A stretch of DNA of 64,000 bases from Pseudofrankia coriaricola (GTDB lineage: Bacteria > Actinomycetota > Actinomycetes > Frankiales > Frankiaceae), in NCBI RefSeq assembly GCF_001854805.1, contig NZ_MBLO01000036.1, forward strand, positions 254,534 to 318,533. The letters run 5' to 3'. Positions 1-64,000 of this stretch are shown in pieces. Both the position numbers and the translations under genes were made by a program. The notes under the pieces are model-generated. The model ran no database searches. It was not told where the DNA came from and was given only the letters and a program-made list of their open reading frames with translations. Numbering within the stretch: position 1 is the stretch's first letter; each line of letters starts with the position of its first letter.

Positions 1-1352
1 GTCAGCGTCCGCCGCAGCGTGCGGACCGTCTCGTCCTGCTTGAGATTGCCCCGGATGAATCGGCGCGCCCGCTCCCGGAAGCTGTCGAGGTCCTCGACGT
101 CGCCCGCCGCGCCCGCCCGCGGCGCCGACGGGACGGCGGCGCGCGGGGCCGCGGGCGTCTCCTCCGGCTGAGTGTCGTCGCCCGGGGCGGTGGCCTGCGC
201 GACGGCGATGGCGGCCAGCCGCTCCAGGTGCTCGGCCGGGGCGCCGAACAGCGAGCGGTTGACGGCACCCCGGCGCAGGAACAGGTGCAGGTCGTGCTCG
301 AAGGTCACCCCGATGCCGCCGTGCAGCTGGACGCAGTCCTGCAGCAGCTCGACCCCGGGCTCGCCGAGGGCCTTGGCGACGCTGACCAGCTCGTCGGCCC
401 GTGGCGAGCCCGCGTCGACGGCGGCGGCCGCGGCGTCGACGGCGGCGTGCGTCGCCTCGAGCCACATCTTCATGTCGGCGAACCGGTGCTTGAGCGCCTG
501 GTAGGAGGCGAGCGGGCGGCCGAACGAGTAACGGTCGAAGGCCCACTCGACGGTCATGTCGAACGCGCGCTGCAGCGCGCCGACGGTCTCGGCGGTGAGC
601 ATGACCAGGGCGAGCTGAAGCTGGCGGCGCACGTCCTCGTCGGCCCCGCCGAGCTCGCCGACGACCGCCGCGCGCGGCAGCCGGACGCCGTCGAAGGTGA
701 CCGTGGCGAACCGGCGGGTCAGGTCGAGGGAACGCATCGGCGTGACGGTGACGCCGGCCGCGTCGGCGGGCACGAGCACCTGGGTGAGCCCGTCGCCGGT
801 ACGGCCGGTCACCAGCAGGTGGCTCGCGGACCCGGCGGCCTCGACCGGGCGCTTGACCCCGTCGAGCACGACCTCGTCGCCGTCGGCCCGGACGGTGAGG
901 GTGATGGTGCCGAGGCGGTCGTGCGGGGCCGGCTCGGCCAGGCACCACGCACCGACCGTCTCGCCGGCCAGCAGCGCGTCGAGAACGTCGGCCTGCTGGG
1001 CGGCGGCCTCGGGCCCCAGGGTGGCGGCGGTGCCCGCCGTCAGCGCGCGGGACAGCGCGGCGGCGACGACGTTCGTCCCGACCAGCGGCCCCGGCGCCGC
1101 GTGGGTGCCGAACTCGTAGGCGATCAGGCTCAGGTCGACGACGGGCGCGCCGCTGACGCTGCCACCGCCAAGCTCGTCGTCGACCACCAGCGCGGTCCAG
1201 CCGAGCTCGGCGCCGGACCGCCAGTAGTCGCGGCCGAATCCCTCCGGGTCGTCGCGCAGCCGGCGCAGCGCGTCCGGGGCGGCCTCCCGCTCCAGGTAGC
1301 GCGCCGTGGTGTCACGCAGGATCTCCTGCTCCGAGCTCAGCTCGATCAGCAT
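1..1352 (-). CDS. Acyl-CoA dehydrogenase, two-domain FadE34-like (3' end outside window)
   Basis: FAD-dependent acyl-CoA dehydrogenase that would introduce a double bond in a CoA thioester. The frame is open from an ATG at 1352 to the window edge (450 codons visible, no stop). Residues 1-360 are a complete acyl-CoA dehydrogenase-like domain; the C-terminal helical motif LQDCVQLHGGIGVTF lies near residue 335. An Ala/Pro-rich linker (about 380-415) follows, then DSFRERARRFIRGNL, which looks like the start of a second dehydrogenase N-terminal domain. Mycobacterial FadE34 has this tandem architecture, so a total near 700 residues is expected. It is the leftmost gene and is divergent from the GntR gene at 1642. 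The fusion is visible in part only; substrate unknown. Confidence 0.8.
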   Translation of the reverse strand, partial: MLIELSSEQEILRDTTARYLEREAAPDALRRLRDDPEGFGRDYWRSGAELGWTALVVDDELGGGSVSGAPVVDLSLIAYEFGTHAAPGPLVGTNVVAAALSRALTAGTAATLGPEAAAQQADVLDALLAGETVGAWCLAEPAPHDRLGTITLTVRADGDEVVLDGVKRPVEAAGSASHLLVTGRTGDGLTQVLVPADAAGVTVTPMRSLDLTRRFATVTFDGVRLPRAAVVGELGGADEDVRRQLQLALVMLTAETVGALQRAFDMTVEWAFDRYSFGRPLASYQALKHRFADMKMWLEATHAAVDAAAAAVDAGSPRADELVSVAKALGEPGVELLQDCVQLHGGIGVTFEHDLHLFLRRGAVNRSLFGAPAEHLERLAAIAVAQATAPGDDTQPEETPAAPRAAVPSAPRAGAAGDVEDLDSFRERARRFIRGNLKQDETVRTLRRTL

Positions 1353-1641
1353 GGACTCGACACCCCCGTGGCGGCTCGTGGGCGGTCGCCCTTGCAGATT
1401 GATTCATAATTCACTAGAGCAATCTACGATCGGCGGGGCGGAACGCGCCACGATCTGTGGGACCGCCACGACCTGTGGGACGGAGGACACGCTCACGCCC
1501 ATCCGCCCGCCGGCGGCCGTATACAGGGGAGAACCCTGGCCGGAGTGCCCGGCCGCCCGCCGTCCAGCCGCCCCACAGCCGAAGATCGCATACTGTCGAG
1601 GACCCCGACACCATCCCGTCACCACCGCGAGGACCAGCACC

Positions 1642-2298
1642 GTGCCGCCCAGCCGAACCGTCAAGCTCACGAAGGCGAGCAACGCCGTCGTCGACTACCT
1701 CCTCGAGGAGATCTTCGAGGGGCGGCTGCGCTCCGGGCAGCGCATCGACCTCGTCGAGGTGGGCGACGCGCTCGGCCTGTCCCGCAGCCCGGTCCGGGAA
1801 GGTCTCGTCATGCTGGAGCGGGACGGGATCGTCTCGATCCGGCCGCACCGCGGGGTGTTCGTCGAGCCGTTCGACGCCGAGTCCGTGCTCGACGACTTCG
1901 AGGTGATGGGCCTGCTCTCCGGGGTCGCCGTCTCGCGGCTGGCGCACCAGCGCGACCCGGCGGTCATCGCCGAGCTGGAGCAGCTGATCGCCGACCTGAA
2001 GGCCACCGAGTCGATCGAGAGCGTCGGCGAGATCGTCCAGCAGATCCTGCGCGCCCAGCACCGCGCCGGCGGCTCGCGGCGGCTGCGCGCCGAGCTGCGT
2101 GCCTTCGCGGGCTTCCTGCCCTGGGTGTTCCGCGTCGAGAGCGGCCTGACACACGCCGATGTCGTCGCCGAGATGGAGCGGGTCATGAACGCCATCGTCG
2201 CGGGCGACGGCGAGGCCGCGTCCCGCCAGCGCGTAGCGGACTTCCGCGCCGCCGGCGAACGCGTCATCTCGGCCCTCACCACCCGCGGCATCCTCTGA
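1642..2298 (+). CDS. GntR/FadR-family transcriptional regulator
   Basis: DNA-binding regulator of 218 residues. The N-terminal winged helix-turn-helix is clear (LRSGQRIDLVEVGDALGLSR then SPVREGLVMLERDGIV, residues 25-70). The C-terminal part is all-helical, matching an FCD effector domain that normally binds a small acid or acyl-CoA. The GTG start at 1642 is chosen because it gives the usual family length; an upstream extension would be a basic, low-complexity leader. The gene is divergent from the acyl-CoA dehydrogenase and converges on the SDR at 2331. It probably controls the adjacent dehydrogenase, but no operator was identified. Confidence 0.8.
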   Translation: MPPSRTVKLTKASNAVVDYLLEEIFEGRLRSGQRIDLVEVGDALGLSRSPVREGLVMLERDGIVSIRPHRGVFVEPFDAESVLDDFEVMGLLSGVAVSRLAHQRDPAVIAELEQLIADLKATESIESVGEIVQQILRAQHRAGGSRRLRAELRAFAGFLPWVFRVESGLTHADVVAEMERVMNAIVAGDGEAASRQRVADFRAAGERVISALTTRGIL

Positions 2299-2330
2299 AC
2301 CTGGCCTGAACCGGCGGGTGCCGGCGCTGG

Positions 2331-3113
2331 TCAGGTCTCCTGGAGGCCGCCCATGTGGTGGCCGCCGTCGACGGAGAGGACCTGGCCGGTGATGTACGAG
2401 GCGGCGTCGCTCGCGAAGAAGGCGATCGCCTGGGCCACCTCGTCGGGCCGGCCGACCCGGCCGAGCGGGGTGCCCGCGGCGATGTCGCCCGGGTCGATGC
2501 CGGCGACGTCCCAGGCCGCGGCCGCCCGCTCGGAGGCGATCCCGCCCACGGCGACGCAGTTGGCGCGGATGCCGTAGTGCCCCCACTCGGCGGCGGTGAC
2601 CTTGGTGAACATCTGCAGCGCCGCCTTCGCCGCGGCGTAGTGCGCTCCGCCCCTGACGCCGTACACGCCCGCGTCCGAGGAGATGTTGACGATCGTGCCG
2701 GAGCGCTGCGCGACGAAGTGCCTGCCGGCCTCACGGGTGCAGAAGTAGGCCGCGCGGACGTTGAGGTCGAAGCTCGCGTCCCAGCCCTTGGTCGGCAGGG
2801 TCCGCAGCGGGCCCATCCGGGTGCCGCCGGCGTTGTTCACCAGGATGTCGACGTGTCCGAGCTCCTCGACGGTGCGCTCGACGAGGGCGACGACCTGCTC
2901 CTCGTCCTTGATGTTCGTCGGCACCGGCAGGCAGCGCCGGCCGGTGGCGTCCCGCACCGCCGCCGACGTGCGCTCCAGGTCGGCGACGGTGCGGGCGGCG
3001 ATGGCGACGTCGGCGCCGTAGGCGGCCAGCAGGCTGGCGGTGGCGGCGCCGATGCCGGTGCCGCCACCCGTCACGATCGCCACGCGGCCCGTGAGGTCGT
3101 AGGGAGCATCCAT
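2331..3113 (-). CDS. Short-chain dehydrogenase/reductase
   Basis: NAD(P)-dependent oxidoreductase of 260 residues, classical SDR. The Rossmann motif TGGGTGIG is at 15-22, NNAGG at 93-97, the catalytic Ser in NISSDAG near 145, and Tyr159/Lys163 in YAAAK. The C-terminus ITGQVLSVDGGHH is typical of the family's substrate lid and tail. It lies 58 bases downstream of the TIM-barrel gene on the same strand and probably shares its transcript. Family membership is certain; the substrate, likely a hydroxyacyl-CoA or alcohol, is not. Confidence 0.88.
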   Translation of the reverse strand: MDAPYDLTGRVAIVTGGGTGIGAATASLLAAYGADVAIAARTVADLERTSAAVRDATGRRCLPVPTNIKDEEQVVALVERTVEELGHVDILVNNAGGTRMGPLRTLPTKGWDASFDLNVRAAYFCTREAGRHFVAQRSGTIVNISSDAGVYGVRGGAHYAAAKAALQMFTKVTAAEWGHYGIRANCVAVGGIASERAAAAWDVAGIDPGDIAAGTPLGRVGRPDEVAQAIAFFASDAASYITGQVLSVDGGHHMGGLQET

Positions 3114-3171
3114 AGAGCGAGAACCTCTTCCTTCTTCGAAGGTCCGGGCTTGCCAGTCGGGTACCGGCCGG

Positions 3172-3930
3172 TCAGCGCCAGAAGCGGGCGGTGGACTCGT
3201 AGGCCCGCCGGCAGAACTCGGGGACCGGCAGCTGGCGCAGCTCGGCGGACAGCACCTCGACGCTCACCAGACCGTCGAAGCCGCGCTCGAGCAGGGCCGA
3301 GGCGAACCTCTCCAGGTCCAGCTCGCCGTCGCCGGGCATGACGCGGCGGTGCATCGTCTCGGATATCCCGCTGCCGACGGGTGGCGGCGCGTCGTCGAAC
3401 TGCAGATAGGCGATCTCCGCCAGCGGGATCGCCGCCAGCTCCTCCCAGGTGCTCTTCCCACGGAAGAAGTGCCAGGTGTCGATCAGCACTCCCGCCTGCC
3501 CGGCGCCGGCGGCGGCCACCACGTCCCTGGCCTCGGAGATCGTCCCGACGAAGCCCATCGGGCTGAACTCGACGGCGAGCCCCGCCCCGGCCTCGGCGAG
3601 TGTCTGGGCGCAGCGCCGGATCAGCGGCGCGGTCTGGGCGGTCAGCTTCGCCCGGAACCCGGCGAGCACCCAGCGGGCACCGAGCACGGCCGCCGCCTCG
3701 GCGAGCCTGGCCGCCTGCGCCAGCGTCTCCTCGGCGTCCTCGCTGACCAGCAGCGCGAGCACCTCGTGGCAGCGCAGCCCGGCGGCGTCCAGCGTCTTCG
3801 CGGCGGCCGCGGTCGCGTTGCCGGCGGCCATGCCGACGGAGGTGAAGCCCGCCCCCGCGGCGGCCGCGGCCAGCCCCGGAACGTCAATGTCCCACCGTGA
3901 GTCGGGAGTCAACGCGATCTCGACCGCCAT
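3172..3930 (-). CDS. Sugar phosphate isomerase/epimerase-like TIM-barrel protein
   Basis: 252 residues with the pattern of the xylose isomerase-like / AP endonuclease 2 barrel: VEFSPMGF (metal-ligand Glu region), GVLIDTWHFFRG (Asp and His ligands), YLQFDDAPPP and a late VSVEVLS strand. These enzymes isomerise or epimerise small hydroxy-carbonyl compounds using a divalent metal. Within a P450/SDR group it may act on a ring-opened or hydroxy-ketone intermediate (inference). The ribosome site GAGGAGAA sits just before ATG and belongs to a tandem duplication listed separately. Confidence 0.7.
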   Translation of the reverse strand: MAVEIALTPDSRWDIDVPGLAAAAAGAGFTSVGMAAGNATAAAAKTLDAAGLRCHEVLALLVSEDAEETLAQAARLAEAAAVLGARWVLAGFRAKLTAQTAPLIRRCAQTLAEAGAGLAVEFSPMGFVGTISEARDVVAAAGAGQAGVLIDTWHFFRGKSTWEELAAIPLAEIAYLQFDDAPPPVGSGISETMHRRVMPGDGELDLERFASALLERGFDGLVSVEVLSAELRQLPVPEFCRRAYESTARFWR

Positions 3931-3933
3931 GGG

Positions 3934-3965
3934 TTCTCCTCATCACATATTCTCCTCATCACATA
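3934..3965 (-). repeat. 16-base perfect tandem duplication carrying the ribosome binding site
   Basis: TTCTCCTCATCACATA occurs twice in direct succession (3934-3949 and 3950-3965). Read on the minus strand each copy contains GAGGAGAA, so the TIM-barrel gene has two Shine-Dalgarno sequences 16 bases apart; only the proximal one is correctly spaced from ATG at 3930. Confidence 0.9.
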
Positions 3966-4178
3966 CTCGCGTCGGCCCGCACGCCGCCACGACCCCCCTT
4001 CCCCACCGATTGGCTGTGGGACGGCTCGGCGCCCGTCGGCGCGTTCGGCGCCGATGCCGCTCGGTAGCCAATCCGGACCTCCCAGATCGGCTCCGCCGAT
4101 CCGGCAGGGACCCCGGGGGACCCCGCGGACAAATCGGCGCAGAAAAAGAAGGAGAGCGCACGGAAGCCAGGCCGGGGG

Positions 4179-4919
4179 TCAGGCCGGCTGGCGGGGCATG
4201 ACGGTGACGGAGGGGATGCTGCCCCGGCAGCGCAGGACGCCGTCGAGGACACGCAGCAGCTCGTCGACGTCGAGCAGGGCGCCGGTCTGGTAGCCGCGGC
4301 TGACCCACAGCGGCCGGACCTTCGCGGCGTAGTCCCAGTCCCAGTCGGCAGGGAACTCGCTCTGGCCGGGGCCCTCGCCGCCGGCGCAGTCGCCGACGAC
4401 GACGCGGGTGAAGCCGACGTCGGGGTGCTCCGTGCGGAAGGCCTCGACGAGCTTGTCGAGGGCCGCCTTGCTGACCGCGTAGGCGGCGAACCCGGGCCAG
4501 ACGGGCGTCAGCGACGCACTGATCGAGGACAGGTACGCCGCGACCCCGCCGGAGGCCTTCAGGTGGGGCAGCGCGGCCGCGGTGACGAGGGCGGCCCCGG
4601 TCACGTTGGTGTCGAAGGTGCGCCGCCAGGTCGCCGCGCCCACGCGCTCGACCGGCGACAGCGGCCCGATGCCGGCGCTGTAGACGACGGCGTCGATGCC
4701 CCCCAACCCGGTCGCGGCCTCTTCGATCGCTGCCTGGCAGCTCGCCTCGTCGGTGACGTCGCACTCGATGGCGAGCGTGCCGGGCCCCGCCTCCTTCGCC
4801 GCGTCCACCAGCCGCTCGCGACGACGCGCCAACAGCGCGACCTGGTCGCCGCGGCGGCCCAGGTCGACGCCAATGCACCTCCCGAGCCCGCTCGACGCCC
4901 CGACCACCACAGCCTTCAC
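4179..4919 (-). CDS. Short-chain dehydrogenase (paralogue of the SDR at 10708)
   Basis: 246-residue SDR. GASSGLG is at 7-13, Ser131/132, Tyr147 and Lys151 (YAVSK) form the catalytic set, and the N-terminus MKAVVVGASSGLGR is nearly that of the SDR at 10708, with the catalytic residues at identical numbers. The GTG at 4919 is chosen because AAGGGAG lies six bases before it and because it matches the paralogue's start. It follows the P450 at 5040 by 120 bases on the same strand, suggesting that it oxidises the P450 product (inference). The 248 bases between its stop and the TIM-barrel gene hold an inverted repeat (GATTGGCT / AGCCAATC) and a GATCGGC hairpin but no gene. Confidence 0.87.
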   Translation of the reverse strand: MKAVVVGASSGLGRCIGVDLGRRGDQVALLARRRERLVDAAKEAGPGTLAIECDVTDEASCQAAIEEAATGLGGIDAVVYSAGIGPLSPVERVGAATWRRTFDTNVTGAALVTAAALPHLKASGGVAAYLSSISASLTPVWPGFAAYAVSKAALDKLVEAFRTEHPDVGFTRVVVGDCAGGEGPGQSEFPADWDWDYAAKVRPLWVSRGYQTGALLDVDELLRVLDGVLRCRGSIPSVTVMPRQPA

Positions 4920-5039
4920 CAGGACTCCCTTCTCGGCCGCCGGCCGCGCGCGGCGGCCGGTCGGACCTGACTGGGTCCCGAGATGGCACGAGCACGGCCG
5001 CCACGGCCCGGGACCCGGCGGCCGCGCTGCCATCGGTGG

Positions 5040-6242
5040 TCAGAGGACGAACGGCAGGCTCTCGTAGCCGCGGACGGTGCTGGTGTGCAGCCGGACGGCG
5101 CGGTCCCGGTCGACGTCCCACGCTGGGAAGCGACGCAGCGTCTCCTCGATCGCGACGCGCGCCTCCAGGCGGGCGAGGCCGGCGCCGAGGCAGAAGTGGA
5201 TGCCGTGGCCGAAGGAGACGTGGCTGTCGAACGTCCGGTGGATGTCGAAGCGGTCGGGGTCCGGGTACCTGCGGTCGTCGCGGCCGGCGGAGCCGGTGAG
5301 CAGCAGCACCTTCGACATCGCCGGGATCGTCACCCCGTGCAGCTCGACCTCGCGGGTGGTCATGCGGCCCTGGACCGGCGACGGCGCCTCGTAGCGCATC
5401 AGCTCCTCGACCGTGTTCGGGGCGAGCGCCGGGTTGGCGGCCAGTTCGGCCCGCTGGTCGGGATGGTCGGCGAGCACCGAGCCGAACCAGCCGAGGAGGC
5501 GGGCGACGGTCTCCGTGCCGGCGCTGACGATCTCCTGGGCGACGGTCGCGGCCTGGTCGGTGGTCAGGCGGCGCGGGCCGTCCTCGGAGGCGATCTCGGC
5601 CTCGGCGAGGCCGGTGATCATGTCGTCGCGGGGTGCCTCGCGGCGCACCTCGATCTGCTTGTGCCAGTACGCCTTGAGCTTCACGGTGGCCGCGCGTGAG
5701 ATCTCGTTGCTCATCCCGGCGGTCTCGTCGTGGTGGAACGTCAGGTCGATCGTCCTGCGGATCTCCTCGCGGTCCGCCGGGTCGACGCCGATGAGCTCGG
5801 AGATCACCTTCGACGGGAGCTGCGCGGCGAAGTCCTGGACGTAGTCGAAGCCGCTCCCGCCGACGTGCGGGTCGAGCATCTGGGCGCACAGGCCGCGGAT
5901 GTGGCCCTCCAACCGGGCGACCCGGCGCGGGGTGAACGCCCGGGAGACGAGCGCGCGCAGCATGTTGTGGACCGGGGGGTCGGAGAAGATCAGGAACACG
6001 GGCGGCATCGGCTCCGGGCTCATGATCTCCAGGACGGTGCCGTGCGCGGAGCTGAACGTCGCCGCGTCGCGGTGGGCCTCGTCGACGTCGGCGTGGCGGG
6101 CGAGCGCGTAGAAGCCGAACCGCTCGTTGCGGTAGAGGGGTGACTCGGCGCGCATCCGCTCCCACACCGGGTACGGATCGGTGTCGATCGTCTTGTCGAA
6201 CGGGTCCCAGTACAGGTCAGCAACGGCCGCCGGCGTCATCAT
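5040..6242 (-). CDS. Cytochrome P450
   Basis: Soluble bacterial P450 of 400 residues. The I-helix motif is SAGTETVARL, the K-helix ExxR is in EELMRYEAP, and the haem loop is FGHGIHFCLGAG with Cys351 as axial ligand. It is a close paralogue of the P450 at 16348: both begin VADLYWDP or VTELYWDP and end in LHTSTVRGYE. P450s of this kind hydroxylate steroids, terpenoids or fatty acids using electrons from a ferredoxin. No ferredoxin gene is adjacent, so it must borrow one, perhaps from the 32-35 kb island. It is the first gene of a leftward group; a family 2 operator lies at 6370. Confidence 0.92.
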   Translation of the reverse strand: MMTPAAVADLYWDPFDKTIDTDPYPVWERMRAESPLYRNERFGFYALARHADVDEAHRDAATFSSAHGTVLEIMSPEPMPPVFLIFSDPPVHNMLRALVSRAFTPRRVARLEGHIRGLCAQMLDPHVGGSGFDYVQDFAAQLPSKVISELIGVDPADREEIRRTIDLTFHHDETAGMSNEISRAATVKLKAYWHKQIEVRREAPRDDMITGLAEAEIASEDGPRRLTTDQAATVAQEIVSAGTETVARLLGWFGSVLADHPDQRAELAANPALAPNTVEELMRYEAPSPVQGRMTTREVELHGVTIPAMSKVLLLTGSAGRDDRRYPDPDRFDIHRTFDSHVSFGHGIHFCLGAGLARLEARVAIEETLRRFPAWDVDRDRAVRLHTSTVRGYESLPFVL

Positions 6243-6369
6243 CAGTCCTTGGGTTCATCGCATCCACCGCGGTTGTCCGCGGTCCGTCCGCCGCTCGGGC
6301 GGCCGGCACGTCGACGGCGACGGCCCTGGCGGGCATGCCCGCCGTCGCGCATTTGAACACTGTTACAAC

Positions 6370-6385
6370 GAGTGAACGCACACTC
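6370..6385. promoter_or_regulatory. Family 2 operator-like palindrome upstream of P450
   Basis: GAGTGAACGCACACTC is an imperfect palindrome with AGTG and CACT arms around a CG centre, 128 bases before the P450 start. The same arrangement recurs at many promoters of this window (24685, 42629, 53531, 54728, 56023, 56182, 63839). Confidence 0.55.
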
Positions 6386-6446
6386 CCCCGCGTCGCGGGA
6401 GATGTCAAGACCCGTCCGGATTGCCAGGTCGCGGGAGCGCGCCCCC

Positions 6447-6495
6447 GGGCCCGTCCGGCCGGCCGCGCGGGGTGCGCGGCCGGCCGGACGGGCCC
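6447..6495 (-). terminator. Long perfect stem-loop downstream of the 6543 gene
   Basis: Positions 6447-6468 and 6474-6495 are exact reverse complements (22 pairs, almost all G:C) with a five-base loop. The hairpin lies 48 bases past the stop of the oxidoreductase at 6543, so it fits a terminator or 3'-end stabiliser; there is no U tract. A second, perfect 16-base palindrome GGCGGGCATGCCCGCC is at 6328-6343. The stretch 6243-6542 otherwise holds only the operator at 6370. Confidence 0.65.
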
Positions 6496-6542
6496 GGTCA
6501 GGCAGCCGGGCGCGGTCAGGCGGCCGGTCAGCGCGCGGCCGG

Positions 6543-7613
6543 TCAGCGCAGCGCGGTGCCGATGATCTGGGGCAGGTCCAGGGTCGTGCGGATACCGGGG
6601 AGCGCCGCGACGACGGCGGGGATCGCATTGACCGGGCGATGGGCGGTGTAACCGGGTGACGTCGCGGCCATCTCATCGAGCGTGACGGGGAAGCGCAGGG
6701 TGATGTCGAGCGGGGCGTCGCCCTCGACGGACACGCGCCAGCCGGTGTCCAGCAGTTCCCAGGCGGGATCGAGGTCGGTACTGCAGTACCAGTTCGCCCG
6801 GAACTCCAGGAACGGTGTGCCGCCGCGCAGGCCCGTGACGGTGACGCGCTGCGCGGCCACCGTCCCCGCGGCGATGCGGCCGGCGGCTATGTCGACGTCG
6901 TGGGTCGCGACGGCGACCTCGCCGGAGGCGGTGATCTCCTCGATCGGCGCGCCGAACGCGTCGGCGGTCAGCGACAGCGAGGGGCCGAAGGCCTCGCCCA
7001 GGTACGCCGCGCGACGGTCGTCGAACGCCGCCGGCGGCTGCCCGTAACCCATGAGGTTGAAAATCATGTCGGGCGAGTCGCGCCGCGACATGTCGGCGTA
7101 CTCGTTGATGACGATCCGGTCGAGCCGGCGCTGAAGGGAGGAGACCACGAGCGGGAGCGCCTCGGAGATGAACCCGGGGCTGGAGCCGGTGCTGTGGATC
7201 GAGGTGCCGCCGGCCGCGCAGGCCTTCTCCACCTGGGCGCGCAGGGTGGGATCCATGCTGGCCGGGCGGTGGAACTCGCCGCGGGTGGTGACGATGTTCG
7301 CCCCGGACTCGAGCAGCCGGCACGCCTCGTCGACGTCCAGCCGTGCCGGCATGTAGAGCACGCAGTCGGCGCCGAGAGCCACGATGTCGTCGATGCTGGT
7401 GGTCGCCAGGACGCCGGTGGTGGTGCCCAGTCCTGCCAGCTCGCCGGCGTCCTTGCCCGCTTTGTCGTCGCTGTAGACGTAGAGCCCGACCAGCTCCAGG
7501 TCCGGGTGTTCGATGACCGACCGCAGCGAGCGGGTGCCGATGTTGCCGGTCGCCCACTGGACGACCCGTAGTGGAGCCTGTCCTAACGCGGCGTCGCCGG
7601 ACGTCGTGGTCAT
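6543..7613 (-). CDS. DapB-N-like NAD(P)-binding oxidoreductase
   Basis: 356 residues. The N-terminus (LRVVQWATGNIGTRSLRSV) is a Rossmann fold of the dihydrodipicolinate reductase type; VLYMPARLDVDEACRLLESG and the substrate-side segment STGSSPGFISE follow the pattern of a family common in actinobacterial lipid clusters, related to 2,4-diaminopentanoate dehydrogenase. The reaction is unknown; it may reduce or oxidise a carbonyl or amine next to an acyl chain. Its ATG overlaps the stop of the DUF35-thiolase fusion (ATGA), so the two are translationally coupled and probably work on the same intermediate. The start codon was set by that overlap. Confidence 0.75.
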   Translation of the reverse strand: MTTTSGDAALGQAPLRVVQWATGNIGTRSLRSVIEHPDLELVGLYVYSDDKAGKDAGELAGLGTTTGVLATTSIDDIVALGADCVLYMPARLDVDEACRLLESGANIVTTRGEFHRPASMDPTLRAQVEKACAAGGTSIHSTGSSPGFISEALPLVVSSLQRRLDRIVINEYADMSRRDSPDMIFNLMGYGQPPAAFDDRRAAYLGEAFGPSLSLTADAFGAPIEEITASGEVAVATHDVDIAAGRIAAGTVAAQRVTVTGLRGGTPFLEFRANWYCSTDLDPAWELLDTGWRVSVEGDAPLDITLRFPVTLDEMAATSPGYTAHRPVNAIPAVVAALPGIRTTLDLPQIIGTALR

Positions 7614-9238
7614 GAGTCTGCCCTCCTGAGCAGGAACGCGCCGCCAGGTGCGCCGCCGCCGGTGGAGACGACCGCGGTGCGGGCGTCGGCGACCTGGCGG
7701 GGGCCGGCCTCGTGGCGCAGTTGGGTGATCGCCTCGTACAGGAATCCGAAGCCGTGCAGCCGGCCCTCGGAGAGCTGGCCGCCGTGCGGGTTGAGCGGCA
7801 GGTCGCCGTCCAGGGCGATCCGCCGTCCCTTGTCCAGCCAGTCCTGCGCCTCGCCGAAGCCGCAGAAGCCCAGCCCCTCGAGCCAGGAGATCGCGTTGAA
7901 GGTGAAGCCGTCGTACAGGCAGGCGAAGTCGACGTCGGCGGGAGTCAGGTCGGTGCGGGTCCACAGGTGCGCGGCCGGGCCGAGCACCACTGGTTCATGC
8001 GTCATCATGCCCTGGTCCCAGGAGACGCGTTCGTTGATCTGTGTGCCGACGGCCTCGACCTTCACGGCCGGCTTCGGCAGGTCCGCCGCGGCGTCGGCGG
8101 CCGAGACGATGACGGCGACGGAACCGTCGCAGGGGACGTCACAGTCGTAGAGGCCGAACGGCGTCGAGACGAGGCGGGCCGACATGTAGTCGTCCAGGGT
8201 CATCGGGGCCCGGTAGATCGCGTCCGGGTTGCGGGCGGCGTTCGCCCGGCCGTTGAGCGCGATCGCGGCGAGCATCTCCCGGGAGGCGCCGTAGCGGTAC
8301 ATGTACTGGCTGGCCTGCATGGCGATCCAGCTCGCCGCCGAGATGGCGCCGAACGGGTGGCGCCACTCGGTGTTCAGGCCGGTGGCCCGGCCGGGCATCC
8401 CCCCGAGGCGCAGCTCGCGGTAGGTGGACTCCCACACGGTCCGGAAGCACAGCACGTGCCGACAGAGGCCCGCCGACACCGCCAGCATCGCCTGCACGAC
8501 CGCGCCAGTCTGGCCGGGCAGGTCACCGCCGCCGTTGAACCAGGTCGGGCGCAGGCGCAGCGCCTCCTCCACGGAGGTGACACCGCCCTCGCTCATGCCC
8601 ATGCCGCCGGTGCCGGGATAGGTCGACAGGCCGTCGATGTCCTCGGGGGTGAGCCCCGCGTCGGCGATCGCCTTCAGGCATGCGTCGGTCGTGAGCGACA
8701 GCGGGTCGACCATGAGCCGGCGCCCGATCCTCGATCGGCCGATGCCGGAGAGGACCACGTCGTGCTCGAAGCGACGGGCGGACAGCGGCGCGCGGGGCGC
8801 GGGGAGGTTCGGCTCGCCGACGCGGTCCCGGGTCTCGTCGGGCTCGCCGGTCGGCTCGAACAGCGGCAGCCAGACGTCCTCACGCTGCTCGAAGGTGACC
8901 TGGACCCGCTGGCCGATGTGCACCTCGACCGGCTCGCAGCCGACGATGTTGGTGGTCAGGCGGACGTCGTCGCTCTCCTCGATCGCAACCACGGCGACCA
9001 CGTACGGCGGCTTCAGGTCGGGCAGCCACTGCTGGACGTTGACGGTGTAGCCGACGACGCTGGCACGGCCCGACACCGCCTTCGGCGAGACGGCGCTGCT
9101 GCGGCACGTGGGACAGACCGGGACCGGGGGGTGCACGAGCGTGCCGCAGTCGTCGCAGCCCTGGATGCGCAGGATGCCGTCGGCGCCGGACTTCCAGAAC
9201 CACTCGGTCGCCGGGGTCAGCGCGGGGAGAGGCGGCAT
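7610..9238 (-). CDS. DUF35 / Ltp2-like aldolase fusion
   Basis: 542 residues in two parts. Residues 1-130 form a DUF35 protein: zinc ribbon cysteines C28, C31, C42, C45 and an OB-fold. Residues 158-542 form a thiolase-fold lipid-transfer protein of the Ltp2 kind, with YDGF (Tyr442) and NPHGGQLSEGRLHG (483-496) in place of normal thiolase cysteine/histidine loops. In steroid catabolism Ltp2 with the DUF35 part of ChsH2 performs retro-aldol cleavage of the side-chain CoA ester. Here both are one chain, which keeps the partners together. The ATG at 9238 is preceded by AAGGAG at good spacing. A family 1 operator is at 9355. Confidence 0.85.
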   Translation of the reverse strand: MPPLPALTPATEWFWKSGADGILRIQGCDDCGTLVHPPVPVCPTCRSSAVSPKAVSGRASVVGYTVNVQQWLPDLKPPYVVAVVAIEESDDVRLTTNIVGCEPVEVHIGQRVQVTFEQREDVWLPLFEPTGEPDETRDRVGEPNLPAPRAPLSARRFEHDVVLSGIGRSRIGRRLMVDPLSLTTDACLKAIADAGLTPEDIDGLSTYPGTGGMGMSEGGVTSVEEALRLRPTWFNGGGDLPGQTGAVVQAMLAVSAGLCRHVLCFRTVWESTYRELRLGGMPGRATGLNTEWRHPFGAISAASWIAMQASQYMYRYGASREMLAAIALNGRANAARNPDAIYRAPMTLDDYMSARLVSTPFGLYDCDVPCDGSVAVIVSAADAAADLPKPAVKVEAVGTQINERVSWDQGMMTHEPVVLGPAAHLWTRTDLTPADVDFACLYDGFTFNAISWLEGLGFCGFGEAQDWLDKGRRIALDGDLPLNPHGGQLSEGRLHGFGFLYEAITQLRHEAGPRQVADARTAVVSTGGGAPGGAFLLRRADS

Positions 9239-9354
9239 CGCGGCTCCTTGTCGACTGAGGCCCGCCGGCCGTGGACGCCGGGCGGGCCAGTCGCGTCGTG
9301 GCATGCGGGATGGCGTGCGAGGTTACGGGCTTGCATCGTGAGTGGTACCACGTT

Positions 9355-9372
9355 TTCAACATCGACGTCGAA
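9355..9372. promoter_or_regulatory. Family 1 operator-like palindrome between DUF35-aldolase and TetR genes
   Basis: TTCAACATCGACGTCGAA, an imperfect palindrome, lies in the 333-base divergent region 9239-9571. Equivalent sites occur at 10462, 12940, 14866, 18150 and 23430, with a weaker one at 22105. A TATACT hexamer at 9451 followed by AACCGGTT may be the TetR gene's own promoter. Confidence 0.6.
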
Positions 9373-9571
9373 ACAAGCCTGGCGGGCTGGACGCCCCGAC
9401 ACGGGGAGATCACACGGCGCGACAACATCACCCAACCGGCAGCCGCACGTATACTAGAACCGGTTATCTCTACCCGCCGGTACGGTGACCTGACGGGGAG
9501 GCGCCACCATCATCGGCCTTCCGGCCGGCCCTTCGGCCGGCGGGGTGGGAGCAGAACGGGAGCGGGCATTG

Positions 9572-10240
9572 GTGACGGCAGTGCCGGCTGACCGCGACAA
9601 ACCGACCGGTCCGCGCTCACGCAAGGGCGTCGCCACCAGAGCCAGGCTGCTCGGGGCGGCCAAGGCGGTGTTCGAGGAGGACGGTTTCCTCGAGGCGAGG
9701 ATCTCCGATATCGCCGAGCGCGCCGGCCTGTCGCACGGCTCGTTCTACCACTATTTCGACTCCAAGGAGCAGATCTTCCGCGAGGTCGCCATGGCCCTCT
9801 CGGACCTGCTGCATTCCCCGCTGAGCACGGTGATCTTCGACCCGTCCTCCACCGCGTCCCCACAGGAGCGCATCCGCGCCGGCAACCGTCGGTTCCTGGA
9901 GGACTATCGGCGCGAGGCAAAGATCATCGGTGTCATCGAGCAGGTCTGCCGCCACGACACGCACCTCAACATGGTGCGTTTCGAGCACCAGCAGCGCGAC
10001 CGGGAACGCATCTCGAACTCGATTGCGCAACTGCAGCGAAAGGGCTGGGTCGACCCCACCATCAATCCGACGATCGCAGCATCGGCGCTCGGCGCGATGG
10101 TGACCCGCTTCGCGGAGATGTGGCTCGTCCAGGGTCTTTTCAAGCCGGATTTCGACGAAGGCGTCGAGCAGCTGACGCACCTTTTCCTGAACGCGCTGAA
10201 CCTGCGCGAGATGCCGACGGACGCGGACGCCGCCGAATAA
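9572..10240 (+). CDS. TetR-family transcriptional regulator
   Basis: 222 residues. The helix-turn-helix ISDIAERAGLSHGSFYHYF (44-62) and following SKEQIF are typical TetR; the remainder is a helical ligand and dimer domain. GTG at 9572 is preferred because GGGAG lies nine bases upstream; an alternative GTG at 9545 would add nine residues. It is divergent from the DUF35-aldolase operon and sits amid the family 1 operator sites, so it is the natural candidate to bind them, with a CoA thioester as likely inducer (inference from position and from the habits of this family). Confidence 0.85.
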   Translation: MTAVPADRDKPTGPRSRKGVATRARLLGAAKAVFEEDGFLEARISDIAERAGLSHGSFYHYFDSKEQIFREVAMALSDLLHSPLSTVIFDPSSTASPQERIRAGNRRFLEDYRREAKIIGVIEQVCRHDTHLNMVRFEHQQRDRERISNSIAQLQRKGWVDPTINPTIAASALGAMVTRFAEMWLVQGLFKPDFDEGVEQLTHLFLNALNLREMPTDADAAE

Positions 10241-10707
10241 CGCCGACGACCGGCGCCGCCAGGCAGGCGCACCGGGCAAGATCGTGGGACAAGGCCGCCA
10301 CGTAACGTCACCGGGCACTCCCCCCGGCGCTCTCGGCCCTCCGCGACCCCACCCGACGATCCCGCTGGCGGGACGGCGCGCACCTCTTTGGACGGGCTCC
10401 GCCGGCACGGAGCGCTCACGCTCGAGCTCCCATGCCTGAGCTGGCGTGATAATTCCGACTCTGACGTCAACGTCGTACAATTACGCTGCTCCGCCGACCT
10501 CCACCAATCAGGCCTTGGGCGACGAGGCGGGGCGACGCTGGCGACCGGTCCCTCGCGGGCTACCCGGCCGCGGAGCTAGCTCCGGAAGCCCGCGGACCGG
10601 GCGTCACAGCATGGCCCGGCCGACGCCCAAGGTCCCCGCGGGCCCGGGAACTGCTGTCGCCACCCGGCATCAACCTGGACGACATCACCATCGAAGGTGG
10701 GTACACG
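10241..10707 (+). promoter_or_regulatory. 467-base promoter and leader region of the 10708 SDR gene
   Basis: No gene is recognised. TGACGTCAACGTCGTA (10462-10477), a family 1 operator, abuts a TACAAT hexamer (10475-10480) that resembles a -10 box. Transcription from there would give a leader of roughly 220 bases before the ATG. The leader is GC-rich; an in-frame segment directly before the ATG reads LLSPPGINLDDITIEGGYT but has no start codon. Confidence 0.5.
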
Positions 10708-11535
10708 ATGCGAACAGTTGTGGTCGGCGCCTCCAGCGGGTTAGGGCGTGCCATCGGGATCGCCCTCGCCCAGCGCGGCCAGCAGGTCGCGCTGCTCGCC
10801 CGGCGCAAGGACCGGCTGGACGACGCGGTCGCGGAGGCGGGTTCCGGCGCGGTCGCGATCTCCTGCGACGTCACGGACGAGACGTCTGTCAAGGCGGCGA
10901 TCGAGGAGGCCGCGGCCGCGCTGGGCGGCATCGACTCCGTCGTCTACGCCACCGGCATCGGCATCCTCAAGCGGCTGGTCGACCTCGACACCGCCGCCTG
11001 GCACCACGTGTTCGACACCAACGTCATCGGCGCGTCCCACGTCACCGCGGCGGCGATCCCGTACCTGACGGAGGCGAAGGGCGTCGTCGCCTACCTGTCG
11101 TCCATCACCGGCTCGGTCACCGAGCCGTGGCCGGGGCTCGGCTCCTACGCGGTCAGCAAGGCCGCGCTGGACAAGCTGATCGAGGCCTACCGGGTCGAGC
11201 ACCCGACCGTCGGCTTCACCCGAGTGACGGTCGGGAACTGCTTCGGTGGCGAAGGCGGCTCCGGGACCGAGTTCCCGTATAGCTGGGACCCCGCGCTGGC
11301 GGGCGTGGTGCACCCGATCTGGGCCGCGCGCGACTACGTCAACTCGGACTTCGTCAACATCGACGACCTGATCAACGTGGTGCACACCGTCATTACCAAC
11401 GGCGCGGCACTGAAGCACGTGGTCGTCGACGCGCGCCGGTCAGCCCCGCTCCCGCTCGACGTCCCCAGCGGCCAGCCGGGCAGCATCCAGGACGTGCTCG
11501 ACGCGCTTCCGGGCCAGGCCGCCGCTGCCGACTGA
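10708..11535 (+). CDS. Short-chain dehydrogenase (paralogue of the SDR at 4179)
   Basis: 275-residue SDR: GASSGLG at 7-13, catalytic Ser131/132, Tyr147, Lys151. It matches the 4179 protein almost residue by residue through the first 170 positions, then carries an extra 30-residue tail (SAPLPLDVPSGQPGSIQDVL). It probably oxidises or reduces a hydroxyl or keto group on the same kind of substrate. A family 1 operator lies 230 bases upstream, and a 15-base-pair terminator follows its stop. Confidence 0.87.
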   Translation: MRTVVVGASSGLGRAIGIALAQRGQQVALLARRKDRLDDAVAEAGSGAVAISCDVTDETSVKAAIEEAAAALGGIDSVVYATGIGILKRLVDLDTAAWHHVFDTNVIGASHVTAAAIPYLTEAKGVVAYLSSITGSVTEPWPGLGSYAVSKAALDKLIEAYRVEHPTVGFTRVTVGNCFGGEGGSGTEFPYSWDPALAGVVHPIWAARDYVNSDFVNIDDLINVVHTVITNGAALKHVVVDARRSAPLPLDVPSGQPGSIQDVLDALPGQAAAAD

Positions 11536-11543
11536 CGAGCATT

Positions 11544-11582
11544 GAGAACAGGCCGCCAAGTGCCACCTGGCGGCCTGTTCTC
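11544..11582. terminator. Bidirectional stem-loop between convergent genes
   Basis: GAGAACAGGCCGCCA (11544-11558) pairs perfectly with TGGCGGCCTGTTCTC (11568-11582) across a nine-base loop. It lies between the stop of the SDR and the stop of the leftward thiolase and can serve both. Confidence 0.8.
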
Positions 11583-11668
11583 GGCTCTTCTGGCCGCTTC
11601 CGCGGCGGGCGCGGGCCCGGCACGCGCGACACCAGCGACGTCGCTCGCCCCGGCCCGCGCCGTCGGGG

Positions 11669-12847
11669 TCAGGGAGCGGGGACCTCGATGACGACGGCGC
11701 TGGCCATGCCGCCACCCGCGCACATCGCGGACACGGCCTTGCCGCCACCGCGCCGGCGCAGCTCGTGGGTCAGCGTGATGATCTGACGGGCACCCGTCAT
11801 CGCGATCGGGTGGCCGAGGCTGCAGCCGCTACCGAGGTAGTTGACGATCTCGTCGTCGATCCCCAGCAGCTGGCAGGCGGCGGCCGGCACCGACGCGAAC
11901 GCCTCGTTGATCTCCCAGAGGGCGATGTCCTGGATGGACAGGCCGGCGCGATCGAGCGCCTTCGGGATCGCCTTCACCGGCGCGAGACCCGTCTCGGCCG
12001 GCGGGACCCCGACGGAGGCCCAGGCGCGGACGATCGCGAGCGGCTCGAGCCCGTTCGCCTCGGCGAACTCACGCGAGGTGAGCACCACCGCGCCGGCGCC
12101 GTCGTTCGAGCCGGACGCGTTGCCGGCCGTGATGCTGAAGCCCTCGATCTCCGGGTGCAGCACCCTGAGCTTGGCGAGCTTCTCCATGCTCGTGTCCCGG
12201 CGCGGGTGCTCGTCGGTGTCGAAGGAGAACGTCGTGCCGTCGCGGCGGGTCACCTCGACCGGGACGATCTCCTCCTTGAACGCGCCCGCGTCGATGCCCG
12301 CGACCGCGCGCTGGTGTGACCGCAGCGCCCAGGCGTCCAGGTCCTCGCGGGACAGGCCCGTCTTCACGGCGGCATTCCAGCCAACCGTGACCGACATGTC
12401 GTAGTTCGGGGCCTCGGGCGTGTTGCGGTGGGTGGGCGAGTACCAGTCCTCGACGTCGTCGGTGCCCGGCTTGCGGCGCTTGGCGCGGGGCGACGTGGAC
12501 GAGGAGTTCGTGCCGCCGGCGACGACCACCCGGTCCATGCCGGTCATGATCGAGGCGGCGGCGGTCTGGATCGCGGCCATCCCGGACGCGCAGTGCCGGT
12601 TGTGGGCGACGCCCGGCGCGTTCGTGAGGCCGGCCTCGATCGCCGCGTACCGGGCGATGTCGCCGCCGCCGTACAGGGCCTCGCCGAGGACGACGTCGTC
12701 GACGACGTCCGGGTCGATGCCGGCGCGGCGGACGGCCTCGCCGACCACGAGCGTGGCCAGCTCGAACGCGTCGACGTCGAGCAGGGAACCCTTGATCGCG
12801 GTGCCCACCGGCGTCCGGGCTGTCGAAACAATCACCGCTTCGTGCAC
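11669..12847 (-). CDS. Thiolase (acetyl-CoA acyltransferase)
   Basis: 392 residues, complete biosynthetic/degradative thiolase fold. Cys86 in NRHCASG is the acylated nucleophile; EINEAFASV, GSGCSLGHPIAMTG (His) and MCAGGG (Cys376) complete the active site. It would cleave a 3-ketoacyl-CoA by thiolysis. It is a near twin of the thiolase at 54763 (Cys86 in the same register, RYAAIEAG versus RYAAVNAG). The upstream site at 12940 is the most symmetrical family 1 operator in the window, so it belongs to that regulon. Confidence 0.93.
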   Translation of the reverse strand: MHEAVIVSTARTPVGTAIKGSLLDVDAFELATLVVGEAVRRAGIDPDVVDDVVLGEALYGGGDIARYAAIEAGLTNAPGVAHNRHCASGMAAIQTAAASIMTGMDRVVVAGGTNSSSTSPRAKRRKPGTDDVEDWYSPTHRNTPEAPNYDMSVTVGWNAAVKTGLSREDLDAWALRSHQRAVAGIDAGAFKEEIVPVEVTRRDGTTFSFDTDEHPRRDTSMEKLAKLRVLHPEIEGFSITAGNASGSNDGAGAVVLTSREFAEANGLEPLAIVRAWASVGVPPAETGLAPVKAIPKALDRAGLSIQDIALWEINEAFASVPAAACQLLGIDDEIVNYLGSGCSLGHPIAMTGARQIITLTHELRRRGGGKAVSAMCAGGGMASAVVIEVPAP

Positions 12848-12939
12848 GTCAACAGCGCTCCTTCTCAGGCATGGCGGAACGGGGGCCCACAGCGTCCGGT
12901 CAGGTTGGCGTGCGGCGGTGCGGGCCCATGCTTAGAATT

Positions 12940-12955
12940 TTGACGTCGATGTCAA
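12940..12955. promoter_or_regulatory. Family 1 operator, most symmetrical copy
   Basis: TTGACGTCGATGTCAA is a near-perfect palindrome 93 bases before the thiolase start. Used here as the reference sequence for the family. Confidence 0.65.
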
Positions 12956-13072
12956 GACTAGGCCCGCGCGGCCGCCTCCCGCCCGGTCGACGCCGGCCGG
13001 CTCCGGACGGCGTCACCGTTCGTGGGCCGCCCAGGACATCCGCTCACGGGCCAGGCGGCTCATGAGCGGAGG

Positions 13073-13112
13073 CCTTGGATCACCTGGATTAGCCTTGGAT
13101 CACCTGGATTAG
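13073..13112. repeat. 20-base perfect tandem repeat overlapping the thioesterase stop
   Basis: CCTTGGATCACCTGGATTAG is present twice without spacer. The TAA stop of the leftward thioesterase (13109-13111) lies in the second copy. Confidence 0.9.
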
Positions 13113-13972
13113 AGGCGGTGGCCGCCGGCCGGCGACGGCGCCATCGGGCGGATCATGCTGTCCTGCACGAACGAGGCCACCAGGCCGCCGTCGGCCCGGA
13201 AGACATCGCCACGGCCGTAGCCACGGCCCCGCCCGGCGTAGGGGCTGCGCTGCGCGAGCAGCAGCCAGTCGTCGGCGGGCACCGGCTCGTGGAACGTGAT
13301 CGTGTGCGACAACACGCTGGTCGAGATCGTGCGGTGCGACTGCGACTGCCCCACGCCGGGGTGCGGCCGCATGGCCGTCCCGATGAGGAAGCCGTCCGTG
13401 ACGAACGCGAGCAGCGCCTGGCTGGACAGCGCGTCGCCGGGGGCGCCCGGCCAGCGCGTCCAGACGTCCAGCTCCGCCGGGCCGACGGCGTCCGGGTCGC
13501 TGATGTCGACGTCGCCGACGACCCGTACCTGCCAAGCACCCGGCTCGTCGGACGAGCCGTCCCCGTGGCCGGCGCCCACGGCGTCCCCCGGCTTCGGCGG
13601 CTCGTGCGCCGGCGCGGCGTCCGCGTGCCGGATGAAGTCGGGGTCGTCCGCCGACAGCAGGACGGTGGACTGGGAGACGACCTTGCCGCCCTGGCTGATG
13701 GTCACCGAGCTGCTGGCCATGCTGCGCCCGGAGTGCAGGCGCGTCACGGCGACGTCGAGCGGGGTGTCCGGCCGGCCAGCGCGGGCGAAGACCGTGTGCA
13801 GGGTCTTCACCGTCTTTCCGTCCTGGCCGGCGAGCGCGGCCGCGATCGACTGGGCGAGCAGCTGCCCGCCGAAGACGACCGGGTTGGGCGAGGCGACGCT
13901 GCCCGCGGTGTAGCGGTCCTCGCCCGCCGGCTCTAACGCCAGCGAACCGAGGACCGCGTCGACGGTGAACAC
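13109..13972 (-). CDS. Acyl-CoA thioesterase, TesB-like double hotdog
   Basis: 287 residues. FGGQLLAQS (35-43) and a central HTITFHEPVPADDWLLL segment match the two hotdog halves of TesB-type thioesterases, which hydrolyse medium and long acyl-CoAs. A hydrophilic insertion (HADAAPAHEPPKPGDAVGAG) separates the halves. The gene starts seven bases after the stop of the SDR at 13980 on the same strand, so they are co-transcribed. It could release CoA from dead-end thioesters. The tandem 20-base repeat creates its stop codon. Confidence 0.82.
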   Translation of the reverse strand: MFTVDAVLGSLALEPAGEDRYTAGSVASPNPVVFGGQLLAQSIAAALAGQDGKTVKTLHTVFARAGRPDTPLDVAVTRLHSGRSMASSSVTISQGGKVVSQSTVLLSADDPDFIRHADAAPAHEPPKPGDAVGAGHGDGSSDEPGAWQVRVVGDVDISDPDAVGPAELDVWTRWPGAPGDALSSQALLAFVTDGFLIGTAMRPHPGVGQSQSHRTISTSVLSHTITFHEPVPADDWLLLAQRSPYAGRGRGYGRGDVFRADGGLVASFVQDSMIRPMAPSPAGGHRL

Positions 13973-13979
13973 GGCCCGC

Positions 13980-14756
13980 CTACTTGGGCGGGAAGCGCAG
14001 CGCGCCGTCGAGCCGGATGTTCTCGCCGTTCAGGTACGGGTTGCGGGCGATCGACTCGACCAGCAGCGCGAACTCCTCCGGCCGGCCCAGCCGCTTCGGG
14101 AACTGGATGTCCTTGGTCAGCGTCTCCAGCATCTCCGGCCGGATGCCCATCATCTTGGGCGTGCCCATGGTGCCGGGGGCGATCGCGCACACCCGGACAC
14201 CGATCGGCGCGAAGTCACGCGCCATCGGCAGCGTCATGCCCAGGATGGCCGCCTTGGCCGAGCCGTAGGCGATCTGGCCGGCCTGGCCCTCCAGGCCGGC
14301 GAGCGAGCCGACGTTGACGACGACGCCGCGCTGGCCCCACTCGTCCGGCTCGTTGTCGGCGAAGGCGCCCGCGGTGACCAGGCGGCTCATGTTGAAGGTG
14401 CCGGTCGCGTTCATCGCCAGCGTGACGATGAACGACTCCTTGTCGTGAGGCTTGTTGCCCCGGCCGACGGTGCGCCCGCCGCCGACGCCGCCGCCGGCGA
14501 CGTTCACGAGCAGCGACACGGTGCCCAGCGTCTTGGCGGCCTCGATCGCGGCCTGCACGTCCTCGTCGACCGTCGTGTCGCCGCCGACGGCGGTGGCCTG
14601 TCCCTCGTCGAACTCCTTGGCCACCGCTTCCGCCGCGTCACCGAACTTGTCGAAGATCACGACCTTCATGCCAAGACCGACGAGGTGGCGCACCGTCGCC
14701 GCGCCGAGACCGCCGCCACCGCCGGTCACGATCGCCACGCGTCCGTTCAGGTCCAC
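13980..14756 (-). CDS. Short-chain dehydrogenase, 3-hydroxyacyl-CoA dehydrogenase (HSD10) type
   Basis: 258 residues from a GTG at 14756 with AAGGG upstream. TGGGGGLGAA at 11-20, Ser151, Tyr164 and Lys168 (YGSAK) are the SDR active site; the long loop after NVAGGG and the ARDFAPIGVRVCAIAPG segment resemble type 2 3-hydroxyacyl-CoA dehydrogenases. Such an enzyme would oxidise a 3-hydroxyacyl-CoA to the 3-keto form before thiolysis, which fits the neighbouring thiolase and thioesterase. A 47-base palindromic element sits in its leader and a family 1 operator lies further upstream at 14866. Confidence 0.82.
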   Translation of the reverse strand: MDLNGRVAIVTGGGGGLGAATVRHLVGLGMKVVIFDKFGDAAEAVAKEFDEGQATAVGGDTTVDEDVQAAIEAAKTLGTVSLLVNVAGGGVGGGRTVGRGNKPHDKESFIVTLAMNATGTFNMSRLVTAGAFADNEPDEWGQRGVVVNVGSLAGLEGQAGQIAYGSAKAAILGMTLPMARDFAPIGVRVCAIAPGTMGTPKMMGIRPEMLETLTKDIQFPKRLGRPEEFALLVESIARNPYLNGENIRLDGALRFPPK

Positions 14757-14775
14757 GTTTCCAACCCTTCTAGAG

Positions 14776-14822
14776 GGCCAAAGGGTGTGCGAAGATGATC
14801 TTCCTTCGCACACCCGGCGGCC
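14776..14822 (-). repeat. 47-base palindromic element, copy A (leader of SDR)
   Basis: Bounded by GGCC at both ends, it contains an 11-base-pair stem GGGTGTGCGAA / TTCGCACACCC. The reverse complement matches the copies inside the CoA-transferase gene at 43880 (40 of 47 bases) and the one at 62502 (36 of 47), with identical length. It lies between the operator at 14866 and the SDR start, so it would fold in the mRNA leader. Confidence 0.85.
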
Positions 14823-14865
14823 ACTGTCCCCGGAATTCTGTTCTTTGCTCGACCCACAGACATTA

Positions 14866-14881
14866 CTGACGCCGACGTCAA
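14866..14881. promoter_or_regulatory. Family 1 operator between divergent SDR and LLM genes
   Basis: CTGACGCCGACGTCAA, palindromic around its centre, sits 110 bases from the SDR start and 67 bases from the LLM start, so one site could control both directions. Confidence 0.6.
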
Positions 14882-14947
14882 TGTTGGTACACTCACGCCC
14901 CGTGACGGCCGGTGGATGTGACGGCCGTCACAGATGGGAGCAGCCAC

Positions 14948-15934
14948 GTGGCGATCTTCACAATGCGGTTCGACTTCCGCAACCCGGCCATAGCCGGGAC
15001 ATCCATGGCCGAACGCTACGAAGCCGCCTTAGCGATGGCGGAGTGGGCAGATCGGCTGGGCTTCCACAGCGTAGGCCTCTCCGAGCACCACGGCGCCGAT
15101 GACGGGTATCTGCCCAGCCCGCTGACCATGGCGGCCGCCGTCGCCGCCAGGACCAGCAAGATAAAGATCATGATCGCAGCACTGATCGCGCCGTTCCACG
15201 ACCCGCTGCGCCTCGCGGAGGACACCGCCGTCATCGACCACCTCTCCAAGGGACGGCTCGAACTGGTGCTCGGCGGCGGCTACGTGCCCGCCGAGTTCGA
15301 GATGTTCGGCGTCTCGCCCAAGGAGCGCGCCAGGCGGGTCACCGAGCTCATCCAGACCCTGCGCCAGGCCTGGACCGGTGAGCCGTTCGAGTACCGCGGC
15401 CGCACCGTGCGGGTCACGCCCGCCGCCTTCTCCCCCGGTGGCCCGGCGATCACCATGGGCGGGAGCTCCGAGGGCGCGGCCCGGCGCGCGGCCCGGCTCG
15501 ACATCGGCTTCACCCCGACCGACGGCACCACCTGGGACCACTACCGCGACGAGTTGGTCAGGCTCGGCCGTCCCGACCCCGGCCCTCGCTTCGGCGGGCG
15601 CACCGGCGCCTTCTTCCACCTGGCGCGGGACGTCGACGCCGGCTGGGAGCGGATCGCGCCGCACGCGCTGCACGAGTCGAACGCGTACGGAGCCTGGCTC
15701 ACGTCCGGCGGCAGCGGCACCGCGACCGGCGTCTACGCCTCGGCCGAGTCCACCGAGGCGCTGCGCGCGACCGGCCAGTACCGGGTGCTCACCCCGGCCG
15801 AACTCGTCGAGGAGCTGCGCGCGCAGGGCCCGTTCGCACTGTGCGTCGTCAATCCGCTGATGGGCGGCATCCCGCCGGAGGTCGCCTGGGGGAGCCTGCG
15901 GCTGCTGGAGAACGAGGTCATCCCTAAGCTCTGA
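14948..15934 (+). CDS. LLM-class (luciferase-like, probably F420-dependent) oxidoreductase
   Basis: 328 residues, TIM-barrel luciferase-like monooxygenase family: VGLSEHHGADDGYLPSP, IAPFHDPLRLAEDTAVID and LVLGGGYVPAEFEMFG are hallmark segments of the coenzyme-binding side. Actinobacterial members use F420 or FMN. GTG at 14948 is chosen for the GGGAG upstream; extension to 14912 is possible. Divergent from the SDR operon across a family 1 operator, it probably belongs to the same catabolic regulon. The exact reaction cannot be read from sequence. Confidence 0.83.
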   Translation: MAIFTMRFDFRNPAIAGTSMAERYEAALAMAEWADRLGFHSVGLSEHHGADDGYLPSPLTMAAAVAARTSKIKIMIAALIAPFHDPLRLAEDTAVIDHLSKGRLELVLGGGYVPAEFEMFGVSPKERARRVTELIQTLRQAWTGEPFEYRGRTVRVTPAAFSPGGPAITMGGSSEGAARRAARLDIGFTPTDGTTWDHYRDELVRLGRPDPGPRFGGRTGAFFHLARDVDAGWERIAPHALHESNAYGAWLTSGGSGTATGVYASAESTEALRATGQYRVLTPAELVEELRAQGPFALCVVNPLMGGIPPEVAWGSLRLLENEVIPKL

Positions 15935-16347
15935 GGATGCGGCACTCTGTGCCATAGTGGTGTGGAGGGCGCCCCTCAGGGCAGATCCGGCACCCCGGGG
16001 TCCCTCACCGCTCTCCACCAGTGATTGCTTGATTTGCCTAGGACGAGAATGTAATTTCCGTCCCGGCGTCGGGGGTGGCGCGGCCTCAGCAGCGGGGGCC
16101 GCGCCACCCCCGGTCCGCCGGGTCCATGACTGTCTCCGCCCGCCGGCCCACTCGGGCCGGCCTCGTCAGGGACGGCGACGCCGCATCGGGGCCTCCCGGG
16201 CCCCGGGAGGAGCCGCGTCCACGACGTCAGCACGTTGGCGCGCACCGGCCGGCCCAGGCCGACGGCCGCTCGCCGACACCTGCCGGACGGCGGCCGCGTC
16301 GCCATGGGGGCGCGCCCGCCGTCAGCCGAATCCGGTTTGTCTCCCGA
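15935..16347. other. 413-base intergenic region before P450
   Basis: No gene recognised. It contains an imperfect inverted repeat starting near 15960 (GTGTGGAG matched by CTCTCCAC near 16012) that may end the LLM transcript, and a perfect palindrome CCTCCCGGG-C-CCCGGGAGG at 16192-16210. No copy of either operator family was found here. Confidence 0.5.
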
Positions 16348-17547
16348 ATGAAGGTCGCGGACGTGACGGAACTGTACTGGGACCCGTACGACAAGGTGAT
16401 CGACGTCAACCCGTATCCGGTCTGGCACCGGATGCGCGACGAGGTGCCGGTCTACCTCAACGAGAAGTTCGGTTTCTACGCGCTGTCCCGGTTCAAGGAC
16501 GTCGACGACGCGAGCCTCGACCCGGCGACCTTCAGCTCCGCCTACGGCACGGTGCTCGAGATCATGGGCGACCAGCCCTTCGACAACGGCATGATCATCT
16601 TCACGGACCCGCCGTCGCACACGATGATGCGCGTGCTGGTGTCCCGCGGCTTCACCCCGCGCCGGATCGCCGCGCTGGAGAGCCACATCCGCGGGCTGTG
16701 CGCCGAGCTGCTCGACGACCGGGTCGGCAGCGGCGGCTTCGACTTCGTCCAGGACTTCTCCGCGATCCTCCCGTCGATGGTCATCTCCGAGCTGATCGGC
16801 GTCGACAAGGCGGACCGCGAGGAGGTCCGGAAGCTGATCGACACCACCTTCTACCTGGACCCGGAGAAGGGGATGTTCAACGACATCTCCTTCGGGGCCC
16901 AGATCAAGCTGCACGAGATTTTCGCCGAGCAGATCGAGGCCCGCCGCAAGGCGCCGCGCGATGACGTCATGACGGCGCTGACCGAGGCCGAGATCAAGAC
17001 GGCCGACGGCACCCGCCGGCTCACCACCAAGGAGGCGTGCGACTTCACCAACCTGCTCGTCTCCGCCGGCACCGAGACCGTCGCCCGCCTGCTCGGCTGG
17101 GCCTGCGCGCTGCTCGCCGAGCACCCAGACCAGCGCGCCGCGCTCGCCGCGGACCCGGCGCTGCTCCCGGGCGCCGTCGAGGAGACGCTGCGGTTCGAGG
17201 CCCCCTCCCCCGTGCAGGGCCGCACGACCACCCGCGAGCTGGAGATGCACGGGGTCACGATCCCGGAGCACTCCAAGGTGCTGCTGCTGACCGCCGCGGC
17301 CAACCGGGACGAGCGCAAGTACCCCGACCCGGACACCTTCGACATCCGGCGCAAGTTCGACAGCCACGTCAGCTTCGGCCACGGCCCGCACTTCTGCCTC
17401 GGCGCCTCGCTCGCGCGGATGGAGGGCCGGGTCGCCCTCGAGGAAGTCCTGAAGCGGTTCCCGACCTGGGAGATCGACCACGACAACGTGCACCGGCTGC
17501 ACACCAGCACCGTGCGCGGCTACGAGAAGCTGCCGATCCTGCTCTGA
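16348..17547 (+). CDS. Cytochrome P450 (paralogue of the P450 at 5040)
   Basis: 399 residues. The I-helix is SAGTETVARLLGW, ExxR is in ETLRFEAPSP, and the haem loop FGHGPHFCLGAS has Cys350. Sequence runs parallel to the 5040 P450 along its whole length, indicating duplication. The ATG at 16348 is chosen because the paralogue begins at the equivalent point; an upstream in-frame extension is low-complexity. Likely substrates are lipids or terpenoids. A cupin gene follows in the opposite direction. Confidence 0.92.
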   Translation: MKVADVTELYWDPYDKVIDVNPYPVWHRMRDEVPVYLNEKFGFYALSRFKDVDDASLDPATFSSAYGTVLEIMGDQPFDNGMIIFTDPPSHTMMRVLVSRGFTPRRIAALESHIRGLCAELLDDRVGSGGFDFVQDFSAILPSMVISELIGVDKADREEVRKLIDTTFYLDPEKGMFNDISFGAQIKLHEIFAEQIEARRKAPRDDVMTALTEAEIKTADGTRRLTTKEACDFTNLLVSAGTETVARLLGWACALLAEHPDQRAALAADPALLPGAVEETLRFEAPSPVQGRTTTRELEMHGVTIPEHSKVLLLTAAANRDERKYPDPDTFDIRRKFDSHVSFGHGPHFCLGASLARMEGRVALEEVLKRFPTWEIDHDNVHRLHTSTVRGYEKLPILL

Positions 17548-17651
17548 GTCCCACCGCGCGGCTGGTGGGTGATCCGTCCCGGCTCGCCCACCAGCACCGC
17601 CGCCCCCCGACCCCGCCGCTCGTCAGCGTTGCCGAGCGGCGGCCTGGGGAG

Positions 17652-18059
17652 TCAGTCGGTTCGCATGGGCTCCGCGCCCCGCGGCAGTGACTCCGCGCCC
17701 CGCGGCGGTGACGGCGTGCCGGCCGCGCGGTCAGCACGTGTGCTGGGCGCGCTGATCACGAGAAACCGGACGTCGCCCGGCCCGCGGTTGAAGAACTGGT
17801 GCGGCAGTCCGGGAGATATCTCGACACCTCTGCCCGGGGCCAGCGCCACGTCGCCGTCGGCCGTTCGCAGGACCGCCTCGCCTTCGAGCACGTAGAAGAA
17901 CTGGCGCGCCTCGGCGTGGACATGCCATTCCTCACCCGCGCCCGCCGGGACGCGCTCCTCCACGACGGAGAGGCCGGGCCGGTCGACGAGGCGCCACCCG
18001 TCCGACACCTCGCCCCAGACGTAGTGCGGGGCGCTGAGACGATCGACTGGCTCGGGCAT
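17652..18059 (-). CDS. Small cupin-domain protein
   Basis: 135 residues from ATG at 18059. The cupin motifs are visible: EEWHVHAEARQFFYVLEGEA (two His and Glu metal ligands) and PGLPHQFFNRGPGDVRFLVIS (third His). Single-domain cupins of this type are metal-binding small-molecule enzymes or sensors. The C-terminal 30 residues are repetitive (PRGAESLPRGAEP). It is divergent from the DUF35-thiolase operon, with a family 1 operator between. A TTG start at 18119 would add twenty residues. Function unknown. Confidence 0.7.
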   Translation of the reverse strand: MPEPVDRLSAPHYVWGEVSDGWRLVDRPGLSVVEERVPAGAGEEWHVHAEARQFFYVLEGEAVLRTADGDVALAPGRGVEISPGLPHQFFNRGPGDVRFLVISAPSTRADRAAGTPSPPRGAESLPRGAEPMRTD

Positions 18060-18149
18060 GGCGACATGGTCCCAGCGGGCGATCGGGCCGGGCCGCCCAG
18101 CTGAAGATGATCTCCACAACGGTGGTGGGTACCCAGGGGCCTCCTTATA

Positions 18150-18165
18150 CTGACGCCGATATCAA
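18150..18165. promoter_or_regulatory. Family 1 operator before the DUF35-thiolase operon
   Basis: CTGACGCCGATATCAA lies 22-37 bases before the TTG start at 18187, close enough to overlap the promoter. One arm is less conserved than in the 12940 copy. Confidence 0.55.
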
Positions 18166-18186
18166 ATTTGGAGAAAGGGGGCGGTC

Positions 18187-18627
18187 TTGGCTCAGCGCGT
18201 CGTCGCGGAAGGCCTGTTCGACTGGCCATCGGACGAGCCCCGGCTCATCGGATCGAAGTGCCAGGTCTGTGGCCTGGTCGCGTTCCCCGCCTACCCGAAC
18301 TGCCCGAAGTGCGGCTCCCTGGACGTCGCCGAGACCCGGCTGTCCACGCGGGGCACGCTGTGGACGTGGACCCGGCAGCGGTTCCAGCCGAAGAACCCGC
18401 CCTACCTCGGCATCGAGCCGGCGGCGGACTTCGTGGGCTACGGGGTCGGGTACATCGAGCTCCCGGAGGCACGCGTCGAGGCCCGGCTCACCGTCGGTGT
18501 CGACGAGCCGCTGGAGATCGGTCAGGAGATGGAGCTGACTGTCGTCCCCTTCGCCACGGACGCCGACGGCACCGAGGTGCTGACGTACGCGTTCCGCCCC
18601 GTCTCCCAGTCCGTCGAGAGGAGCTGA
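18187..18627 (+). CDS. DUF35 OB-fold/zinc-ribbon protein
   Basis: 146 residues. Zinc ligands C25, C28, C39, C42 (CQVC and CPKC) precede an OB-fold (FVGYGVGYIELPEARVEARL). DUF35 proteins act as obligate partners of thiolase-fold enzymes, presenting acyl-CoA. The partner thiolase starts 10 bases downstream. TTG is used as start; AAAGGGGG is immediately upstream. Confidence 0.85.
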   Translation: MAQRVVAEGLFDWPSDEPRLIGSKCQVCGLVAFPAYPNCPKCGSLDVAETRLSTRGTLWTWTRQRFQPKNPPYLGIEPAADFVGYGVGYIELPEARVEARLTVGVDEPLEIGQEMELTVVPFATDADGTEVLTYAFRPVSQSVERS

Positions 18628-18637
18628 GGCGGCCGCC

Positions 18638-19783
18638 ATGGACGATGTCGCGATCATCGGGGTCGGCAGGACTCCCTTCGGCCGGTTCCCCGGCCAGACC
18701 GCCATCCAGCTGGGTGCGACGGCGGTGCGCGCGGCGCTCGCCGACGCGGGCCTGGAGTGGAAGCAGATCCAGTTCGGCTTCGCCGGCAGTTACGAGGTCG
18801 ACAACCCGGACGCGGTCATCAATTTCCTGGGCCTGACCGGGATTCCGATCACCGACGTCTACAACGGCTGCGCGACCGCGGCCAGCGCGCTCACCCAGAC
18901 AGCGAACACGATTCGTCTCGGCGAGTACGAGATCGGTATCGCGATCGGCATGGACAAGCACCCGACCGGTGCCTTCGCCGGTTACTCGGAGGAGTACGGC
19001 CTGCCGGCCTGGTACGGCGAGACCGGGCTGTTCCTCACGCCCAAGTTCTTCGCCATGAAGATCCAGCGGTACATGTACGACCACGGAATCTCCCCGGCGA
19101 CGCTGGCGAAGGCCGCGGCGAAGAACTACCGCAACGGCTCGATCAGCCCGGAGGCGTTCCGGCGCACCCCGATGAGCGAGGAGAAGATCCTCGGCTCGCG
19201 GATGGTGAACGACCCGCTCACGCAGTACATGTTCTGCTCGCCGGACGAGGGCGCGGCGGCCGTGATCCTGTGCAAGGCGAGCGTCGCGCACAAGTACACC
19301 AGCCGGCCGATCTACCTGAAGGCCTCGGTCGTGCGGACCCGCAAGCTAGGCGCGTTCGAGGTCCACAGCCCGTGGCTGCCGCTGGAGCGGGAGGAGGCGC
19401 CCACCGTCTTCGCCTCCCGGGCCGCCTATGAGATGGCCGGCATCGCGCCCGACGACGTCGACGTCGCGCAGCTGCAGGACACCGACGCCGGCGCCGAGGT
19501 GATCCACCTGGCCGAGAACGGCCTGTGCAAGGACGGCGAGCAGGAGCGCCTGTACGCCGAGGGCGCCACCGAGATCGGCGGCAGCATCCCGGTCAACACC
19601 GACGGCGGCCTCATCGCCAACGGCGAGCCGATCGGCGCCTCCGGGCTCCGCCAGGTCTATGAGCTGACCAGGCAGCTGCGCGGCACCGCCGGCGACCGCC
19701 AGGTCCCCGGCACCCCGCGCGTCGGCTACGGCCAGCTCTACGGCGCCCCCGGCACCGCCGGCGTCGCGATCCTCTCTCTCTGA
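18638..19783 (+). CDS. Lipid-transfer thiolase (SCP-x type) partner of DUF35
   Basis: 381 residues, thiolase fold. Cys78 in VYNGCATAAS matches the thiolase nucleophile, while the usual GHP loop is GEPIGASG (Glu in place of His) and the last loop is GYGQLYGAPGTAG without the second cysteine. This suggests either a specialised thiolase or an aldolase-like enzyme. It is the second gene of a DUF35-thiolase-NTF2 operon and very likely forms a heteromer with the DUF35 protein. Substrate unknown but probably a branched or polycyclic acyl-CoA. Confidence 0.82.
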   Translation: MDDVAIIGVGRTPFGRFPGQTAIQLGATAVRAALADAGLEWKQIQFGFAGSYEVDNPDAVINFLGLTGIPITDVYNGCATAASALTQTANTIRLGEYEIGIAIGMDKHPTGAFAGYSEEYGLPAWYGETGLFLTPKFFAMKIQRYMYDHGISPATLAKAAAKNYRNGSISPEAFRRTPMSEEKILGSRMVNDPLTQYMFCSPDEGAAAVILCKASVAHKYTSRPIYLKASVVRTRKLGAFEVHSPWLPLEREEAPTVFASRAAYEMAGIAPDDVDVAQLQDTDAGAEVIHLAENGLCKDGEQERLYAEGATEIGGSIPVNTDGGLIANGEPIGASGLRQVYELTRQLRGTAGDRQVPGTPRVGYGQLYGAPGTAGVAILSL

Positions 19784-19875
19784 CTCTCTGACCTCGCTCT
19801 CCGCACCGTCCCGGCCCGGCTCCTCTTGGGCGCCGGGCACCGCGGCGGGTGGCCTGAACACCAGCTACGAATCCG

Positions 19876-19905
19876 TTCGTACACACACCATTCGTACACA
19901 CACCA
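19876..19905 (+). repeat. 15-base perfect tandem duplication before the NTF2-like gene
   Basis: TTCGTACACACACCA occurs twice (19876-19890, 19891-19905), directly before the GGAGAGG ribosome site of the gene at 19917. Confidence 0.88.
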
Positions 19906-19916
19906 GTGGAGAGGCC

Positions 19917-20393
19917 GTGGCGCCCGCCTTACGTGACGTCGACGAGGTCGTCGGTGACTACACCGGCCTGTCGCGCGTCGTCCTGGACTACACGCGGCTC
20001 ATGAAGAGGCTGGTCGACGCCGGTAAGCGGCCGGGGTTCGACGTGGACAGCTGGACGCCGGTGGCCGAACTGGTCGACGTCGAGGGCTTCGAGCGGGTCG
20101 GCCCGTTCAAGGAGGTCATGAACTGGCCGGACTACGCGGCCTTCCTGACGACCTGGGCCCGCACCTCCGACTGGGAGTGCTCGTTCCGCCGGATCACCGA
20201 GGTCGGCAACGTCGTGCTTCTCGAACTGGAGGAGCGCAGCCGGATCGGTGAGCACAGCAGCATCGTCAACTCGGCCACGGTCTACGACTTCGACGACGAC
20301 GGCAAGATCGCGTATCTCCGCGTCTACCTGCAGATGGCGTTGCCCGACCCCGAGATGCTGAAGAGCTACGAGGGCATCAAGATCTCGGAGTAG
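19917..20393 (+). CDS. SnoaL/NTF2-like protein
   Basis: 158 residues with the cone-fold pattern of the NTF2 superfamily: helical N-terminus, then strands ECSFRRITEVGNVVLLELEE and IAYLRVYLQMAL. Members include isomerases, hydratases and dehydratases acting on steroid or polyketide-like ligands; catalytic residues cannot be assigned safely. GTG start has a good GGAGAGG. It closes the DUF35-thiolase operon, 133 bases after the thiolase. Confidence 0.72.
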   Translation: MAPALRDVDEVVGDYTGLSRVVLDYTRLMKRLVDAGKRPGFDVDSWTPVAELVDVEGFERVGPFKEVMNWPDYAAFLTTWARTSDWECSFRRITEVGNVVLLELEERSRIGEHSSIVNSATVYDFDDDGKIAYLRVYLQMALPDPEMLKSYEGIKISE

Positions 20394-20450
20394 GCCGGCC
20401 CGGCCGAAGGCACCCAGCCGCACGGGACGGGCGGGACGGGCCGCCCGGGG

Positions 20451-21920
20451 TCAGCCGCCGCGGGCGGCGACGAGGGCGCCCCGGTTGATCTTCGTTGCCT
20501 CGCTGCGGGGGATGGCGTCGAGGAACTCGATGGTCTTGGGAACCTTGTACGCGGCCAGGCGGCTCTTCGCGTAGGCGATGATCTCGGCTTCCGCCGGTGG
20601 CGCCGTCCGGTCGGTCGGCTCGACGAGGGCGTGCACCCGCCGGCCCCACTCCTCGTCGCGCAGTCCGATGACGACGACGTCGGCGATGGCCGGGTGGTCG
20701 ATGAGCGCCGCCTCGACCTCCGCGGGGAACACGTTCGCACCCCCGGTTATGATCATGTCGACGCGACGGTCGGCCAGGTAGAGGTAGCCGTCCTCGTCGA
20801 CGTGGCCCATGTCGCCGGCGGTGACGAAGCCGTCGTCGGTGGTGCGCAGCCGAGGAGCGGTGCCGAGGTACTGGTAGCCGCCGAAGTGGCCGCAGCGCAG
20901 GTAGACGTCGCCGATCTGGCCGGTCCGCAGCTCGTCGCCCTCCGGGTCGAGGATGCGGATCTCGGTACCGCGGATGCCGCGGCCGACGCTGCCCTGGTGG
21001 CCCATCCACTCGTCGCCGAACAGGGCCGTCCAGCCCAGGCCCTCGGTCATCCCGTAGATCATGAAGAGCTTCTCGGGGCCGATCAGCTTCGCCCAGCGGT
21101 GCACCAGCGACGGCGGCATCGGCGCCGCGCCCTGCATGACCCACTCGACGCTGGAGAAGTCGCGGCCGTCGACGCCGGGGAGGTCCGCCATCCGCTGCAG
21201 CATGGTGGGGGCGGCGGTGAAGTGGGAGATCCGGTGGCGCTCGATGGCGTCGACGGCCTTGGCGGCGTCGAACTTGGACAGCACGACCAGCCGATCACCG
21301 GCGAGCAGGTTGTACAGCGTGGTGAACCCGTTGGCGTGGTACATCGGGGCCAGCACGAGGATCGTCTGCGGCTGGGCCACCGGCCGCCAGGCGGCGATCA
21401 TCGGAATGGCCATGCGGACGTCGTAGACCGCCGGCCGCTCCGCGACGATCACCTTCGGCAGGCCCGTCGAGCCGCTGCTGCAGATGCCCTGCAGGTGCGG
21501 CGCGGTGACCTCGGGCAGGTCGGGCACCGGGTCACCCTCGGTGGCGTCGATCCAGTCGAGGTCGGCCGCGCCCAGGTGGGCCTTGGGCGCGATGACCTCG
21601 AGGACACGCGCCAGCTCCCAGTCGGGCACGTCCCAGCGCACCGGCACCGGCACGGCGCCGACCTTCCAGGCCGCGAACGCCGCCAGCACGAACTGCGGCG
21701 AGTTGCGTAACCCGAGGCCGAGCCGGTCCCCGACGCCGACGCCGCGGGCCGCGAGCGCCGCGGCGAGCTGGCTGGACCGCCGGTCCAGCCACGCCCAGGT
21801 GTACGACGACTCGGTGCCGTCGAGCTCGACGCACCACAGCGCGGAGACATCCGGCAGCTCGACGCCGAGCTGGCGAATCCGGCTGCCAATGCCGACCGGG
21901 ATGACCTCAGGGACGTCCAT
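20451..21920 (-). CDS. Acyl-CoA synthetase (AMP-dependent ligase)
   Basis: 489 residues of the ANL superfamily. The phosphate loop SSGSTGLPK, the YGMTEG motif, the hinge GDMGHVDEDGYLYLADR and the C-terminal catalytic Lys477 in ATKINR are all present. It activates a free acid as an adenylate and transfers it to CoA, which would feed the surrounding thioester pathway. ATG at 21920 follows GGAAGGAT at proper spacing. A weak family 1 site at 22105 lies upstream. Confidence 0.9.
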   Translation of the reverse strand: MDVPEVIPVGIGSRIRQLGVELPDVSALWCVELDGTESSYTWAWLDRRSSQLAAALAARGVGVGDRLGLGLRNSPQFVLAAFAAWKVGAVPVPVRWDVPDWELARVLEVIAPKAHLGAADLDWIDATEGDPVPDLPEVTAPHLQGICSSGSTGLPKVIVAERPAVYDVRMAIPMIAAWRPVAQPQTILVLAPMYHANGFTTLYNLLAGDRLVVLSKFDAAKAVDAIERHRISHFTAAPTMLQRMADLPGVDGRDFSSVEWVMQGAAPMPPSLVHRWAKLIGPEKLFMIYGMTEGLGWTALFGDEWMGHQGSVGRGIRGTEIRILDPEGDELRTGQIGDVYLRCGHFGGYQYLGTAPRLRTTDDGFVTAGDMGHVDEDGYLYLADRRVDMIITGGANVFPAEVEAALIDHPAIADVVVIGLRDEEWGRRVHALVEPTDRTAPPAEAEIIAYAKSRLAAYKVPKTIEFLDAIPRSEATKINRGALVAARGG

Positions 21921-22104
21921 GGCGATCCTTCCACCGGCGGGGCGCGGCGACCGAACGCGCCGGCGTCCCTCCTCCGGGAGCACGGAGTTAGGCCGAACGA
22001 CAGATGATCATGGTGAACTTCGCGCGCCCGGAGGCAATCCAGGAATCAGGGCCCGCGTGCTCAATGCCCTCTCGGGGGTGCGGCAGGCCGCACCCCCGAG
22101 GCTC

Positions 22105-22121
22105 GTGACGTCGACATCGAG
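22105..22121. promoter_or_regulatory. Possible weak family 1 operator upstream of the ligase
   Basis: GTGACGTCGACATCGAG keeps one full half-site and a partial second half. It lies 185 bases upstream of the ligase start and 50 bases past the stop of the CoA-transferase. Least certain member of the set. Confidence 0.35.
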
Positions 22122-22170
22122 GTCCTTCGGGGACGCCGACGTGGCCAGGCGACGTGGCTAGGCGACGTGG

Positions 22171-23385
22171 CTAGGCGACGATGCCGCGCAGCTTGAGATC
22201 CAGCACGGCGTCGAAGTCCAGGCCCAACTCGGCGAGGACCTCGTCGGCGTGCTCGTTGAAGTCCGGCGCGCGGTGCGCCGGCGCCGGCTCGTCGCCGAAC
22301 TGCACCGGGACGGCGCTGAGGTGGAACGGGGTGCCGGCGGCGTTCTCGAGGTCCTGGACATAGCCGTTGGCGACGCTCTGCGGGTCGGCCGCGGCCTCCA
22401 GCGTGTGCTGCACGACCGTCCACTGGCCGGGGAAGTCCGCCAGGCGCTCCCGCCACTCCGCCAGCGGGCGGGAGGCGAACTCGGCGGCCAGCAGGTCGCT
22501 CGCCTCCGCCTTGTTCGCCATCAGGGACGCGTGGTCGGCGAAGCGCGGGTCGGTCGCGAGCTCGGGGCGGCCGACCGCGGCGCACGCCGCCGGCCAGTAG
22601 TGCCCGGCCTGCAGGCACGAGAAGCCGAGCCAGCGCCCGTCCTCCGTCCGGTAGCTGCCGACCAGCGGGTTGCTGCGGTGCCCCGACGGCGGGCCCTGCC
22701 ACGGCGTCTTCATGAGCAGCGAAAGAGCGAGCGCCTGGCCCATGGCCCACATGCCAGTGCTCAGCAGCGAGACGTCCACCGTCGTCGTCTCGCCGGTGCG
22801 CTCACGGTGGAAGAGGGCGCCCATGATGCCGCCGGCGATCGTCATCGCCCCGATCGAGTCCCCGAAGCCGGGCGCGGGCGGGCCCACCAGATCCCCGGAG
22901 TCGGCCGGCGTGCTGCCCAGGGCGACGCCGGCCCGCTGCCAGAAGGCGAGGAAGTCGTACGCGCCGCGGTCGGCCTCGGGGCCGCGCTCACCCTGACCCG
23001 TGCCGCGGACGTAGATGATGTTCGGGTTGTGGGCGCGGATGTCGTCCAGCTCCACCTTCAGCTTCTTGCGCACCCGCGGCAGCTTGTTGGTGAGGAAGAC
23101 GTCCGCGGTGGCGGCCAGCTTGTAGACGATGTCGAGGCCCTCGGGCGACGTGAGATCGAGCGCGAGGCTGCGCTTCCCGCGGTTGGAGTGCTCGAACAGC
23201 ACGTGGACGCCCATGGGGATGCTGACGGTCCCCGAGCTGGCGAGGCCGCGCATCGCGTCGCCGCGCTCGACGTGCTCGATCTTGATGACGTCGGCACCCA
23301 GGTCCGCCAACAGTGCGGACGCGGCGGGCACGAACGTATGCTCCGCAACCTCAAGGATCCGCACGCCCTGCATCACCGCGGTCAT
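22171..23385 (-). CDS. Type III CoA-transferase (CaiB/BaiF family)
   Basis: 404 residues. LLADLGADVIKIEHVERGD and the segment ADRGAYDFLAFWQRAG, whose Asp144 aligns with the catalytic aspartate of formyl-CoA transferase, identify the family. It transfers CoA between carboxylic acids. ATG at 23385 has GGAGG seven bases upstream. A family 1 operator at 23430 is 45 bases before the start, so it is co-regulated with the thiolase and DUF35 genes. Confidence 0.9.
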   Translation of the reverse strand: MTAVMQGVRILEVAEHTFVPAASALLADLGADVIKIEHVERGDAMRGLASSGTVSIPMGVHVLFEHSNRGKRSLALDLTSPEGLDIVYKLAATADVFLTNKLPRVRKKLKVELDDIRAHNPNIIYVRGTGQGERGPEADRGAYDFLAFWQRAGVALGSTPADSGDLVGPPAPGFGDSIGAMTIAGGIMGALFHRERTGETTTVDVSLLSTGMWAMGQALALSLLMKTPWQGPPSGHRSNPLVGSYRTEDGRWLGFSCLQAGHYWPAACAAVGRPELATDPRFADHASLMANKAEASDLLAAEFASRPLAEWRERLADFPGQWTVVQHTLEAAADPQSVANGYVQDLENAAGTPFHLSAVPVQFGDEPAPAHRAPDFNEHADEVLAELGLDFDAVLDLKLRGIVA

Positions 23386-23429
23386 CCAGTGCCTCCAGTC
23401 GCGCGCCGGCTGGCATCCGCCGGCCATGT

Positions 23430-23447
23430 TTCAACATCGACGTCGAC
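23430..23447. promoter_or_regulatory. Family 1 operator before the CoA-transferase
   Basis: TTCAACATCGACGTCGAC is nearly identical to the copy at 9355 (17 of 18 bases). Confidence 0.65.
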
Positions 23448-23502
23448 TCATACTCCAGGTCGCGCCCCATGCGGCGCAAGAACAGCGCTGGTCGTCCGTT
23501 CG

Positions 23503-24483
23503 TCACGCTGCCGGCGGCGGGAATGTCTGGCCGGACAGAGCGGCGAGCGCGTGGACGAGCGACTGGGTCCCGTCGCGGCCGCGGCCCTGGCCCTGCAGGG
23601 CGACGTAGAGCTGGCCCGCGAGGGCGAGCCCGGGCAGGGCGAGACGGGCGCGCCGGGCCTCGGCGAGCGCGATGCCGAGGTCCTTGACGAAGTGATCGAC
23701 GAAGAACCCCGGGGCGAAGTTGCCGGCGACGATCCTGGGCGCGAGGTTCGACAGCGACCAGCTGCCCGCCGCCCCGCCCGAGACGGACTCGAGCGCCCGC
23801 TCGACGTCCAGGCCCGAGCGGTAGGCGTAGAGCAGCGCCTCGGTCACGCCGACCATCGTGGACGCGATCAGGATCTGGTTGACCATCTTGGTGTGCTGCC
23901 CGGCGCCGGCCCCGCCCTGCCGAATGATCGACTTCCCCATCGCGTCGAGGCACGAGCGAACCGCCTCCACGACCTCCGCCGGGCCGCCAACCATGATCGA
24001 CAGGGTGGCGTCGCGGGCGCCGACATCGCCGCCGGAGACCGGCGCGTCCAGCGCGTGCACGCCGCGCGCCGCGGCCGCCCCGGCGACCTCGATGGCGAGC
24101 GCGGGCTCACTTGTCGTCATGTCCACCAGGACCGCGCCCGGCCGGGCGCCGGCGAGCGCGCCATCCGGCCCGAGCAGCACCTCGCGCACATCCTCGGGGA
24201 ATCCGACCATCGAGAACACCACGTCGCTGGCCGCGGCGACCCCGGCCGGGGTATCGGCCCAGGTCGCACCCTCGTCGAGCAGCGCCTTGGCGCGCTCCGG
24301 AGTCCTGGTGGTCACGGTGAGCGGGTAGCCGGCGCGCAGCAGGTGCCCGGCCATGGCGGCGCCCATGACGCCGGTGCCGATCCACCCGACCCGGGTCGAC
24401 GACGGCGAGGCCGGAGCGGGCGGCGCGGAGGCCGCCGCCTCAGAAGAAGACGAGGCGGAAGAGGACGAGGTGGAGTCAGACAC
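23503..24483 (-). CDS. NAD-dependent 3-hydroxyisobutyrate dehydrogenase family protein
   Basis: 326 residues of the beta-hydroxyacid dehydrogenase family. [14 protein letters not shown] (34-47) binds [14 protein letters not shown] (146-156) is the substrate loop and Lys199 in HTKMVNQ is catalytic. The first 30 residues are Ser/Ala/Pro-rich low complexity, so the true start could be nearer residue 30. It oxidises a 3-hydroxy acid to a semialdehyde, as in branched-chain breakdown. It lies upstream of the CoA-transferase on the same strand, separated by 117 bases. Confidence 0.85.
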
Positions 24484-24872
24484 GTCTCACCACCCTAATA
24501 GTCCATCCGAATAGTCCGTGGCCACGGGACCGACGGACCGGAACCAGCCCGCGAGCCGCCGGCCTCGTCGCCAGCCGGCCGCCGGGCTGCCCGCGGGGAC
24601 CGCTCGGCCGCCGCTGGGGCCGCCAGCGGCCCGCGACCGCGCGTGGGTCAGCCATCCGGAGCGGCATGCCGGCGACAGCAAATGAGTGTACGTTTACTTA
24701 TCGGCTGCCCCGCGCGGACGGCCAGGAGGGTCCGCCCGGCCGACACCGCGCCGGTATGCGCCCAATGAGGGTGATCTGACCAGCCCCGGCAGCCGATCAG
24801 GCGACCGCGGTGGCGGCTGTCACTACGGTGTTACCAGAGACAACTCCCAGTACTGCAACAGGAGCGGCTGGC
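24484..24872. promoter_or_regulatory. Divergent promoter region with family 2 operator (24685-24698)
   Basis: AGTGTACGTTTACT at 24685-24698 is a strong family 2 site in the 389 bases between the divergent dehydrogenase and thiolase. AATAGTCC occurs twice near 24497. No small gene recognised. Confidence 0.55.
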
Positions 24873-26027
24873 ATGCGTGACGCAGTGATCGTGGAGGCCG
24901 TCCGGACACCGGTCGGCAAGCGCAACGGCGGGCTCTCGAGCGTGCACCCGACCGACCTGTCGGCGCTCGTGCTCGCCGCCCTGGTGGAGCGGGCGGGCGT
25001 GGACTCGGCGCTGGTCGAGGACGTCGTATGGGGCTGCGTCGGCCAGGTCGGCGAGCAGACCTTCGACATCGGCCGCAACGCGGCGCTGGCCGCCGGCTTC
25101 CCGGAGACCGTCACCGGCGTCACCGTCGACCGGCAGTGCGGCTCTTCCCAGCAGGCCGTGCACTTCGCGGCCGCCGGGGTCGTCGCCGGCCACTACGACG
25201 TCGTCATCGCGGGCGGCGTCGAGTCGATGTCCCGGGTGCCGATGGGCGCCTCGCTACTCGACAAGTCGCCGTTCGGTGAGCGCTACCTGGCTCGGTACAA
25301 CGGAGTTTTCCCGAACCAGGGCGTCGGCGCGGAGATGATCGCCGAGCGCTGGGGCCTCTCGCGCACCCAGTGCGACGAGTTCTCGATCGCCTCGCACGAG
25401 AAGGCGGCCGCGGCGCAGGACGACGGCCGCTTCGACGCGCAGATCGTGCCGGTGACGCTGGCCGACGGCACCGTCATCAGCAGGGACGAGGGCATCCGCC
25501 GCGGCGGCACCGTCGAGGGCCTGGCCAAGCTGAAGTCGGTGTTCAAGCCGGCCGAGGAGGGCGGCGTGATCACCGCCGGCAACTCCTCGCAGATCTCCGA
25601 CGGCTCGGCCGCACTGCTGATCATGACCGGCGAGAAGGCCGCCGAGCTGGGGCTCACCCCCATCGCCCGGATCCACAGCGTCGCGCTCGCCGGCTCGGAC
25701 CCGGTCATCATGCTGACCGCGCCGATCCCGGCGACGCAGAAGATCCTGGCACGCTCAGGCCTGAGCCTCGGCGACATCGGCGCGTTCGAGGTGAACGAGG
25801 CGTTCGCCCCGGTCCCGCTCGCCTGGCTCGCCGACATCGGCGCCGACGCGAAGGCGCTGAACCCGAACGGCGGCGCGATCGCGCTCGGCCACCCGCTGGG
25901 CGGCTCCGGCGCCCGGATCATGACGACGCTGGTCAGCCACATGCGGGACAACGGGATCCGCTACGGCCTGCAGACCATGTGCGAGGGCGGCGGCCAGGCC
26001 AACGCCACCATCCTCGAACTGCTGTGA
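24873..26027 (+). CDS. Thiolase, FadA5-like
   Basis: 384 residues. Cys89 (DRQCGSSQQAV), FEVNEAFAPVP, GHPLGGSGARI and Cys370 in MCEGGGQAN are a full thiolase active site. The QCGSSQQA context and overall pattern resemble steroid thiolase FadA5 more than the thiolases at 11669 and 54763. It would release acetyl- or propionyl-CoA from a 3-keto side chain. ATG at 24873 has AGGAG upstream. A family 2 operator lies about 175 bases upstream. Confidence 0.9.
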   Translation: MRDAVIVEAVRTPVGKRNGGLSSVHPTDLSALVLAALVERAGVDSALVEDVVWGCVGQVGEQTFDIGRNAALAAGFPETVTGVTVDRQCGSSQQAVHFAAAGVVAGHYDVVIAGGVESMSRVPMGASLLDKSPFGERYLARYNGVFPNQGVGAEMIAERWGLSRTQCDEFSIASHEKAAAAQDDGRFDAQIVPVTLADGTVISRDEGIRRGGTVEGLAKLKSVFKPAEEGGVITAGNSSQISDGSAALLIMTGEKAAELGLTPIARIHSVALAGSDPVIMLTAPIPATQKILARSGLSLGDIGAFEVNEAFAPVPLAWLADIGADAKALNPNGGAIALGHPLGGSGARIMTTLVSHMRDNGIRYGLQTMCEGGGQANATILELL

Positions 26028-26153
26028 CATTGGTTCGCTCCGTCCGGGCGGCGCGCTCCGGCCCCTTCCCTTGCTTCGCGGCGGGAAGGGACCTCCGCGC
26101 GCCGTCCTCCTCCGCTCACGTGCGCTACGGCGACCTCCGCTGCGGCACCCCTA

Positions 26154-26332
26154 CATCGCTTCGCTCGTAGGGATGCCTCCGCGGAGGCGCGCCTCCGCGC
26201 CAGCACGGTGACGACCCGCTTGAACGTCGCGAGACCACGACGAGCCACGGGCGGGGCACATCGCTTCGCTCGTGGCCGGGCCTCCGCGGAGGCGCGCCTC
26301 CGCGCCAGCACGGTCACCACCCGCTGAACGTC
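26154..26332. repeat. Pair of ~75-base direct repeats with palindromes
   Basis: Units at 26154-26228 and 26259-26332 both begin CATCGCTTCGCTCGT, contain the perfect palindrome GCCTCCGCGGAGGC, and end near GAACGTC, with few differences. They follow the thiolase stop in a 443-base non-coding stretch (26028-26470), so they may act as terminators or REP-like elements. Confidence 0.85.
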
Positions 26333-26428
26333 ACGAACTGACCTGGTCGCTGGGCCGCCGGTCGCCGGACCGCCGGCCGAGGTCGCCTCGCGCAGTCGCC
26401 CGCGCGACTCCGGGTGAAGCCGGTTGAG

Positions 26429-26464
26429 CCAAGGCTTGACGAGGAAGTGATTGGGCACTAACTT
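26429..26464 (+). promoter_or_regulatory. Promoter and autoregulatory operator of the TetR gene
   Basis: TTGACG (26436-26441), a 17-base spacer and TAACTT (26459-26464) form a plausible promoter. The ATG is only six bases beyond the -10, implying a leaderless transcript. AGTGATTGGGCACT (26446-26459) fills the spacer, where a repressor would block polymerase. The 13-mer CCAAGGCTTGACG recurs at 31244. Confidence 0.6.
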
Positions 26465-26470
26465 CGAGCC

Positions 26471-27115
26471 ATGGCTACAGGGACGAGGCAGACCGCGGAG
26501 GAGCGCCGCACGTCGGTGCTCGCGGCGGCCGTGGCGGAGTTCGCCCGGGGCGGGCTGGAGGGCACGTCGACTGAGACGATCGCCGCGGCGGTCGGGATCT
26601 CCCAGCCGTACCTGTTCCGGTTGTTCGGCTCGAAGAAGGGCCTGTTCCTGGCGGCGGTGCGGGAGACGTTCGCCCGGACGGTCGCCGCGTTCGAGAGCGC
26701 GGCGGGTGAGCGGTCCGGGCAGGAGGCGCTGACCGCCATGGCCGAGGCCTACAACGGCCTGCTGGCCGAGCCCAGCTACCTGCTCATGCAGATGCAGGCC
26801 TACGCGGCCTGCGGCGACCCGGACATCCGGGCCGCGACCCGGCGAGGGTTCCGCGACCTGTGGTACGCCGTCGAGCGCCTCGCCGGCCTGGACGTCGACG
26901 TGCTGCGCGCGTTCTTCGCCATGGGGATGCTCTGCAACGTCTCCGCGGCCATGGACCTGCCGGCCGTCGACGAGCGCTGGGCCCAGATCATCTGCCCTCC
27001 CGACGAGCCCGACTCGGGCAACTCGGGCATGAAGGCCAGCAAGGAGGCCCTCGTCAAAGGCTTCATGGGCACCACCACCGAGCCGGACGCCGACGCCGAC
27101 GCCGACGCCGACTGA
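26471..27115 (+). CDS. TetR-family regulator of the adjacent exporter
   Basis: 214 residues. The helix-turn-helix TETIAAAVGISQPYLFRLFGSKKGLF (about 33-58) is clear. The C-terminus ends in alternating Asp-Ala from a GACGCC tandem repeat (27089-27112), an unusual acidic tail likely made by slippage. It lies immediately upstream of an MFS exporter; AGTG-N6-CACT sites are found in its own promoter and before the exporter, so a classic repressor-pump pair is likely. Confidence 0.85.
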   Translation: MATGTRQTAEERRTSVLAAAVAEFARGGLEGTSTETIAAAVGISQPYLFRLFGSKKGLFLAAVRETFARTVAAFESAAGERSGQEALTAMAEAYNGLLAEPSYLLMQMQAYAACGDPDIRAATRRGFRDLWYAVERLAGLDVDVLRAFFAMGMLCNVSAAMDLPAVDERWAQIICPPDEPDSGNSGMKASKEALVKGFMGTTTEPDADADADAD

Positions 27116-27265
27116 AGTATTGGGCTCTTTGGCCCCGGTAGGGAAGCGTCCTTCCCCTATCTGAGTGGAGATCGACGGCCACCGCCCAGGAGCCACTCCC
27201 GCCGACAGCTCCATCGGCCTGCGCACCTTCGCTGAACGGCAAGACATTGCTGTGCCCGCACAAGC

Positions 27266-27281
27266 TAGTGGTCAGTCACTA
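27266..27281. promoter_or_regulatory. Operator-like palindrome before the MFS gene
   Basis: TAGTGGTCAGTCACTA has perfect five-base arms (TAGTG / CACTA) with a six-base centre, ending 16 bases before the exporter ATG. The arms match those in the TetR promoter. Confidence 0.6.
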
Positions 27282-27297
27282 CCTCGAAGGGAAACCG

Positions 27298-28761
27298 ATG
27301 ACCACCGACCGGAGCCGTCTCACCTGGACCTTCGTGATCACGTGCATCGCCGCGTTCATGACCTCCCTGGACAACCTGGTGGTCACGATGGCGCTGCCGT
27401 CGATCCGCGAGGGTCTGCACGCCAGCCTGGCCGAACTGGAATGGACGGTGAACGCCTATACCCTGACGTTCGCCGTCCTGCTGCTGCCCGCCGCGGCACT
27501 GGGCGACCGCCTCGGCCGCCGCCGCCTCTTCGCCATCGGCCTGTCGATCTTCACCGTGGCCAGCGCCGCCGCCGCGCTGGCGCCGAGCGTCGGCGCTCTC
27601 ATCGCCGCCAGGGCCGTGCAGGGCGTGGGCGGGGCGATCGTGTTGCCCTTGTCGATGACCCTGCTGTCGGCCGCTGTCCCCCCGGCGCGCCGGGGGGCCG
27701 CCCTCGGCGTCTGGGGTGCCGTGTCCGGCCTGGCCATCGCGTTGGGACCGCTCGTCGGCGGGGCCATCACGCAGGGCGCCGCCTGGCAGTGGATCTTCTG
27801 GCTGAACGTCCCGCTGGGCCTCGCCGCGATCCCGCTGGCGTTCGCCCGCCTCACCGAGAGCCGCGGGGCCGAAAGCCGGCTGGACATCGCCGGTACCGTC
27901 CTGGTCAGCCTGGGGCTGTTCGGGATCGTCCTCGGCCTGGTCCGCGGCCAGGACCATGGCTGGACCAGCGCCGGCGTCCTCGGCGCCATCGTCGCCGGCG
28001 TGGCGGGGCTCGCCGCCTTCGTCGCCTGGGAGCTGCGGTCCGAGCGAGCCGGACGCGCCCCGATGCTGCCGCTGAGCCTGTTCCGCGGGCGGGGGTTCGC
28101 GGCGGTCAACGCCGTCTCGGTCTTCTTCTCCTTCGGGATGTTCGGCTCGATCTTCCTGCTCTCCCAGTACCTGCAGAACGTCATGGGCTACTCGCCGCTG
28201 GGCGCCGGGCTGCGCACCCTGCCCTGGACCGCGATGCCGCTGATCGTGGCGCCGATCGCCGGCCCGCTGTCCGACCGCATCGGCGGGCGCCCGCTGATGA
28301 TCGCCGGACTGACCATGATGACCGGCGGGCTGCTGTGGATGCGCGCCGAACTGGCCCCCGACACGACGTTCCTGGCCCTGGTGCCCGCCTTCATCATCGC
28401 CGGCATCGGCATGGCCCTGTTCTTCGTCCCCGTCGCCAACGTGGTCATGGGGTCCGTGCCGCCCGAGTACGAGGGGGTCGCGTCCGGGACCAACAACGCG
28501 GTCCGCGAGGTCGGCGGGGTGTTCGGAATCGCGGTCCTGGCCTCGGTGTTCGCCGCGGCCGGCGGCTACGCCAGCGCCATCGACTTCACCCACGGGCTGC
28601 ACGTCGCCCTTCTCGTCGGCGCGGCCGTCACCGGGGCCGGAGCGCTTGGCTCCCTGCTCGTGCCCCGGCGACAGACGGCCGCCGTCACCGAGCTCGCCGA
28701 CGGCGACGCCGTTGAACCCGCGCCGGCCCTCCGCCTCGACCTCGAGCCCGCCAAGTCCTGA
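27298..28761 (+). CDS. MFS exporter, DHA2 (EmrB/QacA-like) family
   Basis: 487 residues, hydrophobic throughout with about 14 predicted membrane spans. MTSLDNLVVTMALPSIR at the first span, GDRLGRRRLF (motif A) and WQWIFWLNVPLG (motif C region) are hallmarks of proton-driven DHA2 drug exporters. It sits in the cytoplasmic membrane and probably expels an antibiotic or toxic intermediate, under control of the TetR gene upstream. ATG at 27298 has AAGGGA before it. Confidence 0.92.
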   Translation: MTTDRSRLTWTFVITCIAAFMTSLDNLVVTMALPSIREGLHASLAELEWTVNAYTLTFAVLLLPAAALGDRLGRRRLFAIGLSIFTVASAAAALAPSVGALIAARAVQGVGGAIVLPLSMTLLSAAVPPARRGAALGVWGAVSGLAIALGPLVGGAITQGAAWQWIFWLNVPLGLAAIPLAFARLTESRGAESRLDIAGTVLVSLGLFGIVLGLVRGQDHGWTSAGVLGAIVAGVAGLAAFVAWELRSERAGRAPMLPLSLFRGRGFAAVNAVSVFFSFGMFGSIFLLSQYLQNVMGYSPLGAGLRTLPWTAMPLIVAPIAGPLSDRIGGRPLMIAGLTMMTGGLLWMRAELAPDTTFLALVPAFIIAGIGMALFFVPVANVVMGSVPPEYEGVASGTNNAVREVGGVFGIAVLASVFAAAGGYASAIDFTHGLHVALLVGAAVTGAGALGSLLVPRRQTAAVTELADGDAVEPAPALRLDLEPAKS

Positions 28762-28928
28762 CCGTCCCGCTGCGGAGGTTCTTCGGCCCCTTCGAAGGGC
28801 GGCCGGGCGACGGACGGCACCCCGATCCACCCGCGCAAGCCAACCGATAGCACTGAAGGTGCCGAGCGAGGGTCCGGCCCAGGCCAGCGAGAGCCGACCG
28901 TTCCCACCTCCGGTACAGATCTCGAGAA

Positions 28929-28972
28929 GGTCAGAGCCCCGTACCCGGCAGATCCGGGACGGGGCTCTGACC
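28929..28972. terminator. Stem-loop downstream of the MFS gene
   Basis: GGTCAGAGCCCCGT (28929-28942) pairs with ACGGGGCTCTGACC (28959-28972); the loop contains a smaller CCCGG/CCGGG stem. It lies 167 bases past the MFS stop, just before the island border repeat. Confidence 0.75.
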
Positions 28973-29006
28973 TGTCTCACCAGGCGCGCCCCGGGGCACG
29001 CGACAA

Positions 29007-29341
29007 CTAGTCGGGGATGGCGCGCAGGTGGCGGGCCATGGTGAGCAGGCCGTTCGCGTTCATGTCCATCACCCGGCTGTGGATGTCATAACAGCCGGGC
29101 CGGATCTCCTCGATGCACGTCGCTCGAACCCGAACTCCTCGGGCGGACGGCCGGCCACGGCGTTCAGCCCGACATTGGTGATGACCTGGTCGCCGTAGAG
29201 CCAGGACATCGTCCCGTCGTCGCGACGGACGAACCGCGGCGCTTTCTCCCGGTACCGCGCCGGCAGCCTGCCCTCGAAGAGGTGGGCCGGCTCGACGACG
29301 TGGTCGTCCACGCTCACCATGACTAAGTCAGCGACGTCCAC
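29007..29341 (-). pseudogene. Truncated, frameshifted amidohydrolase remnant
   Basis: From a GTG at 29341 the frame reads VDDHVVEPAHLFEGRLPARY and continues through PPEEFGFE, matching the N-terminus of amidohydrolase-2 family proteins (about 400 residues). Near 29120 the reading shifts frame and resumes as IEEIRPGCYDIHSRVMDMNA, which is the continuation in that family. It then joins abruptly to LLTMARHLRAIPD and stops. So it has one frameshift plus a large deletion, and only about 110 of some 400 codons remain. The start overlaps the end of the double GntR gene. Confidence 0.8.
29009..29041. repeat. 33-base direct repeat, left copy
   Basis: Begins AGTCGGGGAT and ends GGCGGGCCATGG. It matches 39850-39882 at 32 of 33 bases. 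On the minus strand both copies encode MARHLRAIPD followed by stop. The copies frame the 10.8 kb P450 island. Confidence 0.85.
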
Positions 29342-30930
29342 GGGACACCTTCCTTCTCACCGATGAGGTCGATCACAAGCCGCCGGCCGAGCTCGGAGGA
29401 CTCGATGTCCGGCGAGTTGGCGTCGAGGGACTGCGCCCAGATGCGCGCGGCGCGGACGCCGTCCTCGGCCTCGAACGCGGCGACCAGTTCCGGGAAGAGC
29501 GCGACAAGGCGATGTGTCTCCGCGAGCCACGCCGGGTCGGTGATGGCCGAGCCCGCGGGGTTCGCCTGGGCGTCCGTGCGGACCCACTGCAGGACTTCGG
29601 CGATGACGGCGAGCGCCGGATTTCTCGTGGCGCCGAAGATGACCTTGCGTGCCGTCGTCCAGACCTCCGACAGGTCGGAGGCGTCCCGCGGCCGTGCCGC
29701 CAGGTCCGCGGCGAACGACCGTAGCGTAGCCAGCGAGGCCGGATCCATCCTGGCCACCGCCAGCTCGATCATGGAAGGCTCGATCATCGCGACGGCGCGG
29801 AAGAAGTCTCCCATCGTGGCGTGCCGGGCCTGCATGACCGTGCTGGCCAGCTGCACCGCCACCCGCGGCGACGGATGCCGGATCTGGGGCCCGTTGCGGT
29901 CGCCGGCACGCAGGTCGACGAGGAACTCCATCTCCAGGGTCCGGAGCGCCTCCCGCAACGTCGGCCGCGAGACCCCGAACTGCGCGGCCAGGTCCGGCAG
30001 ACCCGGCAGCCTGTCCCCGTCGCCCAGCCGCCCCTCGGCGATACGGGCCCTGATCTCGTCGGCGACCGTCGCGGCCAACCGGTTCGGCTGCCCTGGCTTC
30101 GAGGACTGCCCCGCCGCGGCGGAGTCGTTCCGCGGCCGCCACAGCGGGACGACGTCGATCGACTGGCGGCTGCGACCCCGGTCGACGAGGAGCGGGCTGG
30201 TGACGGCCAGGTAGTCGGCCCACGCCCTTCTCGCCATCGCCCCGTCGCGCCGCCGGGCGGCGTCCAGGAACGCGCTGTGGCAGGCGGTGACCGTCCGCGC
30301 GATCTCCTCCGCTGACGCCGGGCCCGAGGGGGCGACGGCCGCGTACACCTGTCCCGCGTAGACATCGCGGAAGATTCCGGCGACGAGCCCGACCGAGCGG
30401 TTGCCAGACCGTTCGGTGACCGCCGTGTCGAACCCCGCCGCGGCCATGACGAACGCCAGCGGATCATCCTCGGCCGCGCGTTCCTGGTCGTGAAGCCGCC
30501 CGAGAGCGTGCAGGTCCGCGGCGGAGCAGCGAACCGCGAACCGCTCGGCGAGTGGCGGCTCGAGCACCGCCCGGGCCTCCTCCAGATCCGCCAGCGTCGT
30601 TCCCCGCAACTGCAGGAGAAGCGCGAGGTAGCGGCCGATCGAGGCAAGCCCGGGGCGGCGGACGACGGCGCCGCCACCGCGGCCGCGCCGGACCTCGACC
30701 AGCGACTGCGACTCGAGGACCCGCAGCGCCTCGCGCACGGTCTCCCGCGACACGTCGAAGGTGGCCGTGAGCTCCGCCTCGGTCGCCAGCTGCTGGTCGG
30801 CGACGAGCTCACCGGACAGGATCTGCCGCCGCAGCTCCATCGCGACGAGGTGCGAGACCTTCGCCTCGCGCGGCGCCCGTGCCGGCCTGTCGGCGCCTGC
30901 CGAACCGACGTCGGCGGGTTGGGCGATCAT
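29323..30930 (-). CDS. Regulator with two tandem GntR-FCD units
   Basis: 535 residues. The first winged helix (residues 25-90, DVSRETVREALRVLE) is followed by an FCD-like helical domain (115-250). A second winged helix (285-350, GVSRPTLREALRTLE) and second FCD-like domain (360-510) follow. Ordinary GntR/FadR proteins have one of each and dimerise, so this chain looks like a covalent dimer. The halves are diverged. The ATG at 30930 overlaps the stop of a thiolase remnant and lacks its own clear ribosome site. It probably controls the adjacent P450 operon (inference). Confidence 0.82.
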   Translation of the reverse strand: MIAQPADVGSAGADRPARAPREAKVSHLVAMELRRQILSGELVADQQLATEAELTATFDVSRETVREALRVLESQSLVEVRRGRGGGAVVRRPGLASIGRYLALLLQLRGTTLADLEEARAVLEPPLAERFAVRCSAADLHALGRLHDQERAAEDDPLAFVMAAAGFDTAVTERSGNRSVGLVAGIFRDVYAGQVYAAVAPSGPASAEEIARTVTACHSAFLDAARRRDGAMARRAWADYLAVTSPLLVDRGRSRQSIDVVPLWRPRNDSAAAGQSSKPGQPNRLAATVADEIRARIAEGRLGDGDRLPGLPDLAAQFGVSRPTLREALRTLEMEFLVDLRAGDRNGPQIRHPSPRVAVQLASTVMQARHATMGDFFRAVAMIEPSMIELAVARMDPASLATLRSFAADLAARPRDASDLSEVWTTARKVIFGATRNPALAVIAEVLQWVRTDAQANPAGSAITDPAWLAETHRLVALFPELVAAFEAEDGVRAARIWAQSLDANSPDIESSELGRRLVIDLIGEKEGVPWTSLT

Positions 30931-31130
30931 GCGGTCAGTACCATCGCGCCGCACTGCGGGTAGAGCCCGCTGGTGACGACCGCGACCTCGGCGCCCGGTA
31001 CCTGCCGCTGGCCGCACCGGCCCCTCAAGCGCTGCAGCATGAGCCGCCCCGCGGCGGCGCCGTCCCTGTAGAAGCGCGAGATGTCGTCCGGCCACGGCCG
31101 CGGCCGCTGGTTCGTCACTGCCAGGTCTCC
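30927..31130 (-). pseudogene. C-terminal remnant of a lipid-transfer thiolase
   Basis: The last 35 codons read QRLRGRCGQRQVPGAEVAVV then TSG...GAMVL, equivalent to the C-terminus of the Ltp2-like protein at 40755 (RQLRGECGERQVAGARVAAV). Upstream of about 31090 no thiolase sequence is recognisable. About 90% of the gene is missing. Its stop codon overlaps the ATG of the double GntR gene, as in an intact operon. Confidence 0.7.
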
Positions 31131-31243
31131 ACGTCTGCCCCGCCCGTCTTTCCCGTCGACACCAGCAGACAACCGCAGACGAGGCACCTCGTCAACTGTT
31201 TGCCGCTCGCAGAGCGGCCCAGGTCGTCGCCATGTGCGGGAAA

Positions 31244-31279
31244 CCAAGGCTTGACGGCCAGCCTCGTCAGATGTTTATG
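31244..31279 (+). promoter_or_regulatory. Possible promoter of the P450 island
   Basis: CCAAGGCTTGACG (31244-31256) repeats the 13-mer of the TetR promoter at 26429. TTGACG is followed after 17 bases by TTTATG, a poor -10. It lies 235 bases before the first P450 and is the only promoter-like signal I see there. Confidence 0.35.
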
Positions 31280-31351
31280 TGTGCCATCCGAGATCGACAC
31301 CGAGATCACACGGTGGTCGAGGTGACGTTCGGCAAGATCCGCAACGTCCGC

Positions 31352-31420
31352 ATGACCGGCACGAGCATCCCGATCGACGGGGGATCCATGGCCAAGTGGC
31401 CGAACGGGCCCGGCCAGTAA
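31352..31420 (+). pseudogene. C-terminal remnant of an SDR
   Basis: The frame ending at 31420 reads MTGTSIPIDGGSMAKWPNGPGQ in the form of the classical SDR C-terminus (TG...PIDGG). No Rossmann fold or active site precedes it. Small, but the TGTSIPIDGG motif is characteristic. Confidence 0.55.
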
Positions 31421-31513
31421 CGCCTCTGGGGACGGAGGCCGCCCGAACCAGCTGTTCCACCTGCCTGGCCAGACACAGAAGTTGCCACCTTCGATCAAAC
31501 GTGGAAGGTCGAC

Positions 31514-32725
31514 ATGTCGTACAGCGAACGGGCACCCGTCGACGAGGAACGTCGTCGCCTCTTACACGAGCGAGCGGCATGCCCTCGGGAGCACTTCGCC
31601 GCGCTTCGGGCCCAGGGGCCGACGACGCCGCTGCTCGAGAACGACACCATCACCTGTCTGCTGGGCCGCCGCGACGTCGAAGACGCGCTGAAGAACTGGC
31701 AGGACTTCACGTCCGACTTCGGTGGGGTCATGGGGAGCGAGGAGCCGCTCATCCCCCTTAATGTCGACCCGCCGCTGCACGCGAAGTACCGCCGGCTGCT
31801 CGACCCCTACTTCGGGCCGCGCAGGATGAAGGCGCTGCAGCCCGCGGTGGAGAAGCACACGAACGACCTGATCGACGCCTTCATCGACCGCGGCGGCTGC
31901 GACTTCTCCCAGGAGGTCGCGGTGCCGCTGCCGTGCTCGACGTTCCTGAGCCTTTTCGGCCTGCCGTTGGAACAGCGCGACGCGCTGGTGCGCTGGAAAG
32001 ACATCATGATCCGCCCAGACGTCGTCGCCGAAGATCCGAGCCAGGCGCAGCAGCTCCAGCTCGAAACGGCCATGGAGATCTACGGCCGGTTCACCGAGGA
32101 GATGGCCGACCGCCGTGCGAACCCGCGTGACGACCTGATCACCTATCTCACGCAGGCGGAGGTCGAGGGGCAGAAACTCACCGACAGCGAGATAGTGCGC
32201 ATCTGCTTCCTGCAGCTGTCCGCCGGGCTGGACACCGTGACCATCTCCCTGGAGTGCATCTTCGCCTTCCTCGCCGGCCACGACGACGCGCGCGGGATGC
32301 TGGTCGAGGAGCCGGGCTCGGAGGTCGACCTCATCGAGGAGCTCCTGCGCTGGGAGACGCCGGTGCAGGCGGTCGGGCGCCAGGCCACCCGGGACATCAC
32401 GCTCCGGGACGGCACCGTGATCCCCAAGGGGACGGACGTCAACCTCATGCTCGCCTCCGCCAACGTCGACCCGGACGGGCTGGCGGGCGCCGACGAGGTG
32501 GACGTGCGGCGCGGCGAGATGCGCAACTTCGCGTTCGGAGGCGGACCGCACCGCTGCCTCGGATCAAATCTGGCGCGCATGGAGCTGCGCACGGTGGTGC
32601 GGGTCTGGCACGAGCGAATCCCCGAGTACTCGCTACAGCCGGGCACGGACGTGGAATGGAACAGCTCGCTGTTGCGTGGCGTCGACCACCTGCGGCTCGC
32701 CTGGCCGGCAGGAGCGACGTCATGA
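31514..32725 (+). CDS. Cytochrome P450, first gene of the island
   Basis: 403 residues. The I-helix LSAGLDTVT has the Asp-Thr pair, ExxR is in ELLRWETPV, and the haem loop FGGGPHRCLGSN holds Cys348. It differs clearly from the paired P450s at 5040 and 16348. Its TGA overlaps the ATG of a ferredoxin (ATGA), so electrons are probably delivered by that partner. It heads the run of coupled genes that ends at 38024; the amidohydrolase follows about 107 bases further on. Confidence 0.93.
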   Translation: MSYSERAPVDEERRRLLHERAACPREHFAALRAQGPTTPLLENDTITCLLGRRDVEDALKNWQDFTSDFGGVMGSEEPLIPLNVDPPLHAKYRRLLDPYFGPRRMKALQPAVEKHTNDLIDAFIDRGGCDFSQEVAVPLPCSTFLSLFGLPLEQRDALVRWKDIMIRPDVVAEDPSQAQQLQLETAMEIYGRFTEEMADRRANPRDDLITYLTQAEVEGQKLTDSEIVRICFLQLSAGLDTVTISLECIFAFLAGHDDARGMLVEEPGSEVDLIEELLRWETPVQAVGRQATRDITLRDGTVIPKGTDVNLMLASANVDPDGLAGADEVDVRRGEMRNFAFGGGPHRCLGSNLARMELRTVVRVWHERIPEYSLQPGTDVEWNSSLLRGVDHLRLAWPAGATS

Positions 32726-32919
32726 AGATCTGTATCGACTCCGACCTGTGTGCCGGGCACGCCCGCTGCTGGGAGACGGCGCCCGACCTCCTCGTCGACG
32801 ACGAGGACGGGCGCGGCGTCGTGCGCGCCCCCGGCGCCGACATTCCCCCTGAGCTCGAGGCGCAGGCCCGCAAGGCCGCCAGCGTGTGCCCGGAAGGCGC
32901 GGTCGTCCTCTCGAACTGA
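32722..32919 (+). CDS. Ferredoxin, 3Fe-4S type, P450 partner
   Basis: 65 residues. CAGHARC near the N-terminus has the CxxHxxC pattern (His or another residue replaces the second cysteine of a 4Fe-4S set) and SVCPEGA supplies the last ligand. Such small acidic ferredoxins shuttle electrons from a reductase to a P450. Starts inside the P450 stop codon. No ferredoxin reductase gene is in the window. Confidence 0.92.
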   Translation: MKICIDSDLCAGHARCWETAPDLLVDDEDGRGVVRAPGADIPPELEAQARKAASVCPEGAVVLSN

Positions 32920-32984
32920 GGACTGGGACATCAATTAGCCGGCTACCTCGCGCGGGCGCGGGAGATGCCCTTTTGGGGCGATTG

Positions 32985-34301
32985 ATGCCGAAGAACGAGA
33001 AGGAGACGACCGAAGCAATGCCTGACTACGGCACGACCGATTTCTTCCTGGGCCCGGATCTCGTCGAGAACCCGTATCCGTACTTCGAGTACCTGCGTGG
33101 CCAGTGCCCCGTGCACCGGGAGAGCCAGCACGGCGTCGTGATGGTCACCGGTTTCGAGGAGGCCGTCGAGATCCAGAACGACGCGGAGCGGTATTCCTCG
33201 TGCAACTCGGTGGCCGGCCCGTTGTTCCCGTTCCCGGTGCCGCTCGAGGGCCACGACGTCAGCGCGCTGATCGAGGCGCATCGCTACGAGCTGCCGTTCA
33301 GTGACATGTTGCTGTGCCTCGACCCGCCGGAGCACACGGCCCATCGTGGGCTGCTGATGCGGCTGATCACGCCGAAGCGCCTGCGGGAGAACGAGGCGTA
33401 CATGCGTCAGGTCGCCGAGCGCCAGATCGACACGTTCATCGACAAGGGCGGGTGTGATTTCATCCGTGACTTCGCCACTCCGTTCACACTGCTCATCATC
33501 GCGGATCTGATCGGCGTTCCCCCGGAGGACCGGGACGGGTTCCTGGAGGGTATGTCCCAGCCCACGGGCGGTGGCGTCGGCAGCACGACGGGCGAAGCGA
33601 TGGGCGCCAACCCGCTCGCCTGGCTCTACGAGAAGTTCGCCACGTATGTCGAGGACCGCCGTCGCAACCCGCAGGACGACGTGCTCACCGGTCTGGCGAC
33701 CGCCACGTTCAAGGACGGCTCCCTGCCCGAGGTCATGGACGTCGTGCGCATCGCCGCGATCATCTTCGCGGCCGGCCACGAGTCCAGCACGCGCTTCCTC
33801 TCCAGCGCGTTCAGGATTCTCGCCGAGGAGCCGGAGGTCCAGGCCAGGCTGCGCGCCGAGCCAGGGCTCATCCCGAACTTCATAGAGGAGACCCTGCGCA
33901 TGGAGAGCGTGGTCAAGGGCGACTTCAGGCTCGCCAGGGTCCCGACGGAGGTCGGCGGGACGGAGATCCCCGCCGGCAGCCACGTGTTCCTGCTGCACGG
34001 AGCGGCCAACCGGGACCCCAGGAAGTTCGAGGACCCGTCGGAGTTCCAGCTGGAACGCCCCAACGCGCGCCAGCACCTCGCCTTCGGGCGGGGCGTGCAC
34101 ACCTGCCCGGGTGCCCCGCTCGTGCGCAGCGAGGCGGCCGTCGCCATCGAGCAGCTCCTCGCCCGTACCAGCGACATCCGCTTCTCGGAGGAAATCCACG
34201 GCCCCGCCGGGGCGCGCCGGTTCAACTACGTTCCCTCGTTCGTGCTGCGCGGCCTCACCGGCCTCACGCTTGAGTTCGACCCGCGGGGCGCCGCCGCATG
34301 A
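32985..34301 (+). CDS. Cytochrome P450, second gene of the island
   Basis: 438 residues from the ATG at 32985; ATG at 33018 (427 residues) is an alternative, matching the usual family N-terminus. The haem loop FGRGVHTCPGAP contains Cys374, and ExxR lies in ETLRMES. The I-helix is AAGHESST: the usual Thr after the acid is Ser, a conservative change at the oxygen-activation site. It differs strongly from the first P450, so the two probably act at different positions or on successive intermediates. Its stop overlaps the next gene by four bases. Confidence 0.92.
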   Translation: MPKNEKETTEAMPDYGTTDFFLGPDLVENPYPYFEYLRGQCPVHRESQHGVVMVTGFEEAVEIQNDAERYSSCNSVAGPLFPFPVPLEGHDVSALIEAHRYELPFSDMLLCLDPPEHTAHRGLLMRLITPKRLRENEAYMRQVAERQIDTFIDKGGCDFIRDFATPFTLLIIADLIGVPPEDRDGFLEGMSQPTGGGVGSTTGEAMGANPLAWLYEKFATYVEDRRRNPQDDVLTGLATATFKDGSLPEVMDVVRIAAIIFAAGHESSTRFLSSAFRILAEEPEVQARLRAEPGLIPNFIEETLRMESVVKGDFRLARVPTEVGGTEIPAGSHVFLLHGAANRDPRKFEDPSEFQLERPNARQHLAFGRGVHTCPGAPLVRSEAAVAIEQLLARTSDIRFSEEIHGPAGARRFNYVPSFVLRGLTGLTLEFDPRGAAA

Positions 34302-35188
34302 CGGACCCTGTCCGTCAGCCGCGGGTCGGACTTCTCTACCGGCAGACCGACACCTCGATGCCGCTGGTCGAGCTCGCCCGCGCCGCCGAGGAACGCGGCT
34401 TCGACTGCATCGTCGTCGGCGAGCACACCCACATCCCGGTAAGCCGTATGTCCCCGTTCCCCGGCACCATCGACGGCGAGCTGCCGGACGCGTACCCCCA
34501 TTTCCCCGACCCGTACGTCGCGCTCGCGTTCATCGCCGCGCGGACCTCGCTGCGGATCGCCGCGGGGATCGCCCTCGTCGCCCAGCACGACCCGATCGCG
34601 CTCGCGAAGACCATCGCGACGCTCGACCATCTGTCCGGCGGGCGGTTCACCCTCGGCGTGGGGTTCGGCTGGAACCAGGAGGAGCTCGCCAACCACGGGA
34701 AGGACTTCACCGACCGCCGGGAGATCGTCCGCGAGCACATCGAGCTGATGAGGGCGCTGTGGACGCGGGAGGAGGCCGAGTACCACGGCCGGCACGCCAA
34801 CCTCGAGCGCAGCTGGTCCTGGCCGAAGCCCGCGCAGGGCTCGGTACCCGTGCTTCTCGGCGTCCAGGGCGGCGACCGCGGCTTCGAGGCGATCATCGGT
34901 TGGGCCGACGGCTGGCTGCCCGGCGGGAGCCACGGGAGGTGGCTGGCCGCCAAGCTGGGCGAGCTGCGCAGCAGGTGGGTCGACGCCGGCCGTCCCGCGT
35001 CCGGCCCCATCGTGTGGCCGATGCAGGACGTGGTCGACGACGACCGGCTGCGCGTCCAGCTCGAGCGCTTCCACGAGCTCGCGGTCGACCAGGTCGTTCT
35101 CGACATCCCGACCACCACCCGCGAGGAGATCCTGCCGCTGCTCGACCGCTACGCGAAGGTCGTCACGACCGAATGGGGCCACCGATGA
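34298..35188 (+). CDS. LLM-class F420-type oxidoreductase (first of a pair)
   Basis: 296 residues. VVGEHTHIPVSRMSPFPG, LVAQHDPIALAKTIATLDHL and LGVGFGWNQEEL are the typical coenzyme and substrate-cleft segments. It is a paralogue of the gene at 37146 in the same operon (shared ANLERSWSWPKPAQ). Overlaps the P450 and the ferredoxin by four bases on each side. It may reduce a double bond or oxidise an alcohol produced by the P450s; cofactor F420 or FMN is inferred from the family. Confidence 0.88.
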   Translation: MTDPVRQPRVGLLYRQTDTSMPLVELARAAEERGFDCIVVGEHTHIPVSRMSPFPGTIDGELPDAYPHFPDPYVALAFIAARTSLRIAAGIALVAQHDPIALAKTIATLDHLSGGRFTLGVGFGWNQEELANHGKDFTDRREIVREHIELMRALWTREEAEYHGRHANLERSWSWPKPAQGSVPVLLGVQGGDRGFEAIIGWADGWLPGGSHGRWLAAKLGELRSRWVDAGRPASGPIVWPMQDVVDDDRLRVQLERFHELAVDQVVLDIPTTTREEILPLLDRYAKVVTTEWGHR

Positions 35189-35394
35189 GGGCGGAGGTCG
35201 ACGCGAGCGCCTGCGCCGGCCACGGCGTGTGCGTGGGCCACGCTCCCGACGTGTTCGAGCTGACCGACGAGGGCTACTCCGTCGTGCGGGTGGACGAGGT
35301 CCCGGCCCAGTACGAGGCAGCTGTCCGCCTGGCGGTCAAACAGTGCCCGACGTACTCCATCACGATCACAGGAGGCATGGGTAACGATGTCTGA
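35185..35394 (+). CDS. Ferredoxin, 3Fe-4S type (second)
   Basis: 69 residues. CAGHGVCVGHAP gives the CxxHxxC pattern, and KQCPTYS the last cysteine. Distinct from the first ferredoxin. Two ferredoxins for two P450s suggests that each oxygenase has a dedicated carrier. Overlaps the LLM gene by four and the SDR by eight bases. Confidence 0.9.
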   Translation: MRAEVDASACAGHGVCVGHAPDVFELTDEGYSVVRVDEVPAQYEAAVRLAVKQCPTYSITITGGMGNDV

Positions 35395-36223
35395 GCAGCC
35401 AGCGGGCACGTTGAGCGGCAAGGTCGTCATCATCACGGGCGCGGCTTCGGGGATGGGACGGGCGGCCGCGGTCCGGTGCGCCGAACTGGGCGCGGCGGTG
35501 GTCGCCGCCGACCTGAACGCGGACGGCGCGGCCGCCGTCGCCGGCGAGATCGAGTCGTCCGGCGGTACGGCGCTCGGCTTCGGCGTCGACCTGACCGTCG
35601 AGGACGAGGTGACCGCGCTCGTCGACGCCGCGGTCGCTCGGTTCGGCACGGTGCATGGCCTGCACAACAACGCCTACGCGGTTCATCCGGGAGCGGCGGT
35701 CGACCTGGTCAACACGACCCTGGAGGCGTGGGACTGGACGATCCGGACGTGCCTGACCAGCCAGTTCCTGTGCTGCCGCGCCGCGCTCCCCCACATGCTG
35801 CGGGGCGGCGAGGGATCCATCATCAACGTGTCCTCCGGCAACGGGCTGGCCGGCGCGGCGGGCGCCGCGGCCTACGGCGCGGCGAAGGCCGGCAGCATCA
35901 TGCTGACCAAGTACATCGCCACCCAGTACGGCAAGTCCGGCGTCCGGTGCAACACGCTGGTGCCCGGCTGGACCATCGGGACCGGCTGGACGGGCGAGGA
36001 CAACTACACCGACAGCCAGCAGAAGCTGTTCGACCGCGCGCTGGACGACGTGTGCATGCCCCGCCTCGCGCTGCCCGAGGACATCGCCCCCGTCGTCGCG
36101 TTCCTCTTCTCCGACGAGGCCAGGTACCTGCAGGCCGCCACCATCGACGTCAACGGCGGACTGCTGGCCCACATGCCCGGCGCGGCCGGCAGGCCTGCCC
36201 GGCCCACCCCGGCCGACACATGA
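35387..36223 (+). CDS. Short-chain dehydrogenase of the P450 operon
   Basis: 278 residues. TGAASGMG (17-24), NNAYA in place of the usual NNAG, Ser in NVSSGNG, and YGAAK as the catalytic Tyr/Lys pair. It ends in a proline-rich tail. Likely oxidises the alcohol made by a P450 (inference from operon position). The NNAYA change is an oddity near the active site. Confidence 0.88.
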   Translation: MSEQPAGTLSGKVVIITGAASGMGRAAAVRCAELGAAVVAADLNADGAAAVAGEIESSGGTALGFGVDLTVEDEVTALVDAAVARFGTVHGLHNNAYAVHPGAAVDLVNTTLEAWDWTIRTCLTSQFLCCRAALPHMLRGGEGSIINVSSGNGLAGAAGAAAYGAAKAGSIMLTKYIATQYGKSGVRCNTLVPGWTIGTGWTGEDNYTDSQQKLFDRALDDVCMPRLALPEDIAPVVAFLFSDEARYLQAATIDVNGGLLAHMPGAAGRPARPTPADT

Positions 36224-37149
36224 GCTCGCCGCGGGCGATGGCGGCGGCGAGCGAGCAGGCCCGGGCGGTGCACCGGATGCTGCGTGACCAGCGCGGCGCC
36301 GCCCGTGCGTCGGCCCCTCCGTCACGCGCCGCGCAGCTCGCCATGGCCGAGGAGATCGGCAACAGCACGTCCGAGCCGGACGGGGTGACGTTCGAGGATG
36401 TCGACGCTGGCGGGGTGCCCGCGCAGTGGGCGCGGCCCGACGGCGCGCCGACGAACAGGGTGCTCCTCTACCTCCACGGCGGCGGCTACTGCTTCTGCTC
36501 GGTCCGCTCCCACCGCAGGCTCGTCGGGCACCTCGCCAGGGCGGCGGGCCGCCAGGCACTGAGCGTGGACTACCGGCTGGCGCCCGAGCACCCCCATCCC
36601 GCCGCCGTGACGGACGCCCTGACCGCCTACCGGTGGCTCCTCGAACAAGGCCTCGACCCCGCCCACCTGGCCGTCGCCGGTGACTCGGCCGGCGGCGGGC
36701 TCGCCGTCGCGCTCCTGCTGAGGGCGAGGAACGAGGGCCTGCCGCCTCCGTCGGGCGCGGTGCTCCTGTCGCCCTGGGTCGACCTCGCCATGACGGCCGA
36801 CAGCCTGACCAGCCGAGCCGACGTCGACGTACGCCAGAGCCCCGCCGAGACGCGGTGGTGCGCGGGCCAGTACCTCGCCGGTCAGGACCCGCGTGACCCC
36901 TACGCGTCGCCGCTCTACGCCGACCTCACCGGCCTGCCGCCCCTGTACATCCAGGCCAGCGACTGGGACACGCTCGTCGACGACGCGCATCGCCTGGCCG
37001 AGAAGGCCCGGCGCCTCGGGGTCGACGTCCGCCTCGATCTCTTCCCAGAGATGCCGCACGCGCATCAGCTGTGGGCGGGCACCATCCCCGAGGCCGACGA
37101 CGCCGTCGCCCGCGTCGGCGAGTACCTGCGAGAAAGGGAAACCTCATGA
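36220..37149 (+). CDS. Alpha/beta hydrolase, hormone-sensitive-lipase family
   Basis: 309 residues. HGGGY (86-90) is the oxyanion motif, Ser156 in GDSAGG the nucleophile; the acid lies in the QASDWDTLVDDA segment and His in MPHAHQLW. It hydrolyses short acyl esters or lactones. In this operon it might open a lactone made by a Baeyer-Villiger type step or release an ester group before oxidation. Overlaps both neighbours by four bases. Confidence 0.9.
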   Translation: MSSPRAMAAASEQARAVHRMLRDQRGAARASAPPSRAAQLAMAEEIGNSTSEPDGVTFEDVDAGGVPAQWARPDGAPTNRVLLYLHGGGYCFCSVRSHRRLVGHLARAAGRQALSVDYRLAPEHPHPAAVTDALTAYRWLLEQGLDPAHLAVAGDSAGGGLAVALLLRARNEGLPPPSGAVLLSPWVDLAMTADSLTSRADVDVRQSPAETRWCAGQYLAGQDPRDPYASPLYADLTGLPPLYIQASDWDTLVDDAHRLAEKARRLGVDVRLDLFPEMPHAHQLWAGTIPEADDAVARVGEYLRERETS

Positions 37150-38024
37150 CAGGCGCGGCCACGTTCCCGGGCGTCGGCGTGCTCTATCGCGCGACGGACC
37201 AGATGCCGTTCCTCGAGCTCGCCTACGCCGCCGCCGATCGGGGCTTCGCCTCACTCGTCCTCGGTGAGCACACCCACATTCCCCTCAGCTCCGACCCCGC
37301 CTGCTTTCCGGGCGCCGGGGACACCATCCCTCCGACTTACCCGCGGCTGCTCGACCCGTACATGGCGCTCTCGTTCGTCGCCGCGCGGACTCCCATGAAG
37401 ATTGCGACCTGTACGTCCCTTCCCGCCCAGCACGACCCGATTGCCCTGGCCAAGGCCCTCGCGACGCTCGACCACCTGTCCGGGGGGCGCCTCACGCTCG
37501 GCGTGGGATACGGCTGGAACGCCGACGAGCTGGTCAGCCACGGGCACGAGTGGAAGAACCGGCGGGCGATCGTGCGGGAACACGTCGAGCTCATGCGGGC
37601 GCTGTGGACCGAGACCGAAGCCGAATACCACGGCCAGTACGCCAACCTCGAGCGCAGCTGGTCCTGGCCGAAGCCGGCGCAGTCCTCGATCCCGGTGCTC
37701 CTGGGCGCCGCCGGGCGCGGCCTCGCGATGGAGGCGATCGTCCAGTGGGCCGACGGCTGGATGCCGGGCGGAAGCATCAGCTGGATCGCGAACCGGCTCG
37801 TGGAGCTTCGACGCCGGTGGTCCGAGGCCGGACGCCCAGAGTCCGGCCCAGTCATCTGGGTGGTCCAGGACCCCATTGACGACGACAGGTTCCAATCCCG
37901 GCTGGAACGCCTTGCATCACTGGGTGTCGCCGAAGTTGTGGTCGCCTTCGACACGGTGGACAAGGACGAGATTCTACCGGTTCTCGATCGCTACGCGAAG
38001 CTGATCGCGACGAACGCCGGCTGA
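37146..38024 (+). CDS. LLM-class F420-type oxidoreductase (second of a pair)
   Basis: 292 residues, parallel to the 34298 protein through most of its length (GEHTHIP, QHDPIALAKALATLDHL, ANLERSWSWPKPAQ). The adjacent copies probably arose by duplication in the operon and then diverged. It is the last gene joined by an ATGA overlap; a 107-base gap with three imperfect repeats separates it from the amidohydrolase. Confidence 0.88.
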   Translation: MTGAATFPGVGVLYRATDQMPFLELAYAAADRGFASLVLGEHTHIPLSSDPACFPGAGDTIPPTYPRLLDPYMALSFVAARTPMKIATCTSLPAQHDPIALAKALATLDHLSGGRLTLGVGYGWNADELVSHGHEWKNRRAIVREHVELMRALWTETEAEYHGQYANLERSWSWPKPAQSSIPVLLGAAGRGLAMEAIVQWADGWMPGGSISWIANRLVELRRRWSEAGRPESGPVIWVVQDPIDDDRFQSRLERLASLGVAEVVVAFDTVDKDEILPVLDRYAKLIATNAG

Positions 38025-38067
38025 TCCTGACCCCGCGACGAGTCAGGGCACGGGACCTGGCGGCACA

Positions 38068-38115
38068 CAGGGCTGGAATCAAACAGGGCTGGAATGACAC
38101 AGGACTGGGATCAAA
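38068..38115 (+). repeat. Three 16-base imperfect tandem repeats
   Basis: Units CAGGGCTGGAATCAAA, CAGGGCTGGAATGACA and CAGGACTGGGATCAAA follow each other without spacer, and a fourth CAGGAAGGGA supplies the ribosome site of the amidohydrolase. Confidence 0.85.
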
Positions 38116-38131
38116 CAGGAAGGGACCACTC

Positions 38132-39379
38132 ATGGTCGAGGACATCATCCTCTCAGCGGACGGGCATTTCGTCGAGCCCACGGATCTGTTCACCAGCCGT
38201 CTTCCGAAACACCTGCGGGAACTCGCGGTCTGGGAGGAGGACTTCGAGATCGAGCCGCTCGGGGAAGATGGAAACCACCATTTCCGGAAGCTGCACACGC
38301 CGGGCTTCGAAGGCTGGGCATACGCCCGTTACCGTCACCACGACGGAACGCCGCAGTACGGCGACCCCGCCCGGATCATCGAGGACCTCGACCACGAGGG
38401 CGTCCGGGCGACGCTGATGCATCCCAACCACGCGCTGTTCGGGTTGTTCACCCACGACCATCACGAGCTGTCGATGGCGCACGCCCGGGTCTACAACGAC
38501 TACGCGGCGGAGGTCTTCGGGCCGTACCGCGATCGGGTGATCACCACCATGCCCATCCCGATGAGCGATCTCGACGACGCCGTCGCCGAGATCGAGCGGG
38601 TGGCCGCCCTGGGGGCACGAGCGCTCATCCTTCCGGCGACGTCGCCGATCCCGTACACCTCACGAGCGCTCGACCGGGTGTGGGCGGCGGCGCAGGCCCA
38701 CGGGATGGTCATCGCCTTCCACGTGGCGACCGGCGGCGTGAAGGTGCGCAAGGACGCGGCGCCGACACTCCAGGCGATGATTGCCACTGCTCAGGCCCAG
38801 AACCGCGAGGTGCTGGACGACCAGCTAATCGTCGACCGCTTGATGGGTGCGGCCGTGCTGGGCCCCGTGGCCGCACAGCGGATCGTCGTGTCGCTGGTCG
38901 GTGCCGGGGTGCTCGAGCGGTTCCCAGATCTTCACTTCCTGCTGGTGGAGTTCAACGCCAACTGGCTCGTCTCGACGATGGCCGCGATGGACAAGGCCTG
39001 GACGCTCGGAGTCGGGCAGAACCGCGACTTCTGGGCCGGCACGTGGGACGACGCCCGCGCCGCCGACGACCAGCCGGGCATGGCCCAGCTGTTCCGGCTC
39101 AACGAGCGCTGGCCGTACCCGCTCATGCCGAGCGAGTACGTCCAGCGCCAGATCCACGTCTCCTTCCAGGAGGACCCCATGGCGATCGCCTGCCGGCACG
39201 TCACCGGCATCTCCACGCTGCTGTGGGGCATGGACTACCCGCATGCCGAAGGGACCTTCGGGCGCAGCCGCCAGGTCATCGACTACCTGTTCAAGGACGT
39301 CGAGCCCGAGGAGCGCCAGGCGATCCTCGGCGGCACGCTGGGCGGGCTGCTCGGCCTGCACGCCCCAAGCCCGGCCTGA
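38132..39379 (+). CDS. Amidohydrolase-2 family protein
   Basis: 415 residues. LSADGHFVEPTDLF opens the barrel, HPNHALF and AFHVATGG contribute further ligands, and GMDYPHAEGTF provides the metal-binding Asp. The family includes decarboxylases and C-C or C-N hydrolases, often placed after oxygenases in aromatic and terpenoid pathways. It is the last intact gene before the island's right border. It belongs to a different subgroup from the remnant at 29007. Confidence 0.85.
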   Translation: MVEDIILSADGHFVEPTDLFTSRLPKHLRELAVWEEDFEIEPLGEDGNHHFRKLHTPGFEGWAYARYRHHDGTPQYGDPARIIEDLDHEGVRATLMHPNHALFGLFTHDHHELSMAHARVYNDYAAEVFGPYRDRVITTMPIPMSDLDDAVAEIERVAALGARALILPATSPIPYTSRALDRVWAAAQAHGMVIAFHVATGGVKVRKDAAPTLQAMIATAQAQNREVLDDQLIVDRLMGAAVLGPVAAQRIVVSLVGAGVLERFPDLHFLLVEFNANWLVSTMAAMDKAWTLGVGQNRDFWAGTWDDARAADDQPGMAQLFRLNERWPYPLMPSEYVQRQIHVSFQEDPMAIACRHVTGISTLLWGMDYPHAEGTFGRSRQVIDYLFKDVEPEERQAILGGTLGGLLGLHAPSPA

Positions 39380-39518
39380 GTCCTGGATCGGGCCTCCGGA
39401 CGCGCCAGCGGCTTGGCCACTTCCCCTGTCGGCCTCCCGGCACTTTTCCCGGCGCCCCCTCAGACCGAAGCCGCGCACCCGCTTCGCGCACCGAGACAAC
39501 CCGCGAGATAGGACGACC

Positions 39519-39758
39519 ATGCAGCGTCTCGACACCTCCCGTATCGGCACGCCCCATAGACGACTCCGACACCGCCCGGAGGTGGTGCTCTTAACCCTGC
39601 CCTTGGCCGCGGTCACCTTCCTGGCCGCCGGCTGCGGAGGCGACGGAAAGGCCGACACCGCCGGCCGTGTGCGTGCGCGGCGGACTGATCACAGTCCTGG
39701 ACGACAAGGGTGTACCCACCGTTACAAGCCCATCGGCCAGTCCCCGATCGAGGGCTGA
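39519..39758 (+). pseudogene. Lipoprotein remnant with internal deletion/frameshift
   Basis: ATG at 39519, then RHRPEVVLLTLPLAAVTFLA and AGCGGDGKADTAG: a proper lipoprotein signal with lipobox LAAGC. The mature part is only about 35 codons and reads nonsense in this frame. A better protein-like segment, GGLITVLDDKGVPTVTS, is in another frame, and the original frame returns as YKPIGQSPIEG before stop. This looks like both ends of a substrate-binding lipoprotein with most of the middle lost. It is followed 12 bases later by a strong terminator. Confidence 0.55.
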
Positions 39759-39770
39759 CAGGATCCGGAA

Positions 39771-39808
39771 GGCCCCCGACAGTCCGCCGACGCGGACTGT
39801 CGGGGGCC
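39771..39808. terminator. 17-base-pair stem-loop, right end of the island
   Basis: GGCCCCCGACAGTCCGC (39771-39787) and GCGGACTGTCGGGGGCC (39792-39808) pair perfectly over a four-base loop. It separates the rightward island operon from the leftward SDR. Confidence 0.85.
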
Positions 39809-39847
39809 GCCGCCCGCCGCCTGCCGACCGCGGGCCCGACCTGAACC

Positions 39848-40666
39848 TCAGTCGGGGATCGCGCGCAGGTGGCGGGCCATGGCAAGCGGGGTGACGGTCA
39901 GGACGCCGGAGTCGACGGGCAGGGTGACGCCGGTGACCCAGCGGGCGTCGTCGCTGGCGAGGAAGCCGACCGCCGCGGCGACGTCCCAGCCGGTGCCCTC
40001 CGTGCCGAGCAGGCCGGCCTCCTTGCGCAGCGTGTCGACGTAGTCCGAGGACTGGCCGGGGATCGACAGCACCATCGGCGTGACGATGTGGCCGGGGGCG
40101 ATGGCGTTGACCCGGATGCCCTGGCGGCCGTGGGCGTAGGCCATCTCGACGGTCATCGCGAGCATGGCGCCCTTGGCGGCCGAGTAGGCGATCGTGCCGT
40201 CCCCGCGCAGCCCGGAGATCGACGCGATGTTGACAACCGAGCCGGAGCCCTGCGCCGCCATCACCGGGAGCGTGTACTTGCAGGCCAGGAACATCGTGCG
40301 CAGGTTGATGTCCAGCGCCTTGTCCCAGGCCTCCTCGGTGATGTCGATGACCGTGCCGACCGAGGCCATGCCGATGTTGTTGACCAGGATGTCGATGGTT
40401 CCGAACGCGTCGACGGCGGCCTTCGCCATCGCCTCGCAGGCGGCGGCCTTGGTGCAGTCGCCGGCGAAGACCTCCGCCTTCCCGCCCTCGGACTCGATCA
40501 GCTTCTTCGTCTCCTCGGCCCGGTCCGCGAACAGGTCGACGAGCAGCACGCTCGCACCCTCGCGCGCGAGCACCACCGCGCTGGCCTTGCCCGTGCCGAC
40601 GCCCGGGCCGGGCGTCGAGCCGGCCCCCGTCACGATCGCGACCTTGCCCTCGACCCGACCGGCCAT
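39848..40666 (-). CDS. Short-chain dehydrogenase
   Basis: 272 residues from ATG at 40666 (GGAAGGGG upstream). The glycine motif is expanded (TGAGSTPGPGVGTG, 13-26), NNIG replaces NNAG, and the active site is Ser149/151, Tyr161, Lys165 (YSAAK). It ends with the MARHLRAIPD tail shared with the remnant at 29007. It lies 88 bases after the Ltp2-like gene on the same strand and probably supplies the 3-hydroxyacyl oxidation step in that operon. Confidence 0.87.
   Translation of the reverse strand: MAGRVEGKVAIVTGAGSTPGPGVGTGKASAVVLAREGASVLLVDLFADRAEETKKLIESEGGKAEVFAGDCTKAAACEAMAKAAVDAFGTIDILVNNIGMASVGTVIDITEEAWDKALDINLRTMFLACKYTLPVMAAQGSGSVVNIASISGLRGDGTIAYSAAKGAMLAMTVEMAYAHGRQGIRVNAIAPGHIVTPMVLSIPGQSSDYVDTLRKEAGLLGTEGTGWDVAAAVGFLASDDARWVTGVTLPVDSGVLTVTPLAMARHLRAIPD
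39850..39882. repeat. 33-base direct repeat, right copy
   Basis: One mismatch to the left copy at 29009-29041. Here it is the 3' end of the intact SDR gene. Confidence 0.85.
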
Positions 40667-40754
40667 CTGTCGCACCCCTTCCTCGATATCTCGAACGGAC
40701 GGCGGCTGAGCACCGCCCGTCGTCTCCGTTGCCGACCCGTACGCGGCGCGCGCC

Positions 40755-41939
40755 CTACGGCATCCGGGTGAGCAGCGCCGCGCCGGCCTCGTAGCCGCCG
40801 ACGCTGGTGACGGCGGCGACCCGCGCGCCCGCGACCTGCCGCTCGCCGCACTCACCACGCAGCTGGCGGACCGCCTCGGCGGTGTGGCCGAACGCGGCGT
40901 GCAGCCGGCCACCGGAGAGCTGGCCGCCCCAGGTGTTCATCGGCAGCTCCCCGCCGAGCCCGATCCGCTTACCGCCCTCGACGAACGAGCCGGCCTCCCC
41001 CGGCCCGCAGAAGCCCATCGCCTCCAGCCACCACACGGCCTCGATGGCGAAGCCGTCATAGATCTCGGCCACGTCGACGTCGGCCGGCCGCAGGTCGGTG
41101 CGCGCCCACATCGCGGCCGCGGTGGCGTAGCCGACCCGGCCCATGTCCTCCCACTGCTCCCAGCTCGGCCGCCCGTCGACGACGCCGGCCATCGCCTCGA
41201 TGGCCACCGGCGCCCGCAGGTCCGCGGCCGTCTCGGCGGCGGACACGACGATCGCGGTGGCGCCGTCGGCGGGCACGTCGCAGTCGTACAGGCAGATCGG
41301 CGTCGAGATCATCCTGGACGCCAGGTAGTCCTCGACGGTGAGCGGCGAGCGGTAAACCGCGTCCGGGTTGAGCGCGGCGTGCGCACGCTGGGTCACCGGG
41401 ATCCAGGCCAGCTGCTCGCGAGTGACGCCGTACTCGTGCATGTACCGGGTGGCGTACGGGGCGATCTGGCAGACGGGCGAGAGCGCGCCGACCGGCAGCA
41501 GCCAGGCCAGCGGCCCCGCGGCCGTCGGGTTCGTCGAGCCGTACGCCGGGCGGCCGCCGGCGTTGCGGGCCGCGCTGCCTTCCTTGACCGTGCGCCAGAT
41601 GACGACGTGGCGGGCCTGGCCGGTCGCGACCGCCATGGCCGGCCCATAGAACGGCAGGCACATCCCCTCGACGATCCCCTGCCGCCAGGACGTCGTGATC
41701 CGCAGTGCGTCCTGGATCTCGTAGAGGTCGCCGTTGGCGTAGCCGGGGACGTTGGCCTTGCCGCCGCCGGGGAACATCGCCAGCCCGTCGACGTCGTCGA
41801 GAGTCAGCCCAGCGTCCGCGACCGCCGCGAGAATCGCGTCGAGGGTCAGCTGGAACCCCGAGCGGTCGACCTGGCGCCCGATCGCCGACTGGCCGACGCC
41901 GGAGATGACCGCCCGCCGCTCGAACAGTTCGCCGCCCAT
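40755..41939 (-). CDS. Ltp2-like aldolase (lipid-transfer thiolase)
   Basis: 394 residues, thiolase fold without thiolase cysteines in the C-terminal loops. IYDGF (Tyr294) and the NTWGGQLSGGRLH segment align with the fused protein at 7610, where the second motif is NPHGGQLSEGRLHG; the His to Trp change here is notable. It is the expected partner of the DUF35 protein that ends six bases upstream and would carry out retro-aldol side-chain cleavage of a CoA ester. ATG at 41939 follows GGGGAG; a GTG at 41948 overlapping the DUF35 stop is the alternative. Confidence 0.87.
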   Translation of the reverse strand: MGGELFERRAVISGVGQSAIGRQVDRSGFQLTLDAILAAVADAGLTLDDVDGLAMFPGGGKANVPGYANGDLYEIQDALRITTSWRQGIVEGMCLPFYGPAMAVATGQARHVVIWRTVKEGSAARNAGGRPAYGSTNPTAAGPLAWLLPVGALSPVCQIAPYATRYMHEYGVTREQLAWIPVTQRAHAALNPDAVYRSPLTVEDYLASRMISTPICLYDCDVPADGATAIVVSAAETAADLRAPVAIEAMAGVVDGRPSWEQWEDMGRVGYATAAAMWARTDLRPADVDVAEIYDGFAIEAVWWLEAMGFCGPGEAGSFVEGGKRIGLGGELPMNTWGGQLSGGRLHAAFGHTAEAVRQLRGECGERQVAGARVAAVTSVGGYEAGAALLTRMP

Positions 41940-41944
41940 CCCGC

Positions 41945-42397
41945 TCACTCCCCACCGTCGCCGGTGCCGCCGATGCCATCGCCGACGTCGGCCACCGCGA
42001 CGAAGCTGGGGACGGCGTAGCCGCCGGGCCCCGGCTCGAAACCGACCTCGACGGTCATCCCGACCGCCGCGTCCTCGGGCGGGCAGCCGCGCAGCCGGCC
42101 GAACACCCGCACGCCCGGGTGGTCGGCCCACTCGACCAGCACCAACGCGTACGGCACCTCGAGCCCCGGCATCCAGCGCTGGTAGTTGACGGTGAAGCTG
42201 TAGACGTGGCCCCGCCCGGTGATCTCGACGTGCTCCACGGCGCGGCTCCGGCAGGCGCGGCACATCCCGTACGGCGGGAACGACTCGGCCCCGCAGCCGG
42301 CGCAGCGCTCCACGAGCAGGCGGCCCTCGGCCGCCGCCTCCCAGAAGGCGGCGGTCTCCTCGGTGACGGCGGGCGGTATGCCTACGGTCGCGGTCAC
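41945..42397 (-). CDS. DUF35 OB-fold/zinc-ribbon protein
   Basis: 150 residues from a GTG at 42397. Zinc ligands C32, C35, C46, C49 (CAGCG and CRACR) and the OB-fold strand VYSFTVNYQRWMPGLEVPY identify the family. Same gene order as the fused protein at 7610: DUF35 then aldolase. First gene of a DUF35-aldolase-SDR operon behind the family 2 operator at 42629. Confidence 0.85.
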   Translation of the reverse strand: MTATVGIPPAVTEETAAFWEAAAEGRLLVERCAGCGAESFPPYGMCRACRSRAVEHVEITGRGHVYSFTVNYQRWMPGLEVPYALVLVEWADHPGVRVFGRLRGCPPEDAAVGMTVEVGFEPGPGGYAVPSFVAVADVGDGIGGTGDGGE

Positions 42398-42628
42398 GGG
42401 TCCCCTCTGGTCGGTGCTGGGTCTGCAAGGGCCTACCAGTACTGCCGGCCAGTGCTGCCGGTGCCGGTGCACGTGCTGGGCCGCGAGGTGGTGGCCCGCG
42501 CGGCCACGGCGCCGCTCGGAGGTACACACGGCCGGGCGCGGTCCAGGCGCCCACGGCACCGACCAGTCGCGCCGGCCCTCCGCCCTGGTCATCCCGCCGG
42601 CCGGAGCAGTAGCGGGGACGACTTGCGG

Positions 42629-42642
42629 AGTGTACGCTCACT
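42629..42642. promoter_or_regulatory. Family 2 operator between divergent DUF35 and LLM operons
   Basis: AGTGTACGCTCACT: perfect AGTG/CACT arms, CG centre. It lies in the 428-base stretch 42398-42825 that otherwise has no recognised gene, and could control both directions. Confidence 0.65.
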
Positions 42643-42825
42643 TCGCAATCTAGCGCCACGCCGCCGGTCCACGCGCGGGATTCCCGCCAGGCCGGCGCCC
42701 CGGGCACGGCCTTGCCCTGGCGTGCCCGCCCGGCGGCGCTTCACCATTGAGCCGCTTCACCACAGAGCACCGCTGGGCCGGCGGCCCGCGAGCCGCCGCG
42801 CCGGCATGTCGCGAAGGAGCCCCGG

Positions 42826-43839
42826 TTGCCTGACCGCATCGTCTTCGGCGCAGCTGCCCTACCGGAGCCCGAGCGAGGCTGGCTCGAGGCCGTGGAGCGC
42901 CTGCCGATCGAGTCCGTCTGGCAGGGCGGCCACATCCTTCCGCCCACCGGGACCGGCGAGGCCATCACCCGGCTGGCCCTGATGACGGCCTGGACCGAGC
43001 GGGTCCGAGTGGGCACCGCGATCCTGGTGCTGCCGCTCTACCAGCCGGTGGTGCTGGCCAAGCAGCTCGCCGACCTGGACGCCCGCTCCGGCGGGCGGGT
43101 CTCGGTCGGCGTGGGGGTCGGCGGCGAGTTCCCGCACGAGTTCGAGTCGGTCGGGGTGCCACCCGGCGAACGGGGCCCGCGCACCGACGAGGCGATGACG
43201 CTGCTGCGCACGCTCTGGGGCGGCGGCCAGGTCAGCCACCACGGACGGTTCTTCGACGTCGACAACGTGACGCTGCGCCCGGTCGCCCCGCCGCCCGGGG
43301 ACAGGATGGCGACCACCGGCCAGCTCGGCGGCCCGCCGTTTCTGGTCTCGGGCCGCAAGGCCCCGGCGATGCGCCGCGCGGCCAGGCTCGGCGACGGCTG
43401 GATGCCGTACCTCATGTCACCGAGCGCGTACGTCCGCTCGGTCGAGACGATCCGCGCCGAGGCGGCGGCCATAGGCCGCGACCTGGGCGGCTTCGAGTGG
43501 ATGATGTACGTCTACTGCTCGGTCCGCCGCGACGGCGACCGGGCACGGGCCGACGTCGCCTCGTTCCTCGGCGGCGCCTACGGCGACAAGCCGTCGGCGA
43601 TGCTCGACCGGATCGCCCCCGCCGGCACGCCGGCCGAGGTGGCCGCCCGGCTGCAGCAGTACGTCGACGCCGGCGTGCGCCACTTCATCATCTCGCCGGC
43701 GGCGCACGAGAACACCCTCGAGGTCGTCCAGCTGGCCACCGAGGACGTCCTCCCTCGCCTGACCCTGCCCACCGCGCCGCCGGCGCCAGCCGGTTCGGGC
43801 AGCCCGGTCGCGGCGCCCTCCGGGCTGGTGTCGCCATGA
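42826..43839 (+). CDS. LLM-class F420-type oxidoreductase
   Basis: 337 residues from a TTG with GAAGGAG six bases upstream. VGTAILVLPLYQPVVLAKQL, SVGVGVGGEFPHEFESVGV and RRAARLGDGWMPYLMSP are family landmarks. The Pro/Ala-rich C-terminus runs into the CoA-transferase gene with an ATGA overlap, so it is translationally coupled to that fusion protein. A reductase or dehydrogenase acting on an acyl-CoA pathway intermediate is likely. Confidence 0.85.
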   Translation: MPDRIVFGAAALPEPERGWLEAVERLPIESVWQGGHILPPTGTGEAITRLALMTAWTERVRVGTAILVLPLYQPVVLAKQLADLDARSGGRVSVGVGVGGEFPHEFESVGVPPGERGPRTDEAMTLLRTLWGGGQVSHHGRFFDVDNVTLRPVAPPPGDRMATTGQLGGPPFLVSGRKAPAMRRAARLGDGWMPYLMSPSAYVRSVETIRAEAAAIGRDLGGFEWMMYVYCSVRRDGDRARADVASFLGGAYGDKPSAMLDRIAPAGTPAEVAARLQQYVDAGVRHFIISPAAHENTLEVVQLATEDVLPRLTLPTAPPAPAGSGSPVAAPSGLVSP

Positions 43840-46439
43840 CGGCGGCGGCTACCCGGCCCTCAGTGACCCCACAGATAAAGGCCGCCGGGCACGCGAAGGA
43901 AGAGCATTTTCGCGCGCCCTTTGGCCAGACGACCCCACAGATAAAGGCCGCCGGGCACGCGAAGGAAGAGCATTTTCGCGCACCCTTTGGCCAGACGACC
44001 CCGGAGACAAAGGCCGCCGGCCCTCTGACCGGGCTGCGGGTCGTCGAGGTTGCCGTCGGGACCAGCGAACTCGGCCTCGGCCTCGCCGGCGGCGTGCCGG
44101 GCAGGCTGCTCGCGGATCTCGGCGCGGACGTCGTCCGCGTCGTCGGCCAGACGAGCCCGGGGATCGACGCGGACGTGCCCTGGGGCGAGGCCTGGCACCG
44201 TGACAAGCGGATCGTCGGGACCGACGACGCCGAGCCGGTGCGGGCGCTGCTCGCCGAGGCCGACGCCGCGCTCGTCTACGGCCCCGAGGCGCTGGTGGAG
44301 GGCCGCGGGCTCGGCCACCTCGACCTGCGCGCCGCCAACCCCGGCCTCGTCTACGCCCGCTGCCGCCCCAGCCGGACCTCGACCGGAGCCGTCGAGGACT
44401 ACGGCCTGCTCGTCGAGGCCCGTTCCGGCTTCTGCACCCAGCTCGCCGGCCACCGGCCAGGGCCGATCTTCGTCGACGTCCGCGCGCCCGGAATCGGGAC
44501 CGCCGCCCTGCTCACCGCCTCCGTGCTCGCGCTGCTGCGCCGCCGGGCCACGACGGGCGGCGGCGGCTGGGTGGAGACGTCGCTCTACGACGGCATGCTC
44601 GCGACGCTGGGCTGCATGATCGGGCGCTCCGAGCGGGCGCGGCCCGAGATCGAGGGCTACTGGGAGCTCGGCTCGACCTTCCCGAACTTCCTCTACCGCT
44701 GCGCGGACGGCGAGTTGATCCAGGTCTGGTTCGGCGGTAAGGGCATGTACGCCAAGCTCATCGAGGTCCTCGGCGACGAGCCGAGCGTCGAGGGCTACTA
44801 CACCGACCAGGCCACCGGGAAGCTGCAGGACCGCGCGAAGCGCTGGCGCGCCCCGTTCGCGCTGCGGCCCAGGGACGTCTGGATCGAGCGGCTGCGCGAA
44901 GCCGGCGTCGCCTGCGAACCGGTCCTCGGCCCTGGCGAGGCGTTACGCGACCCGCACCTGGCCGAGATCGGCCTGGCCGTCGCGCGCGATCACGACGGCC
45001 ATCCCGAGGTCATGCTGGGCTCCCCGATCGCGGTCGGCCCGCTGCCCCATCCCGAGACCCCGGCCGGCCCGTGGACGCAGGAGCGGCCGGTGGCCCGGGC
45101 AGCGGCCGGGACGCCGCCCGGAGACGGTTCCGCCGACGCCAACCTCAACGCCGCCAACCTCAACGCCGCCGGCGACACCGCGGCCAACGACGCGGACGAC
45201 GGCGTTGCCAACGATGCGGCCGCCGGCAACGCGGCGCCGCTGCGCGGCGTGCGGGTCGTCGACTTCTCCGCGTTCGTCGCCGGGCCCCTCGCCGCCCAGG
45301 TGCTCGCCGACCTCGGTGCCGAGGTCATCAAGGTCGAGCCGCCCGAGGGCGAGGCGATGCGCGCCGCCGCCTACGCGGTCGCGGCCTGCCAGCGAGGCAA
45401 GCGCAGCATCGCGATCGACATCACCGCCCCCGAGGCCCGGCCCGTGGTCGAGCGGCTGATCCGCTGGGCCGACGTCGTCCTGCACAACTTCCGCGTCGGC
45501 GTCGCCGAGCGGCTCGGCATCGGCGCCGCCGACGTCGGCCGGCTCAACCCGCGCGCGGTCTACAGCCACGCCAGCGCCTTCGGGCCCACCGGCCCACGGG
45601 CGAAGCAGCCCGGCAACGACGCGCTCATGCAGGCGGTCACCGGCCTGGAGCGGGCCATCGGCGGCGACGGCAACGAGCCGATCGCGGCGACCTGGATCCC
45701 CATCGACGTGACCGGTGGCTGGGTGGCGGCGGCCGGGATCCTCGCCGGTCTGTACGCCCAGGCCGTGAGAAGCGAGGGGCAGCAGGTCGCGACCAGCCTG
45801 CTCGGCGCCGGGATGCTGCTGCAGAGCGGGTCCTTCCTGCGCGACGGCTCCCTCGTCGCCGGCCCCGCCCTGGACCAGGAGCAGACCGGCTACGGCCCCG
45901 GCTACCGCCTCTACCAGGCCGGTGACGGGGAGTGGTTCGCGCTGGTGCTGCCGGACGAGCGCTCCTGGACGCGCCTGCGCGCGGTGCTGGCGGGGGGCGA
46001 GCCCCCGCCGGCCGGAGGCCGGCTCGCGACCTACGCTCCGTTGCGCGGCGGCGCCCACGACACGGCGGCCCGCGAGGCCGAGACGCTCCTGGAGAAGGCG
46101 TTCGCGGGCGGCACGGCCGCGGCCTGGGTGGCCCGCCTGCGCGCCGAGGGCCTGCTGGCGGAGCTGGTACGGCCGACGAGTCGCGACGACTTCCGCCGTG
46201 GCATCCTCGACGACCCGCTCAACCGGCAGCTGGGCCGCGTCGCCGCCTACGAGGTCGCCGACTGGGGCCATTTCGAACAGATCGGCCCGCTCCCCCGCCT
46301 CGGTCAGCCGCCGTCGGGTGGTCCCACCCTGGCGCTTCCCGGCATCGGCGAGCACAGCATCGCCATTCTGTCCGATCTCGGCCTTCCCGCGCAGGACGTC
46401 GATGCCCTGCTGGCCGCCAAGATCGTCCGCCAGCTCTAG
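43836..46439 (+). CDS. Tandem type III CoA-transferase fusion with repeated N-terminus
   Basis: 867 residues. Residues 1-60 are two copies of a 22-residue repeat (TPQIKAAGHAKEEHFRAPFG) and part of a third, encoded by the 47-base palindromic element. Two CaiB/BaiF domains follow (about 62-430 and 468-867) joined by an Asn/Ala/Asp-rich linker. In the second domain QPGNDALMQAVTGL keeps the catalytic Asp; in the first the matching segment is VEDYGLLVEARSG, with Gly at that place, so this half is probably inactive. The protein would transfer CoA between acids, one half serving as a structural or binding partner. Confidence 0.87.
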   Translation: MTAAATRPSVTPQIKAAGHAKEEHFRAPFGQTTPQIKAAGHAKEEHFRAPFGQTTPETKAAGPLTGLRVVEVAVGTSELGLGLAGGVPGRLLADLGADVVRVVGQTSPGIDADVPWGEAWHRDKRIVGTDDAEPVRALLAEADAALVYGPEALVEGRGLGHLDLRAANPGLVYARCRPSRTSTGAVEDYGLLVEARSGFCTQLAGHRPGPIFVDVRAPGIGTAALLTASVLALLRRRATTGGGGWVETSLYDGMLATLGCMIGRSERARPEIEGYWELGSTFPNFLYRCADGELIQVWFGGKGMYAKLIEVLGDEPSVEGYYTDQATGKLQDRAKRWRAPFALRPRDVWIERLREAGVACEPVLGPGEALRDPHLAEIGLAVARDHDGHPEVMLGSPIAVGPLPHPETPAGPWTQERPVARAAAGTPPGDGSADANLNAANLNAAGDTAANDADDGVANDAAAGNAAPLRGVRVVDFSAFVAGPLAAQVLADLGAEVIKVEPPEGEAMRAAAYAVAACQRGKRSIAIDITAPEARPVVERLIRWADVVLHNFRVGVAERLGIGAADVGRLNPRAVYSHASAFGPTGPRAKQPGNDALMQAVTGLERAIGGDGNEPIAATWIPIDVTGGWVAAAGILAGLYAQAVRSEGQQVATSLLGAGMLLQSGSFLRDGSLVAGPALDQEQTGYGPGYRLYQAGDGEWFALVLPDERSWTRLRAVLAGGEPPPAGGRLATYAPLRGGAHDTAAREAETLLEKAFAGGTAAAWVARLRAEGLLAELVRPTSRDDFRRGILDDPLNRQLGRVAAYEVADWGHFEQIGPLPRLGQPPSGGPTLALPGIGEHSIAILSDLGLPAQDVDALLAAKIVRQL
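43880..43992 (+). repeat. 47-base palindromic element, two tandem coding copies (B1, B2)
   Basis: B1 at 43880-43926 and B2 at 43946-43992 are 66 bases apart and differ by one base. A third, partial copy begins near 44012. Unit length 66 keeps the reading frame, so each adds 22 residues to the CoA-transferase. The same element is non-coding at 14776 and 62502. Confidence 0.9.
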
Positions 46440-46519
46440 CCCCGCGGCAGCGAACGTCCACCCCACGGATGGCGGCCGGAGACAGCCGCCGGCCCGTGAC
46501 GAGCACGCATCGGTCGATA

Positions 46520-46533
46520 AGTGAGCGAGTGTT
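46520..46533. promoter_or_regulatory. Degenerate family 2 site before the D-aminoacylase-like gene
   Basis: AGTGAGCGAGTGTT has one intact arm and the CG centre; the second arm is poor. Located 48 bases before the ATG. Confidence 0.35.
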
Positions 46534-46580
46534 TGCTAATTTGTGTGTGCTCGGTTCGCCGGATGACCGATGGAGCCTCG

Positions 46581-48221
46581 ATGGACCTGTTGCTGCGCAA
46601 CGCCACGCTGATCGACGGAAGCGGAGCGCCGGCCCGGCCGGCGGACGTCGCCGTCACCGGTGACCGGATCGCCGCCGTCGCCGAGCCGGGCGAGCTCGTG
46701 CCCGAGGCAGGCACCGAGATCGTCGACCTGCGCGGCCTGGTGCTCGCGCCCGGCTTCATCGACGTGCACACCCACTACGACGCCCAGATCCTCTGGGACG
46801 GCGACCTCACCCCGTCGAGCTGGCACGGGGTCACCAGCGTCGTCATGGGCAACTGCGGTTTCGGCGTCGCCCCGACCCGTCCGGAGCACCGCGACCTGAT
46901 CGTCCGGCTCCTGGAGAACGTCGAAGGCATGTCGATGGAGGCGCTGAACGCCGGCATCGACTGGTGCTTCGAGACGTTCCCCGAATATCTTGCCGCGCTC
47001 GACGCCCGCGCCAAGCGCCTCAACGTCGGCGTCTTCATCGGCCACTCCCCGCTGCGGCTGTTCGTCACCGGCGGCGAGGAGCGCCCGGCCACGGACGACG
47101 AGCTGGCGACGATGCGCCGGCTCGTGCGGGAGGCGCTCGACGCCGGCGCGATCGGGTTCTCCACGTCCCGCCAGCCCGCGCACTCCGGCGCCTACGGCCG
47201 GCCCGTGCCGAGCCGGTTCGCCGAGGTCGACGAGGTCTACCAGCTGGCTGAGGTCCTGGGCGAGGCCGGCAAGGGCGTGCTCGCCGTCTCGATCGGGCCC
47301 GGCCTGTTCGTCGACCAGTTCTCCGAGATCGCCACCCGCTACGGCATCCCGGTCACGTGGACGGCGCTGGTCACCCGGCCGGAGAAGCCGGGCGCCGCGC
47401 TGCGCACCGTCGAGCGCGGCGCCGCGCTGCCCGGCGAGGTCTACCCACAGATCGCCTGCCGGCCGATCGTCATGCAGACCACCATGGACGACCCGACCCC
47501 GCTCGCCGCCGTGGACGAGTGGAAAGAGGTGCTCGCCCTGCCGCGGGAGCGGCGGGCGGACCTGTACCGGGACGCCTCCTGGCGGGACCGGGCGCGCCCG
47601 GCGACGCTGGCGGCCTGGGGCCACCGCTGGCACAAGATCGACGTCGAGGAGACCGAGACCCACCACGGCCTCGTCGGCATCCCGCTGGACCGGCTGGCCA
47701 GCGAGCGCGGCACCACACCGTTCGACCTGATGATCGACCTGGCGCTCGCCGACACCGGCACGACCCGCTTCCGCGTCGTCCTGGAGAACGACGGTGACGC
47801 CGAGCTCGCCGACCTGCTTGCCGACAAGCGGACCCTGCTGGGCCTGTCGGACGCCGGCGCGCACGCGAGCCAGCTCTGCGACGCCTGCTACTCGACCCAC
47901 CTGCTCGGCCACTGGGTGCGCGAGCGCAAGGCGCTGAGCCTGGAGGAGGCCGTCTGGCGGCTCACCGGGCACCCGCACCAGGTCTTCCGTGTCGCCGACC
48001 GCGGGCTCGTCCAGCCTGGCTTCTACGCGGACCTCGTCGCCTTCGACCCGGACACCGTCGGTACGACTCCCATCGTGCGGGCCCACGACCAGCCGGGCGG
48101 CGCCGACCGCCTGCTGGTCCGCAGCACCGGCGTCGAGCACCTCTGGGTCAACGGCGTCGCCACCCGCACCGCCGGCGAGGAGATCCCCGACACCGCTCCC
48201 GGCCGCCTCCTACGTGCTTAG
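46581..48221 (+). CDS. N-acyl-D-amino-acid deacylase (D-aminoacylase) family amidohydrolase
   Basis: 546 residues. HTHYDAQ (His63, His65) and MGNCGFG (Cys93) are the metal and catalytic landmarks of D-aminoacylase type amidohydrolases; LLGLSDAGAHAS near the C-terminus carries the catalytic Asp. The family cleaves N-acyl-D-amino acids, but many actinobacterial members sit in lipid clusters with unknown substrates. ATG at 46581 has GGAG upstream; 46563 is an alternative. Follows the CoA-transferase by 141 bases on the same strand. Confidence 0.88.
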   Translation: MDLLLRNATLIDGSGAPARPADVAVTGDRIAAVAEPGELVPEAGTEIVDLRGLVLAPGFIDVHTHYDAQILWDGDLTPSSWHGVTSVVMGNCGFGVAPTRPEHRDLIVRLLENVEGMSMEALNAGIDWCFETFPEYLAALDARAKRLNVGVFIGHSPLRLFVTGGEERPATDDELATMRRLVREALDAGAIGFSTSRQPAHSGAYGRPVPSRFAEVDEVYQLAEVLGEAGKGVLAVSIGPGLFVDQFSEIATRYGIPVTWTALVTRPEKPGAALRTVERGAALPGEVYPQIACRPIVMQTTMDDPTPLAAVDEWKEVLALPRERRADLYRDASWRDRARPATLAAWGHRWHKIDVEETETHHGLVGIPLDRLASERGTTPFDLMIDLALADTGTTRFRVVLENDGDAELADLLADKRTLLGLSDAGAHASQLCDACYSTHLLGHWVRERKALSLEEAVWRLTGHPHQVFRVADRGLVQPGFYADLVAFDPDTVGTTPIVRAHDQPGGADRLLVRSTGVEHLWVNGVATRTAGEEIPDTAPGRLLRA

Positions 48222-48230
48222 GACGGGTGG

Positions 48231-50714
<2,484 letters not shown>

Positions 50715-50865
50715 TGGTCCACCCTAGGCCAAAGGCCATGCGATGATGGCGAAGCCTCGCGTGGCCGGAGGCCGTCAGACAGGACCTAGTCGCGCCGGAT
50801 TGCCGCCTCGGTCATCGCGGACCGGGGAAATCACCGGCGGTCGGGATGGTGTGGCCTCGGGCCGA

Positions 50866-51435
50866 TCACGTTGACCGGTCCTCCACCGCCGAGACGGTGG
50901 AGGTGCCGTTCTGGTCGGGACGGGCCGGCAGGCCGTAGCCGCCGCGGAAGTACAGCAGCGGTCCGTGGTCTCGCAGGATGTGCATCTGGCGGACCGCGCC
51001 GACGACGATCTGGTGGTCGCCACCGTCGTACGTGGCATCGATGTCGCAGTGGACCCAGGCGAGCACGTTGTCCAGGACGACCGCGCCGCGGTCGGTGGCA
51101 TGCCAGGGGACGGCGTCGAACTTGGCGGCGGTCTTGGAGCCGAAGGCCGTCGACACATCCTGCTGGTCCTCGGCCAGGACGTTGACGGTGAACCGTCCGG
51201 TCTGCTCGATGCGCGGCCAGCTCGTCGAGCTCCGGCCCGGGCAGATGAGCACCAGCGGCGGGTCGAGGGAGAGCGAGGTGAAGGACTGGCAGGCGAGTCC
51301 GAACGGAGACCCGGAGCCATCCAGGCCGGTGACGATCGTTATTCCGGTGCAGAAGTGGCCCAGCACCTTGCGGAAGGTGGTCGGATCGACGTTGTCGGCC
51401 TCGGCACCGTAGGCGACGAGTCCGGGGGCGGTCAT
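50866..51435 (-). CDS. Flavin reductase (HsaB-like)
   Basis: 189 residues. FCTGITIVTGLDGSGSPFGL, ACQSFTSLSLDPPLVLICPG and GRFTVNVLAEDQQDVS follow the flavin reductase-like FMN-binding fold. It would supply reduced flavin to a two-component monooxygenase such as HsaAB, or to one of the LLM enzymes. No oxygenase partner of the HsaA type is in the window; the LLM gene two positions upstream in the same operon is the best local candidate. ATG at 51435 follows GGAAGAG. Confidence 0.85.
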   Translation of the reverse strand: MTAPGLVAYGAEADNVDPTTFRKVLGHFCTGITIVTGLDGSGSPFGLACQSFTSLSLDPPLVLICPGRSSTSWPRIEQTGRFTVNVLAEDQQDVSTAFGSKTAAKFDAVPWHATDRGAVVLDNVLAWVHCDIDATYDGGDHQIVVGAVRQMHILRDHGPLLYFRGGYGLPARPDQNGTSTVSAVEDRST

Positions 51436-51511
51436 CGCTCTTCCAGTCCGGTGCCGCCTCCGGCGAACCGCTCGGCCGGGTCACCAGATCGGGCACGGAC
51501 GGCGGCGTGCT

Positions 51512-52405
51512 TCAGGAGAGTGCGCTCGTCGACCATCGTGGGATGTCTCCTTGGACGTCGGCGTTGGGGGCGGCGGCGGCCAGCAGCGGCCGGATGACGG
51601 CGTCCACGGCGGCGGGGTCGTCGACCGGCGTCCCCGTGGGCCCGCGGTGCCAGCCTTCGGCGATCGCGATGCGCACACCCGAGGCGACGATCACCCGGCC
51701 GGTGACGTCGGCCGCCAGCGGCGAGGCGAGCCACACCAGCGCCGCGGCCACCCACCGTGGATCGAGCCGGCCTTCGCGGGCGGCCTCGCTGTCGCCCAGG
51801 CCCACGGCCTCGGTCATCGGCGTCAGCGCCGTCGGGCAGACGGCGTTGACGGTCGCCCCGTAGCGGCCGAGCTCCATGGCGGCGACGAGGGTGAACGAGG
51901 CGATCGCGCCCTTGGCCGCGGCGTAGTTGGCCTGGCCGACGTGGCCGTACAGGCCCACCGACGAGACCGTGTTGATGACGCGGGCGTCGACGGCGTCGCC
52001 CGCCTTCGACCGCTCCCGCCAGTGGCGGGCGGCCCGCTGGGTGACCAGGAACGTGCCCTTGAGGTGCACGCGCAGCACGTCGTCCCAGTCGGCCTCGGCC
52101 ATGTTCACCAGCATCTTGTCGCGGGCGATGCCGGCGTTGTTCACGACGGCGTCGAGGCCGCCCCAGGTGTCGGTGGCGGTGGCGATCAGACCGTCGGCGC
52201 CGGCCGCGGTCGACACGTCACCGACGTGTCCGACGGCTCCCCCGCCGCCCGCCCGCACCGCGGCGACGACGTCGGCGACCGCGTCGGCGGCGACGTCGTT
52301 GACCACCACCAGCGCACCTTCGGCGGCGAGTGCCTCGACGTAGGCCCGGCCGATCCCCTGGCCGGCACCGGTGACGAGGCACACCCGTCCATCACACAGG
52401 CCCAT
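51512..52405 (-). CDS. Short-chain dehydrogenase
   Basis: 297 residues. TGAGQGIGRAY at the N-terminus, NNAGIARD, Ser in TVSSVGL and YAAAK form a classical SDR active site; the last 60 residues extend beyond the family core. Lies 12 bases after the LLM gene and 76 before the flavin reductase on one strand, so all three are probably one transcript. Similar to SDRs in actinobacterial steroid side-chain clusters. Confidence 0.87.
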   Translation of the reverse strand: MGLCDGRVCLVTGAGQGIGRAYVEALAAEGALVVVNDVAADAVADVVAAVRAGGGGAVGHVGDVSTAAGADGLIATATDTWGGLDAVVNNAGIARDKMLVNMAEADWDDVLRVHLKGTFLVTQRAARHWRERSKAGDAVDARVINTVSSVGLYGHVGQANYAAAKGAIASFTLVAAMELGRYGATVNAVCPTALTPMTEAVGLGDSEAAREGRLDPRWVAAALVWLASPLAADVTGRVIVASGVRIAIAEGWHRGPTGTPVDDPAAVDAVIRPLLAAAAPNADVQGDIPRWSTSALS

Positions 52406-52417
52406 AGCGGCGCGCTC

Positions 52418-53533
52418 TCAGGAGACGGCCGTCGGCGCGGCGTCGTAGGTCACGCCGATGTCACCGCCGACGTCGTGGCGTCGCAGCTCGGGGAGCACCT
52501 CGGAGGCGAACAGCTCGAAGCTGTCCTGAGCCTCCTCGGCCGGCATGCCGCCGAAGCACATGGGCACGACAATGCCGCCCGCGTCGGTCATGGTCGCGTA
52601 CTCGAGCAGCTTCTCCGTGACCTCCGCCGGTTTGCCCCAGACCTGGAGGTCGGCGAGGAAGCCGTTGAACTTCTCGAGCCCGTGCCTCTGGATGTTGGCG
52701 GCCAGGCCGGCGTAGTACTCGTAGCCCTCGATCTGGGCGAAGCCGACGTTGTCGAACTCGTAGTGCTCGACCGTCGACCGGGCCCAGCGCTGGAGGTACA
52801 CGTCGCGGATCCTGTCGACCTGCGCCTGCTTGTCGCTCACGCCAGCCACGATCACGAGGACCGGCTTCGGCGCCTCGGTGCCGTTCAGCTCGAAGTAGCG
52901 CTCGCGGTACTTCTTGAGCTCCTCGATGGCCGTGGGCCAGGGCTTCTGGGCGATGACCATCAGCCCGACACCCATGCCGGCCATGATCTCCATCGACTCC
53001 GGCGACACCGCGGAGGCGAACGTGCGGCCCTTGAAGCTCGCCAGGGGCCGGGGCCGGATCTCGACCCGCGGCTGCTGGTAGAGCTCGCCGTCGCACTCCA
53101 TCACGCCGGTCTCCAAGGCGGTGAGGAGCGCGGCGCTGTACTCCTTGAAGCGGCGGCGGGACTCGCCCATCGGCACCCGGAAGCCGACGAACTCCTTCTG
53201 CCCGAGGCCGCGCCCGAGGCCGAGGATGGCCCGTCCGCCGGAAAGGTGGTCGAGCACCGAGAACTTCTCCGCCACCCGCACCGGGTCGTTCCACGGCAGG
53301 ACGGTGACCATCGTGCCGAGCTTCACCCGGCTGGTCTGACCGGCCAACCACGCCAGCACCATCGACTGCTGCGAGGTGAGCTGGTAGTCGGAGAAATGGT
53401 GCTCGGACAGCCAGACCGAGTCGAAACCGACCTCTTCGGCGCGGGACGCGAGGCCCAGCTCCGTCCGGTACACGTCCGCGTCAGCCACGTCGCGATCAAG
53501 AGCCGCGAACTGGAGGCCAAGTCCTATGTGCAT
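52418..53533 (-). CDS. LLM-class flavin-dependent monooxygenase/oxidoreductase
   Basis: 371 residues. VWLSEHHFSDYQLTSQQ, VTVLPWNDPVRVAEKFSVLD and ILGLGRGLGQKEFVGF are typical of FMN-dependent bacterial luciferase-like monooxygenases, closer to these than to the F420 group. With a flavin reductase in its operon, a two-component monooxygenase is plausible (inference). A TATAAA hexamer lies just upstream of the ATG, so the mRNA is probably leaderless. Confidence 0.85.
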   Translation of the reverse strand: MHIGLGLQFAALDRDVADADVYRTELGLASRAEEVGFDSVWLSEHHFSDYQLTSQQSMVLAWLAGQTSRVKLGTMVTVLPWNDPVRVAEKFSVLDHLSGGRAILGLGRGLGQKEFVGFRVPMGESRRRFKEYSAALLTALETGVMECDGELYQQPRVEIRPRPLASFKGRTFASAVSPESMEIMAGMGVGLMVIAQKPWPTAIEELKKYRERYFELNGTEAPKPVLVIVAGVSDKQAQVDRIRDVYLQRWARSTVEHYEFDNVGFAQIEGYEYYAGLAANIQRHGLEKFNGFLADLQVWGKPAEVTEKLLEYATMTDAGGIVVPMCFGGMPAEEAQDSFELFASEVLPELRRHDVGGDIGVTYDAAPTAVS

Positions 53534-53544
53534 GAGCGCTCACT
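53531..53544 (-). promoter_or_regulatory. Family 2 operator overlapping the LLM start
   Basis: CATGAGCGCTCACT includes the start codon (CAT on this strand). Reading leftward, TATAAAG is followed at once by TGAGCGCTC and ATG: the operator lies between -10 and start. Confidence 0.55.
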
Positions 53545-53584
53545 TTATACGGTCGGCCGATCAGGCGCTAGCCCTCGCAGCGAG

Positions 53585-54709
53585 TTACCGGACGGCGACA
53601 GCCGTCCGCAGGTGGGACACCTCCTGCGCCGAGAACCCCCAGTCGGCCAAGGCCTCGTCGGTGTGCTGCCCAGGGGCGGGGGGCGGGCCGGCGACCGCCG
53701 GCGGGGTTCGGCTGAAACGTGGCGCCGGAGCCGGCTGCACCACTCCGCCGACCTCGGTGAAGGTCCCGCGGTGGCGGTTGTGCGGATGGGCCGGCGCCTC
53801 GTCCGGATCGAGGACCGGGGCGAAGCAGACGTCGGTGCCTTCGAGTGCGGCGCACCACTCGTCCCGGGTCCTGGCCCGGATCGCCGCCGCCAGCCGGGCC
53901 TTCGTGTCCGGCCACGACGAGCGGTCGTCGTCCGGGCCGGGATCGACCCCGGTCAGCTCGGCGAGCTGCCGGCGGGCCCGGGGGTCGATCGCCCCGACCG
54001 AGACGTACTTGCCGTCGGCCGTCTCATAGGCGTCGTAGAACCAGGCGCCGCCGTCGAGCAGGTTGGTCCCCCGCCCGCCCCAGTCGCCGGCCGCCCGCAG
54101 CCCATGGATCATCCCGGCCAGAAGGGCCGCGCCGTCGACCATCGCGGCGTCGACCACCTGGCCCCGGCCGGAGCCGCCGGCCTCGAGCAGCGCGCACACG
54201 ATGCCGAAGGCGAGCAGCAGGCCACCCCCGCCGAAGTCGCCCACGACGTTGAGCGGCGGCACCGGCGGCGCACCCGCGGGGCCGATCATGCCCAGGGTGC
54301 CGGAGAGCGCGACATAGTTGATGTCGCGGCCGGGCGCCTGCGCGTAGGGGCCGTCCTGTCCCCATCCCGTCATGCGCCCGTAGACGAGCCGCGGCTGGCG
54401 GGCCAGGCAGTCGTCCGGCCCGAGCCCGAGCCGCTCGGTCACCCCGGGACGGAACCCCTCGATGAGCACGTCGGCCCGCTCGACCAGCCGGAGCACGGCT
54501 TCCCGCCCGTCGGGGTGTTTCAGGTCGATACCCACCGAGCGGCGACCGCGGGCGTTCACGTCCCACAGCGGCGCATCGAGGCCGACGGCGTCGGCCCGGT
54601 CGACGCGGAGCACCTCCGCGCCCATGTCGGACAGCATCATGGCGGCGAACGGCCCGGGCCCGATGCCGGCCAGCTCGACGACCCGGTAACCCCTGAGCGC
54701 GCCAGTCAT
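53585..54709 (-). CDS. AMACR-like CoA-transferase III family protein with altered catalytic residues
   Basis: 374 residues with the alpha-methylacyl-CoA racemase hallmark [20 protein letters not shown]. Compared with the characterised mycobacterial racemase MCR, Asp156 is kept (Asp158 in VVGDFGGGG), but the position of His126 is Arg128 (GRDINY rather than GHDINY) and that of Glu241 is Asp242. His and Asp form the proton-transfer pair, so ordinary racemisation is doubtful. It could be a CoA-transferase-like or binding protein, or a racemase with another base. Preceded by a family 2 operator 19 bases before its ATG. Confidence 0.83.
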
Positions 54710-54727
54710 ACCTCAGTATCCCTGATA

Positions 54728-54741
54728 AGCGTGCGTTCACT
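54728..54741. promoter_or_regulatory. Family 2 operator before the AMACR-like gene
   Basis: AGCGTGCGTTCACT, one mismatch in the left arm. Confidence 0.5.
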
Positions 54742-54762
54742 CCACCAGGGCGGAAGCGTTCG

Positions 54763-55944
54763 TCACGGGGCCGCGACGTCGAACACGACGGCGGTGGCCA
54801 TGCCGCCGCCCGCGCACATGGCGGCCACGCCGGTGCCGCCCCCTCGACGGCGCAGCTCGTGCACCATCGTGATGATCATTCGCGAGCCGCTCATGGCGAC
54901 CGGGTGGCCGAGGCTGCAGCCGCTGCCGGCGACGTTCACCAGGGTCTCGTCGAGCCCGAGGATGCGGGTGGTGGCGACGGCGACCGAGGCGAACGCCTCG
55001 TTGATCTCCCAGAGCGCGACGTCGCCGATCGTGAGCCCGGCCCGCTCCAGCGCCTTCGGGATCGCGAGCGTCGGCGCGAGGCCCGTGTCGGCCGGCGGTA
55101 CGCCCACCGATGCCCAGGCGCGGATGACAGCCAGCGGCTCGAGCCCGTGCCGCTCGGCGAACCCGCTGTCGGTGAGCACCATCGCCGCGGCACCGTCGTT
55201 GACACCGGACGCGTTGCCGGCCGTGATACTGAAGCCGTCGATCTCCGGATGGATCGGCTTCAGGGCGGCGAGCCGCTCCAGCGAGGTGTTCCGCCGCGGG
55301 TGCTCATCCACGGCGAACCTCACGGTGGTGCCGTCGCGCCGCGGCACGTCGATCGGGAAGATCTCCTCAGTGAAGCTGCCGGCGTCGATAGCGGCGATCG
55401 CGCGCTGATGCGACCGCAGCGCCCACGCGTCCATCTCCTCCCGGGTGAGGTTCGCCTGGACCGCGGCGTTCCAGCCCACCGTGATCGACATGTCCCGGCA
55501 CGGCGCGTCCGGCGTCTCGGGGTGGCTGTACGCGAGCCAGTCCTCGTCCCAGTCGTCGGTGCCCGGGATCCGCCAACGCGCGCGCGGCTTCGTCGAGGCC
55601 GACTGCACGCCACCGGCGATGACCACTCGGTCCATCCCCGACCGGATCGACGCCGCCGCGCTCTGCACGGCGGCGAGCCCGGACGCGCAGTGCCGGTTGT
55701 GGGCGACGCCCGGCACGTTGGGGATGCCGGCGTTGACCGCCGCGTACCGGGCGAGGTCTCCCCCGCCGTACAGCGACTCGCCGAGCACGACGTCGTCGAC
55801 GAGCGCCGGGTCGATCCCCGACCGCCCGAGCGCCTCGGCCACCGCCCGGGTGCCGAGCTCGAACGCGCTCATCTCGGTGAGCGTGCCCTTGAACGCCGTC
55901 CCGATCGCCGTCCGAGCCGTCGAGACAATGACCGCCTCATCCAC
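54763..55944 (-). CDS. Thiolase (paralogue of the thiolase at 11669)
   Basis: 393 residues from a GTG at 55944 (GGAGGAG upstream). Cys86 in NRHCASG, EINEAFASV, GCSLGHPVAMSG and MCAGGG complete the active site, in register with the 11669 thiolase. Cleaves a 3-ketoacyl-CoA. The two paralogues lie under different operator families (family 1 for 11669, family 2 here), so they may serve two branches of the pathway. Confidence 0.93.
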   Translation of the reverse strand: MDEAVIVSTARTAIGTAFKGTLTEMSAFELGTRAVAEALGRSGIDPALVDDVVLGESLYGGGDLARYAAVNAGIPNVPGVAHNRHCASGLAAVQSAAASIRSGMDRVVIAGGVQSASTKPRARWRIPGTDDWDEDWLAYSHPETPDAPCRDMSITVGWNAAVQANLTREEMDAWALRSHQRAIAAIDAGSFTEEIFPIDVPRRDGTTVRFAVDEHPRRNTSLERLAALKPIHPEIDGFSITAGNASGVNDGAAAMVLTDSGFAERHGLEPLAVIRAWASVGVPPADTGLAPTLAIPKALERAGLTIGDVALWEINEAFASVAVATTRILGLDETLVNVAGSGCSLGHPVAMSGSRMIITMVHELRRRGGGTGVAAMCAGGGMATAVVFDVAAP

Positions 55945-56022
55945 TGGGCGCTCCTCCTGGTCCTGGACAGGCCATCTGGACCCGCCGGCCGGTCCGGCGG
56001 CCCGAAAGATCATAGATGACAA

Positions 56023-56195
56023 AGTATATGCTCACTTACCATAAGCAGCCAGACGAGGCCGCGCAACCAGACAGACGCGGCCCAGACGCGACCCATCGGA
56101 GCGATCCGTCCGCAGCGGCGGGGCGTAATCCACCCGCCGAACGGGCAGCTTGACCGGACGCCGCGGCAGCCTTAATAAACGAGCACTCGTTTACT
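56023..56195. promoter_or_regulatory. Two family 2 operators upstream of the thiolase
   Basis: AGTATATGCTCACT (56023-56036) and AGCACTCGTTTACT (56182-56195) lie 79 and 238 bases before the thiolase start. The second sits within a larger palindrome AAACGAGCACTCGTTT. Spacing suggests independent sites or looping. Confidence 0.55.
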
Positions 56196-56240
56196 TGCCC
56201 ACTGGCCGGAAGTGGTGGGCGCCGTGAACCACGCGCTGAT

Positions 56241-56356
56241 CGAACCGTGTTGGATGAGCCCGCCTATAGACAGGCTGAGCCGACACACTTCGCGACGCGG
56301 CCATTGAGGTGTGTTGGATGGGCAAGCCTATAGACAGGCCCATCCAACACGGTTCG
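56241..56356. repeat. Complex inverted and direct repeat
   Basis: CGAACCGTGTTGGATG (56241-56256) is the exact reverse complement of 56341-56356. Within it, GTGTTGGATG recurs directly near 56311, and GCCTATAGACAGGC, itself a short hairpin, occurs twice. The region can fold as one long or two shorter hairpins. It lies between the LivF stop and the thiolase promoter in a 551-base non-coding stretch (55945-56495). Confidence 0.85.
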
Positions 56357-56495
56357 AGATTCCGTTTAGGCAGACGAGAAGGGCAGGTGCGGTGGGGGGA
56401 GGCCGTCCCTCCACTCCGCCGGCCTCAGCGCCTCAGCGGCCCGCTCAGCCGCACACGCACAGACGCGTTCTGTGATCGGGGCGGCGCGGCGGCGG

Positions 56496-57215
56496 TCAGG
56501 CGGCCTCGTCGACGCCGCCGAGGTACAGGCGCTCGATCTCGGACTCACGGGCGACCAGCTCGGACGCCGGGATCTCCGCGCGCACCAGGCCCTCGTTCAT
56601 GATCAATGCCCGGTCGACGAAGCTCGCGGCGAAGTGGATGTGCTGTTCGACGAGCACGACGCCCGCGGACAGCGCCGTCGCCACCAGGCGCAGCCGTTCG
56701 AGGATGCGCTCGCTGACGGCCGGCGCAAGGCCGAACGACAGCTCGTCGATGAGCAGGACGGACGGGCGGCGCCCGACGGTACGCGCGAGCGCCAGCATCT
56801 GCTGCTCGCCGCCGGAGAGCACCCCGGCCCGCAGCGGCAGCTTCGGGCGCAGCTCGGGGAAGAGCTCGACCGACTCGTCCACATCGACGCCGGCCATCTG
56901 CAGGTTCTGGCGGACCGTCAGCGTGCCGAACACGCTGCGACCCTCGACCATGATCCCGATCTTGCCGCGGCTGCGCCGGTAGGACGGGCCGGTCAGCGGG
57001 ACGCCCCCCACGAGCACCTCGCCGGTGTACTTCCCGAGGAAGCCGGCGATCGCCATCAGTGTGGTCGTCTTCCCGGCGCCGTTGCGGCCGAGCAGGCCGA
57101 CGATCTCACCCTTGCCGACCGTGAACGTGACGTCGTGGATCACCGCGAGCGCCCCGTAGCCCGCGGTCAGCCCACGCACCTCTAACGCCGCCGTCCCCGT
57201 CTCCTGCGCCATCAA
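56496..57215 (-). CDS. ABC transporter ATP-binding protein, LivF type
   Basis: 239 residues (ATG at 57215 or 57212). GRNGAGKTT (Walker A, 43-51), LSGGEQQ (signature) and VLLIDE (Walker B) are intact; the sequence is of the branched-chain amino acid (LivF) subfamily. It energises solute uptake at the membrane. No LivG, LivH, LivM or binding protein is present in the window, so it is an orphan subunit or serves a system elsewhere. It lies downstream of the oxidoreductase gene on the same strand. Confidence 0.9.
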   Translation of the reverse strand: MMAQETGTAALEVRGLTAGYGALAVIHDVTFTVGKGEIVGLLGRNGAGKTTTLMAIAGFLGKYTGEVLVGGVPLTGPSYRRSRGKIGIMVEGRSVFGTLTVRQNLQMAGVDVDESVELFPELRPKLPLRAGVLSGGEQQMLALARTVGRRPSVLLIDELSFGLAPAVSERILERLRLVATALSAGVVLVEQHIHFAASFVDRALIMNEGLVRAEIPASELVARESEIERLYLGGVDEAA

Positions 57216-57273
57216 CGCCTCCGCCTTCTCGGTCGTCTTCTGGGTGGTCCGTGCCCGGCCCGCGGGGCGCCGG

Positions 57274-57324
57274 TCAGCCCGCGCGCGCCGCGTCGCCGCG
57301 CGCGAACCGGAGCAGCTTGTTCAT
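57274..57324 (-). other. 16-codon ORF coupled to the oxidoreductase stop
   Basis: ATG at 57324 overlaps the TGA of the oxidoreductase (ATGA). It reads MNKLLRFARGDAARAG then stop, 58 bases before the LivF start. May be a remnant of a gene lost between them, a leader peptide, or chance. Confidence 0.25.
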
Positions 57325-60300
57325 GCGTCCCCGCCAGCGGTGGCCGACGCGCCAGGGGCGACCTGGGCGCGCCAGCGCTCGACAGCCGCCGCCTTGATCG
57401 ACTCATAGCCCTTGATCATCTGTGCGGACTCCGCGAGGCTGACCAGATCCGCGTAGGGCCGCCCCGCGGCCAGGCTCCCGGTGACCAGCGCCTCGTACTC
57501 CCTGATGACGGCCCGCTCGAGGCGGCGGTCCCGGTCGAGGCCGAAGACGTCGAACGGGGTGCCGCGCAGCCGGCGCATCGTGCGCAGCCCGTGGAACATG
57601 ACCGCCCACGGCCGCGCGGCGGGCAGCTTGTGCTTGAGCCCCATGCGCCGCAGCGACGGCGGGTGCAGGTGGTAGGTCACCTTGTACGGGCCCTCGATGC
57701 CGAGGTCGGCGGCGGTCTGGGCGTGGTCGGCGAGCAGGTGGAGGCGGGCGACCTCGTACTCGTCCTTGTAGGTGAGCAGCTTGAACCAGCTCTCGGCCAC
57801 CGCGCGGGTGAGCGCCCATCCGTGGCCGGCGCCGTCCTGCCCGGCGGCGGTCGCCACCAGGCCGAGGAAGCGGGCCGCCCGTCCCGCGTCCTGGTAGTCG
57901 ATGGCCTGGGCGGCGCGGCGGACGAGCAGGGCACGCAGGTCGTCGGGCAGACCGGCCGGCAGGTCGCTCTCCGCGACGAGCCGGCCGGCGGTCGCGAACG
58001 CGCCGGGCGACGGGTCGAAGATGCTCGGCTTCGCGACCGCGGTCGCGGCGGCGCCGGTATCGGCGCCGGCGGTGGCCGCGAGCGCGGCCTCGACGGCGGC
58101 CGGGTCATGCGCGGCCCACCGGCCCCAGGCGAAGGCCGCCCGGTTGTCGGCCACCGCCTTGCCGTTGCGGCCCATGGCCTTCTCGAGGTCGGCCAGTGGC
58201 AGCGGCAGCCCGCCGAGCTGGTAGGCGGCGCCGAGCAGCACGATGTTGCCCAGCAGCTGGTTGGCGAACACCTGCTCGGCGATCCGCTTGCTGTCCAGGA
58301 ACAGGGCTCGGTCGTCGCCGACACGCTCGGAGACCGCCGCGCGCATGACCGCCTCGTCCGGCGCGGCGACGTCGCGCTGCAGCATCGCCGCGGTGGGCGT
58401 GACGGTCACGTCGACGACGGCGACCGTCCGGCCGGGGCGGACCGTCGCGAGGTGCTTGGCCGCGGCGGCCTGCAGGATGTCACCGGACAGGTACAGGTCG
58501 GCCCCGCCCTCGCCCACGGTGGACGCGCCCGCCGCCTCGGCACCCCCGGCCCGCTTCGGCGAGAGCCTCAGGTGGGAGACGACGGCGCCGGCCTTCTGCG
58601 ACAGGCCGGTCTGGTCGAGGCCGGCGACCGCGAGCCCCGCGGCCTGCGCCGCCGCCGCGATCACCCGGTTGGCGGTCACGACGCCGGTGCCGCCGACGCC
58701 GGTGAAGTAGACGCCGAAACTCTCCGTGATGGGCTGGACGTCCGGCGCTGGGAGGTCGCCGGCTGGCAGGTGGGGACGGACGTGCGAAGCCGCGTTCTTG
58801 CCGGCCGGCTGTCCCGCCCGCCGACCGGCGCCGAGCCGCGCGAGCGGGCCTGGCTTACGGGGCGTGATCGTGACGAACGACGGGCAGTCGCCCTCGAGGC
58901 AGGTGTAGTCGCGGTTGCACGACAGGTCGTCGATGCGGCGCTTCTCGCCGAACTCGGTGTGGTGCGGCAGCACGGACAGGCAGTTGCTCTTGACCGAGCA
59001 GTCGCCACAGCCCTCGCACACCGCCTCGTTGATGACGACGCGCCGCGGCGGCTCGGGCAGCAGGCCGCGCTTGCGCAGCCGGCGCGACTCGGCCGCGCAG
59101 CGCTGGTCGTAGATGATCGTCGTAACCCCGGGGACGGAGCGCAGCTCCTCCTGGACCTCCTCCAGGTGGTCGCGCCCGAGCACCCGGACGCCGGGGGCGA
59201 ACCGGGCGCGGCGGCCGTAGTGCTTCGGGTCCTCGGCGCAGACGACGACCCGGGTGACGCCCTCGGCCTCAAGTGCCCGGGTCATCGCCGGGACGTCCAT
59301 GAGCCCGACGACGTCCTGGCCGCCGGTCATCGCGACCGCGGTGTTGTAGAGGATCTTGAAAGTGACGTTGACGCCGGCCGCGACGCTCGCGCGGATCGCG
59401 AGGATGCCCGAGTGCGACAGCGTCCCGTCGCCGAGGTTCTGGATGAGGTGCGGCTCGTCGACGAACGGCGACAGCCCCAGCCACGGCACGCCCTCGGCAC
59501 CCATCGGTGTCGGCGGGAGGCTCTTCATGCCCAGGTGGCGGGCCTCGAAGTACATGATCCCGTGGCAGCCAACCCCGCCGCCGACCAGCGCGCCCTCCGG
59601 GAAGACCGTCGAGCGGTTGTGCGGGCAGCCACTGCAGAAACCCGGCGGGCGCGCGGGCAGGTCGACGAGCGGCAGGGTGATGACCGGCGCCGGCGCCGAG
59701 GCCGTGACGACCGGGAGCAGCCGCCGGGCCGGGGAACCGTTCGAGGCGCCGTTCGCCGTCGCCGCCGCCCTGGCGGCCACCAGGTCAGGCAGGACCCTCC
59801 GCAGGACCGCGGCGACCTTCGACGCGTCCAGCTCGCCAGGGGTGGTCACGAGCGGGCGGCCGTCGCGGTCGCGCTTTCCCGCGACGCGGGTCGTGAGCCC
59901 GGCCTCGTGCAGGATCGCGCGCAGCTGCGTCTCGACGAACGGCCGCTTCTCCTCGATGACGACGATCTCGTCGACGGAGCGGGCGAACTCGAGGACGGTC
60001 TCGCGCCCCAGCGGGTAGGTGACGGCGAGCCGGAGCACCCGGACTCCGACGTCGGCGAGCCGGTCCATCCCGACGCCGAGGTCCGCGAACGCCTGGACGA
60101 CGTCGAAGTAGGTCTTGCCCGCGCAGACGACGCCGAGGCGCGCGCCAGCCGGGGCGCCGACGACGCGGTCGAGCCGGTTGTGCCGGGCGTAGGCCTCGGC
60201 GGCCCGCAGCCGCAGGTCGATGACCTGCTCCTCCTGGCCCGGGGCGGCGTGCGGGCCGACCGCGGTCGACGGGATGTGCCGCCACGGCCGGCCGTCGACC

Positions 60301-61142
60301 GCGTGGTCGGTCGGGTCGCTCGGGGTGTGCCGGTCCACGCCCGCGTCGACGGTGCCGATGCCGTCGGCGACGGAGGTGACGATCTTCAGGCCGGCCCAGG
60401 CACCGCTGTAGCGCGACATCCGGAAGGCGTGGACGCCGAGGTCGAGGATGTCCTGCTGGTCGCCGGGGACGAGCACCGGGACGCAGGCGTCCTCGAAGGT
60501 GTACTGGCTGTCGCAGGCGAGGGTCGACGACTTGGCCGACGGGTCGTCGCCGCAGAACATCACGACGCCGCCGTTCGGTCCGGTGCCCATCGCGCCGGCG
60601 TGCTTGAGGACGTCGCCGCAGCGGTCCAGGCCCGGGGTCTTGCCGTACCAGGCCCCCACCACGCCGTCAAGCGCGCCGCCTTCCGGGAGCGCGGCCCCTC
60701 GCGGGGCGGAGCCGTCATCCGCGGAAGCACGCGCGGCGGCGCCGGCGGGGGCGCTGGGCGCCGCCGTTTCGCCCGGGCCCGCTTCGGCGCTGCCCGGGGC
60801 CAGCAGCGACCGGCCGGCGCCCATCTGGCTGCCCCAGACGGTGGCGGCCGCGAGCTCCTCGTTCAGGCCGGGGCGGTGCAGCACCCGATGCTCGGTGAGC
60901 AGGGCGGCGGCACGCTCGATGGTGAGGTCGAAGGTGCCCAGCGGCGAGCCGGGGTAACCGGAGACCATGGTCGCCGTCGTGAGGCCGTCGCGCGCGTCCA
61001 GCTCGGCGCGCACGACCAGCAGCCGTGCGAGCGCCTCGACGCCGGAGAGCAGCGCCGGCTCGGCGGCGACCGGCGCCGGTGCCGCCTGGTCTGGCCCGGC
61101 CGCGCCGGCGCCGCCGGCGTGCTCGGTGACGGCCCCGCTCAC
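57321..61142 (-). CDS. Indolepyruvate:ferredoxin oxidoreductase, fused subunits
   Basis: 1273 residues. A pyrimidine domain (SGYPGSPLGTFD), a TPP domain (FCSGCPHN, LGDGTLSHSG), a ferredoxin-like segment (CEGCGDCSVKSNC) and a C-terminal gamma-type domain (GVGGTGVVTANRVI) are all in one chain, as in actinobacterial fused enzymes. It decarboxylates aryl- or branched 2-oxoacids to acyl-CoA, reducing ferredoxin. Ala/Pro/Gly-rich insertions occur near residues 115-150. The GTG start overlaps the amidohydrolase stop (GTGA). Reduced ferredoxin might feed P450s (speculative). Confidence 0.92.
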   Translation of the reverse strand: MSGAVTEHAGGAGAAGPDQAAPAPVAAEPALLSGVEALARLLVVRAELDARDGLTTATMVSGYPGSPLGTFDLTIERAAALLTEHRVLHRPGLNEELAAATVWGSQMGAGRSLLAPGSAEAGPGETAAPSAPAGAAARASADDGSAPRGAALPEGGALDGVVGAWYGKTPGLDRCGDVLKHAGAMGTGPNGGVVMFCGDDPSAKSSTLACDSQYTFEDACVPVLVPGDQQDILDLGVHAFRMSRYSGAWAGLKIVTSVADGIGTVDAGVDRHTPSDPTDHAVDGRPWRHIPSTAVGPHAAPGQEEQVIDLRLRAAEAYARHNRLDRVVGAPAGARLGVVCAGKTYFDVVQAFADLGVGMDRLADVGVRVLRLAVTYPLGRETVLEFARSVDEIVVIEEKRPFVETQLRAILHEAGLTTRVAGKRDRDGRPLVTTPGELDASKVAAVLRRVLPDLVAARAAATANGASNGSPARRLLPVVTASAPAPVITLPLVDLPARPPGFCSGCPHNRSTVFPEGALVGGGVGCHGIMYFEARHLGMKSLPPTPMGAEGVPWLGLSPFVDEPHLIQNLGDGTLSHSGILAIRASVAAGVNVTFKILYNTAVAMTGGQDVVGLMDVPAMTRALEAEGVTRVVVCAEDPKHYGRRARFAPGVRVLGRDHLEEVQEELRSVPGVTTIIYDQRCAAESRRLRKRGLLPEPPRRVVINEAVCEGCGDCSVKSNCLSVLPHHTEFGEKRRIDDLSCNRDYTCLEGDCPSFVTITPRKPGPLARLGAGRRAGQPAGKNAASHVRPHLPAGDLPAPDVQPITESFGVYFTGVGGTGVVTANRVIAAAAQAAGLAVAGLDQTGLSQKAGAVVSHLRLSPKRAGGAEAAGASTVGEGGADLYLSGDILQAAAAKHLATVRPGRTVAVVDVTVTPTAAMLQRDVAAPDEAVMRAAVSERVGDDRALFLDSKRIAEQVFANQLLGNIVLLGAAYQLGGLPLPLADLEKAMGRNGKAVADNRAAFAWGRWAAHDPAAVEAALAATAGADTGAAATAVAKPSIFDPSPGAFATAGRLVAESDLPAGLPDDLRALLVRRAAQAIDYQDAGRAARFLGLVATAAGQDGAGHGWALTRAVAESWFKLLTYKDEYEVARLHLLADHAQTAADLGIEGPYKVTYHLHPPSLRRMGLKHKLPAARPWAVMFHGLRTMRRLRGTPFDVFGLDRDRRLERAVIREYEALVTGSLAAGRPYADLVSLAESAQMIKGYESIKAAAVERWRAQVAPGASATAGGDA

Positions 61143-62389
61143 AGGTAGACCGACGGGTTCACGTAGGCGACCTCGCCATCCTTGAAGACCAGCCGGCGGC
61201 GGGCCGGGTCGCGCAGGACGGAGATGTCCTCGGTCGGGTCGCCGTCGACGACGACCAGGTCGGCCAGGTAGCCCTCACGGATCTGGCCGGTCTCCAGGCC
61301 GACGAGCGGGCCCATGTCCCGGGTGGCGGTGTGCACGGCCTCGGCGGGCGTCATGCCGACCAGGTCGACGTAGCGCTCGAGCTCCGCCGCGTACGTGCCG
61401 TGCCTCGTCCACTGGTGGCCGAAGTCGCCACCGGCGACGATCCGGATCCCGGACTCCCGCAGCCGTTGTAACCCCTCGACCTGGGACTTCAGCTCGTCCC
61501 GGTAGCCGGACAGCTCGACCTTCTCCGGTGAGAGTCCCCACGGCTCGGCGTGGCCGTTGACCACCGCGTACAGGTAGTGCAGCCCCGGGCAGACCCAGAC
61601 GTCGTCGCGGCGGGCCTCCAGGGCGCGCAGCGCCTCGTCGTCGAGGAAGCAGGCGTGGTGGATGAGCCGCACGCCGGTGCGCGCGGCCATGGCGACGCTC
61701 GCGGACCCACGGGCGTGCACCGTGATGAAGGCGCCGTACTTCGCCGCCTCGTCGACGGCGGCCTCGAGCATCTCGTCGTTCATGTACACGTCGTCGGACG
61801 GGAACTCGGGCACGATGCCGTCGCCGGAGATGAACAGCTTGATCGCCCGCGCGCCGGCGTCGCACTGCCGGGCGACGATCGCGCGCAGCTCGCGGGCGTC
61901 GGCCGCGACCACCGACATCGGGGTGCCGTCGCTGATCGCCCCCGGCGAGGTCACCAGCAGGTTGCCCGGCACGATCCGCGGGCCGGGGATCAGGCCGCGC
62001 TCGATCGCGTCCCGCGCGACCACGTCGTCCTGCGGCTGCAGGACGCTCGCGCTGACGATGAGCGTGTAGCCGCTCTCCAGGAAGGTGCGCACGACGGCGG
62101 CGACGTCCAGGGCGTGCTGGGCCGGTGGTGAGGCGGCGACGCCGGCATGGTCGAAGACGAAGTCCAGCGGCCAGCTGATGTGGGTGTGCGCGTCGCCGAG
62201 GCCGGGCAGGACGGTGGCCCCGCGCACGTCGACGACCCTGGCCGACACCGCGTCCAGGTCGAGGCGGCCGGGCGTCACCAGCTCGACGCGGTTGCCCTCG
62301 ACGAGGATGTCGCCGTCGAACGGCCGCTCGCTCGCATCGCCGGTGCAGGCGAGCACTCGAGCGTTCCTGATCAGTGTCCGCGCGGTCAT
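61139..62389 (-). CDS. Imidazolonepropionase/prolidase-like amidohydrolase
   Basis: 416 residues from ATG at 62389 (AAGGAGGAG upstream). DAHTHISW (His68, His70), the lysine in KLFISGDG that is normally carboxylated, VHARGSA, HHACFLDDEA and GGDFGHQW mark the binuclear metal site of this amidohydrolase subgroup (Xaa-Pro dipeptidase or imidazolonepropionase-like). Substrate unknown. It sits between the alcohol dehydrogenase and the oxidoreductase in a leftward operon and is coupled to the latter. Confidence 0.87.
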   Translation of the reverse strand: MTARTLIRNARVLACTGDASERPFDGDILVEGNRVELVTPGRLDLDAVSARVVDVRGATVLPGLGDAHTHISWPLDFVFDHAGVAASPPAQHALDVAAVVRTFLESGYTLIVSASVLQPQDDVVARDAIERGLIPGPRIVPGNLLVTSPGAISDGTPMSVVAADARELRAIVARQCDAGARAIKLFISGDGIVPEFPSDDVYMNDEMLEAAVDEAAKYGAFITVHARGSASVAMAARTGVRLIHHACFLDDEALRALEARRDDVWVCPGLHYLYAVVNGHAEPWGLSPEKVELSGYRDELKSQVEGLQRLRESGIRIVAGGDFGHQWTRHGTYAAELERYVDLVGMTPAEAVHTATRDMGPLVGLETGQIREGYLADLVVVDGDPTEDISVLRDPARRRLVFKDGEVAYVNPSVYL

Positions 62390-62501
62390 GCGCTCCTCCT
62401 TGTCAGGCCGCTTACCGGGCCGGCGGGCCAGCCGGGCCGCCGCGAGCTCTTCGTCGGCCCGCTCCCTGGCCACGGCTCGCCCCGCCAGTACTTCGAGGAT
62501 G

Positions 62502-62548
62502 GGCCGCTGGAGGCACGAAGAAAGATCATTTTCACACCTCCCTTGGCC
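62502..62548. repeat. 47-base palindromic element, copy C
   Basis: Same length and GGCC ends as the copies at 14776 and 43880; 36 of 47 bases match copy A in the same orientation as B. The arms have diverged, so the stem is weak. It lies between the alcohol dehydrogenase stop and the amidohydrolase start. Confidence 0.75.
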
Positions 62549-62551
62549 CCT

Positions 62552-63628
62552 TCAGACGATGACGGTGCGCGTGCCCTCGGCGCCAGCCGTCAGCCGGATG
62601 CCCTCGTTGATCTCCGCCAGCTTGATCCGCTGGGAGACCATCTGCCCGAGATCGAGCCGGCCGCTCTCGGCGAGCCGGATGAAGCGCGGGAAGTCGCGGA
62701 GGATCTGCGAGCCGCCGACGGGCGAGCCGACCAGCTTCTTGCCGGAGAACACCGCCCCGATCGCGGGCAGGGTGATCGTGGCGCCCACCGCCGGCATGCC
62801 GACGAGCGTCACCGTCCCCTCCATCCGGGCCAGCGCGAACGCCTGCTCCATCAGCTTGGGGAAACCAACGACCTCAAAGCTGTAGTCCGCGCCGCGCCCA
62901 CCGGTGAGCGCCCTGACCTGTTCGACCGGGTCGTCGGCGGTCGGGTCGACAGTGTGGGTCGCGCCGGCGCGCAGCGCGGCGTCGCGGCGCGACGACGCCG
63001 GGTCGATCGCGATGATCACGGCCGCGCCGGCGATCCGGGCACCCTGGATGACGGACTGCCCGACGCCTCCACAACCGATCACCGCGACGGTCGACCCCGG
63101 GGAGACCTGGGCGGTGTTCAGCGCGGCGCCGACGCCGGTGGTCACCCCGCAGCCGAGCAGGGCCAGCTGCTCGTCCGGCAGGTCCGTCTCGACCGCGACG
63201 ACGCTCGCCTCGTCGACGACCATCGCCTCGGCGAACGAGCCGCAGCCGCAGACCGCGCGCGCCGTACGGCCGTCGGCGAGGGTGAACCGCGTCGCGGCCT
63301 GGACGAGCGGCCCGCGCTCGCAGTGGTTGGTCATGCCGTTCTGGCACCACCAGCAGGAGCCGCAGGCCGGCGAGACGGAGGCCAGCACGCGGTCGCCCGG
63401 CCGGACCCGGCGGACCTCGGCGCCGACCTCCTCGACGGTCCCGGTGGCCTCGTGGCCTGGGACGATCGGCAGCTGCAGCGCCGAGTGGCCCTCGATGACG
63501 TTGAGGTCGGTGTGGCAGATGCCGCTGGCGGTGATGCGCACGAGCACGTCGCGCGGGCCGACGGCGGGGACCGGCAGGTCCTCGAGGACGAGCGGCTTGC
63601 CAGGCTCATACGCGACGGCGACCCTCAT
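62552..63628 (-). CDS. Zinc-dependent alcohol dehydrogenase (medium-chain)
   Basis: 358 residues. Catalytic zinc: Cys38 (GICHTD), His59/Glu60 (GHEATG); structural zinc: C89, C92, C95, C103 (CGSCWWCQNGMTNHC). VIGCGGVGQSV is the coenzyme-binding motif. Oxidises primary alcohols to aldehydes with NAD or a bound nicotinamide; similar to mycobacterial NDMA-type class. ATG at 63628 chosen by family length. It heads the leftward operon, with two family 2 sites upstream. Confidence 0.92.
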   Translation of the reverse strand: MRVAVAYEPGKPLVLEDLPVPAVGPRDVLVRITASGICHTDLNVIEGHSALQLPIVPGHEATGTVEEVGAEVRRVRPGDRVLASVSPACGSCWWCQNGMTNHCERGPLVQAATRFTLADGRTARAVCGCGSFAEAMVVDEASVVAVETDLPDEQLALLGCGVTTGVGAALNTAQVSPGSTVAVIGCGGVGQSVIQGARIAGAAVIIAIDPASSRRDAALRAGATHTVDPTADDPVEQVRALTGGRGADYSFEVVGFPKLMEQAFALARMEGTVTLVGMPAVGATITLPAIGAVFSGKKLVGSPVGGSQILRDFPRFIRLAESGRLDLGQMVSQRIKLAEINEGIRLTAGAEGTRTVIV

Positions 63629-64000
63629 CGAGGCCCATCTCCTGTCCGTGCTGGCGGCGCGGCGCGCCGCGGTGCCCTGCCCGGGTGTGTCCCGCCGTTG
63701 ACGTGCCCCGCCGTTGATGTCACCCGCCGTCGACGTGCGACGCCGGGTGACGTGCGCTGTCGGTGACGCGGTGCCGCGCCGCCGGCTGCGGGCGAGCAGC
63801 ACGCCAGGCGCGCTCGGCCGGTGGCTGGACACTAGCTCAGTAACCGCTCACTCCACAACCGGAAGCACACCCCCAGCGCGGCCCGGTGCGGGTCGCGTCC
63901 ACCCGAAACCATCTTCACAAGAGGGCGACGGTGTCGCACGCAGCGGTCGCGGCCATGCCCAGCTCGGGTAAGTATGTGAGCGCTCTGTTAGCATGAGGCC
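63629..64000. promoter_or_regulatory. Right-edge regulatory stretch with two family 2 operators
   Basis: AGTAACCGCTCACT (63839-63852) and TGTGAGCGCTCTGT (63975-63988) lie upstream of the alcohol dehydrogenase, the second just before a possible rightward ATG at 63993 that would belong to a gene outside the window. Tandem GCCGTTGA-like repeats occur around 63700. No gene recognised here. Confidence 0.5.

Follow-up and report, generated by a model that had tools for sequence, protein, structure and literature searches.

A divergent double GntR-FCD regulator and a nine-gene operon form a cassette of ~11 kb in Pseudofrankia coriaricola. The cassette occupies about 29042-39849 of the window, the whole 64,000-nucleotide stretch analyzed here. 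Comparison of related genomes shows that the regulator and the operon are present or absent as one block. On balance, we favor the reading that this cassette is a mobile, regulator-controlled, inducible catabolic unit acting on a hydrophobic ring compound of terpenoid-like or aromatic character, with substrate and reactions predicted from the gene products.

The nine co-directional genes, A to I, span 31514-39379, and all nine reading frames lie where a first-pass annotation of this DNA had placed them (Table 1). By Pfam and NCBIfam, their order is P450, single-cluster ferredoxin, P450, LLM, ferredoxin, SDR, Abhydrolase_3 esterase, LLM, and PF04909 protein. Five junctions overlap by 4 bp: A/B (32722-32725), C/D (34298-34301), D/E (35185-35188), F/G (36220-36223), and G/H (37146-37149). 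The E/F junction overlaps by 8 bp (35387-35394). The annotation listed these six positions correctly but counted overlaps for seven of the first eight genes, where there are six in seven joins. Of the remaining joins, B/C leaves 65 bp between the genes and H/I leaves 107 bp. The former figure, also given in the annotation, holds with ATG 32985 as the P450-2 start. The true start may be ATG 33018, which would widen the gap to 98 bp, because the alignment to CYP150A6 starts at residue 13 and AGAAGGAG precedes this ATG. In sampled stretches of the host genome, 35 of 133 co-directional neighbor pairs overlap. At least six overlapping joins in seven would arise by chance with a probability of ~0.002 if joins were independent, but they are not, and overlaps are common in this host. 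A consensus scan for promoters and terminators found no promoter-like site, and terminator-like sites were at chance level. The cassette contains neither a CoA ligase nor a ferredoxin reductase.

Table 1. Features of the cassette and its edges (window coordinates)
Feature	Coordinates	Strand	Remarks
Direct repeat, left copy	29009..29041	.	3' end of SDR gene; left cassette edge; single copy at G028 empty site
PtmU3/amidohydrolase-like N-terminal remnant, 90 aa	29069..29341	-	55-58% to full-length proteins; no Pfam match
Transcription regulator, tandem GntR-FCD + GntR-FCD fusion, 535 aa	29323..30930	-	Divergent; Pfam GntR and FCD, two stretches each
A: cytochrome P450-1	31514..32725	+	Cys-heme motif FGGGPHRCLG; 51% to P450s in another genus (g2)
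B: ferredoxin 1	32722..32919	+	Fer4_15/Fer4_13; CxxHxxC...CP; predicted partner of P450-1
C: cytochrome P450-2, CYP150 family	32985..34301	+	Start may be 33018; CYP150A6 match
D: LLM1, TIGR03619 (F420 Rv2161c-type) luciferase-like oxidoreductase	34298..35188	+	238.9 bits
E: ferredoxin 2	35185..35394	+	CxxHxxC...CP; predicted partner of P450-2
F: short-chain dehydrogenase/reductase (SDR)	35387..36223	+	adh_short_C2; best solved relative PtmO8, 171 bits
G: alpha/beta-hydrolase esterase, hormone-sensitive-lipase type (GDSAG)	36220..37149	+	Abhydrolase_3; EstD11 285 bits
H: LLM2, sister paralog of LLM1	37146..38024	+	TIGR03619 215.6 bits
I: PF04909 protein, predicted PtmU3-like dinuclear-metal monooxygenase	38132..39379	+	PtmU3 match; ligand set
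Peripla_BP_6 solute-binding remnant, tenth gene	39519..39760	+	Internal deletion; N- and C-terminal pieces match G031
Direct repeat, right copy	39850..39882	.	3' end of SDR gene 39848-40666

The cassette is flanked on both sides by an imperfect 33-bp direct repeat, its two copies identical at 32/33 positions. In a close relative (G028), the flanks are 94% identical and their gene order is unchanged, and the site between them is cleanly empty: it holds one copy of the repeat and neither the regulator nor any of the nine genes. Two more genomes (G029 and G033) likewise lack the cassette. A sister species (G031) carries all nine genes in identical order, with 84-97% protein identity. It is the only other species in which the order was found; every other genome searched lacks it. 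Since G031 is collinear with the host throughout the region, well past the cassette, the shared order is weak independent evidence and was dropped as a sign of independent conservation. Presence or absence as a block is, at the level of sequence comparison, stronger evidence of unity than the gene overlaps. The cassette appears to be horizontally mobile, inserted as one unit in the two sister species. The compact module proposed in the annotation is borne out as a co-inherited block, whole in G031 and wholly missing from G028. Its nine genes stand, but the unit also includes the divergent regulator and, in G031, a solute-binding protein. Foreign origin could not be argued from atypical composition, as the GC content of the cassette (0.701) differs little from that of its flanks (0.711 and 0.730). 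The dN/dS values are 0.05-0.38 for eight genes and 0.60 for the short ferredoxin 2. For a growth comparison, the empty site in G028 amounts to a natural knock-out.

The regulator is 92% conserved in G031 and missing from the G028 empty site. Next to it lies the PtmU3/amidohydrolase-like remnant, which is mostly absent in G031; its full-length counterparts at two other loci are 427-434 aa. The solute-binding gene is intact in G031 (L032:6843-8093, Peripla_BP_6 by Pfam). It is destroyed in the host, and uptake there must therefore use something else. The genes flanking the cassette encode thiolases, ChsH2-type OB proteins, CoA-transferases, and an AMP-ligase.

The two P450s had been described as dissimilar, and they are only about 32% identical. 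P450-2 is 52% identical to CYP150A6 (PDB 6dcd; 220/423, E 2e-150), above the >40% used to name a P450 family. It is therefore placed in CYP150. This value is below the >55% for subfamily A, with CYP150A6 the only member compared. For P450-1 the closest solved relative is CYP143, at 36% identity (120/331). Being under 40%, this rules out CYP143, and by these comparisons P450-1 belongs to no characterized family. The ferredoxin motifs, CAGHARC...CP and CAGHGVC...CP, fit the CXX?XXC(X)nCP class that adjoins P450s, each having three cysteines and a His, not a Cys, at the variable position. The ferredoxin tree divides by P450 partner (support 87/89). Ferredoxin 1 clusters with ferredoxins beside P450-1 homologs, and ferredoxin 2 with those directly 3' of CYP150 genes elsewhere. 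At three other loci the CYP150 gene and its ferredoxin overlap by 4 bp with no LLM between them, and at three more a ferredoxin comes after the P450-1 homolog. In genus g2, the P450-1/ferredoxin pair lies among branched-chain-type ABC transporter genes. The phylogeny shows each P450 to have its own lineage-specific ferredoxin, ferredoxin 1 as the predicted partner of P450-1 and ferredoxin 2 of P450-2, in agreement with the dedicated ferredoxins of the annotation. Two distinct ferredoxins in one operon offer a direct test bed for P450-ferredoxin specificity and for the electron source of oxygenases like the one predicted for gene I. CYP150A5, with its His-type ferredoxin, converts beta-ionone to 4-hydroxy-beta-ionone (PMC6237146).

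The main departure from the first-pass annotation concerns gene I, described there as an amidohydrolase among the downstream hydrolases. Its best solved match is PtmU3 (E 8e-37, 130 bits), and it also matches SfbO (8sm6) and AibH2 (6m1w). Metal-site residues were compared with the ligands of AibH2 and PtmU3 (PMC7782822) and LynB7 (PMC10127204). All seven (D10, H12, H197, E273, D368, H371, and E373) are kept and are invariant in 11 close homologs. E373 is the counterpart of the acidic residue reported to mark binuclear members, Glu313 in PtmU3 and Asp342 in AibH2 (PMC7782822). Because it is closest to PtmU3 and keeps all seven residues, gene I probably encodes a third oxygenase, a PtmU3-type dinuclear-metal (diiron) monooxygenase. 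A single-sequence structure model (pLDDT 36) was too poor for use. No Rieske domain was found among the nine genes; a Rieske neighbor is a published search criterion and not part of the chemistry. Homologs of gene I lie 3-9 kb from a CYP150 at six loci. One of these (L098) also has a 3-carboxyethylcatechol 2,3-dioxygenase (446 bits, cut-off 291), an acyl-CoA dehydrogenase, and an enoyl-CoA hydratase, and another (L089) has a PtlE-like Baeyer-Villiger-type flavoprotein. Around the closest homologs (67-69%), the stretches read contain no CYP150; these homologs adjoin genes for a TauD dioxygenase and SnoaL-like proteins. Many actinobacterial PF04909 "amidohydrolases" are annotated as hydrolases, and the recurrent linkage of PtmU3-like, CYP150, and ring-opening genes suggests widespread, mislabeled catabolic oxygenases.

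LLM1 and LLM2 both score above the curated TIGR03619 cut-off of 166.9 bits. They are 60% identical sister paralogs (tree support 100/99), and their sequences indicate that the pair arose by duplication within this lineage. The pair noted in the annotation is present, and paired LLM oxygenases have a precedent in the diketocamphane monooxygenases of camphor breakdown. The PDB matches listed for LLM1 include no diketocamphane monooxygenase. In a fold search using a low-confidence predicted model, FMN and F420 enzymes scored alike. F420 biosynthesis is encoded in the host genome (cofD). When the genome collection was searched with LLM1, only two relatives (40-42%) turned up, neither counted as a member.

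A catabolic route can be proposed from these assignments. A hydrophobic ring compound would enter the cell, where it would relieve or trigger the tandem GntR-FCD regulator. The compound would be hydroxylated at two sites by the P450/[3Fe-4S]-ferredoxin pairs, both supplied by a ferredoxin reductase encoded elsewhere. The SDR would oxidize an alcohol to a ketone. Related intermediates could then be substrates of the two LLM paralogs, for either F420-dependent hydride transfer or a Baeyer-Villiger-type oxygenation, and the esterase would open the resulting ester or lactone. Gene I, as a PtmU3-type diiron (or Mn/Fe) monooxygenase, may hydroxylate a late, possibly CoA-bound intermediate. Products would pass to the thiolase, CoA-transferase, and acyl-CoA ligase genes already around the insertion site. 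A bolder and doubtful extension is that the gene I oxygenase works with the P450s in this mobile catabolic unit, drawing electrons from the same [3Fe-4S] CxxHxxC ferredoxins. If true, this would be a new electron donor type for PtmU3-class oxygenases, and the operon would encode a ring-degradation route that combines oxygen chemistry at heme, at flavin/F420, and at a dinuclear metal site.

Alternatively, the genes could serve in natural-product tailoring and modify a terpenoid whose synthesis is encoded at another place in the genome, as PtmU3 and PtmO8 act in the platensimycin pathway. Genes I and F both have platensimycin proteins as their best solved relatives, and secondary metabolism often employs P450-ferredoxin pairs with the CxxHxxC...CP motif (PMC6237146). 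The similarity of the SDR to PtmO8 is, however, weak evidence of function, and Pfam finds no terpene cyclase, PKS, or NRPS domain in the nine genes and 20 flanking genes. The homologous clusters hold ring-cleavage and beta-oxidation-type genes, and the G031 cassette has a solute-binding protein. We regard such tailoring as unlikely.

Gene I could also be read as a conventional hydrolase of PF04909 or a decarboxylase resembling ACMSD, in which case the operon would be a P450/LLM set for detoxification with hydrolysis as its last step. The Pfam family is named Amidohydro_2, it includes decarboxylases and hydrolases (PMC10811679), and there are weak ACMSD structure matches. PtmU3 far outscores ACMSD (130 versus about 27 bits), and the acidic marker residue is present and invariant in close homologs, which leaves this version improbable in our view. 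Far less credible is the absence of any pathway, with generic oxidoreductase genes lined up by chance in an operon as compact as others in the host. The host does have frequent overlaps, about 75 P450s, and many P450, LLM, and SDR genes nearby. Presence or absence as a block with the regulator, the flanking direct repeat, purifying selection, and the cognate ferredoxin-P450 lineages all speak against it.

The annotation did not recognize the arrangement as a described pathway, and the literature searched likewise yielded no operon or pathway with this gene order, and no identical operon with an assigned substrate. Partial likenesses exist. Camphor catabolism in Pseudomonas putida uses P450cam, a dehydrogenase, paired LLM diketocamphane monooxygenases, and hydrolysis. 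The cassette shares its logic of P450 and ferredoxin, dehydrogenase, twin LLM enzymes, and ring opening. It differs in that its LLMs belong to TIGR03619, its ferredoxins are of the Fer4_15 type and not 2Fe-2S, and it has an extra P450 and a predicted diiron-type enzyme. Platensimycin biosynthesis is similar through PtmU3 and PtmO8, but the cassette neither contains nor adjoins a diterpene synthase or another type of biosynthetic core. Gene I shares its metal-ligand set with the amidohydrolase-related dinuclear oxygenases (AROs) PtmU3, AibH2, SfbO, and LynB7 (PMC10811679, PMC7782822, PMC10127204), and is closest to PtmU3. The AROs so far found by neighborhood adjoin Rieske [2Fe-2S] ferredoxins, whereas the neighbors of gene I are two [3Fe-4S]-type P450 ferredoxins. 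Mycobacterium tuberculosis CYP143/FdxE (PMC9868604, PDB 8amq) also has a His-type 3Fe-4S ferredoxin encoded beside a P450, but P450-1 is of another family, and the M. tuberculosis ferredoxin gene is divergent. Mycobacterium marinum CYP150/Fdx8 (CYP150A5/CYP150A6; PMC6237146) matches in the family of P450-2 and in the CxxHxxC(X)nCP motif of the partner ferredoxin. P450-2 is under the usual subfamily level, however, and here an LLM gene lies between P450-2 and its ferredoxin, with a second P450 pair in the same operon.

The decisive evidence that the nine-gene operon and its divergent regulator form one unit is comparative. G028, a genome of the same genus, is collinear with the window here, and its flanking genes mostly share 85–99% protein identity. 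Gene by gene, G028 lacks the regulator and all nine operon genes, and its SDR gene comes directly after the MFS gene. Nucleotide comparison sets the bounds of the insertion between two flanks that are each ~94.5% identical. A 33-bp direct repeat (32/33 identical) lies at the two bounds. It is the 3' end of the SDR gene, present as a single copy in G028, and looks like the footprint of integration or recombination at a gene's 3' end. None of the cassette genes was recognised as an integrase. The cassette is also missing from G029 and G033 at the matching place. Neither of these two genomes carries the TetR and MFS genes present in G028, which makes two successive gains likely, and the insertion place (L109–L114) looks like a hot spot.

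Positions of the cassette, its edges and neighbouring features in the window
Feature	Position	Strand	Remark
TetR and MFS genes	26516-28761
MFS gene	27298-28761
Insertion place	28761-39848
Direct repeat, left copy	29009-29041
Insertion relative to G028	~29042 to ~39849
PtmU3-like remnant	29069-29341		left edge
Regulator	29323-30930	-
tRNA-Gly (gcc), ARAGORN	29957-30034	-	inside regulator gene; probably a false positive
Operon	31514-39379
16-bp tandem repeat, 3.3 copies	38067-38119		in the gap directly upstream of gene I; could be a processing element, a regulatory element or chance
Gene I	38132-39379
Peripla_BP_6 remnant	39519-39760
SDR gene	39848-40666
Direct repeat, right copy	39850-39882
Double CoA-transferase gene	43863-46439
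66-bp tandem repeat, 2.4 copies, 95%	43865-44020		in frame, at the 5' end of the double CoA-transferase gene

A search for the same gene order elsewhere found it in the sister species G031, which has the regulator and all nine genes at 84–97% identity. Between the two, eight of the genes have dN/dS values of 0.05–0.38, and the short ferredoxin 2 has 0.60. Because G031 is collinear with the window across the whole region read, finding the order there cannot serve as independent evidence that it is under selection. The G031 cassette holds a tenth gene, for a Peripla_BP_6 solute-binding protein, of which only the N- and C-terminal ends are left in the window. At the left edge, another PtmU3-like gene survives as an N-terminal remnant of 90 codons, with full-length relatives elsewhere in the genus. 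The cassette was probably once larger. Among 394 genomes of the class and 35 of the order, only the window's species and G031 carry both luciferase-like enzymes (LLMs) at high identity. The cassette is real, discrete and rare, and its single enzymes belong to known families.

The regulator is a conserved tandem GntR-FCD-GntR-FCD fusion of 535 aa. Elsewhere in the genus, other genomes and loci hold homologues (54–60%; L116–L123), and those in L119–L123 adjoin what by eye looks like a molybdenum-hydroxylase-type gene set.

All nine genes of the first-pass annotation are present, with 107 bp ahead of gene I. The 65-bp gap after ferredoxin 1 also holds, or widens to 98 bp with ATG 33018 as the start of P450-2, a choice that agrees with where the CYP150A6 alignment begins. 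The first eight genes overlap by 4–8 bp at six of their seven joins. Such overlaps are by themselves unremarkable: stretches sampled from this genome contain 133 co-directional neighbour pairs, of which 35 overlap.

P450 genes number in the dozens (86 matching pieces) in the source genome of 11.2 Mb. P450-2 shares 52% identity with CYP150A6; P450-1 is closest among solved structures to CYP143 (36%) and ~51% identical to P450s of another genus, g2. CYP150A5 oxidises beta-ionone (PMC6237146), and cyp150 has been proposed, on correlative evidence, for pyrene breakdown (PMC10301208). Both ferredoxins carry CxxHxxC...CP. This histidine variant is known from P450 partner ferredoxins of M. marinum, where those examined were isolated as [3Fe-4S] (PMC6237146). 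Elsewhere, the gene directly after CYP150 encodes a ferredoxin and overlaps it by 4 bp (L097, L106, L107), and P450-1 homologues are followed by a ferredoxin (L103–L105). The ferredoxin tree splits by P450 partner (support 87/89): ferredoxin 2 falls among the CYP150-linked proteins, ferredoxin 1 among those linked to P450-1. Together, tree and neighbours make ferredoxin 1 the predicted partner of P450-1 and ferredoxin 2 that of P450-2, and LLM1 therefore appears inserted between P450-2 and ferredoxin 2. In L104 and L105, loci in genomes of family f4, the P450-1/ferredoxin pair adjoins an apparent panB gene, and in L105 an RNase H-like gene is also near (families read by eye).

LLM1 and LLM2 both match TIGR03619, are 60% identical and are mutual closest relatives in the tree (support 100/99). 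On sequence evidence, the pair arose by duplication inside the window's lineage. The genome makes F420 (cofD found), and both enzymes are candidate F420 users.

Gene I, a PF04909 protein, had been called an amidohydrolase. Among solved structures it matches PtmU3 best (130 bits, E 8e-37), above DitZ, SfbO and AibH2; ACMSD decarboxylases reach ~27 bits. PtmU3 is cited in PMC10127204 as a nonheme diiron monooxygenase acting on a diterpenoid-CoA, and the name amidohydrolase-related dinuclear oxygenases has been given to PF04909 enzymes with dinuclear sites (PMC10811679). The AibH2 ligands (D25, H27, H211, E265, D337, H340) and an additional acidic residue (PtmU3 E313, AibH2 D342; PMC7782822) all have counterparts in gene I: D10, H12, H197, E273, D368, H371 and E373, invariant across 11 close homologues. 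The best match and the kept metal site make the oxygenase prediction well founded, and the earlier label is probably wrong.

Gene I homologues (52–60%) lie 3–9 kb from a CYP150 at six loci from two bacterial families (L089, L090, L091, L092, L094, L098). L098, on the window's own contig (C36:141000-160999), combines CYP150, a ferredoxin, the PtmU3-like homologue and a MarR regulator with a 3-carboxyethylcatechol 2,3-dioxygenase (446 bits, cut-off 291), an acyl-CoA dehydrogenase and an enoyl-CoA hydratase. This second cluster is a better-defined place for assigning the PtmU3-like oxygenase's role. L089 adds a PtlE-like Baeyer-Villiger-type flavoprotein. In g2, branched-chain-type ABC transporter genes surround the P450-1/ferredoxin pair, and a Peripla_BP_6 protein adjoins the ferredoxin. 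Around the insertion site are thiolases, ChsH2-type OB-fold proteins, family III CoA-transferases and an acyl-CoA ligase. Taken together, these contexts speak more for the breakdown of an exogenous hydrophobic ring compound than for biosynthesis. In the order we infer, P450 hydroxylations would be followed by SDR oxidation, an LLM reaction, the esterase and diiron hydroxylation by gene I, before hand-over into CoA-linked breakdown. This order would share the logic of camphor breakdown.
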